IMG/VR virus record: IMGVR_UViG_3300033571_014378
Location: 1-38,715 of that record
Length of the DNA stretch: 38,715 bases
Direction: 5' to 3' (one strand)
Origin: a virus
Part shown: positions 1 to 38,715 of the stretch, piece by piece
Layout of the letters: each line of letters opens with the position of its first letter
How positions within the stretch are numbered: the stretch's first letter is position 1
Notes under the pieces: model-generated
Seen by the model: the letters and a program-made list of their open reading frames with translations, nothing else
Told to the model about the DNA's origin: nothing
Database searches by the model: none
Program-made: the position numbers and the translations under genes

Positions 1-172
1 GATATCTATAAGGAATCTGTATAATTTCGCTGTCCCATTTTTCAACGACCGTGTGATCGTCTAGCATTCTCATAAAAACAAATTCCCAGCTAGATCTAGC
101 CAACGGTGTTTTTTTCCCTACATACTTTTCGGGATTTTTCATCTCGAAACGACTTTGTGCAAATTTTGGCAT
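1..172 (-). CDS. gp4: Head completion nuclease, gp4-like (5' part only, runs off the window)
   Basis: Only the first 57 codons are present; the frame stays open to base 1. The protein begins MPKFAQSRFEMKNPEKYVG and continues with LARSSWEFVFMRMLDDH and a segment ending in IIQIPYRY. The NP-KY-G / RSSWE-FM--LD pattern is how I recognise the T4 gp4 (gene 50/65) head-completion family, a small nuclease-like protein that finishes the DNA-filled head before the neck joins. The start ATG (172-170) overlaps the TAA stop of the upstream gene in a TAATG arrangement, which points to translational coupling. The catalytic part lies outside the window, so activity cannot be judged. The family call rests on the N-terminal motif alone. 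Confidence 0.7.
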   Translation of the reverse strand, partial: MPKFAQSRFEMKNPEKYVGKKTPLARSSWEFVFMRMLDDHTVVEKWDSEIIQIPYRY

Positions 173-555
173 TAGGCTGAAATATTTCTAACCTGAGATT
201 CTTTAACTACTTGAGAAGTTTTAAAACCTAAGGTTGATGTTATTGTTCTATTATTGTTTAAAATTTCACCTACTAAGATATTGATCTGAGTTCCTGTTAA
301 GGTCTTCATCTGATCTAATAATTTGAATATAGGTATCCCGTCTAGCTTGGCCTGTTTTAATAGCACTGCTGCAGAAACTGTGCCTGCATCTTTGTCAAAT
401 CCTCTAGATTCAAAAAAACCAATAGCCGCATCTACTTCTGCAGCTAAAAATTCTAAAGGTTGTTGTCCGTAAGAATCAAAAAATAATTTTGTCGCTTCTG
501 CGCTATCTGATACGTTAGGTATCGGTAGGTTAGTTTTAATAGTTTTTTCGGTCAT
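172..555 (-). CDS. Small conserved marine-myovirus protein, function unknown
   Basis: 127 residues, predicted mostly helical and soluble, with no signal peptide or membrane segment. Recognisable stretches are AAIGFFESRGFDKDAG, AAVLLKQAKLDG and ILNNNRTITSTLGF. I recall similar proteins in other marine T4-like phages, where they carry no established function. Its start overlaps the stop of the gp54-like gene by ATGA, and its stop overlaps the start of gp4, so the three genes form one coupled unit read after the late promoter at 1663-1670. The position among tube and head-completion genes suggests a minor virion or assembly role, but that is inference from context only. Confidence 0.75.
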   Translation of the reverse strand: MTEKTIKTNLPIPNVSDSAEATKLFFDSYGQQPLEFLAAEVDAAIGFFESRGFDKDAGTVSAAVLLKQAKLDGIPIFKLLDQMKTLTGTQINILVGEILNNNRTITSTLGFKTSQVVKESQVRNISA

Positions 556-1658
556 ATAGTTGGTGGAGGATTAGTTAAACTTTTTTGCGATGCTTCTGTA
601 GTAGAGTTACTGGTTTGATTTTTAGGAAACACTGCTCCTATAACTCCACCTATTGTGCTAAGTCCCTGAGGAGAACTGATGATATTGATAGCTTCCTGTT
701 TTAATCCTTCTTTGCTTAATTGTCCAATATTTTTTGCAGTGTTAATACCAGCTATAGCTGTTCCTAAAAAACCTCCAAAACTTCCAAAAGCTTTTCCGCT
801 ACCGATAGATCCAAAGACAGATTCTAATCCGGCTAACACACCCCCTTCTCCTGTTAATGTAGCTGTGCCGCCGCCTGCAACAGTTAACGGTGATGGTAAT
901 TTATCGTAATGTAATGTAGCAAACCCCTTGGGATTACCTTCACTGACAGTTCCGTGTGTATAATACACAGCTTCGTACTCAAGGCTCATAGTACTATCTA
1001 ATGTTTCGTTGGCGGCATAATCAACATTATTATGATTCCAAGTTTTTATTCTAGGGTTTACAAGAGTGTATCCGTTGAATCTACTTCTGCTCATTGTATA
1101 GATGCTGATAGATTTAAAAATATCGCTCACTTTGTTAGCATCTAAACCATATCTAAAATTGTCTAGCGATTCGGCACCAGAAGGTCTGTAATGTAGTGCG
1201 GAGTAGGCCGATTGTGGATTGTGTCGATCCTGTATATATGTTCCGTAATATATGGCCCACAAAGCGTTAACTATTCCTTGTGTATCGTCGTGGAATGTTA
1301 TGTTAACTGGTTCATAATTTATCTGTTTGTATAATATTTTTTTTCTGTTATATTGATTTTTAATCTCGGTGTCGAAATTAAATTTAGGAAGGTCTGCAGA
1401 TTTTACCAACACTCCTAATTCTTCAGTATGCCTATTAGTAAACGCCGGAGCCTGGAAACTTGTTTTATCTATTTCAAACTGAACATAGAATAAAAATTTA
1501 GTTCGAGGACTAAGTCTGAAAGTATTGTCAACAAATACTCGCGTAGCGTGTTGCCAGTTCCCCATTATACCTTTTGGGGCTAGAAGACCGTTGACAAAGT
1601 TTCCGGCAAAATTATTTGGTCCGTCGCCTGTGAGATATCTGATGAATTTATTAGCCAT
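552..1658 (-). CDS. Tail-tube family protein, probable gp54-like tube initiator of the baseplate
   Basis: 368 residues. The N-terminal two thirds has the strand-rich look of the gp19/gp54 tube fold (RTKFLFYVQFEIDK near residue 53, then VKSADLPKFNFDTE and a region rich in YEPVNITFHDD). The last ~110 residues are Gly/Ala/Ser-rich with short helices, as in the C-terminus of T4 gp54. In T4, gp54 sits on the baseplate and starts polymerisation of gp19. Location directly downstream of gp19 fits. The gene has its own late promoter box (CATAAATA) only 4 nt before the ATG, after the terminator that closes the gp19 transcript. It could instead be another tube-like structural protein, so gp54 is a best guess. 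Confidence 0.55.
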   Translation of the reverse strand: MANKFIRYLTGDGPNNFAGNFVNGLLAPKGIMGNWQHATRVFVDNTFRLSPRTKFLFYVQFEIDKTSFQAPAFTNRHTEELGVLVKSADLPKFNFDTEIKNQYNRKKILYKQINYEPVNITFHDDTQGIVNALWAIYYGTYIQDRHNPQSAYSALHYRPSGAESLDNFRYGLDANKVSDIFKSISIYTMSRSRFNGYTLVNPRIKTWNHNNVDYAANETLDSTMSLEYEAVYYTHGTVSEGNPKGFATLHYDKLPSPLTVAGGGTATLTGEGGVLAGLESVFGSIGSGKAFGSFGGFLGTAIAGINTAKNIGQLSKEGLKQEAINIISSPQGLSTIGGVIGAVFPKNQTSNSTTEASQKSLTNPPPTI

Positions 1659-1662
1659 ACAA

Positions 1663-1670
1663 TATTTATG
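1663..1670 (-). promoter_or_regulatory. T4-type late promoter box of the gp54-like gene
   Basis: Minus-strand CATAAATA lies 4 nt before the ATG at 1658, with no Shine-Dalgarno between. T4 late promoters use TATAAATA at about -13 to -6, so the transcript should begin at or beside the start codon. Confidence 0.6.
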
Positions 1671-1674
1671 TCAT

Positions 1675-1702
1675 AAAAAAAGCCCGGAAATTCCGGGCTT
1701 TT
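1675..1702 (-). terminator. Rho-independent terminator after gp19
   Basis: A near-perfect inverted repeat (AGCCCGGAA / TTCCGGGCT, about one base of loop centre) is followed on the minus strand by a T-rich run (CTTTTTTTATG). It lies 16 nt beyond the gp19 stop and ends transcription from the gp18-gp19 unit. The plus-strand side also has a short T run, so it may work weakly in both directions. The next late promoter box follows within 5 bases. Confidence 0.9.
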
Positions 1703-1717
1703 GTCGATCTAGATATT

Positions 1718-2350
1718 TTATAAAGTAAATATCTGCGAACCGCCGGTGGCTGCTGCTGTAGCTGTCTGTCTTGCTACTGCTGTTCCTACACCAGTTCCTC
1801 TTGGTGTCTGGATTAAGTTATCAAAACGGATAGTTAACGCGATCTGCGCAGCTTCGTTAGTACCGTAATTCAAATCACCGTAGTCTGCGTTTTGCAAGAA
1901 GCATCCATATAGTTCAAAAGTTTCTAAGATAGAAGGTTCGTTAGCTCCATTGCCGCCATCTAAAATTTCAACTTTGGTTGTGAATTTATAGTCGATGCCA
2001 GAACGTGCCGAACTTTGTTCAAAGAAATCAAACTGTTTCTGAATCTGTTGACCAACTAACTTGATGACGTTATTACTTGCATCATCTCTAACGTTAATCG
2101 TCACAGGCTCTAATGTGTATTTTCCTGCCATATAGACTTTTGAGTTGTATACAGGTAGTTCGATTTCTTCAAATCCTACCTTTGGACGACTCACATCTAC
2201 TACCTGCTTAGTTAGTTCAGTGCTTGCTGTAGTGCCAAATCCCAGAAATAATACTCTAAAGCGATATTTCAGCTTAGGCATTAACAGACCTTGGTTACTA
2301 CCAGGACCTGCAGTCTGAATTGACATATTGTTTAATGTTGTGATTGCCAT
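1718..2350 (-). CDS. gp19: Tail tube protein gp19
   Basis: 210 residues, somewhat longer than T4 gp19 (163). Tube subunits stack as hexameric rings to form the inner tube through which DNA passes. Features are an N-terminal segment with PKLKYRFRVLFLGFG, a middle with VTINVRDDASNNVIK and a late LYGCFLQNADYGDLNYG, the order expected for phage tube proteins. The extra length is a low-complexity Ala/Thr/Gly tail after about residue 190. It is directly downstream of the sheath gene gp18, the standard T4-like order, with its own late box (GATAAATA), a short leader and a CGGAG Shine-Dalgarno. A strong terminator follows. Confidence 0.9.
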   Translation of the reverse strand: MAITTLNNMSIQTAGPGSNQGLLMPKLKYRFRVLFLGFGTTASTELTKQVVDVSRPKVGFEEIELPVYNSKVYMAGKYTLEPVTINVRDDASNNVIKLVGQQIQKQFDFFEQSSARSGIDYKFTTKVEILDGGNGANEPSILETFELYGCFLQNADYGDLNYGTNEAAQIALTIRFDNLIQTPRGTGVGTAVARQTATAAATGGSQIFTL

Positions 2351-2369
2351 ATTCTATGCTCCGATATTG

Positions 2370-2377
2370 TATTTATC
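2370..2377 (-). promoter_or_regulatory. Late promoter box of gp19
   Basis: Minus-strand GATAAATA lies 19 nt before the gp19 ATG. A CGGAG ribosome-binding site sits between box and start, so this transcript should carry a short normal leader, unlike the leaderless arrangement at several other genes here. It lies in the 29-nt gap after gp18, so gp19 can be transcribed both with gp18 and alone, which suits a highly abundant protein. Confidence 0.65.
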
Positions 2378-2379
2378 TA

Positions 2380-5300
2380 TTAAATCTCACCAGTATTCTT
2401 GATACGCAGTGGGATGTAGATGAATTCAACAGCCTTAACTGGTTCGATAGCAATGTCTACCCATAGCTCATTGCGATCAATTCTAGAATCGGTATTGTTA
2501 GACTCATCACAAACAACAGCAAAGTCGTATAATGCTCTCAAACTAACTAGTTCAAGCAGTAAGCTTTCACAGGCTTGTTTGATTTCATCTCTAGTGATTT
2601 TGTCGTTTGGTTCAAAAATATACGGTCTAGCTAACTTATTAAGCTGACTACGTAGATAAACTGTTAAACGTGCTACATTGATTCTGTCTAATGCAGAAGC
2701 ATTTCTTGCACGAGTTTTTTGACCGTATGCAACGTGACCAACACCTACGAAGAAAGGAATTGGATTGATCTTTAAATCGTAAAGTGTGTCTCGTTGACCT
2801 TCATTGAGCGCAACTGTTTGGAATTCTCCTGTAGCTGCATCAATGTATCCTACGCTGGTAGCATTTGTGATACCACCTCTTCTTGTACCTGCCGGTGCAA
2901 ACCAAGGATAGCTAACAGCATCGCTTAGAGCGATTGTTCTTAACATCATATGACTTGCTGGCACAACAGCATTAGCACCACTTAAATCTGTAGTGAATCC
3001 GTTTGGATAATAAACTGCACAATACTCGTCGTAGGTAACAATACCTTCGTCACCGTTGTCAGTTACTAATACTGCATTAGTACCCCAATTTGTTAATGTA
3101 GTTGCATCTGATGCTAGACGTAGTGGGGTGTCGCCGACTACGAACGCAGTAATGCCTCTATCGATATTTAGATTAACTAAATTGCTTAGAACTTCTGGAT
3201 ATCCAGGAGCAGCGATTAAGTTAAAGTTACGACGCTCTTCGTCACGAATCTCTTCGCTGGTGTCAATAACACTCTTAAGAGCTGAAACTACAACTTTACG
3301 TTGTGCTTTGCGTCCGAAGCTACCTGAGCCGTCTTCGTTATTAGCAGAAGCTGTTACCCAACGATCAGTAGCATATGCTGACATAGACTCGTCGTTGTAT
3401 CTTCCGTTATCTTCGGCAGTATTGATATAGCTGTTTTCGTAACGTTTTACATTACCACCGCTTCTGCGTGTATTGTAAAGCATCATACCACGTGGATATA
3501 AATCTGGATCTGGTGCATCCGGATCTAGGTAATTGTTTGTTAGCAATGCTTTGATAGTAGCAGCGGTGTTTCCTGTAGCTCCACTGGTTCCGTATCTAGC
3601 ATCTGAGAATAACACACCTTCTTCAGTTTGCTGATCTGTTTTATCGACCAATTTCCATTCTAGATCTGCTACAGCATCCCAACGATAGATAGTTGGGAAA
3701 TTTTCTAAGTCGGCTGTGCTAATCCAAAGATCACCATCAACTAAAGGAGTACCGTCGCTTTGTGTAGTAGGTTCAGTAGCACCTACTTGTGGACCGTTAG
3801 GATCTGAATTAGGGTATGCTGATGCATCTCTATATCCTACCCAAGTTGTACCATTATGGTACATCATATCAACATCGCCGAAGTCTGGATTGTACCACAA
3901 TCTTCCGTCTTCTGGCTCGTCTAATGGTGCATCTCCGCTGGCTGCAAAATCTTCTGCTGCTAGAGGTTCCCAATTAGAAGCTACATATTCTTCGACAGCA
4001 TCGTCTGGCAATGCATAGAAATTAGCTGTACCTGCACCTGTGTCTAGGTTATAGTCAGCGAATAGCAATGCGATAGGAGTTCCGCTACCGTCGATAAATC
4101 TAATTTCTCCGCCTTTCTTATGAACAATTTTCAATTCATTGTCCGAAGTAACGCTGGCTTCGATAAGATTTGTAATTTGATCGCCATTTGAATCTACACC
4201 AAAGTCTGCACCATTAATAGCAGTAGCAATTAATTCTACATCTGTAGAATCTGCTGTGGCAGTGAACGATACCGAAACAGAGTCTAGTGTAAGGCTTCCT
4301 GTACGAGATTGTTTCATTGTAAAGCCTTTGCTACCGGCACTGAATGTTGAGCTAGTAATTACTGAGGAAACAATTTCTGTATTTCCTGTGGCTTTTCTAT
4401 GGAATACTCTGAATTTCGCCACTGCAGGTGTTGCTGCTGTAGCTGTTTCATCGCAATTAAATTGTACGTATACATCGTCTTTGGCTAGATTTACACCTCC
4501 GCCAGATCTGTCTAGGTAATAAAGTGCTGCATGGCCTGTGGCATAAAGCGGTGCTGAAATAGCTTGCCATGTTTTAGTAGCAGAGCTCCAACGCTTTACT
4601 CTCCAACGTGCTCCGTTGGCTGGCTCAGTGGTCTTGATCCAAACAGAACCGCTTGGTCTTGGTTCATCGCTGGCTGTTTTCCATTGAGGCACTATTGTAT
4701 GTGGACTGATTTGTAGTCTTGGAGGATAGTATTCTTTAGCACTATATCCTAGAGCGGTTAATAATGCGGAACCACCTGTACCTGCTTGGATTTCTACAAC
4801 TCCGGTTTGAGTAGAATCACCGCCTGCGTCAAATGTTGCTGATCCATCTGAATAGATGTAAAGAGCTGATCCAACTCTCTTGGCGCTGATACCTTGTCCT
4901 GATAAAGTAGGATCTGTATTAATAGTTGTAGCGGTTGCTGTCAACTTAGCATTAGTGTTGCCACCTGCACCAATAGCTACAGATACTCCGTTAATAACAA
5001 AAGTTTGACCTGTAGTTAATGTAGTGTTAACTGCTGTACCAGAAACAGCGGCCCAACTAGCTTTCCATTCTGGACTGCCAACTAGTACCCAATCACCTGC
5101 TGCAATTAAAGTTCCACCGGAATATGTGCCGCCTGGTGACTTGTACCAAATTCTTGCTGGCTCTTTGTCTCCGAAGCTACCTACAGACTTTGTTGTATAA
5201 GTGCCGTCGTCGCCGATAGTTTCAAACACTACTGCATAGTCTCCGATAGCACCTACAGATGTCTTAGGTCCGTTGCTGTCGAGTTGATCAACCTCGTCGT

Positions 5301-5814
5301 TGGTAAACACTAATGGTATTTTATTGGTAAACTTCTGGCCACCAGTTACTGTTGCAGCAGCACCGTTCCACTCTTGGATACCCCAGGTTGTTGCTTGTGT
5401 ATCTACCCACCACTTTCCATCTGCTGGTTCTGCTCCCGGGGCTGTTGATGCACCTTCTAACTCATCGAGGTCGATGTTTGCTCTTACGATAAATGCTGAA
5501 TTAGAAGCTCCTAGATAGCTGTACGCAGCAAGTAATCCGTATTCGTTTCTTTCGGATCCGTGTATTGGTGCAGAGCTTGCTGTCTTTTCAAAGAAAGGTA
5601 CACCAAAATTTTCAACTAGATCTCTCTGGCTGGTTACTTTAAATGCTTTTCCTGCATTTGCTTGTGTTGTTGCAGCAGCGGTCGCTGTTCCGGCTGCATT
5701 TAATTTATTCTCTGCCGTAGCAATTACAATTAAAGGAGTTGTACCTGGTTCTGCAGGTGTATAAAAACTCTCGTCAATAACCGTAACTTGTACGCCTGGT
5801 GATGTTAGTGCCAT
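2380..5814 (-). CDS. gp18: Contractile tail sheath protein gp18, with large insertions
   Basis: 1144 residues, far longer than T4 gp18 (659). The N-terminus (MALTSPGVQVTVIDES, then VTSQRDLVENFGVP and GLLAAYSYLGASNSAFIVRA) and the C-terminal domain (RLTVYLRSQLNKLARPYIFEPND, ending VEFIYIPLRI) are the conserved sheath core that forms the contractile array. The extra mass lies in the middle (about residues 130-770). It contains at least four copies of a short motif, PADGKWWVDT, PSGSVWIKTT, PEDGRLWYNP and VDGDLWIST, each followed by a W/NG/W stretch. These are probably surface decorations outside the contractile core. A late box (GCTAAATA) 34 nt upstream and an AGGAGAT Shine-Dalgarno 6 nt before the ATG support the start. 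Confidence 0.93.
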   Translation of the reverse strand: MALTSPGVQVTVIDESFYTPAEPGTTPLIVIATAENKLNAAGTATAAATTQANAGKAFKVTSQRDLVENFGVPFFEKTASSAPIHGSERNEYGLLAAYSYLGASNSAFIVRANIDLDELEGASTAPGAEPADGKWWVDTQATTWGIQEWNGAAATVTGGQKFTNKIPLVFTNDEVDQLDSNGPKTSVGAIGDYAVVFETIGDDGTYTTKSVGSFGDKEPARIWYKSPGGTYSGGTLIAAGDWVLVGSPEWKASWAAVSGTAVNTTLTTGQTFVINGVSVAIGAGGNTNAKLTATATTINTDPTLSGQGISAKRVGSALYIYSDGSATFDAGGDSTQTGVVEIQAGTGGSALLTALGYSAKEYYPPRLQISPHTIVPQWKTASDEPRPSGSVWIKTTEPANGARWRVKRWSSATKTWQAISAPLYATGHAALYYLDRSGGGVNLAKDDVYVQFNCDETATAATPAVAKFRVFHRKATGNTEIVSSVITSSTFSAGSKGFTMKQSRTGSLTLDSVSVSFTATADSTDVELIATAINGADFGVDSNGDQITNLIEASVTSDNELKIVHKKGGEIRFIDGSGTPIALLFADYNLDTGAGTANFYALPDDAVEEYVASNWEPLAAEDFAASGDAPLDEPEDGRLWYNPDFGDVDMMYHNGTTWVGYRDASAYPNSDPNGPQVGATEPTTQSDGTPLVDGDLWISTADLENFPTIYRWDAVADLEWKLVDKTDQQTEEGVLFSDARYGTSGATGNTAATIKALLTNNYLDPDAPDPDLYPRGMMLYNTRRSGGNVKRYENSYINTAEDNGRYNDESMSAYATDRWVTASANNEDGSGSFGRKAQRKVVVSALKSVIDTSEEIRDEERRNFNLIAAPGYPEVLSNLVNLNIDRGITAFVVGDTPLRLASDATTLTNWGTNAVLVTDNGDEGIVTYDEYCAVYYPNGFTTDLSGANAVVPASHMMLRTIALSDAVSYPWFAPAGTRRGGITNATSVGYIDAATGEFQTVALNEGQRDTLYDLKINPIPFFVGVGHVAYGQKTRARNASALDRINVARLTVYLRSQLNKLARPYIFEPNDKITRDEIKQACESLLLELVSLRALYDFAVVCDESNNTDSRIDRNELWVDIAIEPVKAVEFIYIPLRIKNTGEI

Positions 5815-5848
5815 TCGGATATCTCCTGGGGTTAATCTTATGTCAAAG

Positions 5849-5856
5849 TATTTAGC
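5849..5856 (-). promoter_or_regulatory. Late promoter box of gp18
   Basis: Minus-strand GCTAAATA lies 34 nt before the gp18 ATG. A good Shine-Dalgarno (AGGAGAT, 5821-5827) is present in the predicted leader of roughly 28 nt. Confidence 0.6.
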
Positions 5857-5908
5857 ACCATTTTATAATTTTGGCCTGTTTAGGTCAGGTAAAAAGGGGC
5901 AAAAAAGG

Positions 5909-5916
5909 TGTAAATA
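5909..5916 (+). promoter_or_regulatory. Late promoter box of the HNH-fold gene
   Basis: TGTAAATA lies 5 nt before the ATG at 5922. There is no ribosome-binding site in those 5 nt. AAAAAAGGTG lies just upstream of the box and would not be transcribed from it. Confidence 0.5.
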
Positions 5917-5921
5917 TTTTT

Positions 5922-6257
5922 ATGAGACCATTATGTAAATGCGGATATAGACCCCGAGCTGTTAATTATAAAAAAAACGGCAGGGTCTACTATCGAAGTT
6001 TGTGTGAAATATGCTTAACCAACGGAGTCTATCACGGTATTCCGCGGTGGTTTAGATCAGGCTACAAGATGAAACAGCAGTGCGAAAAGTGCGGATTTAA
6101 ATCTCCGCACCGAGAGGTTTTCAGAGTATTTCACATCGACGGCAATTTGGATAACTGTCGTTACAGTAATTTAAAAACAGTCTGTGCCAACTGTGCGCAG
6201 ATACTCGGTAAGGAGGGAATTACTTGGAGACAGGGAGACCTTATCGCTGATAATTGA
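5922..6257 (+). CDS. HNH-fold zinc-binding protein, possibly not catalytic
   Basis: 111 residues from the ATG at 5922. I chose this start over an in-frame ATG at 5871 because the late box ends 5 nt before it and the conserved sequence begins MRPLCKCGYRPRAVNY. Cysteine pairs at about 5/7, 28/31, 54/57 and 88/91 should hold two zincs. The segment FHIDGNLDN (about 70-78) followed by SNLKTVCANC matches the His-Asp-Gly-Asn...Asn-Leu...Cys-x2-Cys core of HNH proteins. The usual DH pair is FH, and the final His after the last Cys pair is absent. Similar proteins recur in marine myoviruses, usually unnamed. Its last 87 bases overlap, on the opposite strand, the end of the dNMP kinase gene. A nicking or DNA-binding role is possible but unproven. 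Confidence 0.75.
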   Translation: MRPLCKCGYRPRAVNYKKNGRVYYRSLCEICLTNGVYHGIPRWFRSGYKMKQQCEKCGFKSPHREVFRVFHIDGNLDNCRYSNLKTVCANCAQILGKEGITWRQGDLIADN

Positions 6258-6857
6258 TCGAATCTGTTTATACAGATCGTCGATGCTAGAATTATTCTCT
6301 ATGATCGCATCGAATTCAGTGCCAACCCAAGAAGTTTCTGATGCGTGTACTTTTCGCATTTTCAATTCTTGGAAAGCCCAATTGTGTCCTTTGTTTGCCT
6401 CTAAAGCCAGATCGTACCAATCTGGCAGATCGCCTCGCTTGACCCATATAATTATACCTCCAGCATTTCTTATACTTTGTATCTCGTTAGGAAAGCGACA
6501 ATCGGAAATTACTACACTGTCTTTAGAATTACGCAACTTATTCTCTAAGCTGGCGATCCATATGTCATCGTGGAAGCTTTTGCGGCATACTTCTGTTCCC
6601 CAATACTGTAAAACCCAGCGGGGAGTTAGTGTGGGCATATCAAGACGATCAGCCCACCACGGATCTATTTGTTCACGCCATTCACGAGCTTCTTTTGTAC
6701 GTCCTTCTAACAGTGTCCGGTCCCATCCAAACACCGCGCTTACAGCATCTTTAAGAGTCGACGCAAAACTCTCTCTTCTAAACTCGTGAAAATTTACCAA
6801 ATAGTCCGCGATAGTATCTTTACCCGAACCGATGAACCCGCAAATTCCAATAATCAT
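6171..6857 (-). CDS. Deoxynucleoside monophosphate kinase, T4 gp1-like
   Basis: 228 residues from ATG at 6857 (T4 gp1 is 241). A Walker A loop GFIGSGKDT lies at residues 7-15, inside MIIGICGFIGSGKDTIADYL, and is typical of phage dNMP kinases that phosphorylate dNMPs to dNDPs for phage DNA synthesis. Later motifs include QYWGTEVCR (about 105) and VVISDCRFPNE, a Walker-B-like strand with the DxRFPNE motif seen in this family. The ATG at 6857 is preferred to a TTG at 6869 because GGAGG lies 5 nt upstream of it. A host-type promoter (6878-6907) drives it. It is the only clear nucleotide-metabolism gene in this structural region. Its 3' end runs 87 bases under the convergent HNH gene. Confidence 0.88.
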   Translation of the reverse strand: MIIGICGFIGSGKDTIADYLVNFHEFRRESFASTLKDAVSAVFGWDRTLLEGRTKEAREWREQIDPWWADRLDMPTLTPRWVLQYWGTEVCRKSFHDDIWIASLENKLRNSKDSVVISDCRFPNEIQSIRNAGGIIIWVKRGDLPDWYDLALEANKGHNWAFQELKMRKVHASETSWVGTEFDAIIENNSSIDDLYKQIRSIISDKVSLSPSNSLLTEYLRTVGTDCF

Positions 6858-6877
6858 AATGTCCTCCAATTAAAGAC

Positions 6878-6907
6878 ATTATAACAGATCTAATGTAGCA
6901 AGGTCAA
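6878..6907 (-). promoter_or_regulatory. Host sigma70-type promoter of the dNMP kinase gene
   Basis: On the minus strand, TTGACC (6907-6902), an 18-nt spacer and TATAAT (6883-6878) are followed 20 nt later by the ATG with its GGAGG site. The -35 overlaps the stop codon of the gp13-like gene. A near-consensus host promoter suggests early expression, unlike the late-box genes around it. Confidence 0.75.
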
Positions 6908-7662
6908 CCTATGATGAATGTATAGCCCGAACCGCCAGGAACCAGTTTCATGAGATCATCGATAAGTTTTTCCATTTCTTGCTGGGCTTCGGATATTAAG
7001 GCAGTACCATTTAGCTGGCCGCCTCCTTGCGGTCCGGCGATCTGTCCAAATTTACTGCGGGCCTGCCCTAGCATCATTTTGCAGTTAGCAAGGCTGTAAT
7101 CCTTGATCCATTGTCCAGAATACACATCCTGGATTATAGTAGTGTCGGGTTTGGTATTATATGCCTGTAACATAACACTTTCTTCTGTTCTAGGACGTTG
7201 TTGTATTACCAATTTACGACTTTCAGGATGCCAGGTAAAATTAATAAAGCTTCCAAACATTTTTCCCACTAACTCTTGATATCCTGCAAATAGCTCATAG
7301 GTTAATAATCCGCCCATATTAGTTGAGCTTAATAGATAGGTATTTGCATAGGCTAGGTTAAAAGGTTCAAACACAGTTCCTCCTGTGCCGCCCCCGGTTC
7401 TTGAACCTATACTTCTGCGAAAAATCTGTCTAACTTGTTGTATTTCCTGCGGTAAAATATATTCGTTTACATCAGGCTGTAAGTTTAAAAAAATATAAGA
7501 CTCTTCTACAGAGTTATCGCTGCGTTGTCTAAAAACAGATAACGCTCTGTTTAGTGCAGTTTCATAATGGACGGGATCTAGCTCAACGTCAATCATGCCA
7601 TCGCCTAGCATAGTTTTGCAGTAATCGTAGACACCCTGTTTGATCTGGTTAGTTTGGCTCAT
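6904..7662 (-). CDS. gp13: Neck protein, gp13-like
   Basis: 252 residues from ATG at 7662. The frame stays open to 7803, but the upstream part would run into gp14. MSQTNQIKQGVYDYCKTMLGDG is the family-like N-terminus, and a late box stands 5 nt before this ATG. Conserved pieces are LDPVHYETALNRALSVFRQRS, IQQVRQIFRRSIGSRTGG, NLAYANTYLL and a C-terminal MKLVPGGSGYTFIIG. This family in marine T4-like phages corresponds to the gp13 neck protein, which with gp14 closes the filled head and makes the tail-joining site. It is unusual here in being transcribed away from gp14. Confidence 0.75.
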   Translation of the reverse strand: MSQTNQIKQGVYDYCKTMLGDGMIDVELDPVHYETALNRALSVFRQRSDNSVEESYIFLNLQPDVNEYILPQEIQQVRQIFRRSIGSRTGGGTGGTVFEPFNLAYANTYLLSSTNMGGLLTYELFAGYQELVGKMFGSFINFTWHPESRKLVIQQRPRTEESVMLQAYNTKPDTTIIQDVYSGQWIKDYSLANCKMMLGQARSKFGQIAGPQGGGQLNGTALISEAQQEMEKLIDDLMKLVPGGSGYTFIIG

Positions 7663-7667
7663 ACAAC

Positions 7668-7688
7668 TATTTATCGTAGCGGTAAATA
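7668..7688. promoter_or_regulatory. Back-to-back divergent late promoters between gp13 and gp14
   Basis: Minus-strand GATAAATA (7675-7668) lies 5 nt before the gp13 ATG, and plus-strand GGTAAATA (7681-7688) lies 7 nt before the gp14 ATG. The two boxes are separated by 5 bp inside a 33-bp intergenic region. Neither gene has a Shine-Dalgarno in the remaining space. Confidence 0.6.
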
Positions 7689-7695
7689 TAAGACT

Positions 7696-8955
7696 ATGCC
7701 AAGACTTTCGCTTTATCGCCCAGAAAAGGGCAACGATTACAAATTCATCGATAAAAATATCTGGGAAATGTTTCAGGTAGGCGGCACTGACGTTTTTGTA
7801 CACAAATATATAGGTCCAGGAACTCCGACCGAAGATACACCATCTACACCTGATTACGCCAATAACAGTGTAAGCAATATCCAGGATTTATTGTTTTTAG
7901 AAAACAGAGACAGAAAGTACGATCCTGATATCTATGTGTTAAGAGGTGTTTATAATATACAAGATACGGATTTCAACCTTAGTCAGTTTGGATTATTTTT
8001 ACAAAACGATACAATTTTTATAAGTTTTCATATTAATGACACTGTCGAAAAAATAGGTAGAAAGTTAATAGCAGGTGACGTTATTGAATTACCTCATCTA
8101 AAAGATCAATTCGCATTAAATGATTTTCAATTTGCTCTTAAAAGATTTTATGTGATCGAAGAAATTTCAAGGGCAGCAGAAGGATTTTCTGTAACTTGGT
8201 ATCCGCATTTATATCGAGCTAAATGTAAGCCGTTGGTTGACAGTCAAGAATTCAAAGATATATTAGACGGACTAGCAGGCGAAGGCAGCGACCAAACGCT
8301 CAGAGATATAATGAGTACCTATGAAAAAGAAATGCAGATCACTCAGGCAGTTCTTGATCAAGCAGAATCAGATTCTCCTCGCAGCGGATATGATACTAGC
8401 AAATATTATCATATCCAGAAAAATGATGAGGGTCGAACTGAATTAGTCAGCGTAGATACCACTCAGATCGATGCCTCTAGAGAAACACAGGCCACAGATG
8501 AGTACGGTAATTTAATATTCGATGAAAACGGTGATCCGATTTACGTAGGATCTACAGCATCAACATCGATACAAAGTCCTACCAGCGAAGGGTACGACAG
8601 TTACTTACTAGGCGACGGATTGCCTCCTAACGGTGCTCCATTCTCTGCAGGTGCAGGCTTTCCGGCTAATCCAGTAGAGGGTCAGTTTTGTCTCAGACTG
8701 GATTTCGTTCCTAAGCGACTGTTTAGATTTAACGGCACGAGATGGATCAAATTCGAAGATCAAGTTAGAATGACTATGAGTAATCTTGGTGCCGACGATG
8801 TACAAGAAAGCGGTGATATGTTTGAAGGGAAAGAAGCTAGATATACACAGAAAACCGGCTTTATTAATAATCAAAAAACCAATGTTATCAATGGTAAAAC
8901 AGTTAAAGAAAAACAGAGCCTTAGCAAAGCTCTAAGACCTAAGGCAGATTCATAA
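7696..8955 (+). CDS. gp14: Neck protein gp14
   Basis: 419 residues from ATG at 7696, chosen because MPRLSLYRPEKGNDYKFID matches the gp14 N-terminus and a late box lies just upstream. T4 gp14 has 256 residues; marine versions are longer. Conserved stretches include FQVGGTDVFVHKYIGP, DLLFLENRDRKYDPDIYVLRG, FNLSQFGLFLQ, GRKLIAGDVIELPHLKD and LVDSQEFKDILDG. gp14 forms part of the head-tail connector neck with gp13. The C-terminal extension carries FPANPVEGQ followed by RLFRFNGTRWIKFED (about residues 320-355), a short module also found in sheath and fibre proteins of this window. The ending KQSLSKALRPKADS is typical of marine gp14. gp15 starts within its stop codon (TAATG). Confidence 0.9.
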   Translation: MPRLSLYRPEKGNDYKFIDKNIWEMFQVGGTDVFVHKYIGPGTPTEDTPSTPDYANNSVSNIQDLLFLENRDRKYDPDIYVLRGVYNIQDTDFNLSQFGLFLQNDTIFISFHINDTVEKIGRKLIAGDVIELPHLKDQFALNDFQFALKRFYVIEEISRAAEGFSVTWYPHLYRAKCKPLVDSQEFKDILDGLAGEGSDQTLRDIMSTYEKEMQITQAVLDQAESDSPRSGYDTSKYYHIQKNDEGRTELVSVDTTQIDASRETQATDEYGNLIFDENGDPIYVGSTASTSIQSPTSEGYDSYLLGDGLPPNGAPFSAGAGFPANPVEGQFCLRLDFVPKRLFRFNGTRWIKFEDQVRMTMSNLGADDVQESGDMFEGKEARYTQKTGFINNQKTNVINGKTVKEKQSLSKALRPKADS

Positions 8956-10403
8956 TGGATTATTTTTACGACGGACAGATACGAAGATACGTAACACAGT
9001 TTATGCGTGTTTTCATAGGTTTCAAATATAAGACCGGTGGAACAGTTCCAGAAGAGAGGCATATCCCTGTGATGTATGGTGATATGACTAGACAGGTAGC
9101 AGGTATCATCAAAGATAATTCCGAAAATAAAATGTCTACTGTGCCAAAGATAGCCTGTTATATTTCCGGTCTTGAATTAGATACATCACGACTAGCAGAT
9201 CCAACTTTTATCAGCAAGGTACAAATCCGAGAAAGAGCCTATGAATTCGACCCGGCCGGAGATCCGGTATATAGCGGCGGTCAGGGCGGGGGTTATACAG
9301 TAGAAAGATTGATGCCAACTCCGTTTAAGTTATCTATGAAAGCAGATATATGGACCAGTAACACTGACCAAAAGCTGCAGATATTAGAGCAAATTCTAGT
9401 TCTTTTCAACCCTAGTTTAGAAATACAGACCACTGATAATTATCTAGATTGGACCAGTTTAAGTGTTATCTATGTTAACAATATCAATTTTAGTTCAAGA
9501 ACTATACCTCAGGGTGCTGAATCCGAAATAGATATCTGTACTCTAGAATTTGAAATGCCTGTGTGGATCACACCGCCAGCAAAGGTCAAGAGATTAGGTA
9601 TCGTACGATCGGTTATATCTAATGTATTTTCAGAAAGCGGAGATGTAATTAATCTCAGCGACCTTTCATTTAACTTAGGTAATAGGGAAGCAGATATTTC
9701 TATACGTAGAACCAACGATAACTACAGTGTATTATTGTTGAGTGCAAATAATCCTAGTCTACCTAATTTATACAATGTTTCTATTTTAGATGTAGACCAG
9801 ATAGCTAATGTACTGCAAATACCTCTTACAAATAAATTTGGAAAAGATATAAATTGGGAAGTTGTATTAGAGCAGCAAGGTAGTTATATCGCAGGATTAA
9901 GCAAGATACACTTCTTGCAGCCTAGCGGATATGAAGTTACGGGTACGTTCACTGTAAATGCCATAGACCCCAACTATCTGTCCGTGACTATCGACAGAGA
10001 TACAGTACCGTCAAATACTCTAACTGCGTTGACCGCCATTATAGATCCTTACAATTTTAATCCCAAGAAAACATTCAACGGGATATCTAACATACCTGCA
10101 GGCACTAGATATCTAATGTTAGATGCGGTGAATAGCAGCATGAACAGAGGACAATCTGGTTACGATGGCCCAGATGCTTGGAAAAATCTAGATGGATCCG
10201 ATCCCGAAATACTAGAAAATTCAATTATAGAATGGAACGGTGACGAGTGGGTCACTGTTTTTACACCGACAGAAGAAAATGAAAATAACTATGTGACTAA
10301 TCTTACCACAGGAATACAGTATAAATGGGACGGTCAGCAATGGTTAAAGAGTTTTGAAGGTGAGTATACTGCCGGATTCTGGAGATTCGACCTCGATGCA
10401 TAA
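8955..10403 (+). CDS. gp15: Tail sheath terminator / stabiliser gp15, C-terminally extended
   Basis: 482 residues (T4 gp15: 272). The N-terminus MDYFYDGQIRRYVTQFMRVF, followed by HIPVMYGDMTRQVAGIIKD, PKIACYISGLELD, PFKLSMKADIWTSNTDQKLQ and a strand ending FEMPVWITPPAK, matches the gp15 family. gp15 caps the head-proximal end of tube and sheath and joins the tail to the neck. Residues from about 220 on are an additional strand-rich extension. Near the end it carries IIEWNGDEWVTVF and YKWDGQQWLKSF, two copies of the W-NG-W motif noted in other virion genes. It overlaps the gp14 stop by one base, so the two are made together. Confidence 0.88.
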   Translation: MDYFYDGQIRRYVTQFMRVFIGFKYKTGGTVPEERHIPVMYGDMTRQVAGIIKDNSENKMSTVPKIACYISGLELDTSRLADPTFISKVQIRERAYEFDPAGDPVYSGGQGGGYTVERLMPTPFKLSMKADIWTSNTDQKLQILEQILVLFNPSLEIQTTDNYLDWTSLSVIYVNNINFSSRTIPQGAESEIDICTLEFEMPVWITPPAKVKRLGIVRSVISNVFSESGDVINLSDLSFNLGNREADISIRRTNDNYSVLLLSANNPSLPNLYNVSILDVDQIANVLQIPLTNKFGKDINWEVVLEQQGSYIAGLSKIHFLQPSGYEVTGTFTVNAIDPNYLSVTIDRDTVPSNTLTALTAIIDPYNFNPKKTFNGISNIPAGTRYLMLDAVNSSMNRGQSGYDGPDAWKNLDGSDPEILENSIIEWNGDEWVTVFTPTEENENNYVTNLTTGIQYKWDGQQWLKSFEGEYTAGFWRFDLDA

Positions 10404-10408
10404 TAAGT

Positions 10409-10807
10409 ATGGTTATGCAACAGCGAGCAGGATTATTATTTCTAGCAAAAAATACGGGTCGTATATTATTGATCAGCGAGGATTCTCGCTGGACTGTTCC
10501 TACGTTTGGTCGTAAATCGACTCTTTTAGAAGATTCCCAAGATCTAATCTCTTCCTACAGCAATGGTAGACTACTACCTATAGAACTATACCTCAGCGAA
10601 GATAGAGGTTTTGAATACGGAACATATGTGTGCTTAGTTGATCAAGAGTTTTTGACCACTGCTACACCCACGCTATGTTGGGCACAGTTAGATTATTTGC
10701 CTAAGAATTTACATAATGGTTTGAAAACCACATTAAATAATCAAATTATAAGAACTAAAATAGAAACCATATTGGAGTTAGATGATGTTGTCACTGTTAA
10801 AAAATGA
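10409..10807 (+). CDS. Nudix-fold-like protein with a degenerate Nudix box
   Basis: 132 residues (an alternative ATG lies two codons in). The opening RAGLLFLAKNTGRILLISED followed by WTVPTFGRKS looks like the first strands of a Nudix domain, where a W-x-P-x-G-G motif precedes the catalytic helix. That helix (G-x5-E-x7-REUxEExGU) is not recognisable; in its place is KSTLLEDSQDLISSY. The ending, with NGLKTTLNNQIIRTKIETIL, fits a terminal helix. Hence probably a non-hydrolytic or much altered relative. It follows gp15 by 5 nt and overlaps the next gene by 26 nt, so it belongs to the gp14-gp15 operon. Role unknown. Confidence 0.6.
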   Translation: MVMQQRAGLLFLAKNTGRILLISEDSRWTVPTFGRKSTLLEDSQDLISSYSNGRLLPIELYLSEDRGFEYGTYVCLVDQEFLTTATPTLCWAQLDYLPKNLHNGLKTTLNNQIIRTKIETILELDDVVTVKK

Positions 10808-11048
10808 GAGATTCCTATCGGAATACAAACAATGGAAAATGAAAATAGATAGTCTAGGCGAAGGAGTTCAAAAAAAAGAACTCCAGGACCTGATGAACAA
10901 ACTAATCAATGAAGTAAAAAGACTAGATACCTTTCACGAAGAATTAGTGATATCTCATAAACTACCGATGGATATGCAAGAATCTAAATTACGAATATCA
11001 GAGATCCGTAAAAAAATCCAAAAACGAATCAATGATATTCGAACATAA
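10782..11048 (+). CDS. Small coiled-coil protein, function unknown
   Basis: 88 residues, highly charged (Lys/Glu) and helical, with heptad-like spacing in KKELQDLMNKLINEVKRLD and KLRISEIRKKIQKRINDIR. There is no membrane segment. It starts inside the preceding gene (overlap 26 nt); TTGGAG lies 7 nt before the first ATG, and a second ATG follows directly. It is the last gene of the gp14 operon and meets the large fibre gene tail to tail with no gap. It may be a small structural or assembly factor, but nothing in the sequence shows which. Confidence 0.75.
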   Translation: MMLSLLKNERFLSEYKQWKMKIDSLGEGVQKKELQDLMNKLINEVKRLDTFHEELVISHKLPMDMQESKLRISEIRKKIQKRINDIRT

Positions 11049-14000
11049 TTAGGCCTGCGCTTCACCCCAACGAAGAATTAAATTAGTAGGTGTTGCTGTC
11101 CCAGATACTTTAAAAATATTAATGGCTAGTACATCTGGTCCATTGGGGAAGGTGCCGCGTCCTCCGATCGCTGTGGTTCCCAATTCTTTCAAAGCCGACA
11201 AGTCAAGAGTTGCGGTTTCTCCAGGGTTACATATGAAAGAAAATACCTGTTCTCCGGGCAATGCGTACTCAGCACCGAATGCAAATGTTATGGTTGCTGC
11301 TGCTGCAATCGATGTCGATGATGTTTGTGTGAAAGTAACCCTATAAACCGTAGTCGCCCCTAGTGTTCTTGTAGTGACACCACTAACGGTAGTACCAGCT
11401 GGGAACTGAGTAACGCTCGGATCCAATCTTGTTCCGATAGTTGCTCCCGAAGCTGGGAATGTGGCAGAGGTAAAGAAAAGATAGTTCGTTCCACTGTAAC
11501 TAGAAGCAGTTTGACTTGCTGTTACATTAGTACTGATATTCGAACCTCCAGTAGATGTACTGCTTGCACTTCCAGCTGTCCTGATCCTAGTATATGCCGT
11601 TCCTGACAATGTTACATAGCTAGTGGCTATTTCTTCAACTCTTGTGCTAGAAAGGTTAGCTGAACTGACAGTGTCCCCTACTGCGATACCACTGCTGGCC
11701 GCGACTGTGTTAGTAATCAGAAAATCTCTCTGACCGCTTCTAAATGCACTATTGTAGTTGCTGGAAATTTGATTCGTCACAGTGACTGATCCATTACCGA
11801 ACACGTTTATAGTATGATTCCTACTCATGTAAATGATATAATAGGTTGAATCCCAGAGCTGTATCTGGTTAATCGTAGTACCGGCTGGAATACTAGCACC
11901 AGTTATCCCGTCACCGACTAAGGGTTTAGTGGCGAATCCGTTGTAATCTGCAATAGTTATAAAGAAATAATTAGTGCCACTAAATGCAGAATTTCCGCTG
12001 AAAACGGCTCTAGTAGTCATTGAAAATGTAACTAAGGCCACTCCTTGAGCCGATACCGTGGTAGTTACAGCGCCGGCAACTGCGGCTGTGGTAGTTGTTC
12101 CAGAAGCACCCCAGCTCACCGAACCTCCCAGTGCGATCTGAGCAAAACTAGGCTGACCACCTGCTGCCGCAGAGTTCAAACCGTTCCAAGTTATGTTTGC
12201 TGGATTTAGAGGATAGTTGGTCGGATTTAAGATTCCTTCAACAACGACCGCTCCGCCCCCCGCGACTGTATCAGAAGTCACTGACAGAGCATTTAACAAC
12301 AACTGAGCTCTGTTTAACAATTCTCTTTCTCCTAGATCTCCTACAACGGCATTAGAAACGCTCGGTGCTAATCTGATCAAAAATGCTGTTCTTTTGGTAG
12401 TGCTGGCACTGACCCCAGTGGCCGCATAGTTAAAAATGTAACCTCGATCTTCGTCAAAATTTCCATCTATCAAATAAGCACTACCCCAGTGACTGATAAT
12501 CGGGCTTGTAGTACAAGACACTAATACCACTCCTTGTTTTTGATTATGACTAGCGGCTGCTCCTGCGGTATAGGTCCTAGTTGCGCCTGCAGCGAAGTTG
12601 CTCAATGACGCAGATCTTGTGCAGCCTGTGAGTTGATTGGTAGTAGTGTTACGACCAGAATAAGCTATTAATTCGTTATCTACATAAACTGTTCCGCTGA
12701 TTGGAAAATCGGAAACATCGTCTAATGTAATAGAAGTTTGAGAATTATTTATACTATTTGTCAATCTGCTTCTAGCACCTTCGTTGGATACTTCGTATCT
12801 AACCGGAGCATTACCAGTACGCATATATGCTTCTGTATTTAGATTGTTACCTTTCAATCTGTGACAGAAGACGTAATCACCGTTAGGACCTCTAAACATC
12901 CAATCAATAAAACCTGCACCGTACCAGCTAAATTGAATACCGATCATCTGCATCTTGGTTACATCAATATTATAACCAGACGGTCCAGTACCGTCACACT
13001 TGTCTAGATTCCATTCATCTTGAGGAATTATGATATCTTGTATTTTGCAAACCTTAACTCCGGTAACATTATTCACACCTCTAAAATCCGGAGTCACAGT
13101 CATCACTGTATTAGAAGTTATGTTAGCAACTACGTGAGTCATTCCTCGAATAACGATTCTATCGCCCTCTTGCAATTGGTCTAAAAATCTAGTATTTGTT
13201 CCGGTGACCGTGTTACTATCAGCATTAACAGCGATAGTTCCCGCAATTTGAAAAGTAGAACTTCTTCTCCCTACGGCTAATTTTTGACCGTCATATTGGA
13301 AGAAAATACCGTTTTGATCATCGAATGGTCCTGATCTAACCGTAGCACCGTGCCAATATAGAAGAGCCATTTGACATTGACTACCTATACTACCTGTAGT
13401 ATCACCTAGTGCTGTTGTGGCCACTACTCTAAATGTTCTTTCATCTGATATTTCGCTGACTAAGTATTCTCCGTCATACCCCGTAGTCTGCACACCGCTT
13501 AATCTAATTGTTGCACCGGCCTGTAATCCGTGATCAACGTCGTCAGTTGTTATTGTTATTATTGATCCAGATGCAGTTCCAGAAGCTGTTACACTTCTCA
13601 CATCAAAACTAGGGGCAAACAAGGCACCGGTATTATACATGGCACCTTTACCAGACTGATAACGGATATATTTTTTACTTTGACGTATAGCTTGACCTCC
13701 GTGCTGCGGACCACCTGTACCTAGCTGAACACCGCCGTCAAACGGTCTGTGTGTAAAAAATGTATCAGGTCTTACATAAACTATTCCTTGTAACAGAGCA
13801 GTAGTATCGATAGTTCCGGACGATCTTGCGGTATATCTGATTACATTAGAACTAACAACCTCTTCAACAGAAAACGGACCAGAAGCCAACGCATGATTCG
13901 TTCCAGTTGAGCTTATAGCTACGTTTAGACCCATACCTGGAACAAATCCGTGATTAGACGGGAATGTTACCTGCACAGTTCCAATAGACGAGTATGAGAT

Positions 14001-16280
14001 AGTTGAAGATGCTGCTACAACGCCGGTGGTATTTTCTGACAAAGTTATTGTTGCGTATACCGGAATTTGGTCTCCGCGTACCGCTGTACCTGATGTAATA
14101 GATGCTGCTGTAGGATATCCGCCCGGTGCAGATACTGTGTCTATACGTAATAGAACATCGTTAGCCGGGGTCGCGCCTTCTAAACTTGTTCCCGGAATTT
14201 TAAATCTGTTACCTACATAATACTTGGTTCCTGCACTTCCGGGGAAAGCTGTGAGGCTGTAAAGTCCTCCTGCTCTAGTGATGAACCAATTTCCGCCACC
14301 AGATCCTCTCGAAATGGTTCCAAACCCTTCTATATCGCTGAATGTGCCAGATCCCGTTCCTGTGCCTTCTGCTATACTAACTCCGGTGACCGCGCCGCCT
14401 GAAACAGAATCGATATTCAAATATAAATCATTTGCCGGAGTCGCACCGCCTAAAAAATCTCCGGTTATTACCGCAGTATCTCCTACTACCCAACCACTGC
14501 CACCACCGCTCGAACCGATGCCGGTCACACTATAAACTCCGGCAGTTACGCTGATATTAAAATATGCATCTAAACCGGAACTGTTCACTCCCGTAGCAGA
14601 TCCGTTGTATATGCTTTGATCTCCGGTATGTCCTACGGTAACTGCCGAATTCAAGCTTAATGTCAACCCGCCTATCGAACTTATCTCGACTAAGACATTA
14701 GGTGATGCTTCGTTGCCTACCGCCATACCTGCCTGTAATCCAGAAACATCTGTTAAATCGATACTGGTAGCTCCTGGACCGTAGGTTGCTCTAACATATC
14801 TGTAGTCTACTATACCGTCAGAATTCGATGGTCCGAAAACACCTGATACTTGTGTTCCAGACGCGATTCCTGTGCCAGAAAGTGGAGCCCCGATAGGAGG
14901 GGCTAGTCCTACAAATGTTAGTGTATTTTGACCGCTCGATGTACGTAGAGCTGTTGTGAACGAACCACTGCTTCCGTTACTGTACACTGAAAATATAGGC
15001 TGACCTACACTTGCACCTGTATAGAATGCTGCTTGCCTTAATTGTGTCGCAGAAGTTGCTAGTATCTGTCCATTCGATGTTCCTACTTTTGCTTTTGCAT
15101 AAAATGTAAATGTAGTTCCACTAGGTACAGTATAGATAATAAAAGTTCCTTCTGCTCTAGCAAATCCTGTTATACTCGATGCTAATGCCTTTATACTGAT
15201 TGCTTGGCCAACCACTAGTCCGTGAGCACTTACTGTAGTGACTGTGATAAGACTACCGCCAACACCTCCTGTACCAGAAGAAGCATCTGTGACTATCGAC
15301 GATACAGGAATATCTGTGGCTGAAACTTCATAGGTCGCAGGATATCCTCGCTGAGTACCGATAGCCTGCCATTTAGTTGGCTGTAATCCGTATTCGAAGT
15401 CAGCGTCAAGCATGGCCTGAGGTTGTGCCACACGCATACGTTCAATGGCGTCTGTACCAAAATCATATGGGCGTACACGTATTTCTGTATTTTCTAAGAA
15501 AATTTGTATGCTATCGCTGGCTGACATCGACGAAGTGTCGAATTTGAATCTAACTATTGTAGTACCGTTGTTTACCTGTAAGGCATTAGGATATGCTGTG
15601 CTGTTTCCTTCATTGAATTCTACTGTACCGCCTTTGGTAGGCTCAGCGAAATTATAAATCACTATATTATCAGTGACATTAGAAATCAATAAAATATCTT
15701 CTAGCTCTACTTTTCCGAGAATTTCTATCCTACCTAATTGTATGTCTTCGACAGGCAGACTGGAAAGACCATTTTCTATCACATCTTTGATATTGGTCAA
15801 TAGTGTTTGGACTCGAGCATATGAACCTTGTTCCGCAGTTTTCGTTCCGTCTATAACTTGAAGTTCTATAGCCTGTTCCGGGCTTGGATCAGTAGTATTA
15901 GTAAGGATATAGGTATTGATCAAGTCTCTGGCAAATTCATAGCCTTCATATTCGGGTATCCTGTTTCCATCAATTTGGGCTACTGAACCGTTCCAATAAC
16001 GACTGGCAACATATCTTATATTTTCATTGCCGCCATACCGTAGATCATGTAATAAAGCATCGATAACATATCCGCTGTCTCTTTCGCACTTTGCCGTATT
16101 AAAAGTGTATCCAACATAAGAGGAATCACCTGCTGTGACTAAATTTTCTATGAAACCTATGATTTCTTTGATAATAAATTGTCTATTTTGACTTATTAAA
16201 CTATAAGCGTTTGGTAAAATATTTTCATCTATGCTTGCACCAGGGGTAAAAACATAATTTTTAACTAATTTCTTTGCCAT
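11049..16280 (-). CDS. Very large tail fibre / virion structural protein
   Basis: 1743 residues. The N-terminus MAKKLVKNYVFTPGASIDEN leads into a module with CERDSGYVIDALLHDLRYGGN (about residue 66), which recurs four times in the 2498-residue protein of this window. Residues ~210-310 form a strand-rich domain (IVIYNFAEPTKGGTVEFNEG). The rest is mostly Ser/Thr/Gly-rich beta repeats with short phrases such as TVSAHGLVVGQAISI, HGLQAGATIRLSG and SNHGFVPGMGLNV, a recurring 'HG-xx-G' unit. Around residues 1030-1110 come VGRRSSTFQIAG and WNLDKCDGTGPSGYN, common in large marine myovirus virion proteins. It starts 10 nt after the preceding fibre gene with an AAGGA site and is probably expressed with it. 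Its exact place in the particle cannot be told from sequence. Confidence 0.8.
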   Translation of the reverse strand: MAKKLVKNYVFTPGASIDENILPNAYSLISQNRQFIIKEIIGFIENLVTAGDSSYVGYTFNTAKCERDSGYVIDALLHDLRYGGNENIRYVASRYWNGSVAQIDGNRIPEYEGYEFARDLINTYILTNTTDPSPEQAIELQVIDGTKTAEQGSYARVQTLLTNIKDVIENGLSSLPVEDIQLGRIEILGKVELEDILLISNVTDNIVIYNFAEPTKGGTVEFNEGNSTAYPNALQVNNGTTIVRFKFDTSSMSASDSIQIFLENTEIRVRPYDFGTDAIERMRVAQPQAMLDADFEYGLQPTKWQAIGTQRGYPATYEVSATDIPVSSIVTDASSGTGGVGGSLITVTTVSAHGLVVGQAISIKALASSITGFARAEGTFIIYTVPSGTTFTFYAKAKVGTSNGQILATSATQLRQAAFYTGASVGQPIFSVYSNGSSGSFTTALRTSSGQNTLTFVGLAPPIGAPLSGTGIASGTQVSGVFGPSNSDGIVDYRYVRATYGPGATSIDLTDVSGLQAGMAVGNEASPNVLVEISSIGGLTLSLNSAVTVGHTGDQSIYNGSATGVNSSGLDAYFNISVTAGVYSVTGIGSSGGGSGWVVGDTAVITGDFLGGATPANDLYLNIDSVSGGAVTGVSIAEGTGTGSGTFSDIEGFGTISRGSGGGNWFITRAGGLYSLTAFPGSAGTKYYVGNRFKIPGTSLEGATPANDVLLRIDTVSAPGGYPTAASITSGTAVRGDQIPVYATITLSENTTGVVAASSTISYSSIGTVQVTFPSNHGFVPGMGLNVAISSTGTNHALASGPFSVEEVVSSNVIRYTARSSGTIDTTALLQGIVYVRPDTFFTHRPFDGGVQLGTGGPQHGGQAIRQSKKYIRYQSGKGAMYNTGALFAPSFDVRSVTASGTASGSIITITTDDVDHGLQAGATIRLSGVQTTGYDGEYLVSEISDERTFRVVATTALGDTTGSIGSQCQMALLYWHGATVRSGPFDDQNGIFFQYDGQKLAVGRRSSTFQIAGTIAVNADSNTVTGTNTRFLDQLQEGDRIVIRGMTHVVANITSNTVMTVTPDFRGVNNVTGVKVCKIQDIIIPQDEWNLDKCDGTGPSGYNIDVTKMQMIGIQFSWYGAGFIDWMFRGPNGDYVFCHRLKGNNLNTEAYMRTGNAPVRYEVSNEGARSRLTNSINNSQTSITLDDVSDFPISGTVYVDNELIAYSGRNTTTNQLTGCTRSASLSNFAAGATRTYTAGAAASHNQKQGVVLVSCTTSPIISHWGSAYLIDGNFDEDRGYIFNYAATGVSASTTKRTAFLIRLAPSVSNAVVGDLGERELLNRAQLLLNALSVTSDTVAGGGAVVVEGILNPTNYPLNPANITWNGLNSAAAGGQPSFAQIALGGSVSWGASGTTTTAAVAGAVTTTVSAQGVALVTFSMTTRAVFSGNSAFSGTNYFFITIADYNGFATKPLVGDGITGASIPAGTTINQIQLWDSTYYIIYMSRNHTINVFGNGSVTVTNQISSNYNSAFRSGQRDFLITNTVAASSGIAVGDTVSSANLSSTRVEEIATSYVTLSGTAYTRIRTAGSASSTSTGGSNISTNVTASQTASSYSGTNYLFFTSATFPASGATIGTRLDPSVTQFPAGTTVSGVTTRTLGATTVYRVTFTQTSSTSIAAAATITFAFGAEYALPGEQVFSFICNPGETATLDLSALKELGTTAIGGRGTFPNGPDVLAINIFKVSGTATPTNLILRWGEAQA

Positions 16281-16290
16281 TTATTTTTCC

Positions 16291-17406
16291 TTATATTCCG
16301 AACGCCATCGAGAAAGCTAGGATATTTGAATCTACATACGATTTCGTAACAGCGTGAGTGGCTAATGTAGGTGCTGTGGTTATATTTACATTGCTTCCTA
16401 CATAAATTTGACCGCCAATGCCGAGACCTCCAGTAATAACAACTGCTCCTGTGGTTGTAGACGATGATGCTGTTGATGCTGTAAATTTATTTGTTGCTCC
16501 TGCAACGTTTAATTGTCCCTGTATTCCTACTCCTCCGGTTACCTTAACTGCACCGGTAGTTGATGATGTGCTGGCTGTACTGTTGCTAAATGTTGCTATA
16601 CCTGAACCGATTAATGTTGGAACATTTAATGTTGTTGTACCGAGATTGAAGGTAAAATTAGCGTTTCCTCCAAAACTTCCGCTGTCATTATATTGTACTT
16701 GGGTATTAGACCCGCCGGGGGGTGTACTTCCGCCTTCTCCGCCGCCGGCAGCCGTAGCCCAAGATAAAACTCCGGCACCGTTCGTTCTTAAAAATTGTCC
16801 TACATCGCCGTCAGTGTCCGGTAAAGTCCAAATAATATTTGAAGACACATTTGTTGCAGCCTTGAAACCTACATAATTAGTATTATCGGAATCGGAAAAA
16901 CGAAGTTCTCCCCTGGTTCCAATCCTTAAAAATTCATCTTCAATAACAACGTGTCCGCCTATATATAAGTCGTCAGTAATACCTACACCTCCCGTTACTC
17001 GAAGAGCACCGGTACTTGAATTTGAACTGGCAGTTGCGTTTGAAACAAAAATAGGATTTGTTACAGTTCCCCCACTAAATCCACCGAACTGTGTGGGTTC
17101 CCATCGACTATTCGCACTCGACCAATTTAACACATCTCCGTTAGCGGGCGTTCCAGTGACTACATCTCCTAGATCATCTAAATTATGATTAGATATATTG
17201 CTTACTGTTCCGTTAACAGTCCCGTTTATTATTCCAGAAACCGCGAGATTGCCTCCTATCGAAGCATTTCCAGATGTAGATAAACTAGTGAAAGATGGCG
17301 ATGTTATCGGTTGTATTTCCCAAACCGTCCCGGACCAAAACCAGGTGGTTGATCCTTCTGTAAAGGTTTGATTTACTGTTGGGCTGTTAGGAAAATTAAT
17401 CGCCAT
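16291..17406 (-). CDS. Tail fibre protein with triple 'TGAxxVTGGVGI' repeats
   Basis: 371 residues. It opens MAINFPNSPTVNQTFTEGST followed by WFWSGTVWEIQP, the short W-module that starts many phage fibre proteins. Three copies of a beta unit follow: SSTGALRVTGGVGI (about residue 130), STTGAVKVTGGVGI (~290) and STTTGAVVITGGLGI (~325). Between them are LRFSDSDNTNYVGFKA, IIWTLPDTDGDVG and LRTNGAGVLSW, a block shared with the fibre gene at 27373-28266. Such repeats form trimeric beta-rich shafts. It lies 24 nt after the 666-residue fibre gene; a TATAAATG sequence at 17416-17423 might act as a weak late box. No tail-fibre chaperone is fused. Confidence 0.8.
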   Translation of the reverse strand: MAINFPNSPTVNQTFTEGSTTWFWSGTVWEIQPITSPSFTSLSTSGNASIGGNLAVSGIINGTVNGTVSNISNHNLDDLGDVVTGTPANGDVLNWSSANSRWEPTQFGGFSGGTVTNPIFVSNATASSNSSTGALRVTGGVGITDDLYIGGHVVIEDEFLRIGTRGELRFSDSDNTNYVGFKAATNVSSNIIWTLPDTDGDVGQFLRTNGAGVLSWATAAGGGEGGSTPPGGSNTQVQYNDSGSFGGNANFTFNLGTTTLNVPTLIGSGIATFSNSTASTSSTTGAVKVTGGVGIQGQLNVAGATNKFTASTASSSTTTGAVVITGGLGIGGQIYVGSNVNITTAPTLATHAVTKSYVDSNILAFSMAFGI

Positions 17407-17430
17407 TTTTTAATCCATTTATATATTTAA

Positions 17431-19431
17431 TTATAATGTTGAGAAGTCTTTGACTACTATGGTACCAACCATTCCTGCGTGAGCTCCACACTGATATCTG
17501 TAATTTCCAGAAATACTACTAGGTATTTTCCAATATAATGTTCCTTGTGTTTGTCCTTGAGCCGACGAACCAGTAGCCACAGTACCATTAGTAGCAACAT
17601 GAACTAAACCAGTATTATAATTAGTGCCGCCGCTATCCTGAATTAAAAAAGGATGTCCGGTGACATTTAGATTAAATGCTATAGTTGTACCATTTATAGC
17701 ATAGATAGTAGGATCATCTGTAGTTCCGTATTGATCAAATCTGTAAGCTACTGCACCGTTATTTGTCACAGTCAACATAGATATCGCTGGTAGATAAATT
17801 TTATCTATAGTCAGCGATGCTGTAGAAACATCAGATAATCCGGTAAAGGCAGTGGCTCCTGCAGATACAGTGTTAGTGATGGTAACAGTGTCTGAAGAAG
17901 AGTCTGTGGTTATAGAAATTCCTGTTCCTGCAACAAGGGTTATCGTGTCGTTAGTAGAATCTGCCACTACGTTGCTCTGTCCTGCAACTGCAACTGTGCC
18001 GAAAGCACTGGCACCACTTGCAGAGTTAGTAATAGTTATTGAATCAGACGAAGCATCTGTAGTTATTGTTATTCCTGTTCCTGCTACTAAAGTCAATGTA
18101 TCGGTGCTGCTATCGGCTACTACATTACTTTGCCCTGCAACCGAGATTGTTTCAAAACTATTACTTGCTGATCCTCCACTGGCAGATGCTGAGATAGTTA
18201 TTGTATTAGCATCGGTTCTAGTAAGGGTGACATTTGATCCAGCTGCTAATTTTACATCGTCGGTGCTTGAATTAGAACCGGTCAATCGTAAATTTACTCC
18301 TCCGGTAGCGGTTTCTGCCGAGATTCCGTAAGTTACAGAAGATATAGTTATAGAATCTGTAGTAGAATTAGTTGTGATACTCACGCCACCGCTACCTGTT
18401 AAGGTTAAGGTATCGTTAGCAGTATCCGCTATCACAGACGATTGTCCAGTAACCGCGATCGTATTAAAAATATTTGGTTTATTACTTAAGTTAGTAAAAT
18501 TTAAGTAATAAGTACTGTCAAGACCGTCTAATGTATCTGCATCAGTGCCGCCACCGCCGCTGGCAACATCAGATGCCGGTACCCAATTTGTACCGTTCCA
18601 CTTCAATACCTGACCAGCAGTAGGGGGTGTTGTTGATGTATCTACATCAGTTAATGAATTTATTCCGCCAATAACAGGAACATCGCTGGCATTCGCAAGT
18701 GCTACCCATTCTCCGGCATGAGCAAAATACATTTTACCATCAGCATGACTATGTGCGATTGCTCCGTGATAAGTAGAAGCGTTAGGAAATCCGCCCTGGT
18801 TAGCATAATAAAATGGTATCACACTACCAGCTGCCGGGGCTGTAATTGCTCCATCGTCTCCTATTGTAACAGGACTAGTTTGAATTAATTTGCCTGTTGC
18901 TAGATTAAATCTTGCAATTGCATTATCTGTAGAACTTGCTGGTCCCGATACGTCTCCGCCACCTCCGCCGGCCGAAGAATTGTCTGTTCCGTTGACCCAA
19001 ATACTACCATTATATTTTAAAACTTGTCCTGTAGTTGGTGAAGTAATGGAAACGTTAGTAAGATCGTTTAATGATGTGGCGCCGCCACCTCCGCCACCTC
19101 CGCCACCGCCGTATACTAAAGAGGTAGGCTGCACCCATTGACTGCTATTTCCATCGTTATAATATATGAATATCTTGCCTGTAGCAGTATTAAACCAGAT
19201 GGTTCCGGGATCAACACCTTCCGGAGGAGTATCTCCCAATGCTGCTCCGATTACTCCCTCAATATTTTCTAAATCGGCACGTAATAACGAAATACCGCCG
19301 GTACTAATTCCGTCATACAGGCGTAAACTGTTGCTGTCTTCGTCAAAAAATACTTCTCCTCGAGATCCTGTTTTTCTATCTAAGAAATCGGCATCTCTAG
19401 GAATAATTCTAAAGTAGTTGAATGCTTGCAT
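17431..19431 (-). CDS. Tail fibre protein ending in a cupredoxin-like domain
   Basis: 666 residues. The N-terminus MQAFNYFRIIPRDADFLD and GEVFFDEDSNSLRLYDG is a known fibre start motif. Next come a W-module (DPGTIWFNTATG, SSQWVQPT), a run of ten glycines (about residue 110), two copies of 'GQVLKxNGxxWV', and then alternating repeats of the type GQSNVVADSSTDTLTLVAG and GITITTDASSDSITI that probably form a beta shaft. The last ~90 residues differ: GHPF (His593), then YRYQCGAHAGMVGTIVV with Cys648, His651 and Met654, the His-Cys-x2-His-x2-Met set of type 1 copper proteins of amicyanin type. A late box stands 5 nt before the ATG. Whether copper is bound is unknown. Confidence 0.8.
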   Translation of the reverse strand: MQAFNYFRIIPRDADFLDRKTGSRGEVFFDEDSNSLRLYDGISTGGISLLRADLENIEGVIGAALGDTPPEGVDPGTIWFNTATGKIFIYYNDGNSSQWVQPTSLVYGGGGGGGGGGATSLNDLTNVSITSPTTGQVLKYNGSIWVNGTDNSSAGGGGGDVSGPASSTDNAIARFNLATGKLIQTSPVTIGDDGAITAPAAGSVIPFYYANQGGFPNASTYHGAIAHSHADGKMYFAHAGEWVALANASDVPVIGGINSLTDVDTSTTPPTAGQVLKWNGTNWVPASDVASGGGGTDADTLDGLDSTYYLNFTNLSNKPNIFNTIAVTGQSSVIADTANDTLTLTGSGGVSITTNSTTDSITISSVTYGISAETATGGVNLRLTGSNSSTDDVKLAAGSNVTLTRTDANTITISASASGGSASNSFETISVAGQSNVVADSSTDTLTLVAGTGITITTDASSDSITITNSASGASAFGTVAVAGQSNVVADSTNDTITLVAGTGISITTDSSSDTVTITNTVSAGATAFTGLSDVSTASLTIDKIYLPAISMLTVTNNGAVAYRFDQYGTTDDPTIYAINGTTIAFNLNVTGHPFLIQDSGGTNYNTGLVHVATNGTVATGSSAQGQTQGTLYWKIPSSISGNYRYQCGAHAGMVGTIVVKDFSTL

Positions 19432-19436
19432 ACTGT

Positions 19437-19479
19437 TATTTATCCTGTGTTCTAAGTTCTATATTCCGCCTTATAAATA
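19437..19479. promoter_or_regulatory. Divergent pair of late promoters, each 5 nt from a start codon
   Basis: Minus-strand GATAAATA (19444-19437) lies 5 nt before the 666-residue fibre ATG, and plus-strand TATAAATA (19472-19479, full consensus) lies 5 nt before the ATG at 19485. No Shine-Dalgarno fits in either 5-nt space. Confidence 0.7.
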
Positions 19480-19484
19480 TTAAC

Positions 19485-19730
19485 ATGATGACAGATTTAC
19501 CCGTATTTGACAAGGACTCTACAGTTTTTCCTTATTTCCTGAAGGGCCTCAAAACACTGCTGGAAAAATACTCTACTGAAATAGCCAACGCTGACGATAA
19601 ATGGGCTAGAGTAAAAGAACTTTGGTTGAGAGAATACGATTCTCAATTAATCGACGAACAAGGTTATTTTTCAAATATACGATTTATCAATCCCGTCGAT
19701 TGTATGAAATTTAGTCTTACTTTTTATTAG
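19485..19730 (+). CDS. Small acidic protein, function unknown
   Basis: 81 residues from the first of two adjacent ATGs; an upstream in-frame ATG at 19422 is rejected because the consensus late promoter box lies downstream of it. The protein is acidic and helical (FLKGLKTLLEKYSTEIANAD, then WARVKELWLREYDSQLIDE) with a short strand-like C-terminus. I recall similar short proteins in marine myoviruses, without a known role. It is a single plus-strand gene inside a fibre region transcribed the other way, and its TAG stop overlaps the stop of the convergent gene at 19727. Confidence 0.7.
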   Translation: MMTDLPVFDKDSTVFPYFLKGLKTLLEKYSTEIANADDKWARVKELWLREYDSQLIDEQGYFSNIRFINPVDCMKFSLTFY

Positions 19731-20077
19731 TTGATTTTTATAGTAGACAACGGAATTTCTATGTTGTATTTTTTGAGTATTTCTTGAATTTTATCTGACG
19801 ATTCGAAACCATAAAATTTTAAAAACCTTTTATCTGTATCTCTTATAAAGGGATAATCGATAATATAAAATTCACAGTAAGGATCCCAAGCTGCATATAC
19901 TCCGATAATTCCAGGATCATAATAGATTTCTTCCCAGACACGTATGTCTTCTATATCAGGGTTACTATTTGAATTCCAAGGATCACTTGGCGGAGTTTTT
20001 AAGAAATTTTTATCATAATTTCTCTGAGACCAGCTATTATTCTCGATATCAAAATTTGAAATAAACTTAGCTACCAT
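19727..20077 (-). CDS. Adhesin-companion small protein, third diverged copy
   Basis: 116 residues. The core DIEDIRVWEEIYYDPGIIGVYAAWDPYCEFYII matches the IEDV-IWE-xY...GIG-YA-Y-P-AEFYM core of the proteins at 20067-20477 and 25972-26394 (split here only to describe it: IEDIRVWEEIYY, then IGVYAAWDPYCEFYII). It lacks the N-terminal FKTT-NIL and the C-terminal W-xDDxMWLY of the other two. It overlaps the preceding copy by 11 nt, so it was probably formed by local duplication and is co-translated. Related proteins are found beside tail fibre genes in marine myoviruses. A fibre-assembly or tip-binding role is inferred from position only. Confidence 0.7.
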   Translation of the reverse strand: MVAKFISNFDIENNSWSQRNYDKNFLKTPPSDPWNSNSNPDIEDIRVWEEIYYDPGIIGVYAAWDPYCEFYIIDYPFIRDTDKRFLKFYGFESSDKIQEILKKYNIEIPLSTIKIN

Positions 20078-20477
20078 TATAAAGCCACATTTCGTCGTCT
20101 GCTACCCAAGTTTTGTAAAGACAAAGATCTATTCCTAACTCTTTAGATCGTTTATAGACCTTTTGCTGTGCGCCGGGACCGTAATAGGTTTCTATGATCT
20201 TATCGTTATATCTCTGTCCTTGCTGTAGAGGAAGCCAGCCTGTTGTCACCATATAAAATTCTGCAAATGGTGAATAAGATGCGTAGACGCCTATCCCGTG
20301 ACCAGCTTCGTATAATATTTCCCAGATATCAACATCTTCTATCTGCATTTCTCTAGAATAATCCCATTCTTTCGAAGCTGGTAGCCAAGGGGTATTTCTA
20401 TCTAGATGGTTTCTATCAAATAGTTCATCTTGATCTCTTGGACCAAGTATATTATGTGTGGTTTTAAAAAGAGGCAT
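20067..20477 (-). CDS. Adhesin-companion small protein, copy A
   Basis: 136 residues, starting MPLFKTTHNILGPRDQDELF. The central part WDYSREMQIEDVDIWEILYE, followed by GIGVYASYSPFAEFYMVT, then YYGPGAQQKVYKRSKELGI and the ending WVADDEMWLYNGS, align throughout with the protein at 25972-26394. It is soluble, acidic and aromatic-rich. Its start overlaps the stop of the glycine-rich gene (TAATG), so the two are translationally coupled, exactly as in the second copy of the unit. Tail fibre genes are often followed by a chaperone or attachment gene. This protein is a candidate for such a role but shows no similarity I can see to known chaperones (T4 gp38, Tfa, gp57A). Confidence 0.75.
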   Translation of the reverse strand: MPLFKTTHNILGPRDQDELFDRNHLDRNTPWLPASKEWDYSREMQIEDVDIWEILYEAGHGIGVYASYSPFAEFYMVTTGWLPLQQGQRYNDKIIETYYGPGAQQKVYKRSKELGIDLCLYKTWVADDEMWLYNGS

Positions 20478-21424
20478 TATGGAAACGGATAACGAACTAT
20501 TACTATCCCAGGAGCGCCGAAGCCGCCAGGACCTGGTCCCGAATTGCCCGATCCTGATACTCCTCCACCGCCACTACCGAAGTTATTTCCGTAATAAGGA
20601 GCCGGAGTTCCTTGTCTAGGGTAAATGATTCCCCATCCTCCCGGCCCGCCATTGCCAGGGCCACCAGCACCGCCGGGTCCAATTCTCGGACCGGCGCCAC
20701 CACCGCCTCCGCCAGCATATGTAGTTGCATTTCCTGGCCAGGTTGTGCCAGGGCCGCCTGTCCCACCAGAACTAGGACCTGGTTGCCCGGCCCCACCGGA
20801 GCCACCACCGCCTCCTCCTCTTCCGGATGAGCTGCTGCTCTGTCCGTGTCCGCCCGGATTTCCTTGTCCTGGAGTTCCGCTAGTAGGAGAACTAGTATTT
20901 ACTCCGACGCCGCCAGCAGATCCGCCCGGATTTCCGTTAGTAGTATAAAACCCACCACCTCCACCGCCGGTGGAAGAAATCGGTCCAACAGATGATCCGC
21001 CGCCGTCTCCGCCCGGGCCGCCCGGTCCGCCGTAGCTGCTGGGTTCGAACCCGGTGCCACCGCCGCCAACGGTAACAGGAGTGGTTCCAGTGGTTAGAGT
21101 GAATGTTCCTGACCTATAGCCGCCTGCTCCGCCCCCGCCGCCCGAGCCGCCATCGTTTCTTTCGGCGCCGCCTGCTCCGCCGCCTGCGACACAAAGATAT
21201 TCAACCATCATTCCGCCGCCCGCGCCTCCCTGAAGATTTAGAATATTTGGACTAGATAGGTTCCTTAAAAAGAGATTGGCTTCTCCTACAGATGTAAACA
21301 TATGTATTTTATAGCCCCCTGCAGTATAAACTTTATCTCCTCCAGTTAATTCCCAGCGAGGTTTTTCAATTTTTAGCTGTTGTTCTTTGGCGTGATTTCT
21401 TCGAATAGTAGTTACAAATGGCAT
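20477..21424 (-). CDS. Glycine-rich adhesin-like tail fibre protein, copy A
   Basis: 315 residues. An N-terminal ~70 residues (MPFVTTIRRNHAKEQQLKIE, then GGDKVYTAGGYKIHMFTSVGE) contains the 'GGY-IH-FTS-G' motif that precedes glycine-rich fibre tips. From MMVEYLCVAGGGAGGAE on, the protein is dominated by Gly with Pro and Ser (GGGGAGGYRSGT, GGPGGPGGDGGG, GGAGQPGPSSGG), ending GAPGIVIVRYPFP. Such glycine runs can pack as polyglycine-II helices, as in the S16-type gp38 receptor-binding tip. Short Pro-Gly steps also make it a possible hydroxylation target. It is paralogous to the protein at 26396-27361. An AGGAAAG site precedes the ATG, and two late boxes lie upstream. Confidence 0.8.
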   Translation of the reverse strand: MPFVTTIRRNHAKEQQLKIEKPRWELTGGDKVYTAGGYKIHMFTSVGEANLFLRNLSSPNILNLQGGAGGGMMVEYLCVAGGGAGGAERNDGGSGGGGGAGGYRSGTFTLTTGTTPVTVGGGGTGFEPSSYGGPGGPGGDGGGSSVGPISSTGGGGGGFYTTNGNPGGSAGGVGVNTSSPTSGTPGQGNPGGHGQSSSSSGRGGGGGGSGGAGQPGPSSGGTGGPGTTWPGNATTYAGGGGGGAGPRIGPGGAGGPGNGGPGGWGIIYPRQGTPAPYYGNNFGSGGGGVSGSGNSGPGPGGFGAPGIVIVRYPFP

Positions 21425-21450
21425 TTTTCTTTCCTAAAGGAGTGATATAA

Positions 21451-21481
21451 TATTTAGTATTTTTTTATTTCAATATTTAGT
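21451..21481 (-). promoter_or_regulatory. Two tandem late boxes before glycine-rich gene A
   Basis: Minus-strand ACTAAATA occurs twice, at 21481-21474 and 21458-21451, 23 bp apart. The nearer one is 26 nt before the ATG and leaves room for the AGGAAAG ribosome site. The second copy may be a duplicated or reserve start. Confidence 0.5.
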
Positions 21482-21487
21482 AAAAAC

Positions 21488-21522
21488 TTGTTTTTGACAA
21501 TTAAATAGCTATTATTAAAGGA
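21488..21522 (+). promoter_or_regulatory. Probable host-type promoter and ribosome site of the oxygenase operon
   Basis: TTGTTT (21488-21493), a 16-nt spacer and TATTAT (21510-21515) form a plausible sigma70-type promoter. AAAGGA (21517-21522) lies 6 nt before the ATG at 21529, so the leader would be very short. A TTGACA at 21494-21499 is better as a -35 but has no -10 at the right distance. No late box precedes the operon. Confidence 0.4.
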
Positions 21523-21528
21523 CTTAAG

Positions 21529-22158
21529 ATGACCCTTCAAGTAAACGGATTTTTTCCTGGAGAAATCGAACCTCACACTATTGTAGGTGGTTGTATAGCT
21601 ATTTACGAAAATGTGTGGCCAAACCCAGACGAAGCTATAAAATTAATGGAAAGAGAAGTATCTAATCCTAATTCTGGAACATATTGGCAGCAGGCAGAAA
21701 CTATAGACAGCGGAGCTTATCAGAACTACAGAACTAATAAGTTAATGCCTGTTACTCACCTTGCCTATATATCTAATAATCCTGCATTACAAAATATACA
21801 TAATCAATTCTATATGCTTTTATTGGCTGCTTCAAATCCTTATGCAAAAAGATTTAGAATTAAAGAGCAGCTTTTTCACGAGCATTATCATATGTTAAAA
21901 TATTCAGAGGGAGAAGAGTACAAACCTCATTACGACGGCGGAACGGTCATGGGAAGATCGATATCTGCTATCTGCTATCTCAATAATGATTATGAGGGCG
22001 GAGAATTAGAGTTCCCAAATTTTAATTTTAAGATCAAGCCAGAGCCCGGAATGTTGGTTTTATTTCCGTCTAATTATGCTTACGAACATATCGCGCATCC
22101 TGTAAAATCGGGAACAAAATATGCGTTAGTAACATGGATCAAGGATAGAGACATATAA
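21529..22158 (+). CDS. 2OG-Fe(II) oxygenase, prolyl-4-hydroxylase-like
   Basis: 209 residues, first gene of the seven-gene operon. The double-stranded beta-helix signature is clear: His134 and Asp136 in YKPHYDGG bind iron, LNNDYEGGELEFP is the usual strand pair after it, and the second half YEHIAHPVKSGTKYALVTW supplies the third iron ligand His187 and the 2-oxoglutarate-binding Lys197. The H-x4-PV-x2-G-[KR]-Y pattern with Lys is the prolyl-4-hydroxylase / PKHD type. These enzymes use O2 and 2-oxoglutarate to hydroxylate a substrate, releasing succinate and CO2. All catalytic residues are present, so activity is likely. The substrate is unknown; proline in fibre proteins is one option. Confidence 0.9.
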   Translation: MTLQVNGFFPGEIEPHTIVGGCIAIYENVWPNPDEAIKLMEREVSNPNSGTYWQQAETIDSGAYQNYRTNKLMPVTHLAYISNNPALQNIHNQFYMLLLAASNPYAKRFRIKEQLFHEHYHMLKYSEGEEYKPHYDGGTVMGRSISAICYLNNDYEGGELEFPNFNFKIKPEPGMLVLFPSNYAYEHIAHPVKSGTKYALVTWIKDRDI

Positions 22159-22159
22159 T

Positions 22160-22828
22160 ATGTATTTTCCCACATTATGTGTAGATAACTTTTACACTTA
22201 TCCTGACAAAATTAGAGAATTTGCGCTATCATTAAAATTTGAAGAAACGACCCAGATACCCTGGCCAGGCAAAAGATCAAGATCTCTCGATTCTATTGAC
22301 AGCGCATTCTTTAAAAATTTTTGCGATAAACTTTTTTCTTTAAATTTTGATCTAAAAAAAACAAGCAGTTTAAAATATTCTGTAGAAACTTATTTTCAAA
22401 TAATGGAACCAGGTCAGTATGATGACATCAATCAAGGATGGGTACATTCTGATTATCGAACTTACGCCGGTGTAATTTATCTAACGCCGGATATCGATCT
22501 AAATTGTGGAACATCGATATTTAGATCTAAAAATTATTTCAATAGTCCGATAAATTTAGAAGAAAAACAGGATATGTACCTAAACTATCAATCCTCAAAA
22601 TCCAATTATTATAAACAAAAGATACAAGAAAATAATGAACTTTTTGAGGAAACTATTAATTTTAAAAACATTTTCAATCGACTTATTGCCTATGACGGGT
22701 TCCAGTATCACGGGGTTAATAAATTTACAGGAAATGATAATCAACCAAGATTAACCCAGGTATTTTTTATACACGAAATAAGCTCAGATTATTTTCCTGT
22801 TCCTGCATCGAGACAGATACTATTATGA
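22160..22828 (+). CDS. 2OG-Fe(II) oxygenase-like protein, second in operon
   Basis: 222 residues. The pattern GWVHSDYRTYAGVIYLTP gives His96 and Asp98, CGTSIFRSK follows as the next strand, and LIAYDGFQYHGVNKF gives His184, with Arg197 in QPRLTQVFF as likely 2-oxoglutarate ligand. The spacing between the two halves is longer than in the first gene because of a charged helical insertion (about residues 130-170). The sequence is unlike the prolyl hydroxylase before it, so this is not a recent duplication. It starts 2 nt after the preceding stop. Proteins of this shape occur in marine phages and bacteria; no substrate is known to me. Confidence 0.75.
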   Translation: MYFPTLCVDNFYTYPDKIREFALSLKFEETTQIPWPGKRSRSLDSIDSAFFKNFCDKLFSLNFDLKKTSSLKYSVETYFQIMEPGQYDDINQGWVHSDYRTYAGVIYLTPDIDLNCGTSIFRSKNYFNSPINLEEKQDMYLNYQSSKSNYYKQKIQENNELFEETINFKNIFNRLIAYDGFQYHGVNKFTGNDNQPRLTQVFFIHEISSDYFPVPASRQILL

Positions 22829-23613
22829 ATTTTAAAAATTTTTTTATTAAAGAAAAAGAAATAATTTTAGAATGTTTTACTCATTTAAATCATGCTTACG
22901 ATTATGCTAAAATAGATCAAGCATCTAAGTATGTTCCTGATTGGTGGAAGAAAACTCCTGGTCAACTACCAGAACTAACCAAAGGTGCAACTATAAAACA
23001 TTGCACTGGATTTATCGATTATTACAAAAAAGGAATAGTGATTCCTTCCTGGTTTGAAATGGAGTTAGAAGTTGCTCCGATTGGAGAATATCCGGAATGG
23101 CAGTGGCGGTCATCAAATTCTGATCTGGATACTAGTCATTCGCACGTTCAAAGACAATTCGAGGGATTTTCGGGTCAACAAGGACACAATATAAAAATTG
23201 TATCTCCTTGGGCTCTAAGATCAAATGAAGAAATTTATTTCACCTGGACTGAACCGTTATGGAATATGGTTGATTATCAAGACACGATTTCTATTTTACC
23301 TGCAGTTGTGAATTACAAATATAATCACGCCACTGAAATCAATCTTTTTGTGAAACAAAAGAAATATCATCAAAAATGTACTATTCCAGCACTAAATCCG
23401 TTAGTAATGATGCATCCGTTATCCGAGAGACCGGTAAAACTAATACATCATTTAGTATCTAAAGAAGAATATTCTAGATTGTTTGGAATTGACAAGATGA
23501 TTATGAGAGATACCAGCCATGATTCTTCTCAGATCTATAATCGAAAGAAAAAATTACATCAAAAAATAGAAGAAAGAGAAAAAGGATGTCCTTTTCACTC
23601 CAGGGGAAAATAA
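22825..23613 (+). CDS. Conserved operon protein of unknown function
   Basis: 262 residues, and the only gene of the operon in which I cannot see an oxygenase core. Features are ECFTHLNHAYDYAKIDQASK with PDWWKKTPGQLPEL near the N-terminus, KHCTGFIDYYKKGIVIPSWF, a His-rich SHSHVQRQFEG (about residue 105), ALNPLVMMHPLSERPVKLIHHL and a charged, basic C-terminus ending GCPFHSRGK. Alternating strands suggest a beta-sandwich or cupin-like fold. It overlaps the upstream gene by ATGA and ends directly before the next ATG, so it is part of the same unit. It may be a divergent oxygenase, a substrate adaptor or a separate enzyme. Confidence 0.8.
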   Translation: MNFKNFFIKEKEIILECFTHLNHAYDYAKIDQASKYVPDWWKKTPGQLPELTKGATIKHCTGFIDYYKKGIVIPSWFEMELEVAPIGEYPEWQWRSSNSDLDTSHSHVQRQFEGFSGQQGHNIKIVSPWALRSNEEIYFTWTEPLWNMVDYQDTISILPAVVNYKYNHATEINLFVKQKKYHQKCTIPALNPLVMMHPLSERPVKLIHHLVSKEEYSRLFGIDKMIMRDTSHDSSQIYNRKKKLHQKIEEREKGCPFHSRGK

Positions 23614-24264
23614 ATGAATAATGATTTTTTTATCAAAAACGGTTATGTAGTCGTGAAATCTGCTTTATCTCAGGAACTGAGAGATTTTATAACCCAATAT
23701 GCGTTATTCGATGAAATGCAGGATTTCACACCCGAAAAAAAGTTAAGAGGAAAAGAATATGCTCAGGTGGCCGAGGCACATTCTAAATATGGTGATCCTG
23801 CAATGGAATCTCTGTTGTTGCATATGCACCCGGTGATGGAGAGAAGCACTGGACTGAGATTATATCCCACATATTCGTATTACAGAGTTTATAGAGATAG
23901 AGACGATCTACAGCCGCACGTAGACAGACCGAGTTGCGAAATTTCAGCTACCGTATGTTTAAATTACAATTATGATGATAAAGATTGTTGGCCGATTTAT
24001 ATGAATGGATCTGAAGTAAAATTGTATCCTGGAGATATGGTTATTTACAGAGGCTGCGACTTAGAGCACTGGAGGAATGCATTTGAAGTAGACCAAGATG
24101 CTTGGCAAGTACAGGCATTTTTACACTATGTAAATGCAGATGGTCCTTATTCAGAATTTAAATTTGATCGAAGAGAATCTATAGGAACACTCGATAAACC
24201 CGATGTCCAGATAGAACAAGATCAAGCGAGTCATCAAAAAAATTATATTATATTTACAAAATGA
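23614..24264 (+). CDS. 2OG-Fe(II) oxygenase, phytanoyl-like variant
   Basis: 216 residues. LQPHVDRPSCEISATVCLNY contains the iron-binding His102 and Asp104, YPGDMVIYRGCDLEHWRNAF supplies His152, and WQVQAFLHYV follows as the last strand. The Arg that usually binds 2-oxoglutarate about ten residues after the last His is not obvious; Arg154 or a Gln in the final strand may do this job. The N-terminus FFIKNGYVVVKSALSQEL is typical of small hydroxylases ('F-x2-NGYVVV'). It starts immediately after the previous stop codon and overlaps the next gene by ATGA. Confidence 0.8.
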   Translation: MNNDFFIKNGYVVVKSALSQELRDFITQYALFDEMQDFTPEKKLRGKEYAQVAEAHSKYGDPAMESLLLHMHPVMERSTGLRLYPTYSYYRVYRDRDDLQPHVDRPSCEISATVCLNYNYDDKDCWPIYMNGSEVKLYPGDMVIYRGCDLEHWRNAFEVDQDAWQVQAFLHYVNADGPYSEFKFDRRESIGTLDKPDVQIEQDQASHQKNYIIFTK

Positions 24265-24860
24265 TAGAATCTTGGTTTCCAACATTAATTTATAACCATT
24301 TGATAGAGTTTGAGCATAATCAGTATCTCAAAAAAATCGCTTTAGATATCTATGAAAAATCTAATAAAAATGTCACGACTAAATGGGCCTGTGATACTTT
24401 TAATACTATAGGGCATTATGATTACAGAGATGCCAATGATCCGATAGTAAATGATCTTGTGGAGATATTTAGACTTAAGGTCTACGAATTCAGCAAAGTC
24501 TACGGAATTACTTTACCTATGATTCATCTTCATTGTAAAGATCTTTGGTTTAATGTTGCCGAACCCGGAGCATATCAGGAATATCATCAACACACAAGAT
24601 CTCATTTTAGCTTAACTTATTATGTTGATGTTCCTACAGATTGCGGTAAAATAAGATTTCGAAGTTTTGAAGCTCTTACCGATATGTATACTTTGCCTAT
24701 TGAATCCCATAATGAAAATTTAACCAGTTGGAAAACCTGTGCATATGAACCTGCAGAAAATTTACTTTTGATTTTCAGATCAAATTTGCCTCATATGGTT
24801 GAAAAAAATCTTAGCAACAAGCGGAGAATTAGTATAAGTGCTAATTTTGAATTTGCATGA
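24261..24860 (+). CDS. Putative 2OG-Fe(II) oxygenase of the 2OG-FeII_Oxy_5 type
   Basis: 199 residues. WFPTLIYNHLI at the start and WFNVAEPGAYQEYHQHTRSH followed by FSLTYYVDVP match the family now grouped as PF13759. The first half of the metal site is His109-x-His111 rather than His-x-Asp. LLLIFRSNLPHMVEKN gives His178, and RRISISANF gives Arg188/189. The family is widespread in marine phages, and enzyme activity has been proposed mainly from the fold. It overlaps its neighbours on both sides by ATGA. Confidence 0.8.
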   Translation: MIESWFPTLIYNHLIEFEHNQYLKKIALDIYEKSNKNVTTKWACDTFNTIGHYDYRDANDPIVNDLVEIFRLKVYEFSKVYGITLPMIHLHCKDLWFNVAEPGAYQEYHQHTRSHFSLTYYVDVPTDCGKIRFRSFEALTDMYTLPIESHNENLTSWKTCAYEPAENLLLIFRSNLPHMVEKNLSNKRRISISANFEFA

Positions 24861-25465
24861 TAGAATTACTGCATTTTGAAAATTTTGGAATATTAAAATG
24901 CCAAATACCTCAATCATTATTGGGCAAGCTACAACAAGAAGCATCATCGGACAACAATACTGCGCATCCTACAGCTATCGACGGTAACGGAATTCCTAAA
25001 ACTATTAAACTAGAAAAGAATTTAGATGAATTTAAAATGTTTGTAAAGGGTATAAGTAAAGAATTTATCAGTTCATTTCCTAGATATTTTAATAGTTTCG
25101 ATCATTGTACTCATAATATGCCCTTGTATTTTAATCAACCTTGGTTTAATCTACAAAAAAAATATGAATTCGTACCGAATCATTTCCATGAGGGCTGCAT
25201 AAGTTATGCTTCCTGGATTCAAGTTCCGTTTGAAATCAAAGACGAGCACACCAAGGGAAAAAACAATTACAGCGGATGTTTTGAATTTTCCTATATTTCA
25301 ATGTTAGGTAACATCATGCTTGAGAGATTGTATATTGACAAATCTTGGGAAGGCACGTTAATCATGTTTCCTAGCAAATTAGTTCATTGTGTATATCCGT
25401 TCTACTCCAGCGACGAAGTAAGGATTTCGTTGTCTGGAAACATATTATTTGATACGTCCAAATGA
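24857..25465 (+). CDS. 2OG-Fe(II) oxygenase-like protein, sixth in operon
   Basis: 202 residues. PNHFHEGCISYASWIQVPFE holds the first metal-site pair (His109 and/or His111 in H-x-H, as in the preceding protein), SGCFEFSYISMLG is the following strand, and GTLIMFPSKLVHCVYPFYSS with EVRISLSGNI gives His177 and Arg189. The order and spacing are those of a double-stranded beta-helix oxygenase. It resembles the preceding protein at the motif level only, so the two are at most old relatives. Overlaps of 4 nt (ATGA) at both ends. Confidence 0.75.
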   Translation: MIELLHFENFGILKCQIPQSLLGKLQQEASSDNNTAHPTAIDGNGIPKTIKLEKNLDEFKMFVKGISKEFISSFPRYFNSFDHCTHNMPLYFNQPWFNLQKKYEFVPNHFHEGCISYASWIQVPFEIKDEHTKGKNNYSGCFEFSYISMLGNIMLERLYIDKSWEGTLIMFPSKLVHCVYPFYSSDEVRISLSGNILFDTSK

Positions 25466-25980
25466 AATATCAAATCACAGATAATTTTGTAAACTATCAG
25501 GAATTTAAAAAAATTCAGGAAATATTGTTGACAGCAAATTTTCCGTGGTATTTAAATTCTAATAAAGTTCAAAAAAATTCGGTGGTTTCTGACTTACATA
25601 ATTTTCAATTCACGCACACATTTTTTGACGAATATAAAATCCAAAGTAATTTTCTATATCTGTTAGAACCTTTATTAATAAAAATAAATCCTTCAGCTAT
25701 CGTTCGAATAAAAGCTAACTTGCAAACAGTTACAGATAAGGTTATTGTTTACGATATGCACAACGATGTTAATGATTTTGATGGAGAAACTGCAATATTT
25801 TACATCAATACTAACAATGGATATACTCTATTAAAAGACGATAATGTCAGAGTAGATTCGGTAGAAAATCGATTGTTGACATTTCCTGCAGAAACAATGC
25901 ACACAGGAACCAGCTGCACTGACCAGCGTGTGCGCTGTGTTATAAACTTAAATTACTACAAATGGAAAAGTTTAAAGTAA
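25462..25980 (+). CDS. 2OG-Fe(II) oxygenase, last gene of operon
   Basis: 172 residues, short for the family but with a complete core. YDMHNDVNDFDGETAIFYIN gives His100 and Asp102 (H-x-D), NGYTLLKDDN the middle strand, and LLTFPAETMHTGTSCTDQRVR gives His147 and Arg156/158 for 2-oxoglutarate (motif shown in shortened form: FPAETMHTG and QRVRCVINLNY). The N-terminal part is a small helical and strand region. It starts with an ATGA overlap and ends 9 nt inside the convergent companion gene at 25972. There is no terminator between them, so transcripts from the two strands probably collide or overlap here. Confidence 0.85.
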   Translation: MKYQITDNFVNYQEFKKIQEILLTANFPWYLNSNKVQKNSVVSDLHNFQFTHTFFDEYKIQSNFLYLLEPLLIKINPSAIVRIKANLQTVTDKVIVYDMHNDVNDFDGETAIFYINTNNGYTLLKDDNVRVDSVENRLLTFPAETMHTGTSCTDQRVRCVINLNYYKWKSLK

Positions 25981-26394
25981 GATAATTTTGCCGGGCTCTG
26001 GTGGGGGTTCTTTATATAACCACATATCGTGATCATCTACCCATTGTTTTTGTACGGTAATAGGCATTCCTAACTCCCTTGCTCTTTTATAAGCTGCTTC
26101 CATAGAGCCTGGTCCATAAAAACATTCTATGTTGCTAGGTCTTTCTACTATCCATTCACCGGTTATCATGTAAAATTCAGCATAGGGAAGATATGCTGCA
26201 TATAATCCGATACCGCCTGTGGCGTAATAAATCTGTTCCCAAATTTCTACATCTTCGATTTTCATCTCCCTACTGTAGTCCCAGTCTACAGTAGGTGGTG
26301 CATAAGGAGAATCGGTGTCCATCCAATTTTCATTGAACAGTTCTTCTTCCCAGGGAGTTTTTAAGATGTTGTAAGTGGTTTTAAAAGTTGCCAT
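25972..26394 (-). CDS. Adhesin-companion small protein, copy B
   Basis: 140 residues, paralogue of the protein at 20067-20477: MATFKTTYNILKTPWEEELF, WDYSREMKIEDVEIWEQIYY, GIGLYAAYLPYAEFYMITGE, FYGPGSMEAAYKRARELGM and WVDDHDMWLYKEPPPEPGK. The last ten residues (proline-rich, then KIILL) are not in copy A. It begins one base after the glycine-rich gene's stop, with no separate ribosome site, so translation is coupled. Same order and orientation as in copy A: glycine-rich protein first, companion second. Function unknown; a role in folding, capping or attaching the adhesin is inferred from this fixed pairing. Confidence 0.75.
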   Translation of the reverse strand: MATFKTTYNILKTPWEEELFNENWMDTDSPYAPPTVDWDYSREMKIEDVEIWEQIYYATGGIGLYAAYLPYAEFYMITGEWIVERPSNIECFYGPGSMEAAYKRARELGMPITVQKQWVDDHDMWLYKEPPPEPGKIILL

Positions 26395-26395
26395 A

Positions 26396-27361
26396 TCAAG
26401 TGAATGGATATCTAACTACTACTAGACCGTTTGAACCATAACCCGATCCGTTCCAACCAATGTTAGGAGACCAATAACTTCCAGCACCGCCACCTGATCC
26501 AAAATTTGATGAATATGCGTGTGTGACACCCCAACCTCCTCTAGGATCTTGGCTGTAAGAATAATAACTATAACCCCAGTTTGGAGTTGATCCGTGGCCT
26601 CGGCCACCGCCATGCGCACCGTCACCTCCGGTTTCTGAAGAATTTCCTCCACCGCCTCCACCGCCAGCTCTAGTAACTGCTGATCCTGTGATAGAGCTCG
26701 ATGTGCCAAATCCTCCCTGATGGATCGGGCCTGGGCTGCCGCCGGCAGTTGATGATCCGCCACCGCCACAACCTGACCAATAAAAGGCTCCGGGTGAGCC
26801 TGGAGTTCCTTGTCCTGGAGTTCCGTTTCCTGCTGGATACCCGGCTCCCGAGCCACCGCCTGAGCCACCCGGTTGACCGGGAATACCGCTGGTATAACTT
26901 GAGCCACCACCACCACCGGTGGATGTAATAGATCCCATAGTAGAAGGACCACCAGTATTAGTGCCGCTGCTGTAGGATCCGACAGGAGGACCTCCGGCTC
27001 CTACGTTTGTAGGTGTGGTTCCAGTGGTTAATGTTACTGTTCCTGATCTATATCCGCCAGCACCACCGCCACCGTTACCGTTGGTCGAGTTGCTATTACC
27101 GCCCGAGCCTCCTCCAGCGATAACCAAATATTCAACCATCATTCCGCTAGCAGCAGTCTGTAAAGCTAGAGCATTATCTTTATACTGATCTTTTAATTTT
27201 ACATTTAGTCCGGATTCTCCCACGGATGTAAACACGTGGATTTTATATCCTCCAGCAGTGTATACTAGATCTCCACCGGTAACCTCGAAAATATCTTGTT
27301 TTCGAATTTCTACTGGCTGTTCTCTATTTACTTTGTTTCTTATTGAGCTTATGAATGGCAT
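26396..27361 (-). CDS. Glycine-rich adhesin-like tail fibre protein, copy B
   Basis: 321 residues, paralogue of the protein at 20477-21424. Shared N-terminal motifs are MPF-[ST]-[ST]-IR, VTGGDLVYTAGGYKIHVFTS and MMVEYLVIAGGGSGG, then GGGGAGGYRSGTVTLTTGTT. The glycine-rich body (STGGGGGSSYTSGIPGQPGG, GTPGQGTPGSPG) differs in detail and has more Ser/Thr/Asn/Tyr. The C-terminus GSNGLVVVRYPFT matches copy A (GIVIVRYPFP). Conserved ends with a variable glycine-rich middle are what is expected of receptor-binding tips under selection. It follows the 297-residue fibre gene by 11 nt with only a weak AGAGAG site. Confidence 0.8.
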   Translation of the reverse strand: MPFISSIRNKVNREQPVEIRKQDIFEVTGGDLVYTAGGYKIHVFTSVGESGLNVKLKDQYKDNALALQTAASGMMVEYLVIAGGGSGGNSNSTNGNGGGGAGGYRSGTVTLTTGTTPTNVGAGGPPVGSYSSGTNTGGPSTMGSITSTGGGGGSSYTSGIPGQPGGSGGGSGAGYPAGNGTPGQGTPGSPGAFYWSGCGGGGSSTAGGSPGPIHQGGFGTSSSITGSAVTRAGGGGGGGNSSETGGDGAHGGGRGHGSTPNWGYSYYSYSQDPRGGWGVTHAYSSNFGSGGGAGSYWSPNIGWNGSGYGSNGLVVVRYPFT

Positions 27362-27372
27362 TTTTTCTCTCT

Positions 27373-28266
27373 TTACGATGCTACTAGGGACGAACCGCCT
27401 GTGCTGGTAAATTCGTGACGTCTAAATCCACCCGCTGTAGTCACTGAACCTCCAGTCACTGTTAAGGTTCCGGCCGTAGCTATATGAAATACGACCCAAG
27501 AATTCGTATCTCTTTTTCTTATATATAGTTCTTCATTTTGGGCCATGGTTCCTGTAGCTGTTAGGGTAACACCCGCAGCACCTTGAAGTGTTACGTTAGC
27601 AGATCCTAATCTATAACACCAAATAACTGTGCCCGTAGGAAATGCGACCGTTGAGTTTGTAGGCACGGTTAATGTTGCTGTTGAAGAATTATTCATATTG
27701 ATCACACCGCCGGCATCAGTTAATTGCATAGTATAACTGGCAGTTTGTATATTTTCTGGTCGAAGGCTGTTTGCTTTGCCGTCGACCTGTAATGCACTGA
27801 TCGTTAATAGTCCTGTACTGGGCTGGAAAGTTAATTTTGTGCTAGAAGTTCGTACTGCTGTTAAGTTACCTGTAGTAGCTGTTCCTAAAATTACATAATT
27901 TGTTCCTGAATCGCTGGTATTATCTGTAATGGTTGCTCCGGTAGTCGAGAATGACAAAACTCCCGCACCGTTAGTTACCAATGATTGACCGTTAGACCCG
28001 TCTGTAGCGGGCAAAGTCCATATCAAATTTGCTGCGACTGTTGCTGGAGCTTGAAATCCTACATAATTGCTGTTATCAGAATCACCAAATCTTAGATCTG
28101 ATTGACTAGATAGCTGAGCATCGGCAGAAATAATAAATCTACCGGTTCCTACTGGATCTACAGTGATGTCTAAATTTTCAGCAGTAGAGATCACAGCAGT
28201 AGGCTGTATCTGCAATGCTCCTATGCTTGGTTCTCCTACAGCGCCGGCTGAGAGTTTTCTTGCCAT
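27373..28266 (-). CDS. Tail fibre protein with adhesin-type C-terminal motif
   Basis: 297 residues. MARKLSAGAVGEPSIGALQI opens the protein. LRFGDSDNSNYVGFQAPATV, NLIWTLPATDGSNGQ and LVTNGAGVLSFSTT match the block in the fibre at 16291-17406. The middle (QTASYTMQLTDAGGVINMNN, then a TLTVPTNS strand and LYIRKRDTNSWVVFHI) is a common phage fibre beta domain. The end TTAGGFRRHEFTSTGGSSL repeats the 'GGY-IH-FTS-G' motif that opens both glycine-rich proteins, but here it is the C-terminus and no glycine tip follows. The next gene supplies one, so this may be the shaft to which tip protein B binds, or the two were once one gene. AAGGAG precedes the ATG. Confidence 0.8.
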   Translation of the reverse strand: MARKLSAGAVGEPSIGALQIQPTAVISTAENLDITVDPVGTGRFIISADAQLSSQSDLRFGDSDNSNYVGFQAPATVAANLIWTLPATDGSNGQSLVTNGAGVLSFSTTGATITDNTSDSGTNYVILGTATTGNLTAVRTSSTKLTFQPSTGLLTISALQVDGKANSLRPENIQTASYTMQLTDAGGVINMNNSSTATLTVPTNSTVAFPTGTVIWCYRLGSANVTLQGAAGVTLTATGTMAQNEELYIRKRDTNSWVVFHIATAGTLTVTGGSVTTAGGFRRHEFTSTGGSSLVAS

Positions 28267-28280
28267 TTTTTAATTCTCCT

Positions 28281-28607
28281 TTATGCTGTAGATGTTTCGA
28301 TACCGTAACATACTGCCGACACTCCAGTGCCGCTAGACCTAACGACGATATATTTTCCGTTAGTGACATCTAAAACAATACCGGTTCTTTCTAATACACC
28401 TTTAGCAGACAGACTGGTTTCATATTCTATGTATTCTGCATCAGTCGGGGTAGTATTTGTACTTACTGCTATTCTAACAGTAACAGAACCACTACTTCTA
28501 TTACAGAGGCTGACTGTGGCCACAGTAAAAGTATTGGCCGGTACAGTGTATAATGTTGTATTTGCCGCTGCGGATAAATCTGCTGCGCCTAATCTTCCTG
28601 TTGCCAT
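28281..28607 (-). CDS. Small virion / tail-associated beta protein
   Basis: 108 residues: MATGRLGAADLSAAANTTLY, TVPANTFTVATVSLCNRSSG, VTVRIAVSTNTTPTDAEYIE and KYIVVRSSGTGVSAVCYGIE. All-beta, Thr/Ser/Ala-rich, no membrane segment. Proteins starting 'ATGRLGAADLSA-TNT-VYTVPA' occur in many marine phages beside tail fibre genes and are regarded as structural; I do not know a defined function. It follows the 2498-residue gene with its own late box (ACTAAATA) overlapping that gene's stop and a GGAG site, so it can be made independently. It precedes the 297-residue fibre by 14 nt. Confidence 0.75.
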   Translation of the reverse strand: MATGRLGAADLSAAANTTLYTVPANTFTVATVSLCNRSSGSVTVRIAVSTNTTPTDAEYIEYETSLSAKGVLERTGIVLDVTNGKYIVVRSSGTGVSAVCYGIETSTA

Positions 28608-28624
28608 AATTTATTCTCCATTAT

Positions 28625-28632
28625 TATTTAGT
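28625..28632 (-). promoter_or_regulatory. Late promoter box of the 108-residue protein gene
   Basis: Minus-strand ACTAAATA overlaps the TAA stop of the large upstream gene and lies 17 nt before the ATG at 28607. TGGAG lies between box and start. Confidence 0.5.
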
Positions 28633-31600
28633 TTAAAAAGTAATTCCAGGCCATTGGATATCCCGTGACTCCGCCTCTAAATTCAAACACTGCTTTCATT
28701 TTTATACTTGCACCCGTTATGTTTGTAATTTGATTAGAATCTATTTTGATTGATCCTGCTGTAACGCTATTTACGTTCAATGCAGCACCTCCTCCGCCGA
28801 TCTGTGCTGCTATGTAAGCTTTGATAGCACGTTGCGTCGGAACCACAGTATCGGAATCAGCTGTAAAGAACGGATCTGTACTGAATTCAGTAATTGTTGC
28901 TGATCCGCCTCCTAGGGTGACTTCGCCTAGATTAAGTTCTTGCAGTCCGGAAATGTTAAATGCATCTGCATTTAATGTCGCAACACCTGTACTTTGTTCA
29001 ATGCTGAATAAACCTCCTACTCGGAAATTACCGTCTTGATCTGTGCTGGTGTAGAAAACTCTTCCTCCGTCATTTTCAACTGTTTCGTTGGCAGGTATTG
29101 TTATCTGGGTAGCAGTACCTGGATAATTAGTTTCAACAACGTTTCCTGTTCCGATGTCTAAGAAATCATGACCAGTTAAGCGAACCTGACTGTATCTTAT
29201 CCTGGTTGTTACGTCTTCTAAATGTTCAGGTGCTTCACTGATAGTGAACGAGGGACTGACCTGGAAGAAGCAGGTATACGCTCCGTCGTAGCTACCTAAA
29301 AATGTAAACACATTTACTAATTTAAATGTTCTATCCGGTAAGTGATCGAACACCACATTTGATCCAGGTACTGGTTGTTCTGTTAGTCTTCTAACTGCTA
29401 CAAAACTTCCGCTTTGATAGATGTCTGCATATCCGTCGCCAGTATCAATTTCTGCTGATCCAGTTGAAAATCCTGTACCTCTGCTGTTAAAGGTAGGCTG
29501 CGATAATACACCTTTGCCTTTTCTTACTGATGTCGGTGCTTCGTATATATTATTTGGATCTGTTATGGTTAGAGTTGGAGCAGTGTCGTATCCCGAACCC
29601 GGTTCGATCATTCTGATAGAAAATATTTTTTCATCCGCTACATATGCTCTAGCTCTTGCTCTAGCACCACCTCTGACTCTAACCACATGATTACCGCTAT
29701 CTTTCATGATCACGGTCCAATAACCTGTTCTATGAGGACTACCAAAAGCCACAGCTGAATAGCCACTCAGTGCGTTGTTTAGACCGCCGTTGGCTAGTCC
29801 TCTTACAGTCCAAGTTAATCCATTTTCAGAAGTAGCTACATAGCTGTAATCCTGAACGCTAGAGATATAAGCCGTAGCCATGAAAAGACCTTGTCCGTAT
29901 CTTACTTTTTGGTATCCTGCTACTGTAGATCCGTCAGCAGATCCTAAAGTCATTGCTGTCCAAGTAGTACCATTGATACTATATGCGCCCGAATTACTGT
30001 TGGTAGCTACGGCTACAAATATATTATTACCAAAAGTCACAGAATTCCAGGCACTTGAAGCCGGTAAAGTCCTTGATTGCCAAGTCACGCCATCTGGACT
30101 CGACGCTGCTGCTGTGCTTCCTGTTCTTACAGTTACAAACAATCCTTTACCGTAGGTTATTTCTGTAGCCGCTCCTGTGTTTGTGCCTGTGATATCCCAA
30201 GCGATACCGTCTAGAGAAATAGCAACAGAATTATTTGTGCTATTTACTGCAACAAATCTTCCGTTTCCGTAGACCACAGAACACCAAGTTGTGTTAGAAG
30301 GCATACTAGTAGCAGTCCAAGTTATACCATCGTCTGAATATGCCGCTTGATCCGATCCAGATCTAATAGCCACGAATCGAGATTGTTCTAATACACTAGA
30401 ACCGTCATCTATAGATCCGTGTGCTAATGCTACCCAGTTACCCGAAGACGGTAGTGTCATCGCTGTCCAAGTCGATCCGTTATCTGAATAAGCTCCGGCA
30501 GTGACTCCGCCTGTTCTTAATGCTACAAATCTTCCTCCGCAACCATAACCATCTGTATCAAATGCCAAAATCGCACCAGTAGTTGAAACTGCGGTAATAG
30601 TAATTACAAGATCATTAGTGCTTGACAATCCTCCTAAACTAGTTCCGGCGATCGTTATAGTTTCTAAACGTTCGTAACCTGCGCCCGCAGTTTGGATATA
30701 GGTAGTGTATTTCCAACCGTTTCTCACTACTGTAAAATTAGCACCTGCACCGCTTCCTGTATATGTTCCGTACAATGAAGTATAGGATGCTGTAGTTGAT
30801 CCAAAAATTACATCGGACCATGTTCCTGGAGTGCTCATCGTGTTTGATACATCTGTGAAATTAGGAGCTGTAAAAGTCAGAGCTGGTTCGATAATATAAG
30901 TTGTCGATGCATCGGGAGTAGCTATAACTGTTCCCGAAACCATGTGATCCCATCCGCTAGCTCCTGTAGTTTCTTTTACCACTGTGGCAATTTTAGTTCC
31001 GCTATTATACGAACTTATTATTCCATATTGCCCTACTCCTGTTCCGCCAGTTAGATAAATCTTCATCCCTACGTAAGCTGAACTTGTTTCTGAATCAGTA
31101 GCTGCTAGAGTCAGTGACGATGATGTTCCTGTTTGCGCGGTGTTTGAATTTGTAATATATCCAAATCCGCCAAAATTTCCTGAAGCTTCTGGGGCGTTTG
31201 TACTATCATCTACTAGATCTAATAATCGTACTTCAAAAACTCCGTCATCTCTGAATTCGTCTTGTAATACGTTAGCTCCAGCACCTCCACCTGTGATAGT
31301 CCAAGTTGCTTCTGTATAATCTATACCTGCATTATCAAACTCGAATTGATATACGGCTTCGCTGTCTGTGAAAACAGAACCTACTACTGCATCAAATTGG
31401 AATCGATTATCTACTGTTGCAGTATTAGGTGTTTCAGTTATATCGTATCCTTCTGCAACTGCTCCAAAATCTCCGTAGGAACAGTTACCATTAGTTCCTC
31501 TTATTCTTCCGCCGCCTGTAGAAAGATATCCAATATGAGCATAATAGGTAAACACCGAAACTAATTCAGCTCTACCGTTATTAGCTACCCAAGCACCAAT

Positions 31601-34600
31601 TCCATCGCTGATTACCTGGGTAAAGTCGTTGCTAACGATAGAATCATTGCCACCATTATGTATAGCACCGTCGATCTTTTGTCCTATGGCTGCTGTTCCA
31701 AAAGTTGACACCCCTTGAACATACGGAGATCTAGTGTTTATCCAAGTTCTAAAATCGTCAGGACCCCATCCAGGATCTAAGCTTACATAAGCACCTGCAC
31801 TGACTCTAGATGTTCCAAATTCGTTAGGGGCAAGCAGATCGCCTGTTAATCCCTCTAAGGTCATATCTCTAACTCCAGTATTATCTCGTAGATAGAACAT
31901 ATCTTCTTCTAAGCTACCTATAACTGAATTAGAATACAATCTAGCTGCCATTCTAGACTTATAATTTCCTGGATATTTTAAATCAAATTTTAAAGCATCT
32001 AGATATCTGTGAACGTCTCTTTCGCACAGAGCTGAATCATAATATAAAGAAACAGTAAATGATCCCGACGCACTTGAAAGAGTTAATGCTGTATTACTAT
32101 TTCGTGTAGACGAAATTTTAAAAGTAGTAGAACTAACTACATTTTGTACATAATAGGTAGTTCCAGCCGTAATTCCTCCTATAGATGTGCCGCTAAATCT
32201 TATAGCTGTATTTCTCTTCATCCAACTAGTACTGTTTACAGTAATTAAATTAGTTGTTGCTGCTGTGGCGCTTACACTAGAGGTGTAAGTAGAAGATACA
32301 TAAGCTGTTAATTCATTAACGATATAAGATCTATTTCTTTCTAACTGTAGACAGGCATAATCTGCCGATCTTAAACCTGTTGCGCAAGAAGATCCTTCGT
32401 CGGTTGCTCCAAAAATAATATCATCAAGCAAGGTCATTAGGGTCTCTATGCGACTCTGAGCGGTTGCATTTCCGCCAACATTAGATTTAGCTTGATCTTT
32501 TACATAACTAAATGCGGCTCTTGTTGCTTCTTTTTGGTCATTATCAAATACGTCACTCGCACTAGATCTTAAGTATGCATAAGCAGCGTTAGTTGTTTGA
32601 TAGTTACTATTAAACATAAAATCGTAACCAACTGCATCTAGAATAATTCTAGCATCTCGCTGACACTTAGCACTATTATAACTTAATGATCCGTAGTTCG
32701 CAGTAATAAACGAAGTCATATTTGTGACAATAGTACTAACTGCTGCACTTAATGTTGTATAGGCAGTAATTAATGCTGTTGTCGATGACACTCCGTTAGT
32801 CGATTCTGGTCTATCTTCAGTATCGAATATTAAATTCAGGCCGGTGCCGTTACTGACTGTGATCGCTGAACCGGCATAGCTCGTAGATAATCTAAATGCT
32901 GTTGATGTTAGTCCAGCTGAAATTACATAATATCTAACATCGACAGTGACTCCGTTTGATGTTGTTCTTGATATCACAAGATCGCCGGCGATTAATCCGT
33001 GAGATGGACTAGTATTAAAAGTATTGGTTCCTGTTATAGACGAAACTGTTACAGATGGGCGGCCAGTTGTCGATCCGGCAGTTAAAATTCCAACAATAAT
33101 GTCGATATTAGCCCCAACAAAGCTGTTGGCGGCAGATCCCCCTGTAAGATTAGTAGAATCGGTCCACTGAGTGTCAGTATTTCCGGTTGAAACGGTTACA
33201 CTAGTGTTAGCAATAATCTGCTGCATTACAGTTTTTAAACGACCGTAAGCAGCAATAGTAGCTGCAAGCTCTGTCGAATCGATCATTAGTGTTGAACCAG
33301 CACCATCAAAATAAGCCAGCCCAGCATTTAATGATTGCGTAGATCCACCATAGGTAAGATCATAGATCATCGCATCAATTATAAATCCAACATCTCTTTT
33401 ACATACAGTTCTGCTGTACTTAATAGATGGATAATTTACATTGATATAAGAAATTATTTCTGATTGAATAAATTGTTTGTTTTCGTTTAGTAATGTTCTT
33501 GCATCACCGTAACCGATTAGATAAGAAGAATTGTATCCGGTTGGATCAGCACTAGATGCTAGATGACGAGTTCCTAGATTGAAATCTATTCTGTGTTGCA
33601 TCATTCTTACCAAACGCTTGATATCAGTTTCTTCGACTGAGCTAGCATATGGGAAATTAATATCTTGTACGCCGATATTTCCGGAAGACTCTGTGACATT
33701 GGATCCTAAAATAACTTGTCCTACCACAGTTTCTAATCTTCCTAATGTATCAATGCTGTATTTTGCATCTGATCTGTGAACGATGCTGCCCGCTGGACCC
33801 GCATTTGTTGAGCGTAGTTCGTCGCCTAACAATGCTGTTTGTTCGGGAACTATTATCGGTAAGGTTTCACGGTATGTGCCTGTAGCTATTCTTATTAGAT
33901 TATTAGGACTATCCCTTTCTGGTATGTTGGTAGCTACTCCCGCAGTAATTGCATCAGTTACAATTTCTACAAGATCGTTAATTGTTGGCATAACATCTTC
34001 TGATGTGTAGTCTAGGTCTATGTACTGACTTACAATCGCTGTCGAGTTATCACCGTTCAATACTTGATAATTTACCGCAGGAGCTTGATTGCTTAAAACA
34101 GAATCGACTACGGTTAAGAAATATGTGTATGCTGCAATTGATTCGTCGGCTTCAGCTGCCAGCCCCGATCCTCCATAGGGCATATTTTCAGATTCAGTTA
34201 GACCTCCGACAAAAGCATTCGCAGCTCCTCTAATCTTAACATTACCGCCATGCCCTAGGTCAAATATCAAAGCGTCAATTATAAATCCAACATCTCGTTC
34301 GCATTTATATTCGTCGTAATCAAAGGAAGAAGTAAACGGTGCGATATTGTTTGTTATCTGATATTGTATCCATTCAGTAACTTCTTTCTGTATAAACGGA
34401 CGATTCATCTCTAAAAGATGTTTTGCATTTGGATTCCTTGGGCCGTTTTCTACCTGCTCGCAGGCGTAACGAATAGTTTTCCAAGGCTTATCAAAACTTC
34501 TACCCCAAACAGGCGAAGGTAAATCTGTTCCGTGAGGTGCGACAAAATATTCAAAATCAGTCGCGCCTAAAGTTACCCATTCTGGAATTTCCTCTCCGGC

Positions 34601-36124
34601 TCTTAAAATCTGACCTTCGAGGCCTATCGGCAATCTTGTTGGTCCGTTGTTTCCGTAATAGACTAGATCTCCCTTGGTAGTTAATACTGCTGTATCAGAT
34701 CCGATCGCAAAAACATTCCAATATGTACCGGTAATATCCTGATCCGGTCTGCTATTCGCGGCGCCGCCGCCCGCAGGCCTAATAGTTGAGCCGTCATCCT
34801 CTTCTGATCTATGAGCTAATACGCATATATATGAATTGCTATTATATCTTACAACATCTCCGAGAACATATTCTGTATCATCTGTCCAAGATCCTTTCCA
34901 ATCAAATCCTCCGCTTAATTTCGTCCAGTAAGAACTGTTCGGTGGTTTGGCCGAGACAGTAACTGTCATCGATCCTGATGCGGTAGAAGGGACGAAAGCA
35001 GTACCTCCGGGCTGTGTGCTAATTGTAAATTCAGCTCCTCCAGGAATAGTCTTAATGTAGTATTGGGTATCTGAACTAATATTGCCAAAAGTAGTTCCGC
35101 TGAATTTAACTGACATTCCTACAACCATACCGGCTGTTGAAGTTACTGTAAATTGTCCGGTTCCTGACGCTGAAGCTGTAGCAGTAGTTGACACAGAAGG
35201 TGAATCAGCTGTAGCTAGATATGTATAACCACCTAATCTTACAACTTCTCCTACTTTGTAAGAGGTAGTATTGATCCAATCTGAAACAAAACTAAATCCT
35301 TTGCTGAACAAACTCCAGTTGCTGGTGCTTGTAGACGGTGTAGCATTAGAATGATTTAATAAAGCTACATATTGATTGCCACCGTATCTTACGATATCCC
35401 CAGGTTGATATAACGTCGAACTATTCCAATCATCTTCAAAGGTAAAACCTCCTACTAATTGTGTCCAATTAGCCGAATCTGTAGAGAATAGAGCCGATGC
35501 AGAATGATATACTGTACAAATCCATAGTCCGCCACCGTATTTTACAACGTCGTTGACCTTATATCTTGTAGAAGTAGTCCAGTTTCCTTTGTAATCTATA
35601 CCTGCATTGAATACATCCCATTTACTTTGATCTGCTTCTAATCCTAATGATACTGTTGCTGCAGAAGTATGACCTTGATTACAAACATATGTTATGCCAC
35701 CATAGCTAACTAGATCATTAACTTTGTATCTAATCAATGCATTCCAATTACCTTTCCAGTCAAATCCTTCTAAGAATAATGTCCATTTATTTTGATCATT
35801 TTCTAAACCTAGTGCATTGGTAGCCGCAGAAGTATGACTATCATTACAAACGTACAAATACCCGCCATATTTTACGATATCATTTAATTTGTAAAATGTA
35901 GCAGCAGTCCAATCGCCTTTCCATTCTTGGCCATCGGACATCTGATTCCATTTTGTCGGGCTATATTCTAGATCTGTATTAAAATCAGCAGCTGATGTAT
36001 GCCCAACTGCACATATATAAGTCTTTCCGCCGTATCGAACAACGTCATCGATGTAATAAGTAGTGGCAGTAGTCCACGAACCTTTCCATACAAATCTAAT
36101 TCTACCTAATTTAAATTCTGCCAT
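28628..36124 (-). CDS. Giant virion structural protein (2498 residues), multi-domain
   Basis: Order of parts: (a) residues ~10-475, seven repeats of a W-module (WKGDWTAATFYKLNDIVKYGG, then Y-C---HTSAA, -KW) like carbohydrate-binding modules of the chitin-binding type; (b) ~500-1400, four copies of a module centred on C-[EKQ]-RD, e.g. CERDVGFIIDALIFDLGHGGN, separated by beta-rich spacers; (c) a beta-strand region with TGGTGVGQYGIISSYN; (d) ~1850-2150, about six Asp-box-like repeats (YSDDGITWTATSMP, YGNGRFVAVN) suggesting a beta-propeller; (e) the C-terminus with VRLTGHDFLDIGTGN, GGRVFYTSTDQDGNFRVG and VPTQRAIKAYI, typical of large marine myovirus virion proteins. It may be a baseplate-attached fibre. 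Parts (c)-(e) are duplicated in the next gene upstream. Confidence 0.85.
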   Translation of the reverse strand: MAEFKLGRIRFVWKGSWTTATTYYIDDVVRYGGKTYICAVGHTSAADFNTDLEYSPTKWNQMSDGQEWKGDWTAATFYKLNDIVKYGGYLYVCNDSHTSAATNALGLENDQNKWTLFLEGFDWKGNWNALIRYKVNDLVSYGGITYVCNQGHTSAATVSLGLEADQSKWDVFNAGIDYKGNWTTSTRYKVNDVVKYGGGLWICTVYHSASALFSTDSANWTQLVGGFTFEDDWNSSTLYQPGDIVRYGGNQYVALLNHSNATPSTSTSNWSLFSKGFSFVSDWINTTSYKVGEVVRLGGYTYLATADSPSVSTTATASASGTGQFTVTSTAGMVVGMSVKFSGTTFGNISSDTQYYIKTIPGGAEFTISTQPGGTAFVPSTASGSMTVTVSAKPPNSSYWTKLSGGFDWKGSWTDDTEYVLGDVVRYNSNSYICVLAHRSEEDDGSTIRPAGGGAANSRPDQDITGTYWNVFAIGSDTAVLTTKGDLVYYGNNGPTRLPIGLEGQILRAGEEIPEWVTLGATDFEYFVAPHGTDLPSPVWGRSFDKPWKTIRYACEQVENGPRNPNAKHLLEMNRPFIQKEVTEWIQYQITNNIAPFTSSFDYDEYKCERDVGFIIDALIFDLGHGGNVKIRGAANAFVGGLTESENMPYGGSGLAAEADESIAAYTYFLTVVDSVLSNQAPAVNYQVLNGDNSTAIVSQYIDLDYTSEDVMPTINDLVEIVTDAITAGVATNIPERDSPNNLIRIATGTYRETLPIIVPEQTALLGDELRSTNAGPAGSIVHRSDAKYSIDTLGRLETVVGQVILGSNVTESSGNIGVQDINFPYASSVEETDIKRLVRMMQHRIDFNLGTRHLASSADPTGYNSSYLIGYGDARTLLNENKQFIQSEIISYINVNYPSIKYSRTVCKRDVGFIIDAMIYDLTYGGSTQSLNAGLAYFDGAGSTLMIDSTELAATIAAYGRLKTVMQQIIANTSVTVSTGNTDTQWTDSTNLTGGSAANSFVGANIDIIVGILTAGSTTGRPSVTVSSITGTNTFNTSPSHGLIAGDLVISRTTSNGVTVDVRYYVISAGLTSTAFRLSTSYAGSAITVSNGTGLNLIFDTEDRPESTNGVSSTTALITAYTTLSAAVSTIVTNMTSFITANYGSLSYNSAKCQRDARIILDAVGYDFMFNSNYQTTNAAYAYLRSSASDVFDNDQKEATRAAFSYVKDQAKSNVGGNATAQSRIETLMTLLDDIIFGATDEGSSCATGLRSADYACLQLERNRSYIVNELTAYVSSTYTSSVSATAATTNLITVNSTSWMKRNTAIRFSGTSIGGITAGTTYYVQNVVSSTTFKISSTRNSNTALTLSSASGSFTVSLYYDSALCERDVHRYLDALKFDLKYPGNYKSRMAARLYSNSVIGSLEEDMFYLRDNTGVRDMTLEGLTGDLLAPNEFGTSRVSAGAYVSLDPGWGPDDFRTWINTRSPYVQGVSTFGTAAIGQKIDGAIHNGGNDSIVSNDFTQVISDGIGAWVANNGRAELVSVFTYYAHIGYLSTGGGRIRGTNGNCSYGDFGAVAEGYDITETPNTATVDNRFQFDAVVGSVFTDSEAVYQFEFDNAGIDYTEATWTITGGGAGANVLQDEFRDDGVFEVRLLDLVDDSTNAPEASGNFGGFGYITNSNTAQTGTSSSLTLAATDSETSSAYVGMKIYLTGGTGVGQYGIISSYNSGTKIATVVKETTGASGWDHMVSGTVIATPDASTTYIIEPALTFTAPNFTDVSNTMSTPGTWSDVIFGSTTASYTSLYGTYTGSGAGANFTVVRNGWKYTTYIQTAGAGYERLETITIAGTSLGGLSSTNDLVITITAVSTTGAILAFDTDGYGCGGRFVALRTGGVTAGAYSDNGSTWTAMTLPSSGNWVALAHGSIDDGSSVLEQSRFVAIRSGSDQAAYSDDGITWTATSMPSNTTWCSVVYGNGRFVAVNSTNNSVAISLDGIAWDITGTNTGAATEITYGKGLFVTVRTGSTAAASSPDGVTWQSRTLPASSAWNSVTFGNNIFVAVATNSNSGAYSINGTTWTAMTLGSADGSTVAGYQKVRYGQGLFMATAYISSVQDYSYVATSENGLTWTVRGLANGGLNNALSGYSAVAFGSPHRTGYWTVIMKDSGNHVVRVRGGARARARAYVADEKIFSIRMIEPGSGYDTAPTLTITDPNNIYEAPTSVRKGKGVLSQPTFNSRGTGFSTGSAEIDTGDGYADIYQSGSFVAVRRLTEQPVPGSNVVFDHLPDRTFKLVNVFTFLGSYDGAYTCFFQVSPSFTISEAPEHLEDVTTRIRYSQVRLTGHDFLDIGTGNVVETNYPGTATQITIPANETVENDGGRVFYTSTDQDGNFRVGGLFSIEQSTGVATLNADAFNISGLQELNLGEVTLGGGSATITEFSTDPFFTADSDTVVPTQRAIKAYIAAQIGGGGAALNVNSVTAGSIKIDSNQITNITGASIKMKAVFEFRGGVTGYPMAWNYFLN
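29740..30560 (-). repeat. Asp-box-like repeats inside the giant protein
   Basis: About six units of the form 'G-FVA---...A-YS-DG-TWT---[LM]P---W' (for example RFVALRTGG, YSDNGSTWTAMTLPSSGNW, YSDDGITWTATSMPSNTTW). S-x-D-x-G-x-T-W is the Asp-box of sialidase-type propellers. The same units occur at about 37350-38130 in the upstream paralogue. Confidence 0.7.
32000..34315 (-). repeat. Four copies of the 'CxRD' module inside the giant protein
   Basis: Copies centred near 34300 (CERDVGFIIDALIFDLGHGG), 33390 (CKRDVGFIIDAMIYDLTYGG), 32650 (CQRDARIILDAVGYDFMF) and 32010 (CERDVHRYLDALKFDLKYPG). Each is preceded by 'L-N---FI--E---YI' and followed by an A-AY---helix. A fifth copy lies in the other large fibre near 16080. 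Confidence 0.8.
34700..36091 (-). repeat. Seven tandem W-modules at the N-terminus of the giant protein
   Basis: Units of about 50-60 residues with W-KG-W---T-Y---D-V-YGG--Y-C---H---A------W. Units 1-4 are very similar, 5-6 lack the WKG start, 6 carries an inserted beta domain, and 7 has a longer tail. The repeat pattern suggests expansion by tandem duplication. Confidence 0.8.
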
Positions 36125-36142
36125 TTTGCACTCCGTATCATA

Positions 36143-36150
36143 TATTTATT
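36143..36150 (-). promoter_or_regulatory. Late promoter box of the giant gene
   Basis: Minus-strand AATAAATA, just after the stop of the upstream gene and 18 nt before the ATG at 36124. CGGAG serves as ribosome site in the short leader. Confidence 0.6.
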
Positions 36151-38715
36151 TTATTGCTGATTGAAAGACTTATAGAACATTGCCTGTGCTATAATACTAC
36201 CAGAAACTCCAGTAGTTTCTACTGTAGATTCAAAATCTGCCCTCACAGGAACAATAATTTTTTGGGACAGCGTATGATTAATAAAATCAGGACCTACTCT
36301 TACAAATCCAGCGATAAAGCTAGAAGTTGATATTTCCGATCCGCCAACTGTTAATCTATTGTTAAGATATGCGACAATTGCTTTTTGTGTAGGCACGATA
36401 TTATTAGAATCGGCTGTAAACAAAGCATCGGTTGAAAACTCTCTAATAACTACCCCAGATCCGCCTAATCTAACTCCGCCGATTCTAAGTTCAGTTAAAC
36501 CGGACAAATCGAAGAAATCTGCGGAAATAGTAACGATTCCTGTAGCTTGCTCAACTGCAAATAATTCGCCCGCTCTAAAATTACCGCTTTGATCAGTTGA
36601 TGTATAAAAAACTCTTCCTCCAGATTCTTCATATACTTCGTTTTCTGGTGTTGGTTGATATACACCTGTAGCATATAATTCGGGATAATTTGTTTCTTCA
36701 AAATTTCCTGTCCCGACATCTAAGAAATCATGACCTGTGATGCGGACCTGGCTATATCTAATTCTGATAGTCCCCCCAGTTCCGTGTGCAAGATAATCTC
36801 GAAGTTTGATGTTAGGAGTTATTCTTAATATCGCACTCAATCCGCCGTTTATAGCACCTAATTCATCAACGTCTACTAATTGATAAATTTCGGTATTTCC
36901 TGTAAACTGTATCTGGGCTCCTGGCTTAGGATAAAAACTCAAACCGTCGACGGCAACAAATTTACCCACAGGATAAATGTCTGCATAACCATCTCCTGAT
37001 ATAGTCACTGTTGTGCTAGATGTTTTATAGCCCGTACCTCTGTTGATCCATTCGGGATTAGTTAATACACCGTCACCCAATCTTACTTCTAATACAGCAT
37101 CGCTAGTCTTACTTGGGTCAACGATTGTGTAAGATGGCGGTTCTCTATATCCGGATCCTGTATCCCAAAACTTAACTTTTGAAATCAGACCGGATTGTAC
37201 TTCTACTCTAGCTAACGCTCGTTTTCCTGTTCTAATTCTTTGGAAATTAGAATTATTGTCCGGAACAGCTACCCATAGCGGCGTACTAGCTCCGGTTGTA
37301 GAATCATCTAACTGGATGTAGGGATTTCCTAATGCTATTGAAGTGTATACTGCGGACGTAGCTAAATTTCTACCTGTCCAATTTATTCCGTCGGGGCTAG
37401 TAGCAGCATAGGTTGTTAAGTCTGCGGTAGGGTCGCCTCCTACTACTCTGTTTCCTGTGCTGCCTACAGCAAAAAAGATTCCTTGTCCGTATCGAATTCT
37501 AGTCCAGCTGTGCGGAGTTGAACCGTCTTGCTTAGGCATTGTTGACACATACCAAGTAATTCCGTCGAAGCTATAAGCACAGTCTCCTTGTGACGATACG
37601 GTTACCCAACGATTATTACCGTATGCTACAGATACCCAATCTCTAGAACTACTGTCTGCAATCACATCCATTACTGTTCCAGACCAATTTATTCCGTCGT
37701 CGCTGTAGGCTGCGATGTTATTTGAGTTAGCTATAGCTACCCATCGTCCTTTACCGTAGGCTAAATCTATCCATTGATTGTCAGTAGAATCGCCTATAAC
37801 AGGCATACTAGATGATAGCCAAGTTTGACCGTTTAAAGAATAAGCAGCTGAATTTTGATCCTCTGCTACAGCTACAAATTTCCCACCACCGTAGGCAACA
37901 GCAGTCCAATTTCTAGATGCGGGCATGATCCTGGCTGTCCAGTCGATTCCGTTAAATGAGCTTGCACATTGATTACTTCCATATCTTATGGCAACAAATC
38001 TATTGTTGCCGGCAGCAACTCCTACCCAATCACCCGAACTAGGCATATTAAACGGGACCCAATCTGTAGCATTAGCTGAGTAAAGTGCTGCACTGCCTCC
38101 TAATGACACTGCTACAAACTTTCCGCTGTGCCCTGTTCCTTCGTAGGTAAATCCTAATATAGAGTTAGTGCTGTCTTCTGATGTGGCTGTTACTGTGATA
38201 ATTACATCATTTATGCCTACTTGACCCCCTACGGTATTTCCTTCGATAGTAAGAATATCGCCTACACTATAACCGGCACCTCCTGAACTTAATGTAACCG
38301 TATAAGTTCTTCCTACTTGTGATACATTGAAAGTAGCTATAGCCGCTGAAACTCCTATCACCGATCCTGTACCGCTATCTCCAGAAACGTTATTAAATGA
38401 CTGAGTCAATTCACCGTAACATATATCACTCCAAAAAGTATTAATAGAGGTATCTACAGCAGTTACAGAAAAATCAGGTTCACTAAATATTATTCTTGGT
38501 TCGATCCTATATCGAGTAGTTGTATCTAAGGGATTAGCGATCGACTTTCCGGATATCATGTGTTCCCAACCCGGAGTATCGTCTGATTCTTTAGAAACTG
38601 AAACTACTTTGGTAGTTGTATTATATGCAGTAATGTAAGCATATTGTCCAGTACCTGTACCACTAACTATTATAATCCTTTTTCCTATATAATCAGTTTC
38701 TAAATTTATATCTGA
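36151..38715 (-). CDS. Large virion structural protein, paralogue of the giant protein (5' end outside the window)
   Basis: The frame is open to the window edge, so the apparent ATG at 38559 is internal: codons before it read SGTGTGQYAYITAYNTTTKV and DDTPGWEH, matching TGGTGVGQYGIISSYN and ASGWDH in the 2498-residue protein. 854 codons are visible. It holds about seven Asp-box-like units (YSANATDWVPFNMP, YSLNGQTWLSSSMP, YSDDGINWSGTVMD), then LAHGTGGTIRIRYSQVRITG, HDFLDVGTGNFEETNYPE, GGRVFYTSTDQSGNFRAGE and VPTQKAIVAYLNNRL. It ends with TGVSGSIIAQAMFYKSFNQQ. Role as for its paralogue: probably a tail or baseplate-attached structural protein. Confidence 0.85.
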   Translation of the reverse strand, partial: SDINLETDYIGKRIIIVSGTGTGQYAYITAYNTTTKVVSVSKESDDTPGWEHMISGKSIANPLDTTTRYRIEPRIIFSEPDFSVTAVDTSINTFWSDICYGELTQSFNNVSGDSGTGSVIGVSAAIATFNVSQVGRTYTVTLSSGGAGYSVGDILTIEGNTVGGQVGINDVIITVTATSEDSTNSILGFTYEGTGHSGKFVAVSLGGSAALYSANATDWVPFNMPSSGDWVGVAAGNNRFVAIRYGSNQCASSFNGIDWTARIMPASRNWTAVAYGGGKFVAVAEDQNSAAYSLNGQTWLSSSMPVIGDSTDNQWIDLAYGKGRWVAIANSNNIAAYSDDGINWSGTVMDVIADSSSRDWVSVAYGNNRWVTVSSQGDCAYSFDGITWYVSTMPKQDGSTPHSWTRIRYGQGIFFAVGSTGNRVVGGDPTADLTTYAATSPDGINWTGRNLATSAVYTSIALGNPYIQLDDSTTGASTPLWVAVPDNNSNFQRIRTGKRALARVEVQSGLISKVKFWDTGSGYREPPSYTIVDPSKTSDAVLEVRLGDGVLTNPEWINRGTGYKTSSTTVTISGDGYADIYPVGKFVAVDGLSFYPKPGAQIQFTGNTEIYQLVDVDELGAINGGLSAILRITPNIKLRDYLAHGTGGTIRIRYSQVRITGHDFLDVGTGNFEETNYPELYATGVYQPTPENEVYEESGGRVFYTSTDQSGNFRAGELFAVEQATGIVTISADFFDLSGLTELRIGGVRLGGSGVVIREFSTDALFTADSNNIVPTQKAIVAYLNNRLTVGGSEISTSSFIAGFVRVGPDFINHTLSQKIIVPVRADFESTVETTGVSGSIIAQAMFYKSFNQQ

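Follow-up and report, generated by a model that had tools for sequence, protein, structure and literature searches.

The window analysed here covers positions 1 to 38,715 of record IMGVR_UViG_3300033571_014378 (38,715 nt). It contains a seven-gene plus-strand operon (21529-25980, +) flanked by two paralogous minus-strand pairs, each formed by a glycine-rich protein, termed GLY, and a small companion, termed COMP. The left pair comprises COMP at 20067-20477 (-) and GLY at 20477-21424 (-), and the right pair COMP at 25972-26394 (-) and GLY at 26396-27361 (-). The insertion of the operon between two paralogous pairs, from which the original prediction started, is borne out by these coordinates and by pairwise comparisons. 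The seven open reading frames are tightly packed, with junctions ranging from a 1 nt gap to a 4 nt overlap, and the right COMP is convergent with the last operon gene, ox7, overlapping it by 9 nt. The left GLY and the operon diverge from an intergenic region of 104 nt (21425-21528), in which TATAAT is present and which is presumed to be the promoter region for the operon and GLY. The genes around the cassette are tail genes and not repair genes, and a giant fibre is encoded at 28628-36124. No RNA elements or tRNAs were found in the window, and DNA comparison revealed no phage isolate close to it.

The first operon gene, ox1 (21529-22158, +), is a P4H-type 2OG/Fe(II) oxygenase matching PF13640 (E 1e-16), and its best solved relative is the Bacillus prolyl 4-hydroxylase (PDB 3itq/5hv0, E 4e-8). 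In an alignment of 46 sequences, the HxD...H iron ligands H134, D136 and H187 and the 2OG-binding K197, about 10 residues past the distal His, are each conserved at 98% or more. Together, the profile, the P4H structures and the conserved motif confirm the prolyl-4-hydroxylase type predicted for this gene. The DUF6445 protein ox2 (22160-22828, +; PF20043, E 1.5e-15) is oxygenase-like by its motif H96, D98, H184 and R197 (9 aligned sequences), and ox4 (23614-24264, +; phrog_2954, E 1.5e-45) by the residues H102, D104 and H152, which are invariant in 36 aligned sequences. The next two genes encode 2OG-FeII_Oxy_5 oxygenases, namely ox5 (24261-24860, +; PF13759, E 6e-19; TIGR02466 above its cut-off) and ox6 (24857-25465, +; PF13759, E 1e-9). 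The phrog_274 protein ox7 (25462-25980, +; E 2e-48) is 2OG oxygenase-like, with H100, D102, H147 and R158 conserved in its alignment, and its profile finds, at E 4e-34, an Sf-CH11 protein whose annotation is that of a prolyl 4-hydroxylase-type dioxygenase.

Thus six of the seven operon genes look like 2OG/Fe(II) oxygenases, ox1, ox5 and ox6 by Pfam and ox2, ox4 and ox7 by motif. The exception is gene 3 (22825-23613, +), a distant DUF6065 relative and a frequent cassette partner in related phages. Neither a 2OG profile nor a PDB sequence matches it, and its AF2 model (pLDDT 87) weakly resembles a dUTPase-like fold (best E 3.5e-3). Gene 3 was therefore rejected as an oxygenase, and the view of an operon made wholly of oxygenases had to be given up. 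The cassette of the window also lacks a halogenase. In a defence-specific profile search, the only strong match was that of ox1 to a generic '2OG' profile labelled CRISPR-associated, so an anti-phage defence reading was rejected.

The left GLY (315 aa) matches PF21722, Gly_rich_2 (E 2e-13), and phrog_2295 (E 2e-31), and its right paralogue (321 aa) matches PF21722 at E 3e-8; their scores of 51.3 and 34.5 bits exceed the curated cut-off of 24.3 bits. The two proteins share 54% over the N-terminal 82 aa, and the C-terminal remainder is glycine-rich. The GLY profile has no sequence match among PDB chains at E 1e-3. Judging from its domain, the neighbouring fibre genes and the analogy with T2/S16 gp38, GLY is probably a tail-fibre tip protein acting as an adhesin. 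The many Pro-Gly and Gly-Pro steps originally attributed to both copies are found in the left GLY (14 PG, 11 GP), while the right one has fewer (6 PG, 3 GP). Across 85 GLY proteins, PG is no more frequent than composition predicts (415 observed, 411 in shuffled sequences) and GP is rarer than predicted (296 against 417). The surroundings of Pro and His in GLY show no clear sequon and no X-Pro-Gly preference, and the longest Gly-X-Y run is 6 triplets, so that GLY is not collagen-like. Since PG is at chance and an X-Pro-Gly preference is absent, the Pro-Gly or collagen rationale for hydroxylation finds no support.

The left COMP (136 aa) belongs to a family of at least 78 IMG/VR loci, and the right COMP (140 aa) is 48.5% identical to it over 134 aa (E 7e-45). 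A third COMP paralogue of 116 aa, which the original prediction did not describe, is located at 19727-20077 (-); it shows 25-31% identity to the other two (E 1e-11 to 9e-18) and belongs to the same family as found in relatives. No usable match to COMP was obtained in Pfam, PHROG, NCBIfam or PDB. Its AF2 model (pLDDT 83) matches two uncultured-phage proteins only, with nothing in PDB at E 0.001, and neither sequence nor fold matches tail-fibre chaperones (Pfam/PHROG/PDB). Judged by these searches, COMP is a new phage-only family. By tblastn, no isolate was found for COMP, gene 3 or this particular GLY.

The association between enzymes and glycine-rich genes was analysed across phages. In 42 of 50 COMP contigs, a gene of PF13640, PF13759 or PF04820, that is, a 2OG oxygenase and/or a flavin halogenase, lies within 8 kb of COMP; the other 8 have none of the three families. 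Relatives repeat the order GLY-COMP-[enzymes, opposite strand]-COMP with varying enzyme content, including flavin-dependent halogenases and carbamoyltransferases. Because the arrangement recurs across dozens of contigs, the layout is beyond chance. Cultured phages hold the enzymes and GLY with COMP undetectable. In these isolates, 13 of 22 halogenase genes, one of them VirX1, are within 4 kb of a Gly_rich_2 gene, against 1.15 expected by rotation, and the remaining 9 are farther away. Likewise, 20 of 92 PF13759 genes are within 6 kb of Gly_rich_2 (6.8 expected by rotation), and the proximity of PF13640 genes to GLY is not significant (10 of 79 within 6 kb, p = 0.10). The co-occurrence of oxygenase and glycine-rich genes that had been put forward as a check is therefore positive, in the COMP contigs and for PF13759 in isolates.

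The composition of GLY tracks the enzymes present, in tests that were conceived after the locus had been seen. Proline makes up 5.87% of GLY with ox1 and 3.06% without, an approximately twofold difference (phylogenetic regression, p = 2e-6; 7e-6 on the GLY-domain tree). Histidine makes up 2.12% of GLY with a halogenase and 0.90% without (p = 0.002; 1e-5 on the GLY-domain tree), and the link is weaker in isolates (p = 0.07). The cross-terms of the regression are null (p 0.66 and 0.91), and the Pro and His contents of COMP and the giant fibre are unshifted with the enzymes. Because ox1 and ox4 co-occur, either of them could account for the proline link. A halogenase acting on histidine would be unusual. 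Trp and Tyr were rejected as halogenase targets, neither being enriched in halogenase-adjacent GLY, and GC content was rejected as an unsupported driver of the Pro or His shift. A link between ox5 and Trp (COMP tree, p = 2e-6) was discarded as not robust because the signal vanishes on the GLY-domain tree (p = 0.65).

We put the odds at slightly better than even (about 55%) that the operon encodes protein-tailoring enzymes which are exchangeable as a set and act chiefly on the adjoining GLY. The match between GLY make-up and the enzymes present suggests that these uncultured water phages chemically decorate their own attachment proteins. In the proposed mechanism, the P4H-type ox1, together with ox4, would hydroxylate proline in GLY, and in relatives a VirX1-like flavin-dependent halogenase would act on GLY histidine or another residue. 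COMP may serve as a dedicated assembly factor or adaptor. Modification would diversify the exposed surface of the tip with the glycine scaffold unchanged, and could thereby alter receptor binding or stability. The idea that the enzymes modify the tip thus keeps the co-occurrence and the tracking of proline with the P4H-type gene on its side and loses its Pro-Gly rationale. Its restriction to hydroxylation was too narrow, since the cassettes of relatives hold halogenases and carbamoyltransferases and the halogenase tracks histidine. The full form, a modular system that hydroxylates proline and halogenates histidine of its own tips, with enzymes swapped by cassette and a tip co-evolving to supply the targets, is put forward tentatively, as its chances seem somewhat short of even.

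Other explanations were weighed against the same data. The enzymes may make or decorate a small molecule, a capsule sugar or another secondary metabolite, with the proximity of tail genes incidental. Similar cyanophage clusters of halogenase, 2OG oxygenase and carbamoyltransferase genes have been interpreted in this way (PMC7824862), a halogenase has been assigned to antibiotic protection (PMC2984593), and in vitro VirX1 acts on numerous small aromatic compounds (PMC8407142). However, such a role predicts neither the tight linkage to Gly-rich tip genes nor the enzyme-matched Pro and His of GLY, and the window cassette, with oxygenase-like genes and one DUF6065-like gene only, has no scaffold-building enzyme; we regard it as rather unlikely. 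It is also unlikely that the variable tail-fibre region simply gathers accessory genes where they are tolerated, with GLY composition following lineage. The AT-richness of the cassette (33% vs 40% GC), its variable content among relatives and the clustering of Synechococcus-enriched cyanophage genes in hot spots (PMC3037559) would fit, but the inserted enzyme classes are nearly always identical, and the specific enzyme-residue matches hold after correction on either of two trees, the cross-terms being null.

An action on another protein, be it COMP, the giant fibre or a host receptor, appears quite improbable. COMP, which has a high Trp and Tyr content, is the most constant neighbour of the cassette, and the giant fibre carries six CBM_5_12 repeats, yet the Pro and His contents of both are independent of the enzymes, and isolates do without detectable COMP. 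For cyanophage 2OG genes, DNA repair (AlkB-like), DNA modification, or a lowering of the 2OG pool that acts on NtcA-dependent host nitrogen signalling has been proposed (PMC3037559, PMC2984593, PMC9146016). At this locus we find such roles very hard to credit: ox1 is P4H-like and carries the 2OG-binding Lys, profile searches gave no AlkB family and Tet_JBP only at E 0.06, tail genes adjoin the cassette, and the halogenases would be left unexplained.

The genes considered here have been read as host-metabolism, DNA-repair or secondary-metabolite genes (PMC3037559, PMC2984593, PMC9146016, PMC7824862). Cyanophages commonly carry genes for 2OG oxygenases, halogenases and carbamoyltransferases, which have been classed as auxiliary metabolic genes with no known substrate. 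If the tail tip is modified as proposed, a large class of phage 'metabolic' genes would encode enzymes for structural proteins, and the natural substrate of VirX1 would be a virion protein. Natural waters would then contain halogenated phage attachment proteins, and chemistry would offer phages a way of diversifying such proteins.

Virion proteins are modified by the phage's own enzymes in phage-encoded glycosylation, where the chemistry is glycosyl transfer, in contrast to the hydroxylation and halogenation proposed here. Among solved structures, the one nearest to the cassette halogenases is VirX1, the flavin-dependent halogenase of cyanophage Syn10 (PDB 6QGM), whose published listing assigns it no pathway (PMC8407142). 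Its locus contains two Gly-rich, histidine-rich (4%) genes (the GLY proteins of Syn10 are CPUG_00134 and CPUG_00135), a small gene, VirX1 and then many 2OG genes; unlike it, the window cassette has no halogenase, while Syn10 has no COMP. The S-SSM6a cyanophage cluster contains a halogenase, 2OG oxygenases and carbamoyltransferases, the same enzyme classes as the cassette relatives, and was published as a system for a secondary metabolite or capsule decoration; the passage describing it does not mention a link to Gly-rich tip genes (PMC7824862). The Bacillus P4H (3itq/5hv0) has the HxD...H...K active site in common with ox1 and its catalytic core aligns, although the alignment is limited to the C-terminal ~90 residues, and GLY differs from collagen-type P4H substrates in lacking collagen-like Gly-X-Y repeats. 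While GLY belongs to PF21722, the GLY profile has no PDB match and its tip position is a predicted one, it resembles the T2/S16-type gp38 adhesins (polyglycine II sandwich) in being small, Gly-rich and encoded beside fibre genes. In gp38, the Gly scaffold bears the receptor-binding loops (PMC12892980).

The layout given in the original prediction is right. The region 20067-27361 holds seven plus-strand ORFs (21529-25980) flanked by two minus-strand pairs, each composed of a glycine-rich protein with a Gly_rich_2 domain (GLY; PF21722; 20477-21424 and 26396-27361), a probable tail-fibre tip, and its small companion (COMP; 20067-20477 and 25972-26394). Sequence comparison indicated that the two pairs are paralogous and revealed a third COMP at 19727-20077 (-). 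The ORFs of the operon are separated by 1 nt at most and overlap by up to 4 nt. The GC content is 33% in the operon, against 40% in the window and 47% in the GLY/COMP units, and because it is so AT-rich the operon looks like an exchangeable cassette.

The product of ox1 (21529-22158) is of the prolyl 4-hydroxylase (P4H) type, with a Bacillus prolyl 4-hydroxylase as its closest PDB relative, and its iron ligands and 2OG-binding lysine are conserved in 46 aligned sequences. The HxD...H motifs are kept in ox2 (22160-22828; DUF6445), ox4 (23614-24264) and ox7 (25462-25980), and ox5 (24261-24860) and ox6 (24857-25465) are PF13759 proteins with HxH...H...R. These six genes are assigned as oxygenases from sequence, three via a curated profile and three via motif and neighbourhood. 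Gene 3 (22825-23613) was rejected as an oxygenase and is instead a remote relative of DUF6065 (matched by 5 of 40 family members); the cassettes of relatives often include it, and its confident predicted model (pLDDT 87) has weak similarity to dUTPases. The PHROG or record names "ferrochelatase", "endonuclease V" and "minor coat protein" are contradicted by the motifs of these enzyme families. PHROG 1644, matched by ox2, is labelled "minor coat protein", yet ox2 has the DUF6445 match and an HxD...H...R motif, and this label is probably wrong; the labels "ferrochelatase" and "DNA endonuclease V" given to ox4 and ox7 are probably mistaken too. Enzymes like ox1 also occur outside this locus type: in another set of large viral contigs (L043-L046, up to 169 kb), a relative of ox1 has unrelated neighbours, with neither COMP nor GLY among them.

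The window is an IMG/VR fragment of 38,715 bases from an uncultured T4-like myovirus, whose structural genes encode tail tubes, a sheath of 1144 aa, gp13/gp15-like proteins and several giant fibre proteins. The sheath (2380-5814, -) aligns with the conserved phrog_23 part only from residue 816 on and thus has a large extra N-terminal part; the protein is related to phrog_10581 (915 positions). The C-terminal ~115 aa of a fibre/baseplate-connector protein (17431-19431, -) form a cupredoxin-like end domain with an H...C-x2-H-x2-M pattern (HPFLIQD ... YQCGAHAGMVG), a candidate copper-binding fibre domain; it matches pseudoazurin and plastocyanin weakly (E about 0.45) and has relatives in 238 phage records, all from cyanophages or marine phages. 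The adjacent fibre proteins 28628-36124 (-, 2498 aa) and 36151-38559 (-, 802 aa) are 40% identical over 798 aa, and the former starts with six CBM_5_12 repeats, followed by kelch/BNR-like repeats recognized by eye. The structural proteins 16291-17406 and 27373-28266 (both -) have in common a 56-aa segment (60% identity), and at its end the latter resembles the N-terminal region of GLY (38-54% over 26-53 aa), which suggests that segments have been shuffled between tail proteins.

Searches of Pfam, PHROGs, NCBIfam and PDB gave no usable match for COMP, and tblastn did not find it in 50,697 phage records. Its predicted model (pLDDT 83) matched no fold in PDB and two proteins in BFVD, both from uncultured phages. 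It occurs in at least 78 IMG/VR loci, directly adjoining GLY in most. Three of these loci (L034/L048/L081) combine COMP and an enzyme cassette on contigs that vary widely in size (53-357 kb), the largest measuring 357 kb and 282 kb; jumbo-sized phages therefore have this locus type as well.

Relatives repeat the order GLY-COMP-[enzymes, opposite strand]-COMP but differ in their enzymes. These comprise flavin-dependent halogenases (PF04820) besides 2OG oxygenases, and some cassettes also hold a carbamoyltransferase. In 42 of 50 whole contigs, one or more genes of PF13640, PF13759 (both 2OG oxygenase profiles) or PF04820 lie within 8 kb of COMP, and in 8 none is present; some contigs are near-duplicates, so that fewer cases are independent than such counts suggest. 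Within 5 kb of COMP lie 25 of 27 halogenase genes (9.6 expected if genes were spread evenly over each contig), 47 of 77 PF13640 genes (22.8) and 48 of 80 PF13759 genes (24.2). Cultured cyanophages are devoid of COMP, and the enzymes still lie beside Gly-rich genes; such genes occur near a halogenase and among 2OG genes in Sf-CH11, S-RIM44, Syn10, S-WAM1, S-CREM1 and P-RSM6, and in Pelagibacter phage HTVC008M and S-CAM8 a Gly_rich_2 gene adjoins oxygenases or a carbamoyltransferase. A rotation test covered the 15 isolate genomes that have a Gly_rich_2 gene. Of their 22 halogenase genes, 13 lay no more than 4 kb from that gene, where rotation gave 1.15 (p = 5e-4), and of their 92 PF13759 genes, 20 lay no more than 6 kb away, against 6.8 (p = 5e-4); for PF13640 the proximity at 6 kb was not significant (10/79, p = 0.10). 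The expected co-occurrence of oxygenase and glycine-rich genes across phages was thus borne out by the COMP contigs and, for PF13759, by isolates. Many 2OG genes of cultured cyanophages are far from any Gly_rich_2 gene, which points to further roles of the superfamily.

A positional hot spot, one of two main rivals, would ascribe this co-localisation to where insertions are tolerated. Composition tests, conceived after the locus was seen, start from the premise that the residues of GLY might follow the enzymes if it is what they act on. Among 85 GLY proteins, proline was 5.87% with ox1 vs 3.06% without (p = 4e-9) and histidine 2.12% with halogenase vs 0.90% without (p = 2e-6), and Trp and Tyr did not differ. 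GC content does not explain these shifts. COMP and the giant fibre family of the same loci have no shift; the heterogeneous fibre family fib17 shifts, with proline in the opposite direction. Collapsed by lineage, the proline-ox1 and histidine-halogenase links had p = 0.013 and 0.007 (23 clusters) or 1e-4 and 9e-4 (37 clusters). Phylogenetic regression, on midpoint-rooted trees of short proteins, gave p = 2e-6 and 0.002 on the COMP tree (56 loci), where the cross-terms were null (proline-halogenase 0.66; histidine-ox1 0.91), and 7e-6 and 1e-5 on the tree of the GLY N-terminal domain. The 8-kb neighbourhood rule is arbitrary, and distances of 5 and 10 kb gave agreeing results. When 160 enzyme-residue pairs were scanned without guidance under six settings, ox1-Pro and ox4-Pro passed Bonferroni correction in all six, ox5-Trp in five and halogenase-His in a single one, that for the Gly region at 5 kb; ox5-Phe, ox1-Met and ox4-Glu were among the few further pairs passing in some. 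The ox5-Trp link was gone on the GLY N-terminal domain tree (p = 0.65). Since ox1 and ox4 co-occur, either could account for the proline link. In isolates, histidine moved weakly in the same direction (3.0% vs 2.1%, p = 0.07).

The other main rival is a small-molecule pathway, and earlier readings are diverse. The 2OG genes have been assigned to 2OG/NtcA signalling and DNA repair (PMC3037559, PMC2984593, PMC9146016) or to reprogramming of host metabolism (PMC9602691), phage halogenases to antibiotic protection (PMC2984593, PMC9964418), and clusters of these enzymes to a secondary metabolite or capsule decoration (PMC7824862). The Syn10 halogenase VirX1, identical except for the first residue to the protein encoded at the Gly-rich locus of that phage, is described as without an assigned pathway, with broad use of heteroaromatic small molecules, e.g., 6-azaindole, and a large, open active site (PMC8407142). 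This breadth and this active site make a protein side chain a plausible target as well; histidine would be an unusual target for a VirX1-like enzyme. The S-CREM1 virion study detected 14 proteins (PMC9964418). In the literature searched, which covered few subscription papers and no preprints, no proposal of a virion protein as substrate of these enzymes was found.

Taken together, the comparative evidence leads us to favour slightly, at a probability of roughly 0.55, the reading in which an exchangeable cassette of hydroxylating and halogenating enzymes acts on the glycine-rich tail-tip protein encoded beside it, its likeliest substrate. The idea that the enzymes modify the tip thereby gains comparative support, in a wider form including halogenation; its collagen-like argument fails, because in GLY the PG step is at chance and GP below chance. 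The enzymes would act post-translationally on GLY, with ox1 and/or ox4 hydroxylating its proline and the halogenase of relatives modifying its histidine, or another residue that varies in abundance along with histidine. COMP may aid the folding, presentation or assembly of GLY, and receptor binding or stability may be affected. Modification of a phage's own virion proteins by its enzymes is known in the form of glycosylation.
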